Source of the DNA: Acholoe squamosa
Lineage: Eukaryota > Annelida > Polychaeta > Phyllodocida > Polynoidae
Assembly: GCA_949317995.1 (NCBI GenBank)
Contig: OX439047.1
Location: forward strand, 2,714,501-2,778,500
DNA length: 64,000 nucleotides
Direction: 5' to 3'
The position numbers and the translations under genes are program-made. Each line of letters begins with the position of its first letter. Within the stretch, counting starts at the first letter, position 1. Of this stretch, positions 1-64,000 are shown piece by piece. A model generated the notes under the pieces. It ran no database searches and was not told the origin of the DNA. It was given only the letters and a program-made list of their open reading frames with translations.

Positions 1-16
1 ATGGAAGCATAATTTT

Positions 17-553
17 TCAAAAAAGAAAGCAACTTGCAGTGTTATCTCGTCTTGAAGATACAAATGGCAAAAACAATCCATTCATAAGTTTCTTTTTACA
101 TTCTGTGCAATCCTTCTGTATTAGCTGTCTGCCCAACTTTATTTTGAGAGCATTTAGCTTTTGACATCTATTCCATCTATAGAGATCATAACGCCTCCAC
201 ATTCTTCTCCTCTCATGCTGTTCCTTCTTTTCTATCTCGCATAGAGGCATCCATTTCTCCAGCCTCCGAGAAAGAAGTTCATCTCTTTTTTTATTCACTA
301 TGCAGTCTGGGACATCTCTGTAAATGTAGTCGGTCTCCTTCTTCTTATACATCGGTGTGTAATTTGGATGATTACTATAATTTTCCTGAAACTCAGAATC
401 ATTCACATACCTTACCATCCATTCCACACTAGTAACCGGCCAATATTCATTAGTTTCTTGTTTTGTAGGATGGGTCTTTTGGTTTTTGAGATATTTCTGG
501 TCATAGCCTGGTTTGAGTAATTCCATAGAAGGATCACTTAACCAAGCTTTCAT
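17..553 (-). CDS. Second copy of the unrecognised module (fragment)
   Basis: 178 codons from ATG at 551-553. The first 90 residues repeat the upstream module: M-x-AW-x-x-DP start, LKN-x-K-x-HPTK-x-ETNE-[FY]-WPV, VEWM-x-RYV, YTPMYKK and YR-x-VPD. The rest is charged and helix-rich (CEIEKKEQHERRRMWRR) with four Cys in the second half. A TGA lies two codons upstream, separating it from the preceding acidic region in the same frame. It could be an exon of a repetitive gene or a remnant of a duplicated pseudogene. A YR-x-VPD motif recalls mitochondrial complex I subunit NDUFB10, but the match is too short to use. Confidence 0.4.
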   Translation of the reverse strand: MKAWLSDPSMELLKPGYDQKYLKNQKTHPTKQETNEYWPVTSVEWMVRYVNDSEFQENYSNHPNYTPMYKKKETDYIYRDVPDCIVNKKRDELLSRRLEKWMPLCEIEKKEQHERRRMWRRYDLYRWNRCQKLNALKIKLGRQLIQKDCTECKKKLMNGLFLPFVSSRRDNTASCFLF

Positions 554-559
554 CCATCC

Positions 560-989
560 TCACGAACCTTGCTCGTGATATATATCTTGGTCGCTTTGTC
601 CAGTACTGTGGTCATCACCTTTCCCAGCGTTATTTGACTCAATGTGTAATTGATCTGATTCTGTACATTTCATATCACCTTCTTTTATCTTCTCTGCATT
701 TTCACTCTGGATTTCAGACCAACTTGCAATATCTTCATACCTCATCTGTTTCAAAAAGTCAATTTCTTTTTTTATTTTCCATATATAAGTTAAATTCATA
801 GTTCAGTTTTGTGTAAAGCATCTCTGTTCTGAACTTCTTGATCACATAGTCTGGGACAACTCTATAAATTATATCAGTCACCTGCTTCTTGTACATAGGT
901 GTATATAAAGGATTGTCATAATTTTCATTGAAGTTGGAATCTTTCACATATCTAGCCATCCATTCCACACTTGACTGGCCAAAATTCAT
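560..989 (-). pseudogene. Continuation of the first module and a second acidic repeat, frame-broken
   Basis: Two overlapping minus-strand frames, 759-989 and 560-799, continue the gene above. The first holds SSVEWMARYVKDSNF and YTPMYKK...IYRVVPDY, matching the second copy at 17-553 almost residue for residue (VEWMVRYVNDSEF, YTPMYKK...IYRDVPD). It stops at 759. The other frame carries an acidic stretch resembling the upstream acidic repeats and ends at a TGA (560-562), two codons before, and in frame with, the second module's ATG. The locus is therefore acidic-module-acidic-module, with at least two frame changes and one internal stop. Confidence 0.45.
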
Positions 990-1965
990 TGGTTTCTTCT
1001 TTAGTGGGATGGATCTTTGGGTTCTTCAGGTAGTCATGCATAACCGAATCTCCGTCCAAGAAAAAATACTTAAATGGATCTCTTATCCAAGCACTCATAT
1101 ACTCCTTTGAAAATCTCCGGAGATACATATCATTATCATTTTCTTTGGTTCTATGAAGTGATTCATGCAGTGAATTGTTTCCACCATCCCTCTCCTCTTT
1201 TACTGCAGTACTACATTGATCTCCTTCTACAGTGTTAAATATAGTCACCTCTTTAAACAATTTCATTCCATCTTCCTTTTTTGATGTCTTATCAGCATTT
1301 CCTCTCATGTCTGAGCTCTCCATCATTGTCCCACCTGAATGTTCTAAGCTTCCATTATTGTTACATTCTGTATCCATGGCTTCACACCTCTCCGGTTCAT
1401 TTCCCATAACCTCTGATTGGAGATCTAATGAATCATGATTCTTATCAATTAATTTTGAACCATCCACAGGTGTGTGCTCTTTTGGTTCTTTATTTAAACA
1501 CTCCACTATTCTCCCATCCAAACATTTCTTATTTCCACTCTCTATGACATAACCTTCATATTTCTCACTCACCATATCCATGTAATCAAATTGTTTTGGC
1601 AGATCTGAATGATGCACAATTTCACCTTCTGAATATTCTATATTTCCACTGTTCACCACTATGTCTTCATCTCTCTCACTCCAAATTTCCACATCTTCAG
1701 CTTGCGCCAGGCGAGATTTCGGACCATGTGTCTTTTCATGTTCCTTTAGATCATCTACAGGTTCTACATCTGAATGATCTAGAAGTTCACCTTTAGAGCA
1801 TGTGATAGTTTCCATCACCATATTTTCATATCTCTGACCTCTAATTTCTGTACCTCCAGATTGCTTAAGCATATCTATCGATTCCTGCTTCTTCTCATCT
1901 GTTGCAGAGTCATTCACAGCAGTATATTCCATAGGTTCTTTTAAATGTTCAGATCTTTCATCCAC
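952..1965 (-). pseudogene. Broken gene: acidic repeat region plus first copy of an unrecognised module
   Basis: An open frame of about 337 codons. The frame is open about 16 codons upstream of 1965, but the first in-frame ATG is codon 12, so this is probably an exon body or a decayed copy. The first 230 residues are acidic and loosely repetitive: units such as SKGELLDHSD and SEGEIVHHSD recur every 50-60 residues. It then enters a module starting MSAWIRDP and running to HPTKEETNEFWPV. There the frame breaks: compared with the second module copy near position 450, about two bases are missing around 970-975, and the conserved continuation (VEWMARYV) appears in the next frame. No domain family was recognised. 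Confidence 0.5.
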
Positions 1966-2236
1966 AGTTAGCTTGTAATTTGCCGTGCTAGCCCCCCTTT
2001 GAAATATTCAGGCGTAGATTTCAACACACCTGCTACTGTAAGGGCAGGAGGAAGACCTCTCTGATGTAGAGTATGGCGTCACAAAAGACCGGCATTTTTT
2101 CTCAGTATTTTATTTGGTGGAATCAAAAAAAAAAAATAAATCTGCTGTTTCAGCATTTCAAAGGGGTGTGTTCACATTAGATTTGTGTTGCCTCCAGTGC
2201 AGGGTATGAAATAATTTTGACCCTCCAATGTGATAG

Positions 2237-2940
2237 ATGTAGAGAGGAAATTGATCATTTGATCCCCCTTCATGTCCTGGTCAAATGACCCCATCCATAT
2301 CCTGGTCAAATGACCCCCCTGCCATGTCCCGGTCAAATGACCCCCCTCCATTTTCTGGTCAAATGACCCCCCCCTGCATTCAGTTGGTCATTTGACCCAC
2401 CTCCATATCCTAGTCATTTGACCCCCCTCCCTCTGAGTCCAGTCAGTTGGTCGTTTGACCCCCTATGATTACTAAAACAGCTTAAATATCCACTGAAGGA
2501 GGTATTAGATTGAAATTATGTTCTACACACTATATTCCCAGTGCTAAGTTACTAATGAAAGATGCAGAAATGAAATTGGTCATTTGTACTTTTGACCCCC
2601 CTTATTCAATTGACCACCCCCCCCCCTTGCTGAATTGACCTCTATTTCCTGCTCAATTTCCTTTCTACAGCAGTTTTGATAAGTTTATTATGTTAACAAG
2701 TTGCAGGGAGGGTGTCAATTAATTGACAAAGGGAACCTGTGAATTGACATATACAAACAAAGATCCAGCAAAGATTGACAGATACAGAGGCATCCCTTGA
2801 TGGGGACAATAAACAGTCAATACACATGCAATTGGTCATTTGACCCCCTCTCCTTTCCTGGTCAAATGACCCCCCTCCAGTGAGGGGGGTCAAATGACCA
2901 ACTGAATCAAACTGAATTGGAGGGGGGTCATTTGACCACG
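2237..2940. repeat. Degenerate repeat of GGTCAAATGACC + CCCCCTCC
   Basis: About ten copies of an imperfect 25-40 bp unit built on GGTCAAATGACCCCCC occur at 2237-2460, 2578-2645 and 2836-2936, in both orientations. The core GGTCA-AA-TGACC is two inverted GGTCA half-sites. At about 2861-2900 two copies meet head to head across CCAGTGAG. The block has no long ORF. It looks like low-complexity minisatellite sequence. Confidence 0.7.
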
Positions 2941-2964
2941 CTGATGTTTCAGATCGGGTGGATG

Positions 2965-3075
2965 TAAATTTTTCAGATCCGTAGCTCCTGGGGGGGGGCG
3001 TAGAAAATTTACCCTCTATCTAGCAAGGCCCACTTGCTTCTATAGACCAATCAAAAGAGGGGTGCGCAAATGTGC
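2965..3075. repeat. Diverged relative of the 63.4-kb MITE
   Basis: The order of short blocks here is TTTTCAGA, a long G-run, GCGTAGAAAATTTACCCTCT, TAGCAA, GCCC, CTATAGA, then AAAGAGGGG and GCGCAAA. It matches, block for block, the interior of the TTA-flanked MITE at 63,422-63,741. Terminal repeats are not recognisable here, so this is a fragment or an older copy. Confidence 0.5.
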
Positions 3076-3090
3076 AATTCAGAGAAAAAG

Positions 3091-3640
3091 GGATTACCTT
3101 CAAGGTAAAAGATGGATTACCTTCAAGGTAAAGGAAGGATTACCTTCAGAGATAAAGTGAGAGGCATGCACAGTCACTTTCAATAATTTTTGTCCAAAAT
3201 ATTTTTCATGTGGAGCAATTATGGGTGATAAAAAAAGGGATTACCTTCAGAGAAAAAGGGATTACCTTCAAGGTAAAAGATGGATTACCTTTAAGGTAAA
3301 GGAGGGATTACCTTCAGAAAAAAGGGATTACCTTCAAGGTAAAAGATGGATTACCTTCAGAGAAAAAATGAGAGGCATGCACGGTCACTTTCAATAATTT
3401 CTGTCGGAAAAAAAAATCTATTTCTTCCAAAATATTTTGCAATTATAGGTGATGACTCTTAATAAAAAAGGGATTACCTTCAGAGAAAAAGGGATTACCT
3501 TCAATGCAAAATATGAATTACCTTCAAGGTAAAGGAGGGATTACCTTCAGAGAAAAAGGGATTACCTTCAAGGTAAAAGATGGATTACCTTCAAGGTAAA
3601 GGAGGGATTACCTTCAGAGAAAAAGTGAGAGGCACGCAAG
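3091..3640. repeat. Tandem repeat of GGATTACCTTCAAGGTAAA hairpin units
   Basis: GGATTACCTT recurs about 13 times, either as GGATTACCTTCAAGGTAAA or as GGATTACCTTCAGAGAAAAA. TTACCTT-C-AAGGTAA is a near-perfect palindrome with a single-base centre. A higher-order unit (several short repeats, then GAGAGGCATGCACGGTCACTTTC, then an A/T-rich spacer) appears three times, beginning near 3,091, 3,237 and 3,470. Confidence 0.8.
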
Positions 3641-3740
3641 GTCAGTTTCTTTTATTTCTTTGTAAAAAAAAAGCTTTTATCTTTAAATACTTTTCACTAT
3701 TGTACCTTTTCATTATTCATATGTGATGACATAGTGTTTT

Positions 3741-4610
3741 AATATTGACAGCCCCATCCTCGCTGTCAACAGTGGTGATCATCCTTTTGTCTTGCCACCT
3801 CCTTTACCCCTGCCTACTCTAAGAAACTAAGTGTGTTATATGCCTGCCTACTCTAAGAAGCTAAGTGTGTTTGTATGCCTGCCTCCTCTAATAAGATAAG
3901 TGTGTTTGTATGCCTGCCTACTCCAAGAAGCTAAGTGTTTGTATGTCTATACCTTTTGACCTCTTTTTGTGTGGACATTTTGTATGAGTTGACCTTTTGA
4001 CCTGTTTTTATGTGTGTACCTTTTTATAATGCCTTTCATATCTGTTTTTGTATTTTTTATGGTGTCAACAGCCCCATCCTCGCTGTTAACAGTGGTGACC
4101 ATCCTTTTGGTTTGCCACCTCCTTTACCCCTGCCTACTCTAAGAAGCTAAGTGTGTTATATGCCTGCCTACTCTAAGAAGCTAAGTGTATCATATGACTG
4201 CCTTCTCTAAGAAGCTAAGTGTATCATATGCCTGCCTACTCCAAGAAGCTAAGTGTTTGTATGTCTATATCTTTTGACCTCTTTTTGTGTGGACATTTTG
4301 TATGAGTTTACCTTTTGACCTGTTTTTATGTGTGTACCTTTTTATAATGCCTTTCATATCTGTTTTTGTATTTTTTATGGTGTCAACAGCCCCATCCTCG
4401 CTGTTAACAGTGGTGACCATCCTTTTGGTTTGCCACCTCCTTTACCCCTGCCTACTCTAAGAAGCTAAGTGTGTTATATGCCTGCCTACTCTAAGAAGCT
4501 AAGTCTATCATATGCCTGCCTACTCTAAGAAGCTAAGTGTATCATATGCCTGCCTACTCTAAGAAGTTAAGTTGTATGTCTACCTATTCTAAGAAGCTAA
4601 GTATCCATGT
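3741..4610. repeat. About 319-bp tandem repeat with conserved hairpin CAGC-CCCATCCTC-GCTG
   Basis: Three copies of CAGCCCCATCCTCGCTGT (core beginning near 3,749, 4,069 and 4,387) are spaced 320 and 318 bp apart. Each unit carries an internal short array of TGCCTGCCTACTCTAAGAAGCTAAGTG (about 34 bp) and the run CTTTTTGTGTGGACATTTTGT. The hairpin stem is GACAGC/GCTGTC in the first copy and AACAGC/GCTGTT in the other two: a paired change with the loop CCCATCCTC unchanged. Confidence 0.8.
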
Positions 4611-4822
4611 AGTATGTGTGTAGTCCTTGCAATGATGATGAAGCTAGGTATCCATGTAGTGTGTGTGTGTAGTCCTTCCAGTGATGATGACAATGATGAT
4701 TCCTTTCAATATCCTTTTTTCTCTTTGCATGCGATTCTACACGAGCTAGCTATGGTACAACACAGGACATCACAACATTTAAACACATAAGAGTGGATAG
4801 ATATTTGTAGGAAACAGATTGC

Positions 4823-6470
4823 CAGTGGCCCCACCCTCGCCACTGGCTGTCGCAACCAACCAAGCGCATAGGCCTGTTATGTTGCGTCCTGCGTACATAC
4901 CGGACAGCTGAAAAGGAAGGTTCTGCATTAGACATGTCATATCACAATGTGAATGCATCCTGTACTGGACACATGGTTAAGAAAATCCCCAATGCAATGA
5001 TGATGTATGAAGTGATGAAGTGATGGTGATGAAAATGGTTACTTGCATCTGCCAGCAGGATGCCTTTGGATGTTTCACCGCTTTTGAGCTTTAGAAAAAA
5101 ATGGCCGAAAGTGATCTTTATCTCAAAAAGAAATTCCAGTGGCCCCACCCTCGCCACTGGCTGTCGCAACCAACCAAGCGCAGAAGCCTGCTATGTTGCG
5201 CCCACTGTACATACCGGACAGCTGAAAAGGAAGGTTGTGCATTAGACATGTCATATCACAATCAGAAGGCATCCTGTACTGGACACACTAAGTTATTATA
5301 TGCTTTCTTACAAGAAGCATCCTGTACTGGATGCACTATGTTATTATATTCTATCGTACAAAAATGCTTTTTTCTACTGGCAATTTTGAGAGAAAAAAAT
5401 GGCCAAAAGTGATTTTATCTGAATTTAGAGAAAATGTCTGAAAGTGATCTTTGTCTCAAAAAAAAATTCCAGTGGCCCCACCCTCGCCACTGGCTGTCGC
5501 AACCAACCAAGCGCAGAGGCCTGCTATGTTGCGCCCACCGTACCGGGCCGACCAGTGCATTTCTACCCCTTGAGAAAGCTACAAGAGCCGCCAATGGATC
5601 CATGCCTGGTATCTTGATAGCAACATCAGATACATCTAGGTACTGGGAGAGGGGATCAGCTTCGTGTCAAAGTCCCAGTCTTCGCCAACATGCTCGGCCA
5701 TGCATCACATCCTCGGCTCCACACCCCCCAAGTTTCCGTACACTGGCCAATGGAATTTGGATGAACATAAAGTAGCCAAAGCATATAAGAGTCGATCCTT
5801 CTACATATGAGCGACAGAGAGAGGGGATCAGCTTCGTGTCAAAGTCCCAGTCTTCCGCCTATCTCCATAGCGCATAGACTACCCTGGCTCTCCCGAGGCA
5901 CCAGATATACAAAAAAATAAAAAGAGCGCATAAGCACACACTGTTGTTGCTGAACAGTAAGAGTGTATATCCTTTATGGTGCTACATTGTGTACAGACAT
6001 GTACAAACATGCACATACACTGCAGGCCTGATCATTAAAGAGTGCTTGAATAACTCAAGACCCACGGGTGCTCAAGAAAAAAGAGAGACAAAAGGCAACC
6101 CCTCCTCAAGAGGTGTTCAAACAAAGCGGTGAAAAGGCAAAATCATAAACGAGATGTCAGTGGCCCCACCCTCGCCACTGACTGTCGCAACCAACCAAGC
6201 GCAGAGGCCTGCTATGTTGCGCCCACCGTACCGGGCGGAGGTTACTTGCATCTGCCAGCAAAACGCCTTTGGATGTTTCACCCCACTAGAAATTTAGACG
6301 AAAATGGCCAAAAGTGATTTCATCCAAAAAAAAAATTCCAGTGGCCCCACCCTCGCCACTGGCTGTCACAACCAACCAAGCGCAGAGGCCTGCTATGTTG
6401 TGTCCACCGTACATACCGGACAGCTGAAAAAGAAGGTTGTGGATTAGACATACATCAACAATCACAGTGT
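4823..6470. repeat. Five copies of a repeat with hairpin GTGGC-CCCACCCTC-GCCAC and GTTGCG stem
   Basis: Copies begin near 4,823, 5,137, 5,470, 6,158 and 6,339. Each has GTGGCCCCACCCTCGCCAC, then CTGTCGCAACCAACCAAGCG (or a one-base variant), and usually GTTGCG or GTTGTG about 30 bases on, which can pair with CGCAAC. Several are preceded by AAAATGGCC-AAAGTGAT and A-runs, and followed by ACATACCGGACAGCTGAAA. Four copies have the outer pair C-G (CCAGTGGC/GCCACTGG); the copy at 6,158 has T-A extended to GTCAGTGGC/GCCACTGAC. A separate 40-bp direct repeat (GGGGATCAGCTTCGTGTCAA...) lies near 5,650 and 5,822. The loop is almost that of the 3.7-4.6 kb family. Confidence 0.8.
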
Positions 6471-6770
6471 ATACAGTAGCTGAAAGAGAAAGTAGTGATT
6501 AGACATGCATCATCAATGGCAGTTGGACAATGGGTTAGGAGCACACACACATTCACAATGGACAATGGGTTAGTAGCACACACACATTCACACACACATT
6601 CACACAATGGTTCTGACATAAGAAGGCCAATCGAATGTCAAAACCATAATAAATCTCGAATGTTCAACTTCGGTCAGTGTGACAAACCCAAAACACGAAG
6701 CTCTGGGCCCCGGGAAAACACAGAGCTACTTCGACTGTCAACCAAGTCCTGCCCCGGGAAAACAGGACCG

Positions 6771-7179
6771 AGTGAGATCTCCCACACGTCAGTGAGGTCT
6801 CCCACACGTCAGTGAGGTCTCCCACACGTCAGTGAGGTCTCCCACACGTCAGTGAGGTCTCCCACACGTCAGTGAGGTCTCCCACACGTCAGTGAGGTCT
6901 CCCACACGTCAGTGAGGTCTCCCACACGTCAGTGAGGTCGCCCAAACGTCAGTGAGGTCTCCCACACGTCAGTGAGGTCTCCCACACGTCAGTGAGGTCT
7001 CCCACACGTCAGTGAGGTCTCCCACACGTCAGTGAGGTCTCCCACACGTCAGTGAGGTCTCCCACACGTCAGAGAGGTCTCCCACACGTCAGAGAGGTCT
7101 CCCACACGTCAGTGAGGTCTCCCACACGTCAGTGAGGTCTCCCACACGTCAGTGAGGTCTCCCACACGTCAGTGAGGTC
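6771..7179. repeat. 20-bp minisatellite, about 20 copies, abutting the gag frame
   Basis: GTGAGGTCTCCCACACGTCA repeats head to tail about twenty times. The few variants are GAGAGG at two units near 7,071-7,095 and a doubly changed unit near 6,937. Because 20 is not a multiple of 3, every frame meets TGA (CAG-TGA) about every 60 bases except at the GAGAGG variants, so the array is non-coding. Each unit has an ACGTCA (CRE half-site). The array ends exactly where gypsy element A's gag frame opens. Confidence 0.95.
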
Positions 7180-9133
7180 CACCCCACACATCAAGGTCTT
7201 ATCAGTCAAGCTGGCAGAACAACACACAAAGACCTTACGTAGTCAGGGGCCTGTTGAAGAGGTCTCCCTCCCACCTAGATCTAGGAGACCCACAGGGGGC
7301 AAATCAGCCTCCAGTACAACAGACCCACACTCAGCAGACCCCACACCTCCCACCCTGTCTACTCAGGGAACAACCAGTTCTCAGGGATCCAATATTTCCC
7401 AGGGATCTCTACAGGACGCTCAACTCACGCTATCTACCTCAGGGGAAGAAGGATCTGCCTCAGGGGGTGGATCCACACCCTCATCTAGATCCTCCACCCC
7501 AGCTCTGGCCTTTGACAGCCACTCCTCCAGAGACACTTCTCCCACACCCTCCATCATGGACACCGATGAAGGCCCCCAACCTAATCAGACAGCTGAGAAG
7601 ATAAGGGCCTATGAGAAGGCCATCCAAGATGCAGTTACTGCCTTAGAGACCAACAAGTCCCAGCAGGAGGAAAGGGAGAGGATCCTGAACCAACAACTGG
7701 CAGAGAGGAATGCGGCAATAGATGCCCAACAGAAGGCCATGGAAGACCAGCGGAAGTCCCTAGAGAGACAACAACAACAGATAGCAGATCTCATGAAGAT
7801 GGTATCATCCCAGACCCCACAGCCTCCCACACCAGCCATCACACCTGTTGTCACACCATCTGCCTCTGGATCCAAGGATGACATCATAATCTCCATGGTG
7901 TCCAACATGACCAAACTCATAGACAGAAAGCAACAGGACGACAGAAAGATCAGGCTACATGAGGTAACAAAACCCAAAACTTTCTCACACCCATCACCAC
8001 TCATGTCAACAGCATTATTCATTGATCACAAATTCCCAGAATATCTGAAGGATAAGTACAAAGTAACAGACAGTGACACCATGGTAACATATTTACCCAA
8101 GTACCTTGAAGGACAAGCACTAGCTTGGTTTGAATCCTTCAGGGAAAGTGCCACACCTGATATGTTGACATGGACCAATGTAGTGAATAAATTAAAAGAG
8201 TATTTTGCTACTCGAGACAATATCATCTCAAGGACTGCACTCCGTGCACAAAAGATAGATGAACCTGTCCTAGACTATGCATGCCATCTCAGGAAAGTGT
8301 GTAATGCCCAACGCCAAAGCGATGAAATCTTGAGCAAGGCATTTACCCAAGGCATGAGGCCCTGGATCTCTGTAGCTCTTGAAAACAAGAAAATAGACTC
8401 TTTTGACCAAGCCCTAGACCTAGCCTTAGAGGTTGAGACCCAAGAAATATCGAGGAAGATAAGGGAGGCAGAGTCTAACCCACAGCCTACTAAGAAAAAG
8501 GTCCAGGAAATCAGCACTAGTGCAGATGAAGATGTTAACCTAATGTCTAGTGCCCATGTGAGGCAACAGGAGGCTAAGGTTACATCAAAAGACCCTACCG
8601 GTAGATATAGAGGAAATAACTATGACCCCAACTACCAATCCAATAGAGGTAGAGGTAGGGGGGGCAACAACAACAACCGGGGGGGGGGGGTCACAACAGT
8701 AGGAAAGACAACAGCTCTTCCAACTCCAACAATGGTAACTCTTCATACAGTGATAGGAGAGACAGAACCCCAAGTAATGGCAGATCCTATAATAATCAAG
8801 GATCCAACAGTAGGAGCCATAGTCCACATAGGAACTACAACTCTGGATCCTACAACAACAATGGTTCCTACAACAACAGCCAGGGTTCAAACAACTCTGG
8901 ATCCTATAGTCAAGGATCCAACAGTAGAAGCCATAGTCCACATAGGAACTACAACAGTGGATCCTACAACAACAATGGTGCCTACAACAACCAGAGATCC
9001 AACAACTCTGGTCAATACAGCAACTCTGGTCAATATAACCAGGGTTCCAACTCACGCCAGGAGGATTACAAACCAGACACAAGAGGTTACCAGGGGAACC
9101 AACACAGTAACCCCCAAATACCACCTCATGTAA
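7172..9133 (+). CDS. gag: Gag of gypsy element A (frame changes at a G12 run)
   Basis: The frame opens after TGA 7,133-7,135. There is no ATG until 7,556 (ATCATGG context), yet the 128 codons before it are open and Ser/Thr/Pro-rich, so the true start is uncertain. From the ATG: a coiled coil (Glu/Gln-rich, about residues 14-85), then a retrotransposon Gag capsid-like domain (LPKYLEGQALAWFESF ... LKEYFATRDN ... FTQGMRPWI). An RG-rich segment leads into twelve G at 8,679-8,690. Beyond this the listed frame becomes odd Thr-rich sequence, whereas the +2 frame continues as Asn/Ser/Gly/Tyr-rich sequence to TAG 9,196-9,198. An indel in the homopolymer, or an assembly error, is the likely cause. No CCHC knuckle is seen; the RG/NSGY tail may replace it. 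Confidence 0.8.
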   Translation: MRSTPHIKVLSVKLAEQHTKTLRSQGPVEEVSLPPRSRRPTGGKSASSTTDPHSADPTPPTLSTQGTTSSQGSNISQGSLQDAQLTLSTSGEEGSASGGGSTPSSRSSTPALAFDSHSSRDTSPTPSIMDTDEGPQPNQTAEKIRAYEKAIQDAVTALETNKSQQEERERILNQQLAERNAAIDAQQKAMEDQRKSLERQQQQIADLMKMVSSQTPQPPTPAITPVVTPSASGSKDDIIISMVSNMTKLIDRKQQDDRKIRLHEVTKPKTFSHPSPLMSTALFIDHKFPEYLKDKYKVTDSDTMVTYLPKYLEGQALAWFESFRESATPDMLTWTNVVNKLKEYFATRDNIISRTALRAQKIDEPVLDYACHLRKVCNAQRQSDEILSKAFTQGMRPWISVALENKKIDSFDQALDLALEVETQEISRKIREAESNPQPTKKKVQEISTSADEDVNLMSSAHVRQQEAKVTSKDPTGRYRGNNYDPNYQSNRGRGRGGNNNNRGGGVTTVGKTTALPTPTMVTLHTVIGETEPQVMADPIIIKDPTVGAIVHIGTTTLDPTTTMVPTTTARVQTTLDPIVKDPTVEAIVHIGTTTVDPTTTMVPTTTRDPTTLVNTATLVNITRVPTHARRITNQTQEVTRGTNTVTPKYHLM

Positions 9134-9188
9134 TGGATCAAATCTCCAAGCTCCTGGTGGCAAGCATCTCAACCGCCCCACAGAACCA

Positions 9189-9234
9189 GGAAAACTAGGA
9201 TGTCACAGTGCCGATGGGCCAGTGCACTATGACA
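9189..9234 (+). promoter_or_regulatory. Probable -1 frameshift signal at the gag/pol junction (element A)
   Basis: The end of the gag tail frame reads GAA-AAC-TAG, with GGAAAAC at 9,189-9,195. Five bases later TGTCACAGTGC (9,201-9,211) can pair with GCACTATGACA (9,224-9,234): ten pairs with one mismatch and a 12-base loop. The pol frame is -1 relative to this gag frame and is open across the site. Element B has the same heptamer, stop and spacing. The heptamer is not the classical X-XXY-YYZ, but slippage of tRNA-Glu from GAA to GGA needs only one G-U pair. Confidence 0.6.
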
Positions 9235-11129
9235 CCCCAAATACAAACAATCAATCAGGATTAACAAAGATCCAACCAGAGACAATTGCTAGTGCCAATC
9301 TACCATCTAACAGACAGAGACGTCCATCAGTGATACACATAACCCCACCAGATTCATCATCAAAGGATACAGGTGAGAGTACCAAGCTTTCTATTGTACT
9401 TCTTTAAAATGGCTGTATCAATGCAAATCTATATGATGTTTCAGATGTACAATGTTTGGTTGATACAGGTGCTACTATCACCTGTGTCAGACAATCATTC
9501 CTCATGGACCTCCAAAAGAGATTCCATATCCAACTGAGGAAATCTAAAATCAACATCCATTTGGCAGATGGATCGGTGTGTCATGTTAGACATTCAGCTA
9601 TGCTGAACTTTAGAATCCAAGGTGTCAGATTCCAATACCAATTTGCTGTAATACCCAACCTCACACAGCCCGTTGTTCTCGGCACAGATTTCTTAAGCAC
9701 TACAAAATCTAAAATTGAATTTAATGTTGATCCTGAACAAATTCTCAAACCCATTAGGGCAGAGAGGGATTTTACCATCCCTCCATTCTCTGAACTTGCT
9801 GTATTGGGTAAGGTCACATCTACTCAATCACTGCAAGGGAAAACTGGAGTAGTAGATAACCTCCAAAGAAATAACAATGCCCCATATCTAGTTCAAAGGG
9901 CAGCAGTAACCCCCAGGGAAAATAACAAACATCCCCTAGTGTTACTCAACACCAGCAGGCGCCCACATAAAATCAAAAAGGGTGCCATCATAGCTCTATT
10001 TCAGGAAGTCAAGGAATCTGATTTAGAAAAACCTCAACAGGTGTCAGACACTACCCCACACACTGATCAATCCATCTCAGCCATACGGCCTGAGGATGTA
10101 ACTCAATTCAGTGACACAGACTCAGACTGTGAGTCCACATATGCTGACCCTGAACCCAACTCAATCAGACTCTCTGAAATAGCTGCTATACATAGTGAGG
10201 CACATGACCTCAAGCCAGAATTGGAAGAGAATGTTCCACCAAAATCTGTGCTCACATCCAAAGATCAGCATGATAGATTAGAATCACTGCTGACCAAGTA
10301 TGATGATATATTTGTAGGAAAAGATGGAGACATTGGTGCCACACACCTGTATACCCACTCAATACATGTAAAACCTGAGGCAGTACCATGTCATTTCCTA
10401 CCTTATAGACAAACACCAGAAAAACAGGCCACAATAGGGGAAGAGTGTGAAAGGCTAGTACAACAGGGCATTAAGAGAGAATGTGCTGAGGGCCCCTGGG
10501 CTTCCAGATCCTTTTTAGTACAAAAATCATCGGGAGGCCATAGGCTCGTCACAGATTTTCGTTATCTGAACCAGAACATGATAAATCAAGCCTTATCTAC
10601 ACCCCGAGCCGATGACACTCTAGACATGATAGGGTCACTCAGACCAAGAGTATTCAGTAAGCTAGATGCCCAACAGGGATTTTTTCAAATTCCTATAAGA
10701 CAGGAGGACCAGCATAAAACCGCATTCATAGCAAATGACAAAAAATATGTCTACGAAAGGATGCCAATGGGTTTAGCGACCGCAACTGCAGGATTCTGCC
10801 ATCTAGTCACATTAATTCTGAACAAACTCAAATACAAGTGTGCCCTACCATACCTAGATGACATATTGGTATTATCACCATCAATCGAACAACACTTCCA
10901 TGACCTGGAAGATGTGTTCAACAGCTTAAGAGTTGGTAAACTCAAACTGAAGAACTCAAAATGTGAATACTTCATAGACAGAATAGACTTCTTGGGAATG
11001 AGAGTCACACCCAAGGGACTGCAACCATCTCCCACAAAGGTGGAATCAATCAAAACCTTCCCAACACCAAAATCAGTCAAAAATGTCAGATCCTTCACAG
11101 GCCTATGCCGATACTTCAAAAAGTTATGA
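9222..11129 (+). pseudogene. pol: Protease and reverse transcriptase of gypsy element A (interrupted)
   Basis: The pol frame is open through the gag end, meets TAA at 9,405-9,407, then continues in the same frame. The aspartic protease motif LVDTGA is at about 9,456-9,473 and VLGTDF follows 68 residues later. RT: LVTDFRYLNQ, KLDAQQGFFQIPI, ERMPMGLATATAGF and the catalytic YLDD (about 10,850-10,861), then the thumb to CRYF. Near 11,125 one base appears to be missing, ending the frame at TGA 11,127; the sequence resumes in another frame from 11,105. In function this would process polyprotein and copy RNA to DNA; as it stands it cannot be made as one piece. Confidence 0.85.
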
Positions 11130-12685
11130 AAGGTTATGCCCAAATTGCTAGACCATTATATGATCTACAGACACATCTCAAAGCATTTGTCTGGACAGAA
11201 GAGGTAGATAATGCTTTCAAAACATTAAAGCATGCCCTCTGTACCAATGCTCTTCTCAGATATCCAAACTATGAGAAAGAGTTCAGTTTGGCAACTGATG
11301 CTTCCAATGTGAGTTTAGGAGCTGTACTCTCACAGAGAGATAATGAAGGAGTGCTCAGACCAGTAGCCTTTGCAGGTAGAACCCTCTCCAAACATGAGAG
11401 AAATTACAATACCACAGAGAGGGAACTACTGGGAGTAGTGTATGGAGTATTACACTTCAGACACTACCTAGAGACTAGACACTTCCAATTATACACAGAC
11501 CATGCAGCCCTAATCCCACTATTAACCAATACAGGACTCAGACATAGATGGGCCAGATGGGCTCTAGACATACAGCAATTTTCATTCACCATCCAACATG
11601 TGAAAGGTGATCATAACATACCACCAGATGCTATGTCTAGAAGAGAATACCCATACTCTGGACCCATGACTAACCCTCCAACCCCACCAAGGAGAGTTAG
11701 AGCAGCCAGTAGAACCAAGTTTGCTAAAGTAACAAAGAAGGTACCATTCAAAAGGGATGATCCACCCAACACCATTGAAAGGCCAGAGACACCCATTAGG
11801 GGTATCTTGAAGCAATCTACACATTATGTGTTTTGCCACTGTGAGAGAGAATACTCACAACTCTTTCCAGATAATGACTTCGAGCCTATTGAATTCTCAT
11901 CACTCAATCAGATGGTGAAGGCAACTCCTAAAGAGCCACCCTTCACCCCACCTGACTCAGAAGATGAAGATCCAGAAGACACAATATATGCTATTACTCA
12001 AGCAACTTCCAAATCAGTCAGATTCTTTGAACCAATGCAGGGAGAGGAAACATCAAACCATTTGTGTCCTAAGACCACACGCTCAAAGACTAGAGAAATG
12101 ATTCAGGAGGGCACACCAAAACCCCCCACACAATCACAAACTATTCTAAATGAGAAAAAGGTCACAGGAAACAAACCTACCAAAACCACACCTGCCAGGA
12201 AAAATGTCACAAAAGACACTGCATCTACTAAATCAAAGAACTCTGAGAGACAGAAGAATGACAAAAAGCAAATTGTGCCTTTAAAGAAAAAGGTTGCCAC
12301 TCCCACCAAGGCGAGAATAGGCCCTCCAAAGGAGCCTACACACCGAAACAAGAGTGACACACTCCAACAAAAGGCACAAGATAGGCCAATAGTCGATGAA
12401 AAAGAAAAAGAAAGAGACAGAATAAAACAACATGTGCTAGATATAAAACAACTGTTGGATCAGATTCCCGACACATCCATCTCAGGTACAAACCTTGGCT
12501 TAGAACAAAGGAAGGACAAGGACCTGTTGCCCCTCATACAATATCTTGAGGATGGGACCTTGCCTGCACCGAAAGCACAAGGAAATAGAATCATCAACCA
12601 AGGCCAGACATACACCTTGGTAAATGGTACATTAGTCCATATATGCCCCATAAATTGGAGAAAAACCAATACTGTACCACTTTAA
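11105..12685 (+). pseudogene. pol: RNase H and basic spacer of gypsy element A pol
   Basis: Starts in the RT/RNase H connection (YAQIARPLYDL) and contains the RNase H signatures LATDASNVSLGAVLSQ, TERELLGVVYG and LYTDHAALIPLL (residues about 58-145), then QHVKGDHNIPPDAMSR. After RNase H comes an unusually long spacer of about 330 codons. It is Lys/Thr/Pro-rich (KKKVATPTKAR, EKEKERDRIKQ) and has one acidic patch. Such a spacer is far longer than the usual gap before the integrase zinc-binding domain. The frame ends at TAA 12,683-12,685, but the same frame continues directly into integrase, so this is a single nonsense codon. Confidence 0.8.
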
Positions 12686-13951
12686 ATTGCTATACCACAG
12701 CAATGGGTAACAAGTACACTACAGTATTTCCATGACTCACCTACTGGTGGCCATCTTGGTTCAAGTAGGATGCTGTCAGCACTCCGACCTAGGGTATATT
12801 GGAAGTCTATGCTAGCAGACACAACAAAATATGTTTCCACCTGCCACACATGCCTCACAGCAAAAAGGCAAGTACACTCACACAAAACACCAATGACAGT
12901 GAAGGAGTACATGGTTTCACCAATGAAGTTCCTAAACCTCGAGGCGGTGGGACCACTTCCCACAACTGCCAGGGGAAACAAACATATACAGGTCTGCATA
13001 GATTATGCTACCAGATATGCAACAGCTTGGGCTACTACTGACTTAAAAGCTGAAACAACAGCAGCAGAGTTCTACAAGAATATAATTTGTCATCATGGAA
13101 CACCAGCCACTCTTCAAACAGACAATGGAACATGTTATACAGGTGCAAAGTTCACAAAGTTAACTAAACACCTCAAGATCAAACATAAATTCTCCTCACC
13201 ATACAGGCCACAATCAAATGGGCTTGTAGAGAGATTAAATGCTAGCATAGGCACGGCGCTCAGAGCATTCTGCTCAAAGCACCAAAACAATTGGGATTCA
13301 TTTATTGAACCCATAACCTTTGCATTAAACAACACTGAATCCCAAACCACAGGATTCACCCCTTTCTTCCCACTTCATGGAAGAAACCCAGCCACTCCAA
13401 TGGACTTAGGGCTGGGAATACAGGAAGACATATCCACCGTAGCAGACCATGTAGCTAACATGATAACAAATCAAGATACCTCTAGGAGGAAAGCTATAGA
13501 AAGGGTCACCAAGCTACAAAAGGAAAGGAAGGATAGATATGATAAGAAACTTACACCACAGGAAATCAAGGTCACCGACATGGTGTACCTAAACATACCA
13601 AGAATCCTGACCAACACAGAGTGTAAGAAGCTTCAACCCCTTTTTATGGGACCATATGTTGTAGTAGATAGACCTAGTTTGACAAGTGCTAAACTCAAAA
13701 ACTTGGACACCAATCTATTGGTGGTCAGACCAGTGCACATAGACAGACTGAAAAAGGTTGTGGCTGTCAGAAACAATGAATTTGCACACAGGCTTATTCC
13801 ACATGAAGCCAAATACTACAACAAAATTGTAAGGAACAAAAATGATATCACCCTTACAAGAGAAACCACAGGCATAGGCCCTATCAAGCCTAGGCCTGCA
13901 CACCACATACTAAGAAAAACATCTAGGTGTGGTGCAGTTTCAAGAAATTAG
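12686..13951 (+). pseudogene. pol: Integrase of gypsy element A, first catalytic Asp replaced by Glu
   Basis: The H2C2 zinc-binding domain is visible as FHDSPTGGHLG ... CHTC (about 12,730-12,855). The catalytic core has LEAVGPLP where the family normally has D three residues before GP: the codon is GAG. The other two acidic residues are present in LQTDNGT and GLVERLNA. The C-terminal GPY/F-type module (FMGPYVVVDRPS, about 13,640-13,680) is followed by a basic tail to TAG 13,949. Downstream is 826 bp without a gene, then env. The Asp-to-Glu change, with the upstream stops, argues that this copy cannot integrate. Confidence 0.85.
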
Positions 13952-14777
13952 AAACAAATTGAGATACCAAAAGAACATAAGATTTTCAAAATGTATTACA
14001 AATTCTCTTCATCCACACATAAGACATGTGTGACTGATAATGAATTACTTATATGTATATAACGCCAATCAAATTTGTAAATATATCAGTAGGTTATTGC
14101 CTCTGAATGGTCAAAGTCTGGGACCCTCCAAGTAAAGCAGACATGAAGTCTAAGAAGAGTAAGGGTAACACAATGGAGTGTCTAAAGCCTAATCCCCACA
14201 TGAAAGAGCGCGCTATGCCAACACAGCAGTCTATAGAGATCAATTGACCTTATAAGCTACACTCAGACAACTGTCTAGATGGTCATGAATGGCTGTCCTG
14301 GATGACAGGAGGAGCTAATTACCAGTACACAGATTACACAATAGAACCCCACAGTTGCAGACACTGGAGATTAGGTACATGACTCCAGAGAAACAATACC
14401 AGGCCCACAATGGATGTGGGTAGGGTAGGCTACATAAGAAGCACTGTGGACCATAGCCCACCATCAGTCTTCATCCAGCTGCAGTCTGGAACACAAGTCT
14501 ACAGGACCCCACTTGGGAATTAGCCAGCCCACTTCTCCATTAGGAGAGACTGCACTAGGATAAAGAACACACCTACTTCACCTTCAACCTGACCTTACCA
14601 TTTACTGGTCAATCTCTATAGACTCACAGGACATATTGCCAAGACAGCTCATCTTGCAAAGGTACAGTTTGAACCACTTCATTTACAGTGTTACACCATA
14701 CACTTAGACTTTACCAGCACCAAATCACTACAAATTTGACAACACTTTAAACAGCAAACTTGCTTTACACAAGCACC
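13952..14777 (+). other. Non-coding gap between pol and env
   Basis: No ORF of note. A gap here is expected if env is translated from a spliced or separate RNA. Possible acceptors (for example CCACAG near 14,350 and CTGCAG near 14,480) cannot be chosen by eye. Confidence 0.5.
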
Positions 14778-17402
14778 ATGGGGAGACTGAGAGTTTCACC
14801 CATACTGCTAACTATGCTGTTATTATATACTATAGAACCACTTACTGCAGGTTATACACCTGTGGTGAGACAAAACATAGGAGTAGTATTCAAACCTAGC
14901 CCTCAACCATTGGTCAATGGACATACAGCCACAACACTGTTGTTAGCTATCCCCTACAAGATACCTCGGGCATCCGTTACCCAAGGATCCATAAGGGATA
15001 GAATTCTCCAATTGACCACTCCTACTCTACAAGATCATACCTCTGGTCAAATTATCCAACAAGCCAAAGAGCTTGACACCTTGCTGAAAATTGCAGACAA
15101 GGAGATAAATGAAACATTAGCCTCCATCAAATTGTTCCTATCCAACCCCATAAACACATTGGACAAGGCCAAAAGAGAGGCCATACTGGGTTTTCTAGCA
15201 CCCCTGTTTCGCGGTGTCCTAGGTCTAGCCACAGTAGAAGATGTAAACCAAGTAATGGGACAGCTCAAGAACATAGATGAAATACTAAGAAAATTTGCTA
15301 AACAAGATCAGGAAGCAGCTAGTCTCATTGAAAAAATCACAGACAGACAAGATAAGTTTGTTAAAGCATACATCCAAGATAAGAAGGTACTGGACAGCAC
15401 AATCAACACCATAGGTGACACCGTCAACCTGTGGGCCTCCAACATGTCCAGGTCACTTGACTCATATTCAAGGCACGAGAAAACTCAAAGGGAAAAAATG
15501 CAAGTATTAAATGATGCATTAATTATTATAGCAGCAAGAACGAATACAGTTCAATCACTGCAAAGGACAAATGCAGCCCTGAGGATGCTATCATCAGGGA
15601 TCCTAACCCCTGATATAGTACCACCCTCAGACCTTGCTAGATACTTAATTGACATTAATGACAAACTTAGGATTACACACCCTGGAGCACAAGTCGCAAT
15701 TAATGACTTAGATTTCTATTATTCACAGAAGCTGACCTCATACACTTACTCAGCTCACCATATATATATTCATCTGGACATTATAATTCAATCTACCACC
15801 TCGACCTTCAAACTGTACCAAATGATTACATCACCCATGCCTATAGACACACAAGAGACCCCCACCAGAGGAGTCACCAAGTTGCAAACCACAACTGAGT
15901 TTCTAGCAGTATCTTACGACGAATCATTATTCATCGAATTGGACTCAGCAGATATGCAGGCATGTGAAGGTACTACAGTAAAGGTATGCAGAGATGTAAA
16001 TGGTAAAATTTATAAACACAGGCCTACATGCCCTGTAGCCATTTTTACTAACCAGGCTCAACAGATTAAGGAACATTGCAAGTTTACAGTTTCACCACTG
16101 CAAACACCTACCACCCATGCTATTTCCATCTCTGAAGATGAGTATCTGGTCACTACTAATGAACCCCATTACTTTATCAATTGCCATGGTAAAACATCGG
16201 AAACTCAAAAAGCCCAGTCCTACTCAATCATAGGTGTACCCTGTGGGTGCACAATCAGTGTAGGAGAATTTTCTCTTCCAAACACAAGGTTGCCCTGTAA
16301 CTCAACCTTATCATTTCACTACATTCTCAAGACAATTAATTTACCATTTATGGCAGCACTTAACCAAATTTCTGAAACCAAACCAGATGAAAGAGAGAAT
16401 CTTCCAAATTTCCCAGTAGTAAACCTTTCTAGAACCTTAGAAAAACTACAAGAAAATCCAATCATGGATGATATTACTCAACTAAATTTAGAGCCCGTTG
16501 CCAAAACATTATTAAATGATGCCTCCAACCTTGATAAGGCAATGGAAACACGCTACGTAGAATCATACCTAGGTCGAGTTACAGAGCTTCTAATCTTCCA
16601 AAGCTTAGGACTCATCCTAGGGATATCAGCTCACATTTTTATAGTATACATACTACTCAAACTATACAGACTAGGAGGGACTGTAGCCTACCTGCCTACA
16701 GCCAAAGCATTCAGACTAGTAACCGAGCTGCCCCTACACAAATTGCTCCCAGATAAGAATCCTACCAAATTTACCCCTACAGAGGAAACCCACACCCCTT
16801 TCCTCACAATTCAGGAAACCCACACCCTGATAATTGCTATATTATTCACCCTGACCATCTACTCAGCCTACAGAATAATGAAGTACCTTAAGAAATTTGC
16901 ACAGACACACTGTGGCAAGAAAAATGTGGCCAAGCGCACAAACCCCACAATATATTTTAAAATATATTGTGGAGACTCAAACTTCGCGCTACCCCTGAGG
17001 CCAATACCACATGAATTTGATGAGATTAAATCAGCAGCTGCCCCTACCTATAAGGATATAGTGGTTAAAACCTTCCCACTACCTAAGGCTATATTTACCT
17101 GGAATGGACCAGCAGTTATAACAACACAGAGAGGAGAATTCGCTTATCACCTCCCTCAGGTGATACACCTACCTTGGCACACTAGGTTCAGTACCATACC
17201 AGCCCTTAAAAACAAAGGACTGTACTACTCCATGCTTCTCCAGAATGATTGTGGCACCAGCCCCGTGACCATGTCAGCACTGGAAAATACAACAGATATA
17301 ATTATTGACAAACAACAGGAGGAGACCACAAGGTCAAACATGCAGACTATTGCTAATTTTCTAAACCACCAGCCCTCCCCGGTGACTGTGGAAACAGCCT
17401 AG
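14778..17402 (+). CDS. env: Envelope-like fusion glycoprotein of gypsy element A (874 aa, open)
   Basis: ATG 14,778 sits in ACCATGG, better than the earlier TTG in the same frame. Visible in order: a signal peptide (MGRLRVSPILLTMLLLYT); a KAKR tract followed by a hydrophobic, Gly-rich, fusion-peptide-like segment (residues about 131-150); a long helical region with heptads; a Cys-rich domain (about 395-511) including PCGCTI; a transmembrane segment (about 603-631); and a second hydrophobic stretch (about 682-701). About 170 more residues follow, an unusually long tail. This layout is that of insect errantivirus/baculovirus F-type Env. It is the only main gene of element A without a break. A membrane fusion role is inferred from architecture only. 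Confidence 0.8.
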   Translation: MGRLRVSPILLTMLLLYTIEPLTAGYTPVVRQNIGVVFKPSPQPLVNGHTATTLLLAIPYKIPRASVTQGSIRDRILQLTTPTLQDHTSGQIIQQAKELDTLLKIADKEINETLASIKLFLSNPINTLDKAKREAILGFLAPLFRGVLGLATVEDVNQVMGQLKNIDEILRKFAKQDQEAASLIEKITDRQDKFVKAYIQDKKVLDSTINTIGDTVNLWASNMSRSLDSYSRHEKTQREKMQVLNDALIIIAARTNTVQSLQRTNAALRMLSSGILTPDIVPPSDLARYLIDINDKLRITHPGAQVAINDLDFYYSQKLTSYTYSAHHIYIHLDIIIQSTTSTFKLYQMITSPMPIDTQETPTRGVTKLQTTTEFLAVSYDESLFIELDSADMQACEGTTVKVCRDVNGKIYKHRPTCPVAIFTNQAQQIKEHCKFTVSPLQTPTTHAISISEDEYLVTTNEPHYFINCHGKTSETQKAQSYSIIGVPCGCTISVGEFSLPNTRLPCNSTLSFHYILKTINLPFMAALNQISETKPDERENLPNFPVVNLSRTLEKLQENPIMDDITQLNLEPVAKTLLNDASNLDKAMETRYVESYLGRVTELLIFQSLGLILGISAHIFIVYILLKLYRLGGTVAYLPTAKAFRLVTELPLHKLLPDKNPTKFTPTEETHTPFLTIQETHTLIIAILFTLTIYSAYRIMKYLKKFAQTHCGKKNVAKRTNPTIYFKIYCGDSNFALPLRPIPHEFDEIKSAAAPTYKDIVVKTFPLPKAIFTWNGPAVITTQRGEFAYHLPQVIHLPWHTRFSTIPALKNKGLYYSMLLQNDCGTSPVTMSALENTTDIIIDKQQEETTRSNMQTIANFLNHQPSPVTVETA

Positions 17403-17552
17403 ACTGCCCACAGCCTAGACTGCCCCCCAGTCCACCACCAGGAGACAACACATCAGAGACAGTATTCAGAACTTTTCGGACAATTTGCCAGCCCTGAAAA
17501 GGGCCTTTGGGATGGCGGGTTTTTACACCCTAGGTTTCAGTCAATCAGGATC

Positions 17553-18026
17553 CTACCACAGATCCTTGGGTTCAACATCGACGGGAGAGTGGGAGTCCGA
17601 TCCATACAGGTGGCCGTGGTCATGATCCCACTCAACGAGTCGGGCCTCCATCGATCCCAGTCCGTACTCAGCTGCCATACATGGGTCCCCGGATGCCGCA
17701 AGATCAATAAAGGAGACTGCCAACAAATAGTCCCACAACACTCGCTCCCGTGGGCCGAAGTTAGAGTCCATGGGCCAGAACCCTATATTACTCAAGGTCC
17801 TGGCCAAAAGGGCCACAGTGGCCCCCCGATGTAAGGCTGAACCCAGAAAGTAGTGGCAGGAATACATGTCAACCAGCACATCACCATGCTCACTGATCTC
17901 TCTGAAATTTTTCACTATATAGCCATAGTGTATGGTCTGGTCGGCCTCCACCAGGGCCCTAGCCGGACTCCCCACCACCATCACCTGAGAGACAGGCAAT
18001 TCAAGGATAGATTGAAGGTGAGCCAT
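17553..18026 (-). CDS. Antisense ORF at the 3' end of element A, unknown protein (157 aa)
   Basis: Opposite in direction to env and ending 150 bp from env's stop. The first ATG is at 18,024-18,026 (ATCATGG). The frame is open another 28 codons upstream to a GTG. The protein is well mixed, without low complexity: it has hydrophobic clusters (LPVSQVMVVG, ATVALLARTL), scattered Cys, and His/Asp-rich sequence near the end (VEWDHDHGHLYG). I recognise no family. Antisense genes in this position are known in some retroviruses and plant gypsy elements. The sense strand here also has an 81-codon frame, but its composition is less protein-like. Reality as a gene is uncertain. Confidence 0.4.
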   Translation of the reverse strand: MAHLQSILELPVSQVMVVGSPARALVEADQTIHYGYIVKNFREISEHGDVLVDMYSCHYFLGSALHRGATVALLARTLSNIGFWPMDSNFGPRERVLWDYLLAVSFIDLAASGDPCMAAEYGLGSMEARLVEWDHDHGHLYGSDSHSPVDVEPKDLW

Positions 18027-18110
18027 GATGTTGCAGCAGAGGTTTCCAGTGAGGAACTGATACTCCAATGCCAGCCACCCACTCCTTAAATGGACACACA
18101 CCCCCCCCAC

Positions 18111-18825
18111 CCTGAACTGTCCACTGACACCAAGCTAGGCACTGCCACAGACACATGCCAGAATCTGGCACCTAACACCTCAAGTGCCACCACTGCATGA
18201 GCACATCAGGGAGGAGACTCACATCTCATTCCTGACACACCTCCACTGTCAATGAAATTATCAAAGTATTAGAAAAAAAAAAAATTTTTTTATACACAGC
18301 CACTTGTTGATGTATAGTATGAAAATCTATGGTATTCTCACAAAAATTGATTATTAATGCGCGCATATACGCGCAAATTGCAAATTGCAAATTGTAAATT
18401 ATACAAATCTAACATTAATATACATGAATGCAGGTAGATAACTAAGACAGTTCTTGTACCCACTAGCACTTGTATACTATGCCAAGGTTTACTTAAGGTA
18501 ACACACTTTAGGTATCCAAGAAAATTGTTGGAAAAATGAATGAAAAAAAAAAAAAAAAAAAAAAGAAATTGTTGAGAAAATTGTTGACATGAAAAATGTT
18601 TACTTAAGATACTCACCAAATAAAGTCTTTCAGGGACACATACTCAAGAAGGCTAGGGAAAAGTCAATTAAAAGCAGCGGCCCACTGCCGAAATTGCCAA
18701 TTAATACACCCATATAGCAAAATCACAGAGTAACTCAGAGACAAACGAGCCATTGTACATGAAGTACTTTGTTTTTCCGGTCCTCGGAAAAATTTGTCTC
18801 AAAATCCCACAAAATTTGTATAGTG
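18111..18825. other. AT-rich non-coding sequence with A-runs
   Basis: Contains A12T7 near 18,272 and an A-run of more than 20 at about 18,542-18,564, short repeats of AAATTGC near 18,370, and a GCGCGCATATACGCGC palindrome at about 18,359. No gene seen. A 3' LTR for element A would be expected hereabouts but was not identified. Confidence 0.5.
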
Positions 18826-19075
18826 TAAACTAGATTGTACGTTTGTACCCAATTTGCACACTAAAATTGTATGTTAGTACACCAGATTGTACGCTTGTAC
18901 CCAATTTCAACACTAAAATTGTATGTTTGCACACCAGATTGTACGCTTGTACCCAATTTGCACACTAAAATTGTATGTTTGCACACCAGATTGTACGCTT
19001 GTACCCAATTTGCACACTAAAATTGTATGTTGCACATTATACTGTATGTCTGTACCCAATTCATACACTAAATCG
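18826..19075. repeat. 52-bp tandem repeat, about 4.8 copies
   Basis: The unit consists of AAATTGTATGTTTGCACACC followed by AGATTGTACGCTTGTACCCA and ATTTGCACACTA. Copies are nearly identical in the middle and diverged at both ends. The two open frames through it are repeat artefacts. Confidence 0.85.
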
Positions 19076-19096
19076 GATTTTTCTTACAAAATCAAC

Positions 19097-19475
19097 ATTT
19101 CCATGTGTAACCAAGCTGTACGCAAAATTATATATGTGCATACAAAAAAAATTATCAAATGAACGCAAAATTATATATTTGCATACAGAAATTATCAATT
19201 GAACGCAAAATTATATATTGGCATACTAAAATTGTGAATTAAACGCGAAAATTGTATATTTGCACACTAAAATTGCCAAATGAATGCGAAATTGTATATT
19301 TGCACACTAAAATTGTCAAATGAACGCGAAAATGTATATTTGCATACTAAAATTGTCAATTGAACACAATTACACGCGAAATTGTAAATTTGCACACCAA
19401 AATTGTCATTTATGTTCAATTTGCACACTAAATTGAACATTAAATGCCATAATTGCACACTATTTGCCAAATTGT
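19097..19475. repeat. AT-rich tandem repeat of about 40 bp
   Basis: Diverged copies of GAACGCAAAATTATATATTT followed by GCATACTAAAATTGTCAATT, about eight in number. The ACTAAAATTGT core is shared with the neighbouring 52-bp array, so the two arrays probably have a common origin. Confidence 0.75.
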
Positions 19476-19848
19476 ATGTTGTACATAAAAATGGAAAATT
19501 GTACCGAAAATTGATGTTACATAAGCAAATACACCCAGGTATGGTAAGATATAGAATCTCGGAAATGTACTTTACCCAGGAGAAAATTGTTTATACTGAC
19601 AAAGCTCTACCACAAAAAATTGCATTTGAAGCACTCCCCATAACTTCAAATCCTCTTACAAACAGTATAACTCCAAATGAGGTGAAAATATATATATATT
19701 GTACATTCCCTCGGCGAAATGACGGAGTTTCGCATTCTCTCGGGGGAGAGGGAGTATTCTATGATATACCATTTTATTATTCCATAAATTCTAACATATT
19801 ATTGTATTAATCAAAGAATATCTATGAAATTAATACATAGGTTGGTTC
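19476..19848. other. Non-coding flank of element B's insertion site
   Basis: AT-rich; contains ATATATATATTG and CTCTCGGGGGAGAG. Its last four bases, GTTC, are the left target-site duplicate of element B. No gene seen. Confidence 0.6.
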
Positions 19849-20225
19849 TGTAAGGGTTTGTGGCCTTACGGACCTGGGGGGTTCGGGTCTTACGGTTCGG
19901 AAAGAAAGAGTAAGACAGTATTCCAAGTGTATGCCAACGGTTAGGTTTATTACTTAACGCACACTCACGGCTGCCGGATGATATCAAAGAGGCAGCTAAT
20001 ATTAAAAGACAGTGGTTTACATGGTGTGGAGGCCAGAAGGGCCTCTGACGTAGCGGCTGAGCCCTGGGCTTTATATACGGACCCAGGTGTTCGTCGTCAG
20101 ATGTCCCCACAGACCCGGATCGGTGCTGCCACCTATCCGGAACCTGAGGAACGTCCGACGACTCGACTCACCCGCCACGTCAGACGGTACCCAACTCCTT
20201 TGGTTTAGTAACGTGTACCTCTACA
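19849..20225 (-). repeat. 3' LTR of gypsy element B
   Basis: 377 bp, TG...CA with TGTA/TACA ends. On the minus strand a TATATAA box lies at 20,071-20,077 and AATAAA at 19,946-19,951, so U3, R and U5 are all represented. It differs from the other LTR near 20,151-20,198 (about four substitutions). Confidence 0.95.
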
Positions 20226-20235
20226 CCACTCCCCC
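20226..20235 (-). promoter_or_regulatory. Polypurine tract of element B
   Basis: On the minus strand GGGGGAGTGG directly precedes the 3' LTR, the expected place for plus-strand priming. Confidence 0.75.
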
Positions 20236-21076
20236 AGACATTTAGGAGGGTGTTATACATATAATATTACTAGGATAACATTTCTACATGTCTAAACCTT
20301 TAGTAATAGAGGTACAACCATAGGTATAACATTAACACCAAATAAATTGTGAACCGGATGTCATATATATATATTCGATAGTGAAATGTAGTTACATATA
20401 ACGATTAGGATGTTAAAATATTATACGAATTACTTGAAGAAGAGACAGTTATGTGAAACGGAACTGTCTATTTAATTATTATACCACATAATATTGTATT
20501 ATATTTTAGGTATAATTAATAAGACAAGTAACATGAATCGTATACATGTGACGATGACAGCTATGTGTAACGGAACTGTCGATAATAAAATATATCACAT
20601 AATAACATCCGTATGTGTGTTTATAGTTATTAACACGACATTTGAATATGTAGTCTTAAAGAAGACTGTTATAGTAACATCACTATATAATGACATGTCG
20701 TATATTATTATTATACGAATCCGTTAAAGATTTCGTGAGTAGTACGAATAGGGTTAATTATAACATACACTTGAAAAAAAAGAAAAAAACTCACGGTGTG
20801 GTAATGAATATAATAATGATATATTGTCACCGTGTATCTAATAACCTTTATAGCACCAGATCAATATACTTATAATACAATTTGTCTCGCAGGACAATAA
20901 TATGTGTTTTCTGGTGAGGTTTAACGGATCTTATAATATGAATACTAATAATAATCAGAGATCCGTTTCAAGAAAATATCTATGTACCCGTATCATAATA
21001 TGTATCTAGTGGATATGCACATACATATAATATTATAGAAAAATAGAGATATGACATTATATACAATATACAGGAA
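20236..21076 (-). other. AT-rich untranslated region of element B with hairpins
   Basis: No convincing ORF. Two similar hairpins are 112 bp apart: GACAGTT...AACTGTC (20,444-20,468) and GACAG...CTGTC (20,556-20,580), both with loop sequence like ATGTGNAACGG. A longer-range stem AACGGATCT (20,923-20,931) / AGATCCGTT (20,959-20,967) follows. Being in the element's 3' region, these may be RNA structures. Confidence 0.5.
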
Positions 21077-21400
21077 TTATAAATGCTGCTGAAGTCTTCT
21101 GCTGTATCCTCCAGGTACTAGTAGGTAGGTGTGGTCAGCTAACCACGGGATGGACGTGCTAAAGTTTATAGTTTCCTTATATAGAGTGAACACGGTAGTT
21201 GATTTTGGGGCAGCTACCCACAATCCTCTAGTAGTGCTAAAGTTTGTAGTATATCCGAATGGTGTAGATTTGTAGAATAATAGTCCGGATGTGTCAACTA
21301 TGTAGAGAACGTAATCCTTTTTAAGCTTAGTTGACATAAGTAAATAATAGTCCGATATAGGTTGATCCGGAAGTAATAGTAGTAGTTGATATAAGTCCAT
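21077..21400 (-). CDS. Possible small ORF4 of element B (107 aa)
   Basis: ATG at 21,398-21,400, on the coding strand of the element and downstream of ORF3. The product starts Leu-rich (MDLYQLLLLLPDQP) and continues with mixed, aromatic-rich sequence. No family recognised. In such AT-rich sequence a 107-codon frame can arise by chance, but its composition is protein-like and it has the element's strand. Confidence 0.3.
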   Translation of the reverse strand: MDLYQLLLLLPDQPISDYYLLMSTKLKKDYVLYIVDTSGLLFYKSTPFGYTTNFSTTRGLWVAAPKSTTVFTLYKETINFSTSIPWLADHTYLLVPGGYSRRLQQHL

Positions 21401-21751
21401 TCGGGAGTACAGATGAGTTGTAGAGGTAAATCGTAAAGTCCATCCTAGTAAGTGGTTAGCACGGGTAACAGCAGGAGTCTGGAACTGGCATCCGGATACG
21501 TCTCACAGCAGCAAGTCTACTATCGGATTGTTCATGGATGAAGTTATAAATCCGAATAGGCTATTCAGGGTGCAATAAAAGTTATACAACCTGAATTATA
21601 TAATAGACTGGTCAAAGGGACCCGGAACACATACCATAGGTGTTCATACACTAGTGAATAAAACATTCGCAGACCTATAGGGTTCCGCAAAGACTATATC
21701 TGGTCATTTGGTGTTGGAAAAAAAATTATGGGAGAAATAACCCTAGCATGC
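21401..21751 (-). other. Spacer between ORF3 and ORF4 of element B
   Basis: No gene seen; moderately AT-rich. ORF3's stop is at the right edge. Confidence 0.5.
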
Positions 21752-24700
21752 TTAAACAGATTTCTTAGCATGCTTCTTCTTCAGAAGAGCTAGAGCCGAC
21801 TCGGGAGTGCCGTCCCACTCGTCCAAGTTGACTCCGAACACCCTCATGAACTTAGTGTTCAGATTGGTGTTCCGAGTGATCTCCTCCTTTACACGTTTCT
21901 CCAACACGTGCACATCCATAGCTGCTTTTTCCTGGGCAGCTGCGGCAGCGACCTCCTGGGCTTTTACATCGTCCCGGATGAGAGTCTCGAGACGTTGCTT
22001 TTCAGCGTCGCCCACCTGTTTCATGCACAACAGAGTTTCGTTTAGGAGACCCTGATGAAACTCGATCGCTTTTTCACGAACGCACTTCTCCCAATGGGTG
22101 TAGATGGCCTTCTGGACATCTGCCTCCCCTTGGCGAGACTTCTCGAACCAAACTTCCGCATTACCGGTTTTAATGGTAATAGCGTCCTTTGGTTTCTCAG
22201 GTGCAGCGACAGCCTTGGGAGGAGTCGAGGCGGCCTGTGGACCACTTCCGGGTTTAGGACTTCCGGACACACCTGTCGTTGGTACACAGAAGGCAGGTGG
22301 TACATTCTGTTTCAGTCCCATTTGCAGGTACATGTTTAACTGCTCCTCTGTAAAGGTAACTGGTGGGGCGGCTGGAGCGGATGCAGATCCGGCGGCAGCA
22401 GATGCGGTGGTCTTCTTTGGCATAAGGCGACCATCCTTTCCTACCACCAAGGTCTGGCTCTCAGGTCCAGGTCCCTGGTTTAAGGACGGAAAGTTTCGAG
22501 AACTCACTTTCCCAGGTTTAGATACGGCTCCAGCGTATCCGGCAGGTTCGGGCTTCTTAAACACCGGAGTGCCCTGAGCCTGCTCTGCGGGGTGCCTTGC
22601 CAGAGGGGACCTGGAACGGTCCTCTGCTCTGACTTTCGGTTTAGTCGTGCTCTGACCATTACCGTTGCCGCCACGGTTCTGATCTCTCCTGCTCCTTTCA
22701 CGAGCTCTCTTTGCATCCTTTCCGGATTCCTCGCATTTCTGCCAGAGAGACTCGTGCATGTCCAGTTTACCCTTTCCAGGAGTCAGGACTATCTTTGCTC
22801 GGAGTTTCGAATCCTTGGTCTTCGGATCTTCGCAGAGGACTTGGTCCCCTAGTCGGATCTTAGACCAAGCATCCTCGCTCAGACTGTCGAACTCCTTCAT
22901 GAGTTCCTGATGAAGCTCCATGATGCGCTTCCGTGCCCCGTCCAAACCTTCTGCGTGGCATTTCTTCTGGTGTCTAGCCAGATCACTACGTTGGTTGTAT
23001 TGCACCTTAGTAGTACACTTCTTGCCCTTCTTACCATAACTTGGATCACAGATGTAAACCGGGTGATGGTGGAAGTGGGCCTCTACCAGATGCCGTTGGA
23101 ACCGGGCTGGAGTACTCCAGGTCCGGATCGAGACATCACTCGCATCCTGGCAGATAGAGAAGGGACAGGACTTTTGATCGACGCCGTACCACTTCTCTAA
23201 AGCCCAACGCAGCTTCCTCCTCTGGGTATAAGTGTAATACCCTTCGGTGTGGTTTAGCATAAGCCACATCTTTCGATAGGCTTTGCTCGGATTGGGGTCC
23301 TCGTCCGAAAGACGCATCCAATCTTCATCATCCGACTCATCGTTCTTATTGATTGAGTCTGGACAGGCATAGAGGGTAGAGCCGTCCTTCTTAACTCCGT
23401 ACGCACAGTCGGAGAAACACGTCGGAATCCGGGTTTTGAGTCCGGATTTGGCGTTAGCCCAACGTTCGGCCTCGGTTTGAGTTGATGGAGTGGCCTTCTC
23501 ATCATACTCAACCGAGGATTCGTGCACCGACTCCTCGTCAGACGACTCAACCTCCATGGCAGTACTACCAGTGGTTGAGGTGCTGGGTTTGGGCTCGGCT
23601 CTCGCAGAATCCAGGAGATTCTTAAGCTTCCGAGCAGCAGATCGTCGGTTCTTACTGACCTTCCAGTCTTCCTCCGGTTCCTGGGTTCCGGATGTGCTGG
23701 AGGTCGTGGCTTCTACTGGGGTAGTAGTGCTGCCGGTAGCTGATGTAGCACTGGCGGAGCTTCTGGTGGCAAGCTTCAGGTCGGGGATAGGAGGTGCGGG
23801 TGCTTCCGCGGCCCTCTTAGCCTCTTCCTGTGCCTCCTGTTTGGCAGTCATACGGCGGACAATAACCGTCCGAAGGGCTGCAGCTCGGTCCAATCCGATT
23901 AGTGAATTGTTCTGGACATCCACCAATTCCTGTTCGGTTATGTAGTAACCGTCATCCCACTGCTCGAAGTTAGCAGCGGCCTCCCGGAATTCCTTAGTGG
24001 TCCGGCACGGCGTCCGGGTAGCACTAGGGCGTGGGTAGGTCTGGCCATCGGTATCCCAGACACAGCCTACCCAGTTGATGTTCGTAGCCTTGACGTTCCA
24101 CAGGGATTTGTCAGGCTTCGGATACGCTCCGAGCTCGAAGGCTCGGTTAGCTGCATACACGGTTTCACGGAAACCAGCGTCCACCATAAGTCCCCGTTGG
24201 AACCACGGCCAGTCTCGAAGCCACTCGGGAGGCATCCTGGTCAGCTGTTCGGGAGCCATGACGCCCTCGATAGCTATCCTGACTTTCGGGTCCATCCTGA
24301 CTGGTGTCCCATCCGCGTAGGTCACTTGTGCCTGCAGTTCCGGGTGGACATACAGGTAGCGACCATCGTAGCTAGCTGGAAAAGGCTCCGCCACTGCTGG
24401 CTTCCACTCATCCTTCTGCCCGTCAACTTGGGTAGTTTCGGACTCTGTCGCTGCGGGTTCAGCACTCGCAGTCGCTCCGGATCCCTCGGCCGGGAGTGGA
24501 GATAATAGTTTCTCTGGCTCATTTAGTGAGAATGAAGCCAGCTTCTCCTCGAACGAGCGATCCATGGGTTCCTCCACGTCCATCATCTCGCTCTCTTCCT
24601 GTGTAACAGGCGACAAAGCTTCCGGAAAAGCTTCTGCGGACGGAGTCAGCTTATCCGGGTCACCAGATAGCTTGGCTGCAGCTACGGATTCCTCAGCCAT
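21752..24700 (-). CDS. ORF3 of gypsy element B: large Cys/His-cluster protein in the env position (982 aa)
   Basis: ATG 24,698-24,700 has context GTCATGG; the frame is closed by TAG just upstream. Acidic, Ala/Ser/Pro-rich N-terminus (1-100); a more globular Trp-rich region (about 105-290: WLRDWPWFQRG, INWVGCVWDTDG); a Ser/Thr-rich linker; then two zinc-finger-like clusters, C512-x4-C517-x19-H537-x4-H542 and C551-x10-C562-x14-H577-x4-H582; a basic Arg/Ser region (about 660-720); a Pro/Ala linker; and a C-terminal coiled coil (about 890-950). No signal peptide or transmembrane segment, so not an envelope. A nucleic-acid-binding or capsid-associated role is inference. I recognise no family. It may be translated from a spliced RNA. 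Confidence 0.85.
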   Translation of the reverse strand: MAEESVAAAKLSGDPDKLTPSAEAFPEALSPVTQEESEMMDVEEPMDRSFEEKLASFSLNEPEKLLSPLPAEGSGATASAEPAATESETTQVDGQKDEWKPAVAEPFPASYDGRYLYVHPELQAQVTYADGTPVRMDPKVRIAIEGVMAPEQLTRMPPEWLRDWPWFQRGLMVDAGFRETVYAANRAFELGAYPKPDKSLWNVKATNINWVGCVWDTDGQTYPRPSATRTPCRTTKEFREAAANFEQWDDGYYITEQELVDVQNNSLIGLDRAAALRTVIVRRMTAKQEAQEEAKRAAEAPAPPIPDLKLATRSSASATSATGSTTTPVEATTSSTSGTQEPEEDWKVSKNRRSAARKLKNLLDSARAEPKPSTSTTGSTAMEVESSDEESVHESSVEYDEKATPSTQTEAERWANAKSGLKTRIPTCFSDCAYGVKKDGSTLYACPDSINKNDESDDEDWMRLSDEDPNPSKAYRKMWLMLNHTEGYYTYTQRRKLRWALEKWYGVDQKSCPFSICQDASDVSIRTWSTPARFQRHLVEAHFHHHPVYICDPSYGKKGKKCTTKVQYNQRSDLARHQKKCHAEGLDGARKRIMELHQELMKEFDSLSEDAWSKIRLGDQVLCEDPKTKDSKLRAKIVLTPGKGKLDMHESLWQKCEESGKDAKRARERSRRDQNRGGNGNGQSTTKPKVRAEDRSRSPLARHPAEQAQGTPVFKKPEPAGYAGAVSKPGKVSSRNFPSLNQGPGPESQTLVVGKDGRLMPKKTTASAAAGSASAPAAPPVTFTEEQLNMYLQMGLKQNVPPAFCVPTTGVSGSPKPGSGPQAASTPPKAVAAPEKPKDAITIKTGNAEVWFEKSRQGEADVQKAIYTHWEKCVREKAIEFHQGLLNETLLCMKQVGDAEKQRLETLIRDDVKAQEVAAAAAQEKAAMDVHVLEKRVKEEITRNTNLNTKFMRVFGVNLDEWDGTPESALALLKKKHAKKSV

Positions 24701-25237
24701 GACTGGGGAATCGCCCACGGGAGTAAACTACTCCTTTTTCCGGCTTTTACGGCGCCGGGGCTGACACAAACGGAGTCTGTCTACCAGGAGACAGACTCTG
24801 GAGGAGCAGCGGGGGGTTTGCTTAGCTGGTAAAATCCAAGAAGGGAGCGAGCTCGACCGTCTTGGACGTTACCGAAAAACAATATGGCGACAGGCCAGCA
24901 TTCGTGACGTCATTTCCCCGTTGATTCACGGGGTCACGAGAGGTCAGCCGAGACTGGACACGGTGACGTCATGCGGAAACGCACGTGCTACAGGCGGTAC
25001 ATCAACAAACTGATTGTTTTTAGGTAATTATCGCTCACCCCGATGACTCGTCTGGGAATTTAAGTGGAGATTATGGAAAGCTTAAGCAAATCCACCGGAT
25101 TATCCGTCCGCTACCCATTGGTACATCATGCGGGGGCGACAAATAAGCCTTTAGGGTCAGTTGTCATCCGTTCCTCTAAATGTAAACATTACACTCGTTG
25201 TGTATACAGGTTAGGTCACTGCAGTCCTCTGGGCAAT
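24701..25237 (-). other. Gap between pol and ORF3 of element B
   Basis: 537 bp without a long frame, relatively GC-rich for the element. It would have to hold a splice acceptor, internal promoter or re-initiation signal for ORF3; a polypyrimidine-like stretch on the minus strand could serve, but I cannot decide. Confidence 0.45.
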
Positions 25238-28200
25238 TCAGGGGCTGCGGCGAACGTATCTCCCCTTCTCGGATAGTTCTTTATCTGACCTGACAGTCTG
25301 AAGAGCTTTCTCTAGGTGCTTCTTAGCCTTAGAAAAACCTTTCCTCCTCTTTTTGTCTTCACCTGCCGAGACTTTTTTAACTCCCCCACGCTTAATCGGT
25401 GTTGGCGTGGGTGTCACTGATTCGGAACACTTTTTGGGTCTACCACGGCCGCGCTTCACTGTAGTGTTCTCTACCTGGTCTATTATGCGATTCTGGTTCA
25501 GGATCTTTCCGGAACCTTCACCATACATTTCTGTGGAGGTCTCCCTCCCAGACCATTTCCTTAATCTAGCCACATTTGACTTATAAAGTCGACCAAGATC
25601 AGATTTAATAATTACGGTACAATCACTGATAACTTGTGTTATAGTAAAGGGACCGTCCCAATTAGACGCTAATTTTATGTGTCTAAGCGGTTCATGTAAC
25701 CTGAGAACTCTGTCTCCGGATTGGAATTTCCGATGCTTTAGATCGGTATCATATCCTACTTTCTGCCATTTGGCACTTTTCTCCAAATCAATTCGGACAG
25801 ACTCATATGCTTTTCTAAATCTGTCTCTTAAACATTCCACAAAAACTACATGGCAAGGTAGTTCAGGGTCCATCCCTACGACTCCAAAAACTAGGTCAGC
25901 AGGCATTATCAAATCTTCTCCGAATACTAAAAGGTTCGGAGAACAATTTGTACTTGAATGTACCGTACTGTTATAAGCATGTGTCACAAAATGACATTGC
26001 TCATCCCAGTCATCCATATGTTCATTAACGAGTGACTTTAGGACTTGAATGAGGGTTCTATTGAACCTTTCCACCAATCCGTCGCTTTGTGGCCTATACG
26101 GGTTGGTTCTAGTCTTGCAAATAGCTAAGTATTCGCACATACCCTGCCAGAGATTTGATTCGAATTCTCTGCCTTGGTCACTGTGTAACATTAATGGTAC
26201 ACCGAAGCTTAGTACCCAACCTTTTACAAAAGCTTCGGCACAAGTAATTGCTTTGTGGTCCGGTAGTGGAAATACTTTAGTGTATTTCGTATAATAATCA
26301 CACACTACCATCATACAGGTATTGTCATTAGCGGTTGTATTTAATCCACTAATAATATCTACCCCGATTCTTGCGAATCTAACTCCGAAAAGTTCTTGGG
26401 ATAGGGGAAGTTTGCCCATCCCGGGTCCGGGTTTGTTTTTACAACAATCCGGACAGGTGGTTACCCATCTTTGCAAGTCCCGTGTCATGCCAGGCCAATA
26501 GTATTTCTTGGAAAGTCGTGCTAGCGAGCGTTTCCTTCCGAAATGACCACTGGTCCGATGCCCATGACAGAAGTACATAATGTCATGTCTCATAGCATGT
26601 GGTATCACCACTTGCATGATTCTCTCACCATTATTACATGGCTTCCAACGGTATAACACGCCTTTCCGGACTTCAAGCTCGGTCCATTGAGCAAGAAACC
26701 TTCTCATTTCTCGATTTTCCAGAGAGACCTCTGGTCTAACTGGACGTATACCCTTTGGTACTAATTGCAGTAGCTGCGCAGTTATCGAGTCAGCTTCCTG
26801 GAAATGTCGTATGTGATCCATAGACCAATCCAGTATACTGGCAACTAGGGGTACGAATGGTCTTCGAATCCCTGCTAACACTGCCCTATGAGCTCCACAA
26901 TCAGTACAATCTGGATTATCACATTTCCGGATTGGTATTCGAGACAAAGCATCAGCATTTAAATGCTTAACTCCGGGTCTATGCTGAATCTGTTGATGTT
27001 CAAGCCCATATTCGGATAAATGGGCTAGCCATCGGCCTAACATGCCTTCAGCATCTCGGAAGTTCAGTAGCCACCTTAAAGAGGAATGATCCGTACGTAA
27101 AGTAAAGTTCGTTCCCCATAGAAAATGTTTGAACTTCTTGGTATATACGACTACTGCTAACAACTCTCTTTTGGTTGTGCAGTAATTGCCCTGAGTCTTG
27201 CTCAGTGTGTTGCTGGCAAAGGCAATCGGTACTTCTCTCCCATTTTGGACTTGCGAGAGAGCTGCACCAATGCTATCATTACTAGCATCAGTATCCAGTA
27301 TGAAATGATCCGTTTCATTCGGATATTGCAATACGGGAGTACTCGTGAACAGGTCTTTTAGCTTTTGAGAAGCGGTTTCCTGTTCATGCGTCCAAGGAAA
27401 TTTTTCCTTGGTACTTCCTGGAGTCCAGTTAGCTATTGCTTGTAATGGGTAACTGACTCTAGAATAATTCGGAATAAATTCCCTGTAATAGGAACAGAAT
27501 CCTAAAAAGGAACTCACTTCCCTGGGTGTTTTAGGTCTATTCCAATTCGTAACTGATTCGATTTTTTCCGGATCAGCCTTTATTCCTTCATCACTGATGA
27601 TGCGGCCCAAATAATTTATGGACTTTCTAAACATGTGGCATTTCTTAGGTTTCAATTTGAGACCATTAGAAATAATACGTTCTAGTACCATTTTCAGGTT
27701 ATTAGAACACTCTTCGAATGTTTTTCCGAAGACTATGACATCGTCAAGATATACAAGACATCTTTTCCACAATAAATCACTTAGAATTGTTTCCATCATT
27801 GCTTCAAATGTTGCAGGCGCATTGCACAGTCCAAACGGCATTACATTATATTGGAATAATCCAATATGACTCGAAAATGCAGTTTTCTCCATATCTGAAG
27901 GGTTCATTCCCACTTGCCAGTAGCCTGATTGCAAGTCTAGGGTACAAAACCAGCTGTTTCCCCCTAAGGAGTCAATGGTTTCATCTATTCTAGGTAATGG
28001 ATACGAATTCTTTTTCGTTATTCCATTCAACTTCCTGTAGTCTATGCAGAAACGGATAGTACCGTCTTTCTTTGTTACCATACACACAGGACTACTCCAT
28101 GGACTATTGGAAGGGACTATTACATCCTGTTCCAACATCTTGTTTATTTCATCCTCAGCTACTCTCTTTTTTGCTAAAGGTAACCGTCTATACGGTATCT

Positions 28201-29410
28201 TAAAGGGTTCGGCATCTCCAGTATCTATTTTATGTAATACTTTATTTGTCGTACCTAGTTTTTCACCAGGTTTGGCAAAGGCAGTATGATACTGACGGAG
28301 CATATCATAGAACTCTTTCCGGTGTTCCGGATCCTCTAATGAAGTTTCTTCATACAACCTAAGTAAGTCTTCCGAAATTTCATCATCCCCTGTTACCTTC
28401 TGTAAGCTTAGCTTACTATCCGTTACAGTTTCCGAAAGGGTCACATTTCCAAAAACTTGTCCCTTTTTCAAGTAGATAGTAGTGTTTCCAGTATTGGAGA
28501 CAGGTACTACCGACCAGGATGCATTCGCTACTATCGTGTCTACAGAATTTAATCCGATACTTGATAACGTAACTACATCCGGTTCTATCACTGCAGGCTT
28601 ATTACGCATTGCAGGATCACTTCTTACAAGCACATCACAGGCTACTCCCGGAGGGATTCGCACAGTGTGTGCCACACTAGCCATACTGCTCACTTGTCTC
28701 AGTACACATCTAACTTTTACGGGATACGGGTATCTCACACTCAACACTCCTGTCTGGGGTTCTAACACAGCACCATACAGGGATGCGAAATCCAACCCAA
28801 GTATACCCTCATCTGCTATATCCGCAACGGTGGTGCTCATGACATAGTCATGGATACCATCCAACTGTAGTTTCACACAAGTTCTACCATACGTTTGTAA
28901 GGTACTGCCGTCGGCCGTCTGAGCACTTCCTCCCGATTTGAGAGTCTCATGTTCATCCGGTATAAGATCGTAGAAACCCCTGGAGATACAAGAGTGGCTA
29001 GCTCCCGTATCCACAAGGAATTCGGCAGATCTTCCGTTAACAGTGAGGCAAACATACCACCGCCTTCCGTTTAGAACAGAGGGTATGTCCGTGACAATCG
29101 GAACGTCATTTTTCACACCAGGAGTCGATCCACATCTTTTCAGGAATTCAAGACAAGGATGACCCGGGGGCAGGTGGGCACCACAGACCTTGGCTAATTC
29201 ATAGCCGCCTGCCTCGTTACTGATATTGGGTTTCCCCTGTGCGCCTGTGGCACCTGTTATATCAGCTTCCCTAACCTTCCGGGTGTCTACAACCACCTCG
29301 GTGTTAGGCGATCTTGTTACTAAATGCGAACCATCGTCACGGATGGTGATATTATGGCAAAATTTGTCATTGGGATCCCCTTCTTTGCCCCTCGGGAGAT
29401 CCCTTTCTAG
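25238..29410 (-). CDS. pol: Pol of gypsy element B: PR-RT-RNase H-integrase with AT-hook
   Basis: The frame opens at 29,446, overlaps the end of gag by 37 nt in -1 phase and has no early ATG, so expression by frameshift at 29,410-29,416 is likely; the start given is the first pol-phase codon there. Numbering from a GTG at 29,296: protease DTGA 96-99 with ILGLDF; RT with IRFCIDYRKLN, TLDLQSGYWQV, MPFGLCNAPATF and YLDD 516-519; RNase H (DTDAS ... TKRELLAVV ... RTDHSSLRWLL); integrase H2C2, then D (GVDIISG), D (HSDQG) and E (GLVERFN), all present. The GPY/F module (WDGPFTI) is followed by a basic tail with the AT-hook KRGRGRPKK at 1,281-1,289. Fully open. Confidence 0.95.
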   Translation of the reverse strand, partial: LERDLPRGKEGDPNDKFCHNITIRDDGSHLVTRSPNTEVVVDTRKVREADITGATGAQGKPNISNEAGGYELAKVCGAHLPPGHPCLEFLKRCGSTPGVKNDVPIVTDIPSVLNGRRWYVCLTVNGRSAEFLVDTGASHSCISRGFYDLIPDEHETLKSGGSAQTADGSTLQTYGRTCVKLQLDGIHDYVMSTTVADIADEGILGLDFASLYGAVLEPQTGVLSVRYPYPVKVRCVLRQVSSMASVAHTVRIPPGVACDVLVRSDPAMRNKPAVIEPDVVTLSSIGLNSVDTIVANASWSVVPVSNTGNTTIYLKKGQVFGNVTLSETVTDSKLSLQKVTGDDEISEDLLRLYEETSLEDPEHRKEFYDMLRQYHTAFAKPGEKLGTTNKVLHKIDTGDAEPFKIPYRRLPLAKKRVAEDEINKMLEQDVIVPSNSPWSSPVCMVTKKDGTIRFCIDYRKLNGITKKNSYPLPRIDETIDSLGGNSWFCTLDLQSGYWQVGMNPSDMEKTAFSSHIGLFQYNVMPFGLCNAPATFEAMMETILSDLLWKRCLVYLDDVIVFGKTFEECSNNLKMVLERIISNGLKLKPKKCHMFRKSINYLGRIISDEGIKADPEKIESVTNWNRPKTPREVSSFLGFCSYYREFIPNYSRVSYPLQAIANWTPGSTKEKFPWTHEQETASQKLKDLFTSTPVLQYPNETDHFILDTDASNDSIGAALSQVQNGREVPIAFASNTLSKTQGNYCTTKRELLAVVVYTKKFKHFLWGTNFTLRTDHSSLRWLLNFRDAEGMLGRWLAHLSEYGLEHQQIQHRPGVKHLNADALSRIPIRKCDNPDCTDCGAHRAVLAGIRRPFVPLVASILDWSMDHIRHFQEADSITAQLLQLVPKGIRPVRPEVSLENREMRRFLAQWTELEVRKGVLYRWKPCNNGERIMQVVIPHAMRHDIMYFCHGHRTSGHFGRKRSLARLSKKYYWPGMTRDLQRWVTTCPDCCKNKPGPGMGKLPLSQELFGVRFARIGVDIISGLNTTANDNTCMMVVCDYYTKYTKVFPLPDHKAITCAEAFVKGWVLSFGVPLMLHSDQGREFESNLWQGMCEYLAICKTRTNPYRPQSDGLVERFNRTLIQVLKSLVNEHMDDWDEQCHFVTHAYNSTVHSSTNCSPNLLVFGEDLIMPADLVFGVVGMDPELPCHVVFVECLRDRFRKAYESVRIDLEKSAKWQKVGYDTDLKHRKFQSGDRVLRLHEPLRHIKLASNWDGPFTITQVISDCTVIIKSDLGRLYKSNVARLRKWSGRETSTEMYGEGSGKILNQNRIIDQVENTTVKRGRGRPKKCSESVTPTPTPIKRGGVKKVSAGEDKKRRKGFSKAKKHLEKALQTVRSDKELSEKGRYVRRSP

Positions 29411-29416
29411 TTTTCC
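29372..29416 (-). promoter_or_regulatory. Probable -1 frameshift signal at the gag/pol junction (element B)
   Basis: On the minus strand gag ends GAG-GAA-AAC-TAG: heptamer GGAAAAC at 29,416-29,410. After a six-base spacer, GGGATCTCCC (29,403-29,394) can pair with GGGGATCCC (29,380-29,372) as a nine-pair stem with one bulged base and a 13-base loop. Pol is in the -1 frame. Same heptamer, same stop position and same spacing class as element A. Confidence 0.65.
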
Positions 29417-30744
29417 TCTATACTTATCCCAGAGACACTCTCCTGTTTACGCGGAACAGGCTTTTCAGCCATACATTCGGGAGCAAAATGCCCCAGTTTC
29501 TGACATCTGAAACATCTCCTTTGAGATTTATCAACTCTTGGTCTCCTTAGAGCTTCTGTTAATCCGGCTATTAATGTTTCCATCATGTTAGTCGGAGCAA
29601 CAGTGGCTGCTACAGTTGAGTTCGCCGTAGAGGCTACACTGCCATGTTGAGTTGATCCGGAAGCTGTTTTACCAGCAACAGATCCTCCTCTCCCTCTCGA
29701 ATGTACTTTCCTATACCGCTTTTGTCGGTAATACTTTCCAGCCACATGGACTGAACCAATATATTCTCCGTTTTCATCGGAGACATATTCATCTTCCTCA
29801 TTAACTTCATTCGATTCAACCGGAGCTAATTGGGAAGTATCATATACCGGAGCAGGTGTACCTCCGTATTGGAAAGGAGCTGCTCTTACTGGACTAGGTC
29901 CAAGACCTACCAAACGTTTCTTCATGTCATGTCCATCAATTGCTATGAACAGATCACTGAAGGAAGTGTCGTCTTTCCAGGAGTCCCACACCACTTGCTT
30001 ATGATCCGGATCTCGCAATCCACTATAGAATTGTATGAACAATTCTTGTAGATAACAATCATCGTCATGAGCCCAATTTGGACGTGCTTTCGAAAGCAAG
30101 TCCTGTAGCTCCAAACCAAAGACTTTGTGTGATTCTTTAGGTTTTTGTGTTCTCTTTTTAAAGCTTAGCCACGGATCTTCTCTAACGATTGATCCGAAAA
30201 GGTATGCGGCACATTCGACCAATTGATCATAGGTACCGTATATTCCGTAAGCTGCTCTCCATTGGTTGAGAGCTACTTTTCCGCCTTTATTTAACCAACA
30301 AATCAAATATGGCAGAGCTTCTTCTTTTGTCCATCCACTACAATTGACTTCATCAACAAAAGCTTGATACCTGTCCTTCCATGGATCATTAGAATCATAT
30401 GGAGGGGGTATCCGTGCCTGCCTACGTGCCGGATTATTACATCCGCGTAGTCTATCTGCTTCTCGCATGCTCCAGTTCATGACTTCCATGCCGTCTGCTC
30501 CCTTTCGGTAGCAGTCAATGCCAAGGTTTTGGATACATTGGCTCCTATCAAAGATGGTGGTGGTAATCGAATCACTTAATTCGTCAACAAGCGATTGTTG
30601 GCCTATTAAGTTACTATGTCTCTGGATAGACTGTTCGCGTCGTACAGAGTCTGGCAGATTCTCTTCACTATCATTATAGTGGGGTCCGGGATCTCTCCAA
30701 GATGCTGATTCCGCATCTTGCGAGTCCGAATGGGCTTGGAGCAT
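29407..30744 (-). CDS. gag: Gag of gypsy element B (445 aa)
   Basis: The first ATG in frame is at 30,742-30,744. The frame is open 38 codons further, to a GTG only 26 bp from the LTR, but ATG gives a 139-nt leader. The N-terminal third is polar. The central capsid-like Gag domain has WLNKGGKVALNQW, SIVREDPWLSFKKRTQ and LFIQFYSGLRDPDHK. Near the C-terminus is one CCHC zinc knuckle, CFRCQKLGHFAPEC. The stop TAG at 29,407-29,409 directly follows the frameshift heptamer. It packages element RNA and forms the particle. Confidence 0.9.
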   Translation of the reverse strand: MLQAHSDSQDAESASWRDPGPHYNDSEENLPDSVRREQSIQRHSNLIGQQSLVDELSDSITTTIFDRSQCIQNLGIDCYRKGADGMEVMNWSMREADRLRGCNNPARRQARIPPPYDSNDPWKDRYQAFVDEVNCSGWTKEEALPYLICWLNKGGKVALNQWRAAYGIYGTYDQLVECAAYLFGSIVREDPWLSFKKRTQKPKESHKVFGLELQDLLSKARPNWAHDDDCYLQELFIQFYSGLRDPDHKQVVWDSWKDDTSFSDLFIAIDGHDMKKRLVGLGPSPVRAAPFQYGGTPAPVYDTSQLAPVESNEVNEEDEYVSDENGEYIGSVHVAGKYYRQKRYRKVHSRGRGGSVAGKTASGSTQHGSVASTANSTVAATVAPTNMMETLIAGLTEALRRPRVDKSQRRCFRCQKLGHFAPECMAEKPVPRKQESVSGISIEEN

Positions 30745-30865
30745 TAATGATCCATTTCCATTCTCTTGGGCAAGTGATTGCCCTGCTGGGTTAGCTTCCC
30801 TAAGGGTGTCTAACCCATGTACTAGCCGTTCGGACGTTATAACGTCCGGGCTATACACCAGAATT

Positions 30866-30882
30866 AACTGGTCATGGCACCA
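30866..30882 (-). promoter_or_regulatory. Primer binding site of element B
   Basis: Starting one base after the 5' LTR, the minus strand reads TGGTGCCATGACCAGTT. TGG is the complement of tRNA CCA. From memory, the first 12 bases match the complement of an animal tRNA-His 3' end at 11 positions, then diverge. The tRNA identity is tentative. Confidence 0.5.
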
Positions 30883-30883
30883 G

Positions 30884-31260
30884 TGTAAGGGTTTGTGGCC
30901 TTACGGACCTGGGGGGTTCGGGTCTTACGGTTCGGAAAGAAAGAGTAAGACAGTATTCCAAGTGTATGCCAACGGTTAGGTTTATTACTTAACGCACACT
31001 CACGGCTGCCGGATGATATCAAAGAGGCAGCTAATATTAAAAGACAGTGGTTTACATGGTGTGGAGGCCAGAAGGGCCTCTGACGTAGCGGCTGAGCCCT
31101 GGGCTTTATATACGGACCCAGGTGTTCGTCGTCAGATGTCCCCACAGACCCGGATCGGTGCTGCCACCTATCCGGAACCTGAGAAACGTCTGACGACTCG
31201 ACTCACCCACCACGTCAGACGGTACCCAACTCCTATGGTTTAGTAACGTGTACCTCTACA
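30884..31260 (-). repeat. 5' LTR of gypsy element B, with promoter
   Basis: 377 bp. The minus-strand TATATAA at 31,106-31,112 is a credible core promoter for element transcription, and an AATAAA lies downstream in the same LTR. It is followed outside the element by the GTTC target duplicate. Confidence 0.95.
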
Positions 31261-31264
31261 GTTC

Positions 31265-32672
31265 TAAGACCTATAAGAGCGCTCAAACTTTGTATAAGAG
31301 CGTTCATGCCCCACTGCACACCAAACCAAGTCAGTTAGACAGAGTTTATGACATCAAAGGGTCCGACCTAATGGTTCACTGCACAATATAATAAAAATGA
31401 GGGTCTCAGTGTGCGACCTCATGGTTCAATGCACAAATTAATAACTTGTAAGTGAATGCAACCGGCCGTCACGGGTGCCTGAGCACCGCTGACGCCGTCA
31501 TGAGTGTCTGAGCACTCTAATAACTGAACAATGGGTTACATAAGCACGACGCCATAACTGTCCGGTCGCTCTAGCGTCGCTCCTAAGCAACCTAGGTCAA
31601 ATATCAAAGCATTTATGGAAAGCCCATAATTAGACGGTCAGAATGAGCCCAAGATCAAGGCGGAACTCCCATTATTAAGGAAGTTACGTCATGGAGACTG
31701 AATCAACCTTCGAGTGCACTACAGACGAACCGGCGCAAGTTACGCGCCTATCCAGCAGGCATTATTAACTTGGCCTATTCAACTCCGTGCATGCGCAAAA
31801 TGGCAGTTGTAACGGCGTAAACTTCCAAGATATGGGGGTTTGAAGTTACACAACCGACCTAGACAATGGGGGACACAGCGGCGCCCATGGGGGTCCTTTG
31901 TGGACCCAGTGACACATGAAAGCCTCCCCTCAAACAATTGCAGAGTTAGGCAGATGCCACTGGCCCCAGTCAGTCTGAGGTGCTTTTCCAAGATTTGCTA
32001 CAAATAGCCTGGCTGCACCTCCTAGAAATCAGAACACCAAGAACCGCTCCAGAGGTAACATCTCCAGTCATCTCCTGCTACCTGCTATACCACTGCACTA
32101 TGGTGAAACTATGCTAGACAGGCATTGGTTTCCATCATTAGTGGCCAGAGGGTATCTTCCTCAAGACATCCACCAGAGGGTAAAGTCATTCATTATTACA
32201 TTATTCCTCTAAGCAGCAGGCCAGGAGCTAGGTGTGGGAACCCACCTAGAACTATGCTGGACATTGTATTATTGTTACCTCACAGGTGGAGTGGAACAGA
32301 ACATTATACTTTATAACTTACTGTATATTTACTGTATGTACAAATTACCTACATACTAACTACTGTATGATTGATATTTCTTACATGTTGCCTAAAGCTG
32401 AATAAACCAGTGACAACTGGAAATAACACTATTTTATGAGAGCTTAATGTATTACCACTAGTCTTATGATATTTCTCATATGACAACTTGATCATGCACA
32501 ATAACTAGTATGACACATGACACCTCAATACTTTCTCAAGATGTCAAACTGTTTGGAGGCCGTAATGATTGCCAAGAGGGAGAGAGCTAAAGCATCAATG
32601 GTTACTACTACTTGTGGAACGACCAACAGCCAGGTTATTAATGGCCGACACTTGTCATTATTTACTACACAG
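31265..32672. other. Non-coding flank with paired hairpins
   Basis: No gene seen. Near 31,352-31,435 a phrase of about 35 bases is duplicated (CGACCTAATGGTTCACTGCAC / CGACCTCATGGTTCAATGCAC, differing at two positions). Near 31,470-31,525 two adjacent repeats form GGTGC-CTGA-GCACC and GAGTG-TCTGAG-CACTC, a paired change. AATAAA at 32,400 and TATA-like sequence suggest that part could be an LTR or a gene end, but no partner copy is present in this window. Confidence 0.4.
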
Positions 32673-32786
32673 GAAGTTTAATAGGACAGTAAAAGATGAA
32701 TGTTATGGATGTAAAAACCATAAGTCGGAGGTTAAATATCATGGATGCTACTCCGACAAGGAAAAACTTATTTCTATGTATGGAGA
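32673..32786 (+). other. Candidate exon (114 bp), weak
   Basis: Preceded by TTTACTACACAG and followed by GTGAGT, both good splice sites. The frame between encodes FNRTVKDECYGCKNHKSEV and a further C-rich piece (HGCYSDKEKL), with C-x2-C-x2-H and H-x-C spacing. No partner exon was established, though a second exon-like stretch ending in AGG/GTGAGT lies at about 34,495-34,575. Could be chance. Confidence 0.25.
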
Positions 32787-33743
32787 GTGAGTATTTTCCA
32801 GGATGCTTGTCGGTGATATTTGGAATGAATTTCCAAGGGTGTGTGCCATATTTGACGTTGTCAATACCCTGAATGTGAAAGAACTGATAACATTCTTTTC
32901 AATATGGATCATAAACATTTATTGGCTGAAAAAAGCAAGACCTTTCCAGTAGAAATTTTATAATATAACTGTGAACAAAGTAAAAATGTTGAAATTTGTT
33001 ATTTGTACTCATAATAACATTCATCCTAAGAAAAGCACTAGGTAACTGGTGAGGGGGTAGTGTATATTGAACTATTTGTCTACCTATGAAATGACACTTG
33101 AATAAATGTGTTGAAATCGAGACCATTTGTTAGCGTAGAACAGCTAATATGGTTCACAAGTTTGGTCTCGGTCAATACAGAAAAGATAGCAAGGTTAAAT
33201 TTGTATTTGATAACTTGACACTGCACTAGCGCTGTGCAGTCATGGTGAGATCATGTATCAATTTATGCTTTATAAGCTCGAGTTATTGCTCAGAGGTGCT
33301 CCAACCTTTGTTTTTGGGAGAATATGGGTGCATAACTCGATTTGGCTAATGGTTATCGTTGTTTGAAACCACAGGTTAAAAAAAAAAGAAATTTTTTTTT
33401 AGACGTTTGGAAATCTTTGAGCTAGATGTGATTTTTCCTAACGGGGTGGTTCTCCACCTCACTATCACGGTGACTGGTGGAATGTGGGTAATTTATCAAG
33501 ATCACGTCTCAAATTTGGAATTTTGAATTACTTTTGTGTTTGGTTTGCCATTGTAAAGAGAAAGATTCCTTTTTATTTCCAGTATTTCGCAAATCACCTT
33601 CACCATAATTAATCGCGGGGATCAGAATGGATACTAAGGTAGGTGGAAGTTTACTGAGCAAAAAGTCGTGTTAACACATGTCAATGTTGTTGTCATGATG
33701 CGTGCAACAGTTTAGGGCATCACCAAATGGATGATTACCATGG

Positions 33744-33862
33744 TGACGGCCGTGACGGACGTCAGTTTCAATACATCAATGCATATTTAAGATGGCGCTG
33801 GGCTGCCGCGACGTGCAGGAAAAGCCCAACCAGGCACTGTGGCTGGCGTTCTTTGGATAAGT
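33744..33862 (+). promoter_or_regulatory. Candidate promoter with CRE-like sites and TATA-like box
   Basis: Two CRE-like sites (TGACGG at 33,744 and TGACGGACGTCA at 33,753) precede TATTTAA (33,784-33,790). Directly after comes AAGATGGCGCTGG, a YY1-like start context with ATG 33,792. That frame closes after 22 codons unless spliced. The stretch is locally CpG-rich compared with its surroundings. Prediction only. Confidence 0.25.
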
Positions 33863-36205
33863 AATGGTGCATAACGTGTTCGCTGATCTTATCTACTGTT
33901 GTCACTTGATGTTATCGTAAGTGGATAAGGGGTTACAGGGTGAGCTGATATGTTATTGAGACTTGGGGTGTAGGTGGGGTCCTGAGGGGGGCGAGAGGTT
34001 CTGTAGGGGGATGGTGTTGTGGGATGTGAAAAGGGCATCCCCACATCAGCGTCATCACTGACCTATCCAGTGCTATGTCCGACGCAGGCCCAAGGACGAT
34101 CATCACACAAATCTTGGGATTTATGTTAAAAAAGAAGGAAAACTCACCATTAAAAGTGTCAGTACCCCTCTCAGCCAGTGTAGGATCAAACAGGAGGTAT
34201 TTATCGTTTGGTGGTTTGAGAAGAAAGACCCATTTACTTGGTGATCATTCATGGTTGACGTTCTTAAGCATCTCCTTCAGCTTAGTCAAAAAATAGATTG
34301 TGCTTCTACCATGATCAGTGTACTGTGAAGAGTAATGAGCTATGTGGGCGCTGACGAAATCTCACCTTATCTAGGTCTAGACATAGCCCAGGTGTATGGT
34401 CACATGATGCATGTACACACACACGGCATGGGAGCACACAGCAAAGGACTCTTATAATTGGTGACAACAAGTGTAACCATGGTGAAAACTCAAGGTGATA
34501 TCCAAGAAGTGTGCTATTGAGTCTGTGGACAACTTTGAAGATGTATCATGGATAACTGATGCAGTATTCTTTAGGGTGAGTACATCCTTAATCAGTGCTA
34601 ATATTTTTTTGATTATGAACACTGTTCAAAATTTTCTGTAGAAAAAACAAAGAATCATTGGAAACAATGGCTGCCAATTTTTCACTGTTTTTTTAACGGC
34701 CACCATTTTTTCAATGTCACCGTAATTTCTAAACAAAGACTAAGGGTAATTAATTTCACATTGTTTTGGTTTTAATCCCATACACCATTAACTTTTCATA
34801 TAAATATTCAGCCTCTGGCTTGACATTTTAGAAATTCCACTGTAATTCCACAATGGACTAGGTTATCTTTATAATGGTTTGGTTGCATATGCAGTTCATC
34901 TGGACATCCTAGTTTGAGGACATTGTAATCAGTATGATTATAAATTAGTCCTTGAGAGGCACATTGTGCCCTTCATAACTTTGGAGTACTTCAGAATTGC
35001 GATGGATTGAAAACTGTAGGGGTATGCCTGTGTATTTATTTCTATTACCACATAATTGGTGTTTATGACATCCCTGCTACTCTCCTTTGACACACAAAGG
35101 TGGATTTTTTGATCATCTGAAATTGATGAAACTACAATGTAGACTTGCATTTTGATAACATGGTGCACAAACCAACGTGGATACACTTTAAATTTTGTCA
35201 CAATTTGAGCTGTTTAGGGTGTAGGGCATTGAAGAAAGTCTCAAAGTGAACCCCGAGGCCACCTAGTGGGAAGATATGAAACTTCCAAAAGGACGAAGAT
35301 TCACCGTAAATGAAATAACAGTACTTTCCTCTAGTGTTTTAAACAGATTCACTGTATTATCACTTAATCTGAGGGTGTTTCATTGTAATAGAAATAACGG
35401 TGAAGACCCATAAAATTTAACAATGGTTCTCTGTAAAATCTTCAAAATTTTTAACAGTGTAGGGTTTTAAAATGGTGGAAATTTGGTAGACTTAAGACAG
35501 TGGGGTGGTTGCTATGGTTACACCAGAAACATTAACTGGTGGGTTTCCAAAATGTCACCACAGTGTTAGGTTAATGGGAACTCGACAACTGTTTTACACC
35601 AGCTTCAAGCTCCATGCCAGGCCATATCGTAACAGTGTTCATGTCGGTATGGTTTGATGAGCTCTACGTTTTAAGATTACCTGTAGGAAATCAAACATCT
35701 CAATAACAGTACAAGTAGGTGATGGAGATATTAAAACCTCACAAAGCAGAAAAATGCTGACTTTTGTAAAGTGACAAACACAAGACGTGTGTGTCAAGCA
35801 GAGGTAAAGTAGGAGAATCCGTGATCCACAGTGATTCCCCTTTTTTTAAAAAAATTTGTCGGGGAAATGATATAGGAAGGGGTAGAATACAACTTATAAA
35901 ATTACCAGCTTCACACATATCCATGTTTGTGTGGTTCATCTCAATGTAATGTGAGTAGGATCTGGATATGGTTATGTAAGTTGGTAGGGACTGTACCAGT
36001 GTATACCCTGTGGAATAGACGTTGCTGGTATCAAAGCAAATCGGGAATTTCTCTGTTCTATAAATAGAGTAAATGCTTTTCCCAGTTTGATGGGTATGGG
36101 TACACTGATCTGCCAGTGCACATGCACTCTCCTCTCGTAGTAGTAACCTATGTGTACACTTAGTATCATAGCTCCCTTGTGGGTATTATGTTGTGCATCT
36201 GATAG
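33863..36205. other. Non-coding, no recognisable element
   Basis: Frames are short and not protein-like. One exon-like stretch at about 34,495-34,575 ends in a GTGAGT donor. Nothing else is supported. Confidence 0.5.
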
Positions 36206-36562
36206 ATTATTATATGGGCATGCACCACGGGGGTTCAGGTCACGTGACCAAATGGAGGCCTCTGATTGGCTGCATCCTGTAGTTAGCTATAGTCCTGTTC
36301 CCCTAATTAGGTCAAGGGGGCATGGCCTATCATGCAAATGAGGGGCCACGTGACCGGGGTAATCCCCTAATTAGGTCATGGTCAAAGTCACATGACCATA
36401 TATGGGCATGCAAACCCCTAATTAGGTCAAGGTTAAGGTCACATGACCATATATGGGTATGCACCATGGGGGGGGTCCAGGTTACGTGACCAAATGGAGG
36501 CCTCTGATTGGCTGCATCCCCAGTGAGTAATATCCTGTAGTTAGCTATAGTCCCGTTCTGAT
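36206..36562. repeat. Tandem/segmental duplication rich in CACRTGACC and CCCTAATTAGG
   Basis: A block of about 100 bp (GGGCATGCACCACGGGG through GGAGGCCTCTGATTGGCTGC to TAGTTAGCTATAGTCC) occurs at 36,216-36,313 and again at 36,455-36,556. Between them a unit of about 52 bp is repeated twice. Together they place CACRTGACC-type sites at about 36,240, 36,347, 36,389, 36,440 and 36,483, TAATTA palindromes at about 36,304, 36,368 and 36,419, an ATGCAAAT octamer at 36,332, and ATTGGCTG (inverted CCAAT) twice. Confidence 0.75.
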
Positions 36563-36588
36563 ACATACTATACTACTATGATCAGCTA

Positions 36589-37914
36589 CAAAAAGCTGTT
36601 ATTGATGCATGCAGAAAAGTGGACCTAGAAGTGCCTCCCTCTGACATTCTAAGAGTGGAAAGACTGAGAAATTCAAGAAACAAAAACAACACAGATGTTT
36701 CGACCAAGGTATGCCTTAGTAGCCTGGCAATAAAAAAACAACATTCCCAGACAAAAAGAGAAAATTAGATAACCCAATGTCTGTACCAGATTATTCAGAT
36801 ACAAACTATGTAGAATCGTGAACTACTGCACAGAAGGAGACATAGATGCGCAGATTAAAGATAACGCCAGAGAGATTGATGGGCACTGCTTCACTTTTGA
36901 CAAGGCAAACACTATTCCCTCCCGGTTCCTACCAAGGGACATCAAGACTGACGAGTTATCGAAAGCACCCTGCCAGGCGCAGCGTCCTGGCCGAATAACA
37001 GTGATCCTGCAGCAAATACCAGAGCGTGCTCTGAGAGGATAAAAATAACCCCCTCCAGGGTTGTTTACAATGCATATTTTAGGAACTTTTACCCCTGTAA
37101 ATTTTGGTTTAACTAAAAAGATATCACCACCACCTACAACAGTCTTGAACAGGCTTACACCCATTTAAAATGTATTTTGAATGCAGAGAGCAAGGCCATC
37201 AGATGTAAGAGACACGCGAATTCAGTCCTCACCTCCGACTTCTGGGACGAAAAACAAAGGATCTATAATTTGTGAGTTAATGCTTGCCAATTACTACCAA
37301 AATGAAGATCTCAGAGACCGACGTATGGCTCATGCCCTTCACAAAGTGGTTGAGAGCACACTGTGCGAGGAGTGGGGTGTGGGGGCACCTTTCGACAGCA
37401 AACTTTTGAAACTGGGTCATACGTAGGCCAAAACAAACAGGGCAAAATTTCTGAGCAAGTAAGGGACTTTTTTATCGGAATGAGAGACAATCCCAGTACT
37501 GCTATCACTGATAACAAACCCACTGAATCTGAACCCTCACAGCCGAAAGGCCAAGAGGGAACTGCCTTCCCTCCCCACTTCCAAAACAACAATACAGCAA
37601 CTGAAGTAGCCGCCTGTACCGCCCCAACTACGAATGCCTCACCTGCCTCAAATCCTCTTTTTCAAAACAACTCGTCACCTCAACCTGACACACATCAAAA
37701 CCAGGAATCTGTCAATCACCACCCAGAGACCGAGGCAACTCTTGCTCAACACGAGTTGGCTGAGCAAAACCAACAACCCGACCCAACCCAGTCCCCCATT
37801 CCTAGTGCAGCCTCCTTCTTTGAATCCACATCTACAGCACAGGCACTACTCCCAGAACAAGCTACCTCTACCCTCCAAGAAGGTAACTTAAGTTTCACTG
37901 AGACTTCCATCTAA
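36589..37914 (+). pseudogene. LINE B ORF1 remnant with NADAR domain
   Basis: Near 36,600-36,710, IDACRKVDLEVPPSDILRVE resembles the second half of a LINE ORF1 RRM. From 37,078 the frames together give a NADAR domain: RNFYPCKF (37,081-37,104), a TAA, TYNSLEQAYTHLKC (about 37,132-37,173), then in another frame NYYQNEDLRDRRM and VVESTLCEEWGVGAPF (about 37,288-37,395). A further shift leads to YVGQNKQGKISEQVRDFF (about 37,417-37,470). These are the family's SNFY, EQ-x-x-x-x-K, QN-x-x-L, WG-x-G and G-x-N-x-x-G stations in the right order and spacing. A low-complexity Pro/Gln/Ser tail of about 140 residues follows, to TAA 37,912. Confidence 0.7.
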
Positions 37915-38034
37915 CATGGCTGCCAAGGATCGACATGACATTGAAAAAGGTACCAAAATTTAGTTCTCTCACCTCAATGGACCAGTTTTTGAATTTGGGG
38001 GGTGCCTTTTTGAATTTAGGGGCGGCACCCCCCA

Positions 38035-38640
38035 ATCCAAACAAAGCAACTGTATTTGTACTTGGAGATATACGCCTAGAGAAACTGTTCACAGTTTTTC
38101 AGGGCTCAATCTCATCCCACTACATGTATAATTAATTATGCTGAAGTACTTGAATCTAATGAAACTGCCCATATCCTAAAGAACATGCTCTCTGAGAACA
38201 AAATTGACTTTGTGGTCCTCATGACGGGGATTTTGGATAAAAAGGTGAAGACATGGGAAAAGGTCTATATAAACTCGACCCAGAAAGTGGTGCTGAATGC
38301 CTAATTAAAGCGTACTCTGCTGTAGCATCAAAAGTTCTCACCTGGCACCTGCACCATAATAACTGGAGTCCTCGGTGTGAATCTAAAAACCTACAAGAAA
38401 CTACCTGAAAGGAACCCACACCAGGATTACTTAGAGCGCACCATCCTTAAGGCTGTAGATACTGAGATTATAGATTGTGGCTCTGCTCGAATTTTATCTC
38501 ACCTCGTGCCTTCCTTACGGCCGACACTCAAGGGTGAGAGGTCCCGCGGGTTGTATCCACACCGAAGTGAGATTACCCTTGTGGCGTTGTGCCTGGACCC
38601 TAGTCTAGTGGGAAGGGGGGATGATGGTGACTGAATCTAT
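38035..38640 (+). pseudogene. SGNH/GDSL esterase-like remnant of LINE B
   Basis: VFVLGDIRLEKLF near 38,057 resembles SGNH block I, with the catalytic Ser of GDS replaced by Ile. About 50 residues on, DFVVLMTGILDKK (another frame, near 38,206) resembles the G-x-N-D block; near 38,540 GLYPHRSEITLVAL is like the C-terminal block. SGNH domains are known in ORF1 of CR1 LINEs. The region has frame changes and is not translatable. A ten-base inverted repeat (GGGGGGTGCC/GGCACCCCCC, 37,997-38,033) lies just before it. Confidence 0.4.
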
Positions 38641-38714
38641 GGAAGATAGAAAGCATGCCCCTACACATTTACCAAGGCAATGGTTCTTTAACATCCATCA
38701 CTACATAGGCATAG

Positions 38715-38914
38715 TGAGAGATGGACAGGCCTGTTTTATGTGATTTGTCTGCCATGACCGCCGAGAGACTTTCCAGCACAGCCTAGCCGGAGCAGGGAGG
38801 AACTCAAACGACACCTTACAGCGATGTTTGGAGCCACCACTGTGCCCCGGCCGGGCCGGGAGCCAAACCTTGCGACCCGTGAGCGGACGCGCTACCGACT
38901 GCGCCAGGCCTCCC
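38715..38914 (-). mobile_element. tRNA-derived SINE inserted in LINE B
   Basis: The minus strand begins with a tRNA-like head: A box TGGCGCAGTCGGTAGCGC, then GGTTTGGCTCC as a B box with two changes, followed by a non-tRNA body of about 130 bp. The 7-bp GGCATAG duplicates at 38,708-38,714 and 38,915-38,921 flank it as target-site duplications. An 88-codon frame across it (GLAQSVARPLTG...) is a translation of the tRNA head, not a gene. It lies inside LINE B, so it is younger than LINE B. Confidence 0.85.
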
Positions 38915-39289
38915 GGCATAGATTGTGGGTTAGCGTACAATCTTTTGGTATTTTCACTGACACACATAAGGTGTCTAGCCTCTCCTGTTAAAGAATTCAG
39001 GATTGTGGGTGTCTATTTTGATATTCAATAACAAATGCAAATTTAACAATGAAATACAATTCACTACCATACATTGATAGTATTTACAAACTTTAGTGAT
39101 CGTATCTTAATGAAAACAAAATGACACAGATACATCAAATGCCTCAAGTGTAGGTAGTACCTCTTGGTAGTCATTAATCCTGGTACCAAAATGGTTGTTT
39201 GCCCCATATAGTTGAATATCCTAGAACAATTCAAACCATCACATGTCAAGTGCCTTTGACATGTGATCTTTTATCTCATGCGTAAGTAG

Positions 39290-39860
39290 GAAATAGTAAC
39301 CTTCTCAAAGACTTGGTTCTCATCTAAACACGATAGGGCACTCGCCTACTGGCCTGGTAGATATTGCTTCCATTTAGACAGAACCAGAAAAAAAAGGTGG
39401 CGGGTGGCATGTTACCTCCCCACTGAATTAGCTGCATTTTGTAGTATAGATAAGGCCCTCTCTCTTAAATCTGACTTTGTTGAGTGTCTGGCTATTAACA
39501 TTAACAAATCAGACAACAAAAGATTATTAGTGTGCTCTATTTACTGCCCGCCAGGGGCTGACATTGAGAAGTTCTGTGAACACCTACAGCTTATTGGAGA
39601 TTCCTTTAAGCATGGCTTTGTGGCGACTATAATATTGACTTAAAAAATCTGATATCCCATGCTACGATAATACTAGCAAAGTGCAGAGCTTACAACTGGA
39701 CACCCCTTATTGACAAAAATACCAGATTAAAAAAGGATGTAAGCGGTTCTTTTTTAGATAACATACTGACAAACTGTCCGTTTGTAGCAGCGTCAGGTAT
39801 CTTCTGTCAGTTGGTGAGTGACCATCTACAGGTATACTGTATGTGTAAAATACTGAAAGG
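39290..39860 (+). pseudogene. LINE B endonuclease (APE-type) remnant
   Basis: ETWFSS-like sequence near 39,312, then VACYLPTEL and VECLAININKSDNKRLLVCSIYCPPG (quoted in part; 39,404-39,643) correspond to the middle of an APE-type endonuclease. The frame then shifts to GDYNIDLK and SGSFLDNILTN...VSDH (about 39,615-39,830), the C-terminal motifs including the SDH catalytic His. Broken by at least two shifts. Confidence 0.75.
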
Positions 39861-39889
39861 TTCCTATACACCCTGGTAGCTACCTCAGG

Positions 39890-41390
39890 GAGGTCATATA
39901 GAAATTACTCTAAATCTGATCTTGAAGACGCACTCACTGACCTGGACTGGAGAACCTTTTATAGCCTCGCCACCCCATCTCTGAAGTGGAATTTTATCCT
40001 CAAAAACATATATAACTACCTTCATGTAAACTGTCCTATCAGGGAGTTCACCTTCAGAGATCATGGTGAAGAATGATTCAATGTACACATATTGGAACTC
40101 ATATGTGACAAAAAGCAGCAATGGAGCAATTTAATGGTGATCCTTTCTTTTTTAATGAAGCCAGTACCATTAGGGACAATCTGAGGCTGGTCAATTAGTC
40201 CAATACGCTTAAGACCCAGTGCAGTTCTGGCGAGCTATAAATGACCCCAAGACAAAACCATACACACATCTCACTCTGTGACCCCCAGACAGGTCAAGCC
40301 ATTGACAATAATCTCACAGCAGATTCCATAAACGGGTTTTTTGCTAATGTAAGCAAGAAACTATTTGACAAAAAAGTCTGTGGTGGACTAAATCCCTTAA
40401 ATACTGTATATAAATGCCCAGATAAGAATGAGTACACATCACATGTTCAAGACATTATGGTAAATATTACTGATGTAAGAAAGGCTATTTTAAGTACTAA
40501 TGTACATAAACCCTCACAAACACTTAAAAGAAAAGGCCATCCTATTTTCATAATAGGCTCTTTTGGTAATTAATCCAAGAATAGTAAGCTTCTTGATTAA
40601 TCTTTATATTAAATAAAAAGATTATGTTACAGTTTGCACTTCATCTGTTATCATAAGGGCAGAGAGCATGCTTCCCTAATGCAGCCTATGACATCACTGT
40701 GGATTAAATGCACCCTGTTGCTGACTGCAAAGTACTTCTATTTACAAATAAATGTTTCTCATAGTTGTCTTTCAACACTGCTTGCATATATGTCTTTTGA
40801 TTATTACACTGAATAACACATTTGAGCTATCCTACTTGATTTAATGATGCAACACACTGTAATATTGCAATTAATAGCATCTTTTGCAATGGCCCTTATG
40901 ATAGATGAAGTGCAGACTATGATAGAATCATTTTATTCATTATAAAGACTACCAGAGGAGGCCATCATGAAAATAGGTTGGCCTTTTCTTTTAAAGACAC
41001 GCTGTCATGTATCCCTGAACAAGTCACTCATCTGTTCCAATGTTCATTTAACATGAGTATATGTTCCCCTCTGAATGGACCAACGCTGTTGTAACGCCTA
41101 TCCCCAAACAAGGGGATACCACACAGGTGATATACCTTAGGCCTCTCAGTATACTACTGGTTATTAGTAAATTACAAGAAAAAGTAGCCCATGAATTTTT
41201 GTATAATTTCCTACAGGATAAAGGCTTGCTGTCAAAGTACCAATACGGTTTTGGTCGCACTGTACTTATCATTCTGGAGGCAATTACTCAACAGGCTATG
41301 ACTGCCCACTTTCAAGTCATAGTGGGAAGCCTTAACTTAGTGACAACACAGCCCAATAGTAATGGTCATGTAGTACCTGCAGCACTATGA
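39890..41390 (+). pseudogene. LINE B linker and N-terminal reverse transcriptase remnant
   Basis: YRNYSKSDLEDALTDLDW (about 39,900) and FWRAINDPKTKPYTH (about 40,225) belong to the endonuclease-RT linker, and ITDVRKAILSTNVHK follows at about 40,470. RT starts near 41,061 with PSEWTNAVVTPIPKQGD, then LRPLSILLVISKLQEKV and LLSKYQYGFGR, corresponding to RT blocks 0-2. Nothing of the YADD-bearing palm follows. AT-rich sequence of about 480 bp between 40,575 and 41,050 looks like a separate insertion or decayed spacer. Confidence 0.7.
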
Positions 41391-41659
41391 CAGCCCTACC
41401 AAAAGCTATGTGATTGCTACATAACTGCTGATCGTACAGAGCAGTCGTAGGGGCTTACCTACGATCACTGGCACTAACTTTTAGGTTATGAAGACGTAGT
41501 TGCAGTAAGCAGTCGTAGTGCCTTAAGAAATGGCCTCCAGATTATTGTACATATGTGAAGCATGTAGTCATGAACTGTGACTTGATTATATTCTGTTGAT
41601 ATTGTAACCCGACGCCACTTAGTGTTGTTACAATAAACAATTTAAAAAAAAACGCTAGC

Positions 41660-43320
41660 TTTTATAGGACCCTTTCAAGAGTAACAGAAATAATACCATA
41701 CATAAAAGGGATAAAAACGATGTCTTGGCATGAGATGAAATGGTTAAACCATTTATCAAGTCTGGTTGAATTATCAGATTGCATAAGGTGATTAACCTGA
41801 TCAGCTTTGTAAGAGAAGCACCCTCAGAGGAAGGAAAAGTTGATGAGGATAATCTAACCCACAAAGGATCAGAAAAACCTCCTTATTTTGGTACCTTTTG
41901 ATATTTATTGAAACCGACTCTTGTTACCCTTTTGATGCAATATGCCTATCACGATGCATACACCCTATAGACAGAAATCATGTTCCTCAAGCCTGCAACA
42001 CTGACAAAACATGGACCTTAATGCTAGGGAACTTTTCAGTTGGCCGTGAATGGGTGGTTCTGTTTGGTATACAGAGATTCCATCAGCTGCCTGTTGCCTA
42101 AACAGTGATGAAAAGTCCCATAGCATTAAGGTCTAAATTTCATTAGTGTTGTGTGCTTGCTCAGGCATGTTACTAAGTGTGCATAGGGGAAGATGCATGG
42201 AGGCATGCAACCCTGAAGGTTCATTCAAAACATTGCTACTTTACCACTGATCTCAATCAACCTCATCTCAGTGCCTCACCAAGCTCTTACTCGCTTCCAA
42301 CTTCTACAGAGTCCTCACTCATGTACGAGGCTCACAGTATTGTTGGGGACTATAATAACTGTCAAAATGATTTGAATCTACTTTCATGGATATCAAAATA
42401 ATACCACCATTTACTTTCCTCTGGGCTAAATATCAGAACTATTTATTAATTTGAGAAAATTATCAAATTGTACAAAGTTTTCAAACATTAACAAAAGGAT
42501 CTTTGCCTAATCTCTAGGTTGTTGGGCCTGCGTATGAAGATTCAGTGCACAAGGTGGCACCCAATATAGGAGCGAGATATTCCCGTATTAGAACCTCGAC
42601 GCTCAGAAGCTTGAGAGCCTGTGTTGTCCTTACTACAAAAGCATACTTGGAGCACTCAGTGCTTTATGGACAGTTATTTAGATGGACTCATTGCGGTACA
42701 ATGACAATGAATGGCAGTAGTTTGCAACACTATGCTGTCCTAAAGTGTTTGAAACAAACAAGAATCACTTGTGCCTTACAGAGAACTAATACCTGGTTGA
42801 TACATCAATCAGTCATAGAGAACACAGGAGTACAGGAGGTAGGGTAGACACACTGGTCCCCTGTGTTAACACATCTGTTATCACTGGTTACTGGTGAACT
42901 GTTGGTACACGGGCCTCCAGTGCTAATGCATCATTTACGTCTGGCAAATATTTCTCTTTCATTACACAAGAACCATGTAATGCATCATTCAGCACTCAAA
43001 ATTGCTGACATGCTGGTAGACAGCCCTCTTAAAGTTTGTAAATTCCTATGACTGCAAATTTTTGTATGATATCATGGATCCAGTTATCGCCTGTTAAGAG
43101 ATGGCCTCCAAGCAGTATTGCTAAATGTTGTTACTATCATATCATATTTAAAGCTTGCTGATATAGATCCATTCACAAATGACCTTTTCTCATCAGGAAA
43201 CAAATCTTCATTACTAGTTAATTGAAGGTGTCACACAGTCTAAAAAACATGGCTTTATATATTCAGTGATTCTGTCAGTTGCATGATGGATAGCAGCCCT
43301 GTGAACAGAAATCATGTGCC
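41660..43320. other. Non-coding, with diverged internal similarity
   Basis: No gene supported; a 100-codon frame at 42,545-42,847 has no recognisable features. AGAAATCATGTTCCTCAAGC and TTGGCCGTGAATGGGTGGTT near 41,970-42,060 have diverged partners at about 43,310 and 43,580, so parts may be an old duplication. Confidence 0.45.
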
Positions 43321-43323
43321 TCT

Positions 43324-43341
43324 AGCTAGCGCCACTGATCC
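43324..43341 (+). repeat. Left arm of an 18-bp inverted repeat
   Basis: AGCTAGCGCCACTGATCC is the exact reverse complement of 46,855-46,872. Beyond it ATGCTATGGGG (43,355-43,365) has its diverged complement CCCCATAGCGT on the other side. The arms enclose the LINE C pieces. Confidence 0.7.
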
Positions 43342-44220
43342 AATGTTGGCCACAATGCTATGGGGAATTTGATCAGTTGTAGTGCTATAGGCAGATCAGC
43401 CTGATGCTAGAGGCAGGTGATCTGAGTGAGCCTCATTTCAATTAGTTCATGAGGTCATGATGTCACAAGCAGTGATGGCGGCCGGCTGGCAGCTGGAGTT
43501 GCCCGCCAGTGTGCAGTGATAGTGGAATTAAAATGATTAAGGATTAATAGTAAACTAAATAATCATACTCCAAGCTCTAATAGTTGGCCGTGAACCGAGG
43601 GTTTGTTGTGTATACAAAGATAAGATCACCTGCCTATAGCAATACATTTTTGAGTTTTGAAAATGTTTTATTGTCAAGTCACTATTCATACAGAATGTGG
43701 TAAAATTAGACAATAATGTGAATCCTCGCTCAGTTATTACATTAAGTGGTTGTTTGCACATAGTTCAATTAATAAAGATGGGAATTTATACAATGAAGGA
43801 TGAGAACAATAATATAAACAGAAAAAATGAAATCTATATAACAAACAGTATGTACTATATACACAAGTAACAACCTCTATAATCTTACAATAGAATTTCA
43901 AAAAGAAGGGAAACAGGCATGGTACACCAGTTTGTTACTATCAACAAGTTTTATACTAGCATGTATTACACTTTACCAACAAGATATATATGGACAGATG
44001 AGTAGGTACAAAACATATCTTAAACAGATGATCAGCAGATATACAGCATAAGAGTATAGTCACTGTGAGCTCATGGATGAAATTCATGCAGTGTAGTCTT
44101 TCAACAGCTCCACATGAATAAAGTCTAGTAGAGGGTGTAGTCAGTAAACAACAGCTCCCTCTACTCAATCAGGATAAGGTGTAGTCTTTCAACAGCTCCC
44201 TAACCTGTATCTTTTTCATA

Positions 44221-44670
44221 TTACTCATCCAGCTCATTCAGCTCATCACCCATTAACATCATCTGTTTAATTCTTGCTTTAAATTTAAGTTTACTTTCAC
44301 TGTGTTGGACATCAGATCGGAGATTGTTCCATAACTCAACTCCTCTATATAGCGGCGAGTTGTTGAATCCCATGTTACATGCTCTGGGAATGACTATTTT
44401 GATTTTTGATTCAGACCTCATACCTGGCCCTCTGATTTCCTCATCGACCCAATCTGGATTTCTTGATAATTTGTACATGAAGCTAAGCAATAGTTCTTGT
44501 CGTCTCCTCATCAGGATTGGAATATTTGCCCGTTCATGGAGCTCTTCTTCATTAAGATCCAAACCTCTGAAACAAATTTTAAGGCCTCTCTTCTGCATTC
44601 TGTCCAACTTTTTTAGCAGGCCTTTATTAGCCCCCTCATAGGCAAAACAAGCGTAATCAAACACAGACAT
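44221..44670 (-). pseudogene. LINE C reverse transcriptase, C-terminal part
   Basis: VFDYACFAYEGANKGLLKKL, QKRGLKICFRG, LMRRRQELLLSFMYKL and YRGVELWNNLRSDVQ are the hallmark end of LINE RT proteins, stopping at TAA 44,221. The ATG at 44,668-44,670 is incidental; it is simply where the insert joins. Confidence 0.85.
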
Positions 44671-46385
44671 GGGTCAGTGTCAGAATAAGTGTACAAAACC
44701 TGGAAAACCATGTTTTTTGGCCTTTATGCAGCCATAGAATAAATTATGCTTATCCAATTGTGTCTTCCATGGTCTCATCTTACAGAAGACATTCTAGCCT
44801 TTCTGAAAAATATCATTTGTGTCTGTCATGTAAAAATTCTTTGAGTTAAGGTGTCCCAAAGTCCCAAAATCACTAAAAATCCTGTTTTTTTGCAGTTAAG
44901 GATTTTTCACATGTCCTACTGTCCACTCAAAGACTAGAAACCCATCCAAAATTGCCTGTGGTATTAGGCATATATTAGGCCTACACTATTTATGTCAGTT
45001 TAGGTGGATGTTGATTGAGAATTTTTCACTATGGTCACTCATGTGTGGAATTTTACTCTTCGAGGCGTCTGTGCAATAACACCTAGGTCAGAATAACTCT
45101 ATCAATAATAGTGATATAATGTCTCTAATACATGTCACATAAAGAACTTATAAGGGGGTGAAGTTGGTATAAAGATTTTAGCCATCGGTCAAATGGTCCC
45201 TGATTTGTGGGTCAGAATGTCAATGTGGACTGGGTTTTCGTCACAGACGCCTCAACTGCATGTTATAATGTTGCTAATTTATTTAAGTATCCATTTGTGT
45301 TTCTTACATGTCATATCAACCAACACAGCCTGCTTATCAATTCTGACAAGCATTGGTAGGCTGTGGGTCTGCATAGTAGCATTTTGAGTACCATTTCTCA
45401 TATAGGGGGTTTTCGTCACAGACGCCTCACGATTTTGTTTGTTGCAAAGTCAGAATCATCTGGTGTTACCCAGTGGAAGTCAATTACTTGGGGGAGCCTT
45501 GTTTTTGTCAAATAAGTGTTACATCTGGTTGTTTATCAAAGATTTTCTGAAGATTCTCTGCAGACTTTGACAAATTTTGCCATCAAAGTTTAGGAATCCG
45601 ATCAAATTTCTTTCGCAGTCCAAAGATTATATCCCCTAGTACTTGCTGATGTGGTTAGATTTGGTTAATTTGGTGTCATTTTGATGAAAACAGTATAGCT
45701 TGATTGAATCAGCAAGCCTCTTGGACTTGGCAGGTGCCTGCCATGTTGATTTTGGGCGATATTTGATACAGACTCATATTCGTGAGGCGTCTGTGACGAA
45801 AACTCCTGTTGAACAAAATTCTCTCTGGTGAGCACCATATGCTGCCCTAAGGTCAAAAATGGATTGAAATGTGCAGAAATGATGTGCCCCAATTAGGTTG
45901 GGGCATTTGCTACATGTTCTGTTGATTTTATTCAAGAGTTGGTGGGTCTAAAATTGTGTTTGACCTAAAAGTGCCTCAAATTGCTCCAGAAATTCTTACC
46001 TGTACATGAAAAGAGGGTATTCAATTGACTTTTCTGCAGTTGATATGATGTTTTGTACTCTTATTCATCAATTGTGTGTGTTATAATTAGAATCCCATTA
46101 CTTATTTGGCCACAACAAGCACCAAAGTGCAAAAATAAGTTTTCGTCACAGACGCCTCCGACGGAAATGAAATTCTGGTCTTGTAATCTTGCAAAGCATC
46201 ATCTATACAATATTTATTCTCGGTAGACTATAATACATTATTATTCAATGTCCTGACCTAAAATAATTACATTTCCAGCATATTTATCTAAATTCATTGC
46301 ATTTTTAGTTTTCGTCACAGACGCCTCATTTCAACATTTTCCTCAAAAAATAAATATTTTCAGTCCATATAACCAACTAATCTAA
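44671..46385. mobile_element. Insert in LINE C with dispersed 20-bp motifs (possible non-autonomous DNA transposon)
   Basis: 1.7 kb of sequence with no long ORF, exactly between two halves of an RT. It holds GTTTTCGTCACAGACGCCTC five times and a partial sixth, in both orientations. The ends (GGGTCAGTGTCAGAATAAGT at the left; minus strand GGTTATATGGACTGAAAATA at the right) are only weakly alike, so terminal inverted repeats are not proven and the exact limits are uncertain by about 20 bp. Dispersed short motifs near both ends are typical of transposase-binding sites. Confidence 0.5.
45062..46327. repeat. Six dispersed copies of GTTTTCGTCACAGACGCCTC
   Basis: Plus-strand copies are at 45,234-45,253, 45,409-45,428, 46,139-46,158 and 46,308-46,327. 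A minus-strand copy is at 45,784-45,803, and a 12-base minus-strand core (GAGGCGTCTGTG) at 45,062-45,073. The five full copies are identical over 20 bases while the sequence between them is unrelated. None occurs elsewhere in the window. Confidence 0.9.
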
Positions 46386-46683
46386 GTAACATGGTGGTTT
46401 TATAGACTGTTACAGCAACCTTTTCAGATAACATGTTTCTGAATTTACTGAATCTAAAAAGAGGGTGGTTAATTTTGCTATTTAAGTCCTTTAGCGCAGG
46501 TTCAAAACTCAATAGACTGTCTAACTTTAGTCCTAAGTAGCAATAGTTACTCAGGGTTTCAAGTTCTTTGTTATTCAAATAAAGTTTTTGGCCCGTGGAC
46601 TTTGGCAACTTTTTGCATGAACCATACCACACGACTTTGGATTTATCCGTGTTAGCAGTAAGCCTTTTGGTTACAAACCACAT
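46360..46683 (-). pseudogene. LINE C reverse transcriptase, thumb region
   Basis: LTANTDKSKVVWYGS, YLNNKELETLSNYCYLGLKLD and VAVTVYKTTMLL are the standard post-catalytic RT motifs of LINEs (the N-x-x-K-S-K motif, YLG, and the helix before the conserved aromatic block). After TTMLL the frame runs into the insert and stops at 46,360. Confidence 0.8.
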
Positions 46684-46854
46684 TTATATATAGTATATGT
46701 TAAACATGCTTCGCGTATTTAGATGTACCATTTTCAAGCCCTTCATATTTAGAAAATCATTTAAAATGTGTAGTTGTTGCCAAGTAATTTATATACATAA
46801 AAAAAAGAATTAAATATCCACCAACATAATGATCTCATTCCCCATAGCGTTACA

Positions 46855-46872
46855 GGATCAGTGGCGCTAGCT
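46855..46872 (-). repeat. Right arm of an 18-bp inverted repeat
   Basis: GGATCAGTGGCGCTAGCT; see 43,324-43,341. Perfect over 18 bases, with similarity continuing outward on the CCCCATAGC side. Confidence 0.7.
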
Positions 46873-47184
46873 GAAGGTGGCTTACATTCTGTTCAGAAGG
46901 GTTCGGATATCCATGATGTACCATCCTCTCCGTTTCCTGCTTCTTAGATATGGAAATGAATGTATTAAAATATTGAAGAATACTTTCTACCAGTGTGTGA
47001 GCGGTGTGTCATGGCGGCATCCGACTGAGACGCGCAGCGGGATCGGAGGTGCAATATTAGAGAATAATTTGAGTCAACCTACCTGAACCTAGTCTGTCAA
47101 TGGATTAACTTCAACATAAAGGTGTTCTGAAGTGATAAGACCACAAATACAGACATAATATTTGTCAATATCGTCATAACTGCT

Positions 47185-48696
47185 ATGTCTCAGCGAGGGA
47201 TTGGACCGGCGACTAGAAAGTCAAAGAAGGGCGAGCTACCTGACAGTGCTACACTGCAAGAGGTAATTATAGCTGTCAATGCCTTGGGTTACCGAATGAC
47301 TGAATGTGAATCTAAAACTGCTGGCATCATGGAAACATTAAACAATGTTCAAGATACCCTTGGAAATGTTAAAACATCTTGTGAAAAAACTGCTGGGGCT
47401 CTAGATGGCATTAAACAGTCCATTACCACTACCCAAGATACACTTACACGTTTGACTGACTCCATGTCAACCACTGAGGCCGCCATGAAGTCACACCAAC
47501 TGGTTTCTGTAGCGCAGACTAGACTCCTTACTGAACATTGCAACAAGTTTTCAAATATAGAGAAGGATGTAAAAGGTAAAATCCTTATTATAAAGGGAGT
47601 CAAAGAAGAAGTTACTGATATAAAGGATCGAGTTACCAAGCTACTTTCTGATATTGAGGCGGACTTTGGCATTGAAACTGTAGAATATATGGAACGTGTA
47701 GGCCCGAAACCCAAGCCTAATGGTCAGGGATTTATTCCCAATGATAAACACCGTCCAATACGAGTTGGCTTAGTACGAGCCACTGTAAAACCAAAAATCA
47801 TGGCGCTTCTAAAAAACCTGAAGGGCAAGGCTTTATGGTCTAATGTCTCAATTGGAGATCAGCTTGATGAAGTGGAAAATAGACAATTCACTGATTTAAG
47901 AGCTATATACTTTCAAGCAAAGAGTGTGGGCCTCATGGCTCAGTTGCGCCAAAGATCTGTGATTATAGAAGGGAAGATATACAACTATGAGAACATTGGT
48001 AATATCCCCCATAAAGATGTAACATTGGAACTAGCTACCACAGGACTAACACCAGATGGGCTCATGTTTAGATCTGTACACAATCGTCTCTCGAATCTCT
48101 ACTCAGTCAAGTTTAAATGGAATGGAACTGAATATAACAGTGCAGAACAAGCCTTTCAGGCTGAAAAGGCAAGGCAGAGTGGCAGACCTGACGCTCTAGA
48201 GAAAATTATGTCAATGTCTAATCCCTATGATATCATGTATGAAGGCAAAGAGATCAGACACTCAGTGGAATGGGCCAAAGCTGCTGAGAGAGTAATGCTT
48301 AGCATCCTGAGATCTAAATTCAGAGATCCACAGTGTAATTATGCTCTCTTAGACACTGGAAATTTACAGTTATACGAGGCTGGCTTCCACCCAGTGTGGT
48401 CTTGCGGGTACCATCTTGGCCAAGCTAATCAGTGTACACAAGGGAGCCTAAAGTGCAAGAATCTACTAGGTATTACTCTGTGTCGACTCAGATCGGAGCT
48501 TCAAAGAGAGACTGATGAGATGGCCGAGACTACCAGAGAGGAAGAAAACCCACCCCCATTAGAAGGAGATGAAGATGAAAACCTGCCGGAAGAAAACCCA
48601 ACAGAAGTAGCACAACAACATCTTCAGACACCTAAACAACAACAACCCGGGCTAAATCCTCACAATCCTAATGGTTCACCTGAAACAGAATTGTAG
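47185..48696 (+). CDS. LINE A ORF1 protein: coiled coil - RRM-like - NADAR
   Basis: 503 residues from ATG 47,185. Residues 22-130 form a coiled coil with regular Leu/Met/Ile spacing. Residues 131-275 are RRM-like (GKILIIKGVKEE ... RPIRVGLVRATVKPKIMALL), as in ORF1p of many LINEs. Residues 293-438 are a complete NADAR (YbiA/DUF1768-type) domain: LSNLYSVKF, YNSAEQAFQAEKA (E321, K328), IRHSVEWAKAAERVM (W363), LRSKF, YALLDTG, LYEA, VWSCG (W405), CKNLLG (K425-N426, G429) and LCRLR. An acidic then Gln/Pro tail ends the protein. NADAR enzymes act on ADP-ribose-linked substrates, including ADP-ribosylated guanine. Here the other domains imply binding of element RNA. No NADAR in a LINE ORF1 is known to me. 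Confidence 0.85.
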   Translation: MSQRGIGPATRKSKKGELPDSATLQEVIIAVNALGYRMTECESKTAGIMETLNNVQDTLGNVKTSCEKTAGALDGIKQSITTTQDTLTRLTDSMSTTEAAMKSHQLVSVAQTRLLTEHCNKFSNIEKDVKGKILIIKGVKEEVTDIKDRVTKLLSDIEADFGIETVEYMERVGPKPKPNGQGFIPNDKHRPIRVGLVRATVKPKIMALLKNLKGKALWSNVSIGDQLDEVENRQFTDLRAIYFQAKSVGLMAQLRQRSVIIEGKIYNYENIGNIPHKDVTLELATTGLTPDGLMFRSVHNRLSNLYSVKFKWNGTEYNSAEQAFQAEKARQSGRPDALEKIMSMSNPYDIMYEGKEIRHSVEWAKAAERVMLSILRSKFRDPQCNYALLDTGNLQLYEAGFHPVWSCGYHLGQANQCTQGSLKCKNLLGITLCRLRSELQRETDEMAETTREEENPPPLEGDEDENLPEENPTEVAQQHLQTPKQQQPGLNPHNPNGSPETEL

Positions 48697-49312
48697 TTTG
48701 TACAGGGCCCCATGCCAGCTTAGGTATTATTGACTATAACCGCAATGAATCTGTGCCTATAATTATCATTGATCTCTACAGCGCCCACTGAGTGGGAGTC
48801 GCGGTTGGTTTAGCATTGATTTAGCTCTATTTTGGGCGCGACCCTTGTGTTTGGTATTATGTTTCAATTACCTTGACCCACTGCCCTGATGTACTCAAAA
48901 TCATAACATATCAATCAGCTGACCAGCATACGAAGGTATAGCTTTTGTTACAGGGATTCTATATGATATTTGATACGGAGTGAAATCTTTGACACAAGTA
49001 TAGGTGTAATTTCATTGACATTGAAACATTATGCATAATTGAATTGATACAATAGTGGCACTTCTCCCACAACGCGATGTATGCAAACATAGGAGGCCAT
49101 AAGAGCCGGATACCTATGTTGGGATTAAGGGGGTTAATAATGGGGGTAATATTACTGGTAAGTGTATATCAAGGAGCAAAGAGGGAGGTGATTCCCTGTA
49201 GCACAAAGTCAACCTACTGTGTAGCCATTTGTCAATCTGCAGCGCTACATGCTAATTTTTACATCAGGTATACCAATGAGGTTCAGAACACTTGCTCAAG
49301 GCTAAGTATACT
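48697..49312 (+). other. Spacer between ORF1 and ORF2 of LINE A
   Basis: No gene supported. An incidental 79-codon frame at 49,077-49,316 has no features. Confidence 0.6.
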
Positions 49313-49681
49313 ATGACGAAACCGATGTTTAAAAAGGGTTTTACAATTGTCCATTTAAATGCCCGAAGTATCCGTAATAAAATGCCTAGCTTGAGAAGGG
49401 ATTTAGATAGACAAGGTATTGAAATTATTTTATTCTCTGAAACATGGCTTAACTCTACCGACTGTGATGGCTTATACACGTTTCCCAGATATAACTTTTT
49501 TAGACAGGATCGAGTTAGTATATATAGAGGGGGAGGACTGTGTGCACATGTTGATGAAGCAGTCACTTGTTCTATCGATACTTTTAAACACTTGAATAGA
49601 TGTAATGACGATATTGAAATACAGTGGCTATTATCTGTTAAGGGAAATTCGAAAAAAATCAATTATATGCAATATATATAG
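49313..49681 (+). CDS. LINE A ORF2, first part: APE-type endonuclease
   Basis: From ATG 49,313: FTIVHLNARSIRNK, IEIILFSETWL (catalytic Glu), YNFFRQDR and RGGGLCAHV are the N-terminal and middle motifs of LINE endonucleases. The frame ends at TAG 49,679 because a run of seven A (49,652-49,658) shifts it by one; the continuation is in the next frame. With one base fewer the two parts would be in phase, so this is a recent or sequencing-level lesion. This enzyme nicks target DNA to prime reverse transcription. Confidence 0.85.
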   Translation: MTKPMFKKGFTIVHLNARSIRNKMPSLRRDLDRQGIEIILFSETWLNSTDCDGLYTFPRYNFFRQDRVSIYRGGGLCAHVDEAVTCSIDTFKHLNRCNDDIEIQWLLSVKGNSKKINYMQYI

Positions 49682-52145
49682 ACCACCCGACAGCAACTTA
49701 ACCAACTTCTGCGATACTTTGAAAGCCTTATTTTTACAAATTGACATTATGGATTCATACGACATATTTGTGTTGGGTGATTTCAATGTAAATACTCTGA
49801 TTAATTCAAATGAAAAAAACAAACTCTACGAGGCACTGGACCAATTTCATTTAAGACAGATTGTCAATTCAATAACAACTTCCTCCGGAACTAATACATG
49901 CATTGACTTAATTTTCACTAATTGTAACAATATTGTATCTTCAGGCCCACTGGATTTTCACCTAAGCGATCATCTTCCAGTTCATATCACTAAAAACCAT
50001 GTCAATGTTAAGAAAAGATATAGACAATTTTATGGTAGGTCCTATAGGAATTTTGATATGAATAAATATATCAGCGACCTAGATGTATGTGATTGGACGT
50101 ATTTTGATAATAGTAATGATGTCACTGAATGTTGGGATATTTTTGAAAATATGTTAAAAAGAATGTTAGATATTCAGTGCCCGGTGAAATCATTTAAGGT
50201 ACAAGATAAACCTGCTCCATGGATGACTAATTTTCTACTTGAGCGTATAAATGATAAGAACAAATTGCTAAAGGCTGCACGGGTTTCCACCTCACTCATA
50301 GATTGGCACAATGCAAGGACCATTCGTAATGAAGTTAATAATGAAATTAATTTAGCAAAAGAGGCTTATTACAAGGAATTGTCTGAAAACATGATAAATG
50401 ATTCCAAACAATTTTGGACAATTATGAAAGACATTTTACCTTCTAGTAAAAATGGAACGAAAAGTATCAACTTGACGAATACTGATGGTGATACAATATC
50501 ATTGGATGAAACTTCTGGTTTTATAAATAAATTTTTTGCAGAGATAGGTCCCTCATTAGCCAGTGCACATAACAAAGAATTTGAGTTTAAGGGTACGCGA
50601 TGTATTGATGATATGCCTGATTTGAAATTTTCAGATGACGAAATTATAAAGGCATTGAAAGATCTAGATATATCTAAGTCGTCAGCCATAGAGTATTTAC
50701 CAACAAATATATTTAAAGCTGCAGCCTTGCACATGTCTGCAAGGTTTATTAAGATCATTAATTTATGTTTAGCCAAAAATTGTATCCCTGATAAATGGAA
50801 GATTGCAACTGTGACTCCGCTACCAAAAGGAGGCGACTCCACTAATGTGTCTAATTATAGACCAATCAGTGTACTACCAGTTCCTGGTAAACTACTAGAA
50901 AGACTAATACATAATTCTATCTCAGATCATTTGGAAACTCATAATATTTTGTCTAAAAACCAAGGAGGATACCAAAAGGGTAAATCGACTATAGATTCTA
51001 TTGCCAAGCTAGTAGATGATATTTTAGAAAATAGAAATTTAGGAAATATTTCAATAGCCATCTTTATTGATATAAAAAAAGCTTTCGATTCCGTAAATCA
51101 CTCAATATTAATAAAAAAACTAGAGCAATTTGGGATCAGAAATAGAAATTTGACGTTAATTGAGAATTATCTTTCTAGGAGACAACAATGTTCAGTCGCA
51201 AACCACAAGAGATCTAGTAACCTTCCATTATCCTGTGGGGTACCGCAAGGGTCTATATTAGGACCTCTCTTTTTCCTTTTGTATATAAATGATTGTATTT
51301 CAACCTATGATGTTCACTCCACTATGTTATATGCAGATGATTCCGTTTTGTATGCTCATGGAAAAACTATCCAAGATATTTCTACTGTATTAAATACGGC
51401 TATAAACAATTTTTTCATGTGGTCATCTATAAACAAACTTACTGTGAATGAAAGCAAGACCAAGGTAATGGTCTTTGCATCGTCAAAAAAGTTAAAGAAG
51501 TTACCAAAACCAAAAATTTATTTGAATAATGAGTTATTAAAATGTGTTATTTCTTATAAGTATCTAGGGGTCATTCTTGACCAAGAGCTTAACTTCAACA
51601 TGTACATTAGAAGTGTTATAAAGAATGTTAGATACAAGTCATATTTGTTGTATGCCACAAGGAAATGTATGTCTAAACAAACAAGGTTACGTATATATAA
51701 ATCCTATGTTGTGCCAGTCATTGATTATTGCGACATTTTATATATTGGTTCTAAAGACGACCATCTAGGAGAACTTCAAAGACTCCAGAATAAGTGCCTA
51801 AAGACGTGTATGGCATACCATATACTAACCCCTACAAATAAGGTTCATGCTGATGCTAATCTCCCTAAATTAAAATATAGACGGGATCATCACCTTAGAG
51901 TGTTTGCTTATAAGAGAAGGTTTCAGGATGGCTATGTGAAACAAATTGTAAGACAGACTAGGTTCAATGCTGCTCCTGTATTAGATTATCCTATTCCTAA
52001 GTGTCGTGCCTATGAGTATACTCCTAAAGTGTTGTCAGCAAGAGCTTGGAACAACCTCAGTGTTGAGTTAAGAGATATAGTGGAAAAGGACTCATTTAAG
52101 GCTAAATCTAAAGATATTATGGTCACAAAAATTCCTGTGGTTTAA
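49659..52145 (+). CDS. LINE A ORF2, main part: endonuclease C-terminus and reverse transcriptase
   Basis: Starts after the A-run frame change; the frame itself is open from 49,605. NIYRPPDSNL, VLGDFNVN and FHLSDHLPVH complete the endonuclease (SDH is its catalytic His). RT: ATVTPLPKGGDS, NYRPISVLP, FIDIKKAFDSVNH, GVPQGSILGPLFFLLYIND and MLYADDSVLYA (YADD codons 51,330-51,341), then YKYLGVILDQ, VVPVIDYCDILY and SARAWNNLS near the C-terminus. No RNase H domain follows. Fully open to TAA 52,143. Together with ORF1 it would perform target-primed reverse transcription. Confidence 0.9.
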   Translation, partial: SIICNIYRPPDSNLTNFCDTLKALFLQIDIMDSYDIFVLGDFNVNTLINSNEKNKLYEALDQFHLRQIVNSITTSSGTNTCIDLIFTNCNNIVSSGPLDFHLSDHLPVHITKNHVNVKKRYRQFYGRSYRNFDMNKYISDLDVCDWTYFDNSNDVTECWDIFENMLKRMLDIQCPVKSFKVQDKPAPWMTNFLLERINDKNKLLKAARVSTSLIDWHNARTIRNEVNNEINLAKEAYYKELSENMINDSKQFWTIMKDILPSSKNGTKSINLTNTDGDTISLDETSGFINKFFAEIGPSLASAHNKEFEFKGTRCIDDMPDLKFSDDEIIKALKDLDISKSSAIEYLPTNIFKAAALHMSARFIKIINLCLAKNCIPDKWKIATVTPLPKGGDSTNVSNYRPISVLPVPGKLLERLIHNSISDHLETHNILSKNQGGYQKGKSTIDSIAKLVDDILENRNLGNISIAIFIDIKKAFDSVNHSILIKKLEQFGIRNRNLTLIENYLSRRQQCSVANHKRSSNLPLSCGVPQGSILGPLFFLLYINDCISTYDVHSTMLYADDSVLYAHGKTIQDISTVLNTAINNFFMWSSINKLTVNESKTKVMVFASSKKLKKLPKPKIYLNNELLKCVISYKYLGVILDQELNFNMYIRSVIKNVRYKSYLLYATRKCMSKQTRLRIYKSYVVPVIDYCDILYIGSKDDHLGELQRLQNKCLKTCMAYHILTPTNKVHADANLPKLKYRRDHHLRVFAYKRRFQDGYVKQIVRQTRFNAAPVLDYPIPKCRAYEYTPKVLSARAWNNLSVELRDIVEKDSFKAKSKDIMVTKIPVV

Positions 52146-52675
52146 ATGATAATATTAATGATTGCAATAATTAAGTTTTATATGGGTCAATCATTAGACC
52201 TAGGTGTAGCAACCGCGCCAGGTCCACATCAACTGACAAAATTAATATAATTGCCTTGTATTGTATTATAGCTTTATATCAGGCTATATAGTTTTTAGTC
52301 AAGAGATGTTGTTAAGGGAATCACCCCCTTGAATTTGAAAGCTCATGTTGCGAGGGTTATTCAAGGGAGGGGGGAAGGGGGGAAGGGATGGACATGGGAT
52401 GTATTTAGTCAAGAAATATAAGTACCATTATAGGTTGTCTGCCATGACACAATAAGTATGAGTGAACCTTTCCTTTTTGTTATTAAGTTTAATAATTTTA
52501 TATGGTGTCACCAAAACAACATAGTGTATGAAGGTGGCACCATTAACTTGATTGACCAGCATAGTATTACCTCCATGGTAAATGGTTATAATTGAGAAAG
52601 TGCTATATATGGCCATGTATCCTGCACACACCTTAGGTCAATAAAGTTTAAATTTGTTCAAAAAAAAAAAAAAAA
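52146..52675 (+). other. 3' UTR and poly(A) of LINE A
   Basis: Includes a G-rich stretch GGGAGGGGGGAAGGGGGGAA at about 52,367, AATAAA at 52,640 and sixteen A at 52,660-52,675, the normal end of a poly(A)-tailed LINE. Confidence 0.8.
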
Positions 52676-53500
52676 TACACACTGCACTAATGAAGTGCCA
52701 CCATGGATTGATCGCATTATGGATCATTGTAATTACGTTGGGTAAACCCCTTAAGGAATCATTGCATTTAATATAAGCATCAGTCTAATAATGTTGGGAG
52801 AAAGCATATCACTGTCAATGTGCTAACAATGAGCAATAATGAGAGTCAGAGGTTATCAAATCTTGGGGTATTTATACAGAATGAATATGATCACAGGTCT
52901 GTCATCTCGTTGAAAGGCAATGAACCATGGTTGATACTGCATCATCGCCTGTTGTCAGTTCATCCTTTTTAATGCAAACCAAAGTGCAATGAATTGAACA
53001 AAAACATCCATGAAGACCAAAAGAGGGGATAATTAAACTCATTAAAACCTTAAACCCTCATCTTATAATTTCATCCTTTTTGGCAAAATCTGATTCAGGA
53101 TTAAAGAACACTCAGCTTCATTATTACCTATGTCACCGGTTCACCCTTTTAGTCCCTGGTAAGTAACATGTCAATGCTGCATTCAAGCATCATGACAAAC
53201 CTTTGTGTGTATTCAGCATCATGATGCACAAATGCAACAAATGTATTTCTCTCTATAAAGAAGCCCCCCTTGACTAAAACTGCTGTTCAATGAAATATGC
53301 AGTAGAAATGGTTAGTTCATTGCTGATGCATTATTCATAAAGGGGTGTAGTTATAGATGAATGTGAACAGCCGACATGGAAATAAAGCACATCAACTTGT
53401 CTACTGCAGCAATATTAATACCTGTTCGGCAATATTAAGAGTTTAATTTTTAATAATGGGAGAACCCTTTAACATCCACAGAGTATATCTCTGATCTCTC
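52676..53500. other. Non-coding
   Basis: No gene seen. Short phrases with GCATCATGA and TGCATCAT recur here and through 54.4-60.6 kb. Confidence 0.5.
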
Positions 53501-54442
53501 CTTGTTATACAGTATGAATTAAGACCTGTCAATAACTTGTTATAAGGTATGAATTAAGACCCATCAATAAATTGTTATACAATATGAATTAAGACCCGTA
53601 AATAACTTTTTATACAGTATGAATTAAGACTCGTCATTAACTTGTTATACAGTATGAATTAAGACCTGTCAATAACTTGTTATACAATATGAATTAAGAC
53701 CTGTCAATAACTTGTTATACAATATGAATTAAGACCTGTCAATAACTTGTTATACGGTATGAATTAAGACCTGTCAATAACTTGTTATACAGTATGAATT
53801 AAGACCTGTCAATAACTTGTTATACAGTATGAATTAAGACCTGTCAACAACTTGTTATACGGTATGAATTAAGACCTGTCAATAACTTGTTATACGGTAT
53901 GAATTAAGACCTGTCAATAACTTGTTATACAATATGAATTAAGACCTGTCAATAACTTGTTATACGGTATGAATTAAGACTTGTCAATAACTTGTTATAT
54001 GGTATGAATTAAGACCTGTCAATAACTTGTTATACAGTATGAATTAAGACTCGTCAATAACTTGTTATACGGTATGAATTAAGACTCGTCAATAACTTGT
54101 TATACGGTATGAATTAAGACCCGTCAATAACTTGTTATACGGTATGAATTAAGACCTGTCAATAACTTGTTATACGGTATGAATTAAGACTCGTCAATAA
54201 CTTGTTATACAGTATGAATTAAGACCTGTCAATAACTTGTTATATAAAATGAATTAAGACCTGTCAATAAATTGTTATACGGTATGAATTAAGACCCATC
54301 AATAACTTGTTATACGGTATGAATTAAGACTCGTCAATAACTTGTTATACGGTATGAATTAAGACTCGTCAATAACTTGTTATACGGTATGAATTAAGAC
54401 CTGTCAATAACTTGTTATACAATATGAATTAAGACCCGTCAA
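53501..54442. repeat. 35-bp minisatellite, about 27 copies
   Basis: The unit CTTGTTATACGGTATGAATT + AAGACCTGTCAATAA repeats head to tail. Variation is concentrated at two places: ATACGG/ATACAG/ATACAA and GACCTG/GACTCG/GACCCG. Unit length hardly changes. Confidence 0.95.
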
Positions 54443-56460
54443 GTAGCTGACATCCTGCATCACGCTGGTTCTATGTTGTAAATGCGCTCACAATGGCTTG
54501 CCATGAAGCACCAATTTGAGTGCTGATGAGCAGAATCACTGCATTGCTGCATCATGACAAACAAAGAAGCTGAACCTGAATGCATCATGGACCCTAAATG
54601 GGTTAAATGTTTAATCAGTATAAACATGAAAGCTTGTTAAGTCGTAATGAATGATCCCTCACAATATCCGGCAGCTGTGGGTGGAAATCTGCTGTTGAGG
54701 TGTTAAAGCCATGTGGTTTTTTGCCTGTGGTGATCAATTGCCACTAGCTCCTCCTATTGATGAAGACTCGAGGAGGTTATTCAAACTGCTGCAGCAGGCT
54801 GTGTGTTATGTAAAGGGCTGGTGAATAGCAGCTCCATCCCCGTCCTCTAAGTAAGTAATGTCATAACAAGAACTTTTAAAGCGCTGCTTGTCACCTCAAG
54901 AATTTGATCATTTGTTGCCATGGCCTACTAATGGAGTACCTGGAATAACACTCAGCAATGCTGAATTAAAGAATTTATTGACCCTCTGAGTGCAAGCTGC
55001 ATGCTTTATAAAGAGGCATTCCATGATTCCATACTCAGGGCTCCTGTCTAAAAAGCTGCAAATATTTACATGGACTTTGCAATAGTCATCTCTACCTTAC
55101 CTCCCCATTGTGCTCACATTCAATGTGTAGTGATATAATTAGGCCTATAGGGGCCATATATGATGCCTCCAGGTTCAATGTGACACACCAATGTGAGTCA
55201 ACCTGAAAGGTCTGTATTATAGCACCATTTGAAAGTAGACCAAGAACAGGGTTTGACATGATGCATGAATACAGCATTGGTAATTAGATAGACTCACCAG
55301 TACCTAATTGATAAATGAGCAGAGTGCAATAAGTCTAAGGGTTAAGAGAAAGGGAAACTGCTAGGACTGTGCTGCCAAATGATGAGGGATGGTAGTAAAA
55401 GAGGCGGTACGTCATGAGGGTGATCTGGCTTCTGTCTCTTACTTATAAATAAAAGGCCCAAGTGGTAGATGAATTGGTGAGGTGTCACTTCAGCTTACTG
55501 AGTAAATACTGAGTATTCTGGGTTAGGTTAGCTACCTGTAGGTGTTTAACTCTTCAATGGTTAGTCCATAGGTGCAGGTACATGGCAAAATCCAAGGAAT
55601 CAGTAGCTGAAGCAGACATTACCCAGAGGTCTTTTTCTATTGTAGGTAAAGATTGCTATAGTACTCTAATGTTCCTTAAACATTTTCTAAATATTAAATC
55701 TGATGTTTCTATCTACATATCTTAATACAAAGCATCCTATTTATAAGTTTAATAGAAAATGACTCTTTGTGGAGTACCTTCAATTCTTTACTTGATTCAT
55801 TTTGATAGGACCAATTCAATTGAAGTCTCACATATATGATGGATTTCTCAGTGCCTGTCTGACTTTGCCCTGTGGTGTGCCTTCAGTGAAGGCCTGGTTT
55901 CTACCAAACCGACACTTCAGCCTCTAGCAGTCATTTTATCCCCAATATTTCTGTTGATCTACTTTGTCAGGACACCGTTTCCACAGTTAGACCAGAAGTT
56001 TTGTTGTAGGTTATAAATCACTATACAGTAATTTTTTGATATGTAGATTGATTTGATGACATCATGACATGACAATTCAGTGCTTGGAAATCCACCCGTT
56101 AAGGCTGTAAAAATGCATCGGACATCACTATACAGTCTTGATAAGTAACTCAACGGGACTGTGTCATGTGCCATAAAAACGAGCTGCATTATGCATCGGG
56201 GCAATCTGTCTTCCTCAATGGGTTAAGAGTAACTAAGTCAGTCAAAGGAACATCTGTTTATTATTGTTGACATTCGCAAAAACGTCAGAGTGACTCTATC
56301 CGGCCCCAACTGATGCACCCCCTATCCACAGGAAATCAGACTAGCTCTCTGCAATTTCATTTGTCAATCATAATGAGCAGAGATTCTAGCCATGCCTGCT
56401 CTCTTGTCACGTGTTCCTGGGACATCATGATATATACCAATTAATTATTTGTGAGATTGC
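54443..56460. other. Non-coding
   Basis: No gene or element recognised. A CATGATGCATGAATACAGC phrase at 55,257 reappears at 60,519. Confidence 0.5.
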
Positions 56461-56483
56461 TATAAGATCTCCTCTATCTTTGC

Positions 56484-56605
56484 GTGTCTCTCTCTGTCTC
56501 TGTCTCTGCCTCTCTCCATCTCCCTGTCTCTCTCTTTTCTCTCTCCCTCTGGCTGCTTTTTCTCTTCATTTTTTCCCTCCCCTCTTGCACCTTTCCTCTT
56601 TGTCT
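56484..56605. repeat. Pyrimidine-rich (CTCT/TCTGTC) simple repeat
   Basis: Imperfect (CT)n with TCTGTCTCTGTCTC variants; frames through it are Ser/Leu-rich artefacts. Confidence 0.8.
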
Positions 56606-58479
56606 GCATAGCCTCCCTTGATACCCTTTACCCCATCCTTAGTTGTGCTCTCCCTCCCACCATCCCACACCAAAATCTGTCACTGCTGCATGTTTCTGAG
56701 TTGTATTGTATAGAGCTTTGCTCCCTGTAGATGTTTCCCTGACCCCTCACAGTGACTTTACTCCAATCCTCTAAGCACTTCTCCTCACCAACCACCCCTT
56801 GTGTCAGCTAACCCACTGAAGGCTGCAAAGTGCATTAGGTAAGGAGACTTGCCCTTTGCATCACCAACTAGTGCAGTATTCCTACCCACTGCTGGGGGAG
56901 AACTATCAGCCGTCTCTGTTTGGAGAGTAGTGGTTGTAGTCTCGGCATAAAGAGTATCATCAGTGATATCTGCTCATAAAATTCTGCCATAGTTCCCGTT
57001 TTGATAGTACTGAAAGAAATACCATTTGGAGAGCATGATACAGATTCAGAAACAATTGGGAGGCAATGATGTTTTTTTGCATTCAGACTCTGCATCACCA
57101 AGCACAAGTTGTCATGGACTGTAGAACACCACTGATCTCTTCTTTCAATGTCAGCCAGTCATGGGGGTGAATTTCAAACTTTCATGCCATGGCTGATACG
57201 ATCGTTATTATAGATTAGAACTGCTCACACAGTATCCAGTGGGGGGATGGAATATGATCCTCACTTATTCAATGCCGCCATTTTGAAATTTATACAGAGC
57301 TACTTAGTTTCGTATTTAGGTATGGTTATTAGAAGTTTTGTGACGAAAGAATGATTGAACTAGTTAAATAATATTATGCTATGAATTGTTGATGCAAATA
57401 GAAGAGAAATGCCATATTTAAAAAGGAAAAGTTCGCGTGTGTAACACTTGATACAAAACTAAGAGCTTGACACTTGCAGCTAGCTCCCAACCAACCCGAG
57501 CAAGCCAAGAGGTGGACAACAACAATGTGTGGTGAATTGACACATTCAAAATCAGTAAATATCGTTACTTTATTTTGAAGCAAATTTACCCCCTAGGGCC
57601 ATGGCATAAATGCAGATGTTAAAGAGCATGGAATATTCTTACATCATATTTCCCGAAGTGAGTCTGCCTGTATTTAATAAGACCTTATTTTTTTGTGAGT
57701 AACAGTTATTCCGCTGTGGTGTAATGAAGTGTGTAAAAGTGGGTCTGTAGCTCATTGCTAACTAAGGTGGACTGTAACTAAATCTGTATTGATTGGGGAG
57801 ATTGTTTCTAAAGGATGTGAGAATGTGGTTGAGGATAGGCTTGGGTTACACTTAAATAATACTCTTCTGTGTAATGATGTCTGCTATAATTAAACCCTAA
57901 GTCCAAAAGTGCAGAGTGCTCAGGGACACAGACAGGGAACATTATCAAACTACAATAAACTTAATCTACACAGGATGCAGTTACCACTGGTTCATCACAT
58001 CAACCCCATCAGTGTGAGCACACAATGGCTTGTTTAATGGATGTTGGCCTTTTGACAAGCACTACATTCACCATTAAATCAATTACACGTCATATTATAG
58101 AACCATTCTCTGGAAAAAAGCAGTAAGTGGCATTTAAAACCAATGGGTCATTTGTTTCAGCCAACAATGTCCTTTTCACAGAGTTTCTAATCATGACTTT
58201 AATCTCATTCACTTTTTACACTCTGAATCTGCACCGAAAGGACAAAATTTTCACTGTGAATTTCCATTTAACTGAACATAACATTCTGTTTCATTAAGAT
58301 AACTCTGTCTTGGAGTATCCAGGGCAATCATTATGCCATCAAACCAAACCAAGCCTGACAAAGATGTTGCTTGCCATGACGCATGAATGCAGCGTGATCG
58401 TGTTACTTACCAGACTGTATTGATGCACCATACCATCAGGTTGATGCATCAAACAATAATGAGGCAACAATATCTCTAT
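56606..58479. other. Non-coding
   Basis: No gene, RNA or mobile element recognised. Confidence 0.5.
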
Positions 58480-59400
58480 GATTGGGTATTAATTCAGGAC
58501 AGCGTTGACTCAAGCTGTGACATACCCCGTGTTATAATTTTGCATGATGCATGTTGGATATGAACTATTACTATACCCCAACCCCCTGCTGAACTTCCCA
58601 GATTAAGTGTGCCTGAAGAGAGTGCAGTGATAAGCGGAAACAAATGGCCTGTGAGTGTCTGCCAGTGGTTGCAGGGTGGGGGTTAGGGATTAAGGGGTTT
58701 AGTTTCAGCATCAGTCCCACAGTCATCGAGGACTATGGTGAGTGATACAGAACTAGTCATTTTGTCACTAGGACTGTATTGCTGCATTAAAATTATTTGA
58801 ATTATGTTGTACCAGAATGGATAAGAACTCATGTCCAACAAAGTGTTGGCAGTACATTGACTTAAACTGTATCTTGATAAGGAAGGGATGTGAGCATTGG
58901 GGCGTTATGTGGTCCGTACTGGGTTAATCATACTCAGTAATTCTCTTGGTAATGGCCTTCTTGGTGTCAGTAACTGGTAATGATCACTAACGTATTTGTT
59001 CTGTTCAATCAAGTAGTAGAAAATAAGATTTGCTGTATAGGCGAGAGTAGCAGAGTCCATTATATTCAGAGGATAAGCTTATTCTCTCAATACTCGAGTG
59101 ATATATTGGATATATACTCCAGGGAAGAAAGGACCTATTTTTTCATCCAGATTTGAACCTGTTTCTTAGTGTTAAGACAACTGACATGCCCCATCCTCTG
59201 ATCAAAAAGAAATTTTTGGTACATCATGTATGGAGTATACTGTCATTCATATGGTGCTTTCTACTGAACGATGTCTATTTTCAATTTCTTTGCTTGCAAG
59301 AGCTTTACACAATAGAACTTTGGGGCATGGTGACATGGGTATCTTTATCTGTAGGGAAAAATTGCTGACACTAGCAAAAAAACTAGCAATTGTCTTAAAA
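58480..59400. repeat. Old duplicated block, first copy
   Basis: Ordered matches to the block at 60,780-62,020: GATTGGGTATT, the AAGTGTGC-x-TGAA phrase with ACAAATGGCCTG, GTTGCAGGGT..GGTTAGGG, CAGTAAC..TAATGAT.ACTAAC, TCAGAGGATAAG, and CCATCCTCTGATCAAAAA followed by ATTTTTTGGT-like sequence. Identity is moderate, so the duplication is ancient. Confidence 0.6.
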
Positions 59401-59535
59401 CATGTTATGATAATTCTAACCCTATGACAGTCTTCCCATACCCACCCATGTCATGGCACCTTTTCTCCATTTTCTCAGTCTATCTTCTCTTCCCCTCTCT
59501 GTATACTCATATCCCTTTTGGTTCCTCTCTCTTCC

Positions 59536-59675
59536 TTTCTTTCCCCCTCTCTCTCTCACTCTCTCTCTCTCTATCTCTCTCTCATTCTCTCTCCCTCCCC
59601 CTCTCCCTATCTCTCTATCCCTCTCTCTATCTCTCTATCCCTCCCTCTATCTCTCTATCCCTCCCTCCCCCTAGT
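59536..59675. repeat. CT-rich microsatellite (CTCTCTATCCCT variants)
   Basis: (CT)n grading into CTATCTCTCTATCCCTCCCT units. Long frames on the plus strand are Ser/Leu/Pro repeat artefacts. It sits just after the first duplicated block. Confidence 0.9.
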
Positions 59676-60611
59676 TTCTATTCTATTCCTTCTTTCCTTT
59701 GCTTCTGCCACCTCCTCGCTTTATCCCCCTTTATCTGCCCAGCCTCCCGGACACCCCGTACCTGAATCCCAATTGCTCTCTTGGCACAGAAAACTACCTT
59801 GATTTTTTTTTATGTATCCTCATTCAATTTTCTTTGAGGCTGTTGATTATTTTTCCACAAGTGGCAAAAAATGGCTCTTGTGACTCACAAGTGACCCTGT
59901 TGAACATCCACTGGTGAGATCGGTCTGACAGTTATGATCATGAAATTTCCTTTTGCGTTTATGGTTGACTGCATGTAACATTCTGCCTTGTCAAAATACA
60001 AGAGATGCTTTCACTGAACTGATTTGGAGCATCCACATGATTGGGCAATCATTATGCCATCAAACAAAAAAAAACTAATAGAGAAGTTAAAAACTGAATT
60101 GCTTTTACTATCAGAGCCATGATGATTGCATGGCTTGTAACAGGAGAGATTTTGAAGTTCAGTTTTCATCATTCATGAGCCGGGAGCAGCAACATGGTCC
60201 CTTGTTGATTCAGACCGAAGCTATTGGTTGACTTAGTTCTGTTGATTTAATGCAGTCATGGGGATGCCCTAAATGACTGTCTCAGTTTCTGAACCCCCCC
60301 CCCCGTCCTGGCATTTATCAGTCCCCTAGGGCTGTATGAGAATGGACCTCAATTATCAGCCTGTCCATGGGCCTTCTGCTAATACAATTAAGCTGCGTAA
60401 TGTGTCTGTAAATGTTACAATATGGGGAGAGGTAATAAACTTACAAACAAAAGTGACTGCAGATAACTGTTGTGGTTCTCTAACCCTATAAGAGCCAGTA
60501 ATCATGCCCATTGGTTTTCATGATGCATGAATACAGCCTATGTAAGTCTACACAGCACACTATGTTTGTGCATTATGCTAATGACACAGGCGGATTATTT
60601 GAATCTGGATA
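59676..60611. other. Non-coding
   Basis: Includes GGGCAATCATTATGCCATCAA at 60,042-60,062, also present near 58,321; no gene recognised. Confidence 0.5.
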
Positions 60612-60664
60612 CACCAATGAAGTTAACAGATCTGTCACCAATGAAGTTAACAGATCTGTCACCA
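60612..60664. repeat. 24-bp direct repeat, two copies
   Basis: The unit is CACCAATGAAGTTAACAG + ATCTGT, perfectly repeated, then a third CACCA. Confidence 0.9.
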
Positions 60665-60779
60665 TTCTTATAAGAAATCATTAACCCTACTGCTTTTTTT
60701 TATTTCCCAGGGCCAGCAGTATGATGAAGCTGGGGACTGGAAACTGTCCCAAAATGACAACTATCACCCTCCTCTGACT

Positions 60780-62020
60780 GATTGGGTATTTAGTATGATT
60801 AAAGAGCAACTTTAACTCAAGCAGTAACAGACCCCACATTCTAGTCCTTGCATGAAATCTAGTGGATGTAAACTAGCACTGTGTCCCATCACCTACAAGC
60901 ACCCCAGATAAAGTGTGCATGAATACTGTGCACTGATACCCTGATACAAATGGCCTGCAAGTGACTGCTGTGCACCACATTCCTAGTCTCATTAAATACT
61001 ATACTTTACCACGAGACTGCCTCCTGAAATGGGTTCCTAATGCAGAGCGGCATGCAAGAGCCCCATTGAGATGACAATGCAGTACTGCAGTTCTGAAAGT
61101 CTTGTCTGAGGGAATGAGGGGGGTGGAGTTGCAGGGTTAGGGTTAAGAGGCTCTAGTTTTAAGATCAGACCCAGGGGCGGATCCAGACGGGGTGCTCTAG
61201 GGGGCACAGACAGGAAAATTGGGTCAATTATAGGGGGCCCAGCCAGGGTCACCAACCCGATTTCCTATAGTTAAGAGTTATAGCTTGGTCCATTTTCAGA
61301 GGGTCTCTAGGGGAGCACCTTCTCCCCTACCCCCCCCCGCATTGGACCCGCCCCTGAGACCTGTTCCATGGTGGCTGATGCAGCACAAGTCATTTTTTCA
61401 TCAGGTCTGAATTTCTGCATCCTGACGACTAATAGTTGTTCAGCCATTATGTTGTGCTTAAATGAAAAATGATCCGTGTTTATGTTCATGAAGTTTGTGG
61501 TATGCAGTATTTAGCATTGTATATTAATGACCTAAATCATGAGGTAATTGTAAGGTTTATTTTTAAGAATGCATAGAAAAAATAACTTTACAGCCTGTTT
61601 ACAGGGTTAAACCATTGGGGGCGAAATAATGCAAAACTTGATGTCATCAACTGCATCAGATAAACCTGATTCTCTTACTCTATACTGACACACATTTCAA
61701 TAACCATGCTAGAATCCCTTTATTTGATATAAAAGTAATAGAAATATGCTCACATGATAATAGTGTAGTGTTTCCCTTTTAGGTGCCAGTAACAGCTAAT
61801 GATGACTAACTTGGTTGTTCTGTTTACATAGTTAGTAGAAATTGGGTGTGCTGTAGGTGGGGAGGTAGGAATGCTACATGACTTAATCAACACCCTGTGC
61901 ACACAGCCTGTTTAGTTCATTATTATCAGAGGATAAGGTCATCAGAACAATACCAAGTTGGGAAAAATGACTTGCCTCATCCTACGATCAAAAAAGATTT
62001 TTTGGTTGTCTGTAAATGTA
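60780..62020. repeat. Old duplicated block, second copy (with MITE inserted)
   Basis: Counterpart of 58,480-59,400, in the same order and orientation, about 2.3 kb away at the left and 2.8 kb at the right. Part of the length difference is the MITE at 61,172-61,356, absent from the first copy. Confidence 0.6.
61172..61356. mobile_element. 185-bp hAT-like MITE
   Basis: Ends are CAGGGGCGGATCCAGACGGG and, on the other strand, CAGGGGCGGGTCCAATGCGG: terminal inverted repeats of about 20 bp with a few mismatches. AGACC flanks both sides (61,167-61,171 and 61,357-61,361). A CAGGGGCGG end is typical of hAT elements; a 5-bp duplication fits only the shorter-target hAT groups. No coding capacity. Confidence 0.8.
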
Positions 62021-62070
62021 AATTGGAAGGAAAGTATATATTCCCTGTTGTATTGCTGGCACTCTGTGCT

Positions 62071-62074
<4 letters not shown>

Positions 62075-62154
<80 letters not shown>
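62075..62154. repeat. (AT)n microsatellite, about 40 units
   Basis: Pure AT dinucleotide run; Tyr-Ile frames on both strands are artefacts. Confidence 0.98.
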
Positions 62155-62159
<5 letters not shown>

Positions 62160-62386
62160 TACATATGTATGGATTCAACAGTGGGGATGCTCATTTGTTT
62201 CTAGCATAAAAATCAATTGATGACACTGTTTATCTTAACATATAATTTGACAATTCTGGTAATACCTATGTGAGCAGAACAAAACCAAAGGCAATCTACC
62301 CATAGCCACCAGGGCCAAGACTATTTCTCCAATTCTATTTTCAAGAACAACCATTCCACACTTGTTCTATAATGTGATAATATTAA

Positions 62387-62560
62387 CTGACAGTTTGTCA
62401 AAGAAGCAAAAGGCAATACTCACACTGCTGTTATAGTACTCAGACACAAACTGACAGTTTGCCACCATTGAAGCATGGGGAAATACTCACACTGCTGTTA
62501 TAGTACTCAGACACAAACTGACAGTTTGTCAATGAAGGGAAATGCAACACTCACACTGTT
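62387..62560. repeat. 65-bp tandem repeat, about 2.6 copies
   Basis: CTGACAGTTTG recurs at 62,387, 62,451 and 62,518 with ACTCACACTGCTGTTATAGT and ACTCAGACACAAA between. Confidence 0.9.
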
Positions 62561-63418
62561 GTAAGCTATTTGAATTGAACCCTTTAGAGCTTAAAGTACA
62601 CAGTGCATGCATGTAGCATTAATTTCAGTGGTGTTTGTTGCCAGGCCCAGTTCTCAAGAACTGCAGAAGGAGAGGAAGGGATAGGCTCAAAAAGTCACTT
62701 ACCTGTTCTCATTAGGCAATGCCTACTAGGGTTAAGACGAATGCATCTATCTCTGTCCAAACATGGGTGAATTTTTTATAATCAAAAACGGCAACAGAGC
62801 AAGTTGTTGCATACTTTACGGAAATTAAGGTCTGGATGTATCTTTTATGGAACATGCATGTAATATAGGTATTCTGGTACATTCATACCTCGTCCACACA
62901 TACTGAGCTGCCTCCTGATATGCACAGATTAACAGAGTAACTACATGTCTACACAATGGATCAATGTTAGTTTTGGACCCCTCTGGTTATCTCAGACAAT
63001 TAGTGTGGAAATGTAGGAATAATAAAGCTTTCAAGCATCTTTCTCAACTTCCCGTCAACTCTAAGTTGCTGATTCATAATGAGGAAACTTAGTGCTACTC
63101 TTAATTTTTGTAAGATAGTTTCCCAACCCCTTTGGAATTGACCATTTATATGAATATTGCTACAGAGAACAGCAAAAATATTTATAAAATTAACAAAAGA
63201 GAGGACATAGATTGAGTTGCATTACACTCTTGTAGGGTAGGGCTTAAATAACATCAGGGGTGCAGAACTAGTCTGCTACCAGATTCTTTGTGTTGTTTAT
63301 GGTGTAGGTCCAGGGTCTGCCACTGACCATGTACCCTCTCTCCCCTGTGGATAAAAGTAACCCTTCTCCTCTGTGTCAACATGACTGTGGTCCTCAAAGC
63401 ACATGGCTATGGCTATAA
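62561..63418. other. Non-coding
   Basis: Nothing recognised. Confidence 0.5.
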
Positions 63419-63421
63419 TTA

Positions 63422-63741
63422 GGGAGTGGTCATTATTTATCAACAGGGGGGGGAGGGTGGGTTTGAGGGGGGGCGTAAAATTTTCAGACCCCTCCCGAGG
63501 GGGGGGCTAAAAAAATATTGACCCCTCTTGAGGGGGGGGCTAAAAAAATTCACCCTCTTTTTAGCAAAAAAGCCCGCGCGCTACTATAGATCAAAGAGGG
63601 GCGCGAAAACTCTCCGCGCCTCTGGCGCGGGGGGGGGCGCAAAATATTTTGACTGCCGTCAAGGGGGGGGCGTAAAAAATTTCCGCGCATCCGCGCGAAA
63701 ACCCACCACCCCCCCCCTGTTGATCAATAATGACCACTCCC
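63422..63741. mobile_element. 320-bp Harbinger-like MITE
   Basis: Terminal inverted repeats of about 40 bp: the left end GGGAGTGGTCATTATTTATC continues through CAACAGGGGG and GGGTGGGTTT; the right end is its complement with a few changes. TTA flanks both sides (63,419-63,421 and 63,742-63,744), the 3-bp TWA target of PIF/Harbinger. The interior alternates G-runs with CTAAAAAAATT and GCGCG tracts and has no coding capacity. A diverged interior fragment lies at 2,965-3,075. Confidence 0.8.
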
Positions 63742-64000
63742 TTAGCTGCATAGGTCCCAAGCTGCCAGCTCACCACTGATATTACACTGGGGCCCTTGAT
63801 GGGGGGTCCCAATGTCATACATAGGATTTTAAGAAATGCGCATGTCCCATATCAAGAGCAATTCCCAGTGTCATCAGCATAGCTAATCCAAAAAGAGTAC
63901 CAGTATGATGATGTGCAATCCCTTTTTTGTCTAGATCATGGCCCTATCCAGTGAAATACCTATTTTCATTATGAATTCAGTACTCTATATTTTGAGTAAA

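Follow-up and report, generated by a model that had tools for sequence, protein, structure and literature searches.

A NADAR domain inside the ORF1 protein of a young LINE from Acholoe squamosa

NADAR domains in described mobile elements

The closest described counterparts of the element analysed here are Tx1 LINEs of the Pacific oyster (Crassostrea gigas), where the ORF1 proteins of several families appear to hold NADAR domains of the YbiA family (PMC12477816). A preliminary description of the present locus had been aware of no such LINE ORF1 in the literature, a statement that has to be given up in view of this report. The oyster LINEs and the element in our window (the whole stretch of DNA that was analysed, 64,000 nucleotides) have in common that a LINE ORF1 contains a NADAR domain. 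In its available text, the oyster report consists of one sentence from a database look-up, and the window element differs in its reverse transcriptase (RT), which is far from L1. Its ORF2 scores 59.5 bits against human L1 ORF2p, compared to 234.7 bits for L070, the RT of another NADAR LINE in the same genome, and on these scores we reject membership of the window element in the Tx1/L1 clade. When searching the mostly open-access literature on NADAR or DUF1768 in retrotransposons, we found PMC12477816 alone to be on point among the papers listed. NADAR in a LINE ORF1 is thus already mentioned for oyster Tx1; what this analysis adds is a LINE of another clade, the occurrence of NADAR across several clades, evidence of selection on the domain and a map of its active site.

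Other described systems resemble the window element in single respects. Gypsy elements of Ectocarpus are likewise retrotransposons with NADAR; unlike the window LINE, they are LTR elements with the domain at the N-terminus of Pol, and the authors found almost only bacterial relatives (PMC12477816). In invertebrate RNA viruses, NADAR domains occur in polyproteins together with the polymerase, and host macromolecular ADP-ribosylation has been proposed as their target (PMC9503650). These are also replicating elements with NADAR and polymerase, but they are RNA viruses and no integrating retroelements. Enzymatic domains in ORF1 are few and the esterase is the studied case (PMC3905857). The type IV ORF1 of CR1/L2 LINEs, like the window ORF1, carries an added hydrolase domain (PMC3905857; PMC4120745), yet this esterase (SGNH) is a different enzyme; in the present genome, the ORF1 of the locus L065 holds both NADAR and an SGNH-like stretch (sub-threshold). 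A survey of 448 ORF1s of the Jockey superfamily names RRM, CCHC, PHD, coiled-coil and esterase domains (PMC4120745), and the terms NADAR and DUF1768 have no occurrence in its available text. Lastly, the DarT1-NADAR antitoxins and the NADAR of P. nicotianae belong to the same Pfam family, and the equivalents of their residues E43, K50, G78, W89, E125 and W133 are kept in the window protein. It differs from them in that D130, R93 and K75 are changed, R79 is K and the domain is fused to an RNA-binding retrotransposon protein (PMC11543638).

The role of LINE ORF1 proteins is poorly understood. A NADAR domain that is under selection in recently active elements connects retrotransposition directly, and in a way open to testing, with the ADP-ribosylation of nucleic acids. 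An active domain would point to host modification of retrotransposon RNA or cDNA, of which we found no report in the mostly open-access literature.

The ORF1 protein and its active site

The ORF1 of the window element has the following parts:

47185..48696, + strand: ORF1, 503 aa in a single open frame, with a coiled-coil-like part, an RRM-CTD-like part, NADAR and an acidic tail
47242..47559, + strand: coiled-coil-like region, about aa 20-125; sub-threshold Pfam matches only, mostly to coiled-coil-like families
47572..48039, + strand: RNA-binding region of RRM-CTD type by similarity, about aa 130-285; aligns with the same part of other NADAR ORF1s, and a profile of it matches LINE-1 ORF1p weakly (E about 0.02)
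48079..48504, + strand: NADAR domain, aa 299-440; PF08719 E=3.3e-19, pN/pS 0.079 for aa 292-442
48511..48693, + strand: acidic C-terminal tail, aa 443-503, less constrained; pN/pS 0.250

The initial reading of the locus, a complete NADAR domain inside one LINE ORF1 frame, is borne out. The proposed comparison to the Pfam NADAR model PF08719 gave a significant, full-length match (70.2 bits, cut-off 35.1; E=3.3e-19; profile positions 10-163 of 163) within the 503-aa frame, and an ORF2 follows downstream. With an HMM from 12 NADARs that excluded the window clade, the ORF1 protein scored 95.4 bits, and the best of 2000 shuffles scored 8.5. The stretch aa 288-454 also aligns to phage genes, with 30.6% identity. 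Among the NCBIfam models, TIGR02464 (riboflavin-intermediate N-glycosidase) is the nearest; the window protein stays under its cut-off (68.9 vs 73.7 bits), whereas the proteins of the loci L049, L050 and L065 are above it. A search of the PDB with the single ORF1 sequence gave no match.

The RRM-like region that had been proposed upstream of the domain has weaker support than NADAR. It has no Pfam match. A profile of nine homologous ORF1 stretches gave weak matches to LINE-1 ORF1p in the PDB (2ykp at 0.018, 2yko at 0.019 and 2w7a at 0.044), but ribosomal protein S6 is level with them at 0.019. In the comparison to type II ORF1 proteins (coiled coil-RRM-CTD), L1ORF1p thus has an E-value of about 0.02, the same as an unrelated ribosomal protein.

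To map the active site we used the chain 8bau, which is offset by two from the P. nicotianae NADAR numbering of PMC11543638. As 12 of the 12 residues checked agree under this offset, we infer that the chain is the P. nicotianae NADAR. Four positions are of particular relevance:

48145..48147, + strand: E321, equivalent of E43 (E88 of E. coli C7 NADAR); E in 22/22 intact ORF1s
48166..48168, + strand: K328, equivalent of K50 (K95 of E. coli C7 NADAR); K in 22/22 intact ORF1s
48376..48378, + strand: E398, equivalent of E125 (D171 of E. coli C7 NADAR); E in 22/22 intact ORF1s
48388..48390, + strand: H402 instead of D130, a substitution characteristic of the window clade; H in 22/22 intact ORF1s

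The first three correspond to the catalytic residues that were tested by mutation in PMC11543638 (E43/E88, K50/K95, E125/D171), and all of them are present in the window protein. Furthermore, G78, W89 and W133 correspond to G354, W363 and W405, which are invariant in the 22 intact ORF1s, and R79 corresponds to K355. The preliminary description had gone further and claimed every station of the NADAR family. This holds for the catalytic E-K-E residues but not for three other places, where the solved eukaryotic NADAR has D130, R93 and K75 and the window protein has H402, A367 and M351. The changed residues are likewise invariant (22/22 intact ORF1s). R93 and K75 vary among accepted NADARs too and are therefore not family-defining. 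Six window-clade rows have a histidine at the place of D130, as do P0008 and P0030; all remaining LINE rows have D.

Across the 19 LINE-labelled rows of our NADAR tree, E43, K50 (as K or R) and E125 are kept without exception. The residue at K50 is R in L045, L046, L049 and P0018, and W133 is lost in L042, L044, L046, L050, L052, P0017 and P0021. In published mutants of the E. coli C7 NADAR, changes of the E125 and K50 equivalents reduced activity; at the E43 equivalent, a change to Q matters while a change to A has only a slight effect in vitro; and the K75 equivalent has an effect in cells but none on catalysis (PMC11543638). An arginine at the place of K50 is reported to be active in vitro, and the remaining site residues were assigned from crystal contacts (PMC11543638).

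The element, its copies and other NADAR-bearing LINEs

The element around ORF1 comprises the following features:

47010..52675, + strand: whole LINE copy, 5,666 bp; co-linear with the full-length copies L031, L032 and L034 at 98.7-99.6% identity
49292..49681, + strand: start of ORF2 with the first part of the endonuclease; ORF2 frame broken in the window copy, open in L031 and L032
49605..52145, + strand: rest of ORF2, endonuclease and reverse transcriptase; Exo_endo_phos_2 E=5.5e-10, RVT_1 E=7.4e-37
52640..52645, + strand: AATAAA, read from the sequence
52660..52675, + strand: A run at the 3' end, read from the sequence; a like run ends L031, L032 and L034

The element is a young, recently active two-ORF LINE. 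ORF2, with endonuclease and RT, lies 3' of ORF1, and the dispersed copies show a common 3' end, an A run and 5' truncation. Two copies (L031 and L032) are 99.6% identical to the window copy and have both ORF1 (521 codons from stop to stop) and ORF2 (954) open. The frame shift of the window copy is located in the endonuclease part of ORF2. L034, at 98.7% identity, has an open ORF1 and a broken ORF2, and L033 diverges from the other copies within ORF2. The ORF2 of the window element carries motifs such as GVPQGSILGP and YADD, which would fit the Jockey superfamily (CR1/L2-like).

That the fusion is not an assembly join, as first argued from the uninterrupted frame, is confirmed by the same ORF1 frame in five copies on five contigs (98-100% identity, window included). 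We also looked for copies of the LINE without NADAR, which had been named as evidence against the proposal. In a DNA search with positions 47010-49290 (40 of 48 candidates scored), the five listed copies at 98-100% identity, again including the window, are whole across the NADAR region, so that the domain is present in 5/5 listed near-identical copies that reach it. Three further near-identical copies (on C2, C14 and C17) start 3' of NADAR, at query positions 1517, 2112 and 2083, as in 5' truncation. Copies shortened at the 5' end are typical of target-primed reverse transcription. At the four full-length copies we detected no target-site duplication of at least 7 bp; in some LINE clades such duplications are short or absent. 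The 5' ends are variable, with GGGG directly 5' of the first shared base in L031 and L032 and other letters in the window copy, L033 and L034. Rfam gave no match at gathering threshold in 46900-52800, and a candidate 3' stem in the tail RNA was rejected because it folds no better than shuffles (z 1.18; 177/200 fold as well).

The ORF1 protein search of the 1.48-Gb genome resulted in at least 88 matches (best 85 of 3680 candidates scored). Of those listed, 80/88 extend to aa 429 or further and the eight that fall short of it still adjoin NADAR-region sequence, so that no NADAR-less relative was found among them. For instance, L008 is decayed and has NADAR remnants in another frame, pieces of the NADAR region were found as partial or DNA matches at C3:15196, C7:20128, C3:72368 and C15:34446, and the ORF1 match at C1:73620222 reaches aa 397. 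In a search of the genome with PF08719, all 150 scored matches (the best 150 of 3224 candidates) were above the cut-off. Among the 48 ORF2 relatives that were scored (of 28299 candidates), at least 25 are preceded by a listed NADAR ORF1 match at a distance of 379-1078 bp, the ORF1 lists holding 88 and 86 matches; with the first list alone, the number is at least 20/48. Three of the 23 unlinked ORF2 relatives were inspected: two are 5'-truncated (C2:110998545 and C14:48398285) and one has a truncated NADAR end upstream (C3:45599292).

NADAR ORFs also precede endonuclease or RT genes in four further lineages of the genome, which were taken from 30 loci of the NADAR family search, some of which were followed. 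In L049, a coiled coil-RRM-NADAR ORF1 is followed by an endonuclease and then the RT L070, with ORF2 interrupted in that copy. The score of this RT against human L1 ORF2p, given above, makes L049 L1/Tx1-like, and it may be of the oyster Tx1 NADAR type. The second lineage, L065, has a 757-aa ORF1 (ORF 259-2529) that combines NADAR and, at its end, an SGNH-like part (SASA, below threshold). It is followed by an endonuclease and an RT (L072; 96.4 bits to human L1 ORF2p), with 62 unread bases between the stretches. It is a young LINE family: four copies have the 757-aa frame open at 99-100% identity, and many of the 68 matches listed begin late in the ORF. In L050, a coiled coil-RRM-NADAR ORF1 precedes a separate GDSL/SGNH-like ORF (L050:1883-3052, sub-threshold) and then an endonuclease (L071), possibly a three-ORF LINE layout. 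This endonuclease is under the Pfam cut-offs but aligns to the window ORF2 over 394 aa with 27% identity (E=1e-37). L066 contains a NADAR ORF and then an endonuclease. A further locus (L044 with L069) has a NADAR ORF1 and an SGNH-like ORF (L044:2440-3237, sub-threshold); no RT was observed there. Over the RT, the window ORF2 shares 22% identity with L070 and 25% with L072. NADAR is thus tied to three clearly different RTs and, with endonucleases counted, to five lineages in one genome.

Outside this genome, a search of a protein database (5.8 billion sequences) yielded four ORF1 relatives at 27-46% identity, all of which have an RRM-CTD-like stretch joined to PF08719; P0003 is without the N-terminal part and P0004 without the end of NADAR. 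A second homologue search, using the alignment, returned the same four proteins only. P0008, which stems from a NADAR search, aligns across RRM-CTD as well, and P0017 and P0021 are similar by eye. The LINE labels of P0002-P0005, P0008, P0017 and P0021 are taken from architecture alone, with no RT seen. A NADAR stretch that is 26% identical to ORF1 aa 317-439 was observed in a 253-kb IMG/VR viral contig (L074:3001-3387).

We compared an RRM-CTD tree to a NADAR tree for the same 11 rows and observed no supported conflict. Since the RRM-CTD/NADAR junction is also alignable across rows, the data would fit one old RRM-NADAR fusion that passed between LINE clades by ORF1 exchange, with deep branches being weak. 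The full NADAR tree has 43 rows, 22 of them without group label, and its deep branches are weak. An origin from present host NADAR genes is unsupported: L039 and L040 fall among stand-alone NADARs, on a branch (96/90) without LINE rows.

Selection and possible functions of the domain

To estimate selection, we used the 22 of the first 30 loci that have an ORF1 of at least 400 aa, window copy included. From 7 disjoint pairs, pN/pS is 0.079 for NADAR, 0.081 for RRM-CTD, 0.120 for the coiled coil and 0.250 for the tail. Over 51 non-independent pairs with dS 0.1-0.9, the median dN/dS is 0.066 (NADAR), 0.073 (RRM-CTD) and 0.086 (coiled coil); for the tail, 48 such pairs gave 0.203. Picking long open ORFs biases somewhat toward constraint, equally for every part of the ORF. 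Purifying selection on NADAR is as strong as on the RNA-binding part, and the tail is relaxed. The domain is thus about as needed as the RNA-binding part.

The preliminary description had proposed that NADAR protects the RNA or cDNA of the element from an ADP-ribosylation-based host defence, which is plausible from published biochemistry. ORF1p would coat the element RNA, probably also the nascent cDNA, so that NADAR would travel in the ribonucleoprotein (RNP). There it might hydrolyse ADP-ribose from guanine bases of the RNA or single-stranded cDNA, removing lesions that a host ADP-ribosyltransferase would have laid and that would block translation or reverse transcription. As the most likely explanation, at about even chances, ORF1p would carry such a guanine-ADP-ribose eraser in the RNP of the element, with the substrate and the host counterpart inferred. 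NADARs, including eukaryotic ones, reverse guanine ADP-ribosylation in ssDNA (PMC11543638), and for ADP-ribosylated guanosine in RNA they are the sole hydrolase family tested that reversed it, as macrodomain and ARH-like enzymes failed (PMC11833690). Shellfish and butterflies make guanine-modifying ADP-ribosyltransferases, for which defence roles were proposed, in shellfish an immune one (PMC8053099). L031 and L032, whose two ORFs are both open at 99.6% identity to the window copy, also count toward this explanation. Counted against it are the changed equivalents of D130, R93 and K75 and the missed TIGR02464 cut-off. The main doubt is whether these three changes permit catalysis. Furthermore, YbiA and phage NADARs are active in vitro, yet gave no protection from DarT1 in E. 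coli (PMC11125620); activity thus does not imply protection. A search of the host genome for the Scabin-like guanine-targeting transferase PF22596 gave no match, and neither did the control.

That several LINE lineages in the same genome carry NADAR suggests a pressure common to them rather than a one-off fusion. A wider and more tentative reading is that NADAR might be a mobile module, repeatedly recruited to LINE RNPs (at least five lineages: the window type, L049, L050, L065 and L066), that erases guanine ADP-ribosylation from retrotransposon nucleic acid. If true, the germline would be expected to have a so far undescribed defence in which the RNA or cDNA of retrotransposons is tagged with ADP-ribose.

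The domain might instead be a binder and not an enzyme, one that recognises a protein or an RNA end (ADP-ribosylated or capped) and aids RNP assembly or localisation. The changes of the ADP-ribose-contact residues R93 and D130 in the window clade are in line with this, as is the nematode protein SNA-3, whose NADAR domains serve in an RNA-processing complex in contact with the cap-binding complex, without a demonstrated activity (PMC9303266). However, a binder would not readily explain that E321, K328 and E398 are fixed in 22/22 intact ORF1s and that the same three places are kept in 19/19 LINE-labelled rows, and we regard this alternative as unlikely, if a serious one. Slightly less probable still is that NADAR has small-molecule substrates (free ADP-ribose derivatives, cyclic ADP-ribose variants or riboflavin intermediates) and dampens NAD-derived signals of the host instead of repairing nucleic acid. 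Soluble substrates have been argued for phage NADARs (PMC9503650), and TIGR02464 is the nearest NCBIfam model, with L049, L050 and L065 above its cut-off; but the window protein misses that cut-off, and the fusion to an RNA-binding LINE protein points to a nucleic-acid substrate.

Although LINE ORF1s are known to be modular and swapped (PMC4120745), we consider it very improbable that the domain is a passive passenger, joined by chance and without function. Its constraint equals that of the RNA-binding part, unlike that of the relaxed tail, the database relatives at 27-46% identity likewise join an RRM-CTD-like stretch to NADAR, and neither active NADAR-less lineages of the LINE family nor a tail-like pN/pS of NADAR were seen. 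Host-type NADAR matches do exist in the genome: the two best PF08719 matches, L039 (G000:C17:9901769-9902218) and L040 (C14:682108-682554), are strong, single-frame and outside LINE-like ORFs, and look like ordinary host genes; nevertheless, an assembly artefact or a host NADAR gene beside a LINE fragment has a negligible probability, given the same ORF1 in five copies on five contigs and the separate, supported branch of these two loci.

The window contains further mobile elements beside the LINE. A Gypsy/Ty3-like element lies at 7172-17402 (+ strand), with a gag (Ty3_capsid), pol frames recognised by eye and then an 880-aa ORF without Pfam match. A second Gypsy-like element at 21752-30858 (- strand) has a zinc-knuckle gag, a 1352-aa pol and then a 988-aa ORF without Pfam match. 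Short ORFs at 44221-46683 (- strand; 149 and 107 aa, the 149-aa one without Pfam match) look by eye like the end part of a LINE ORF2.
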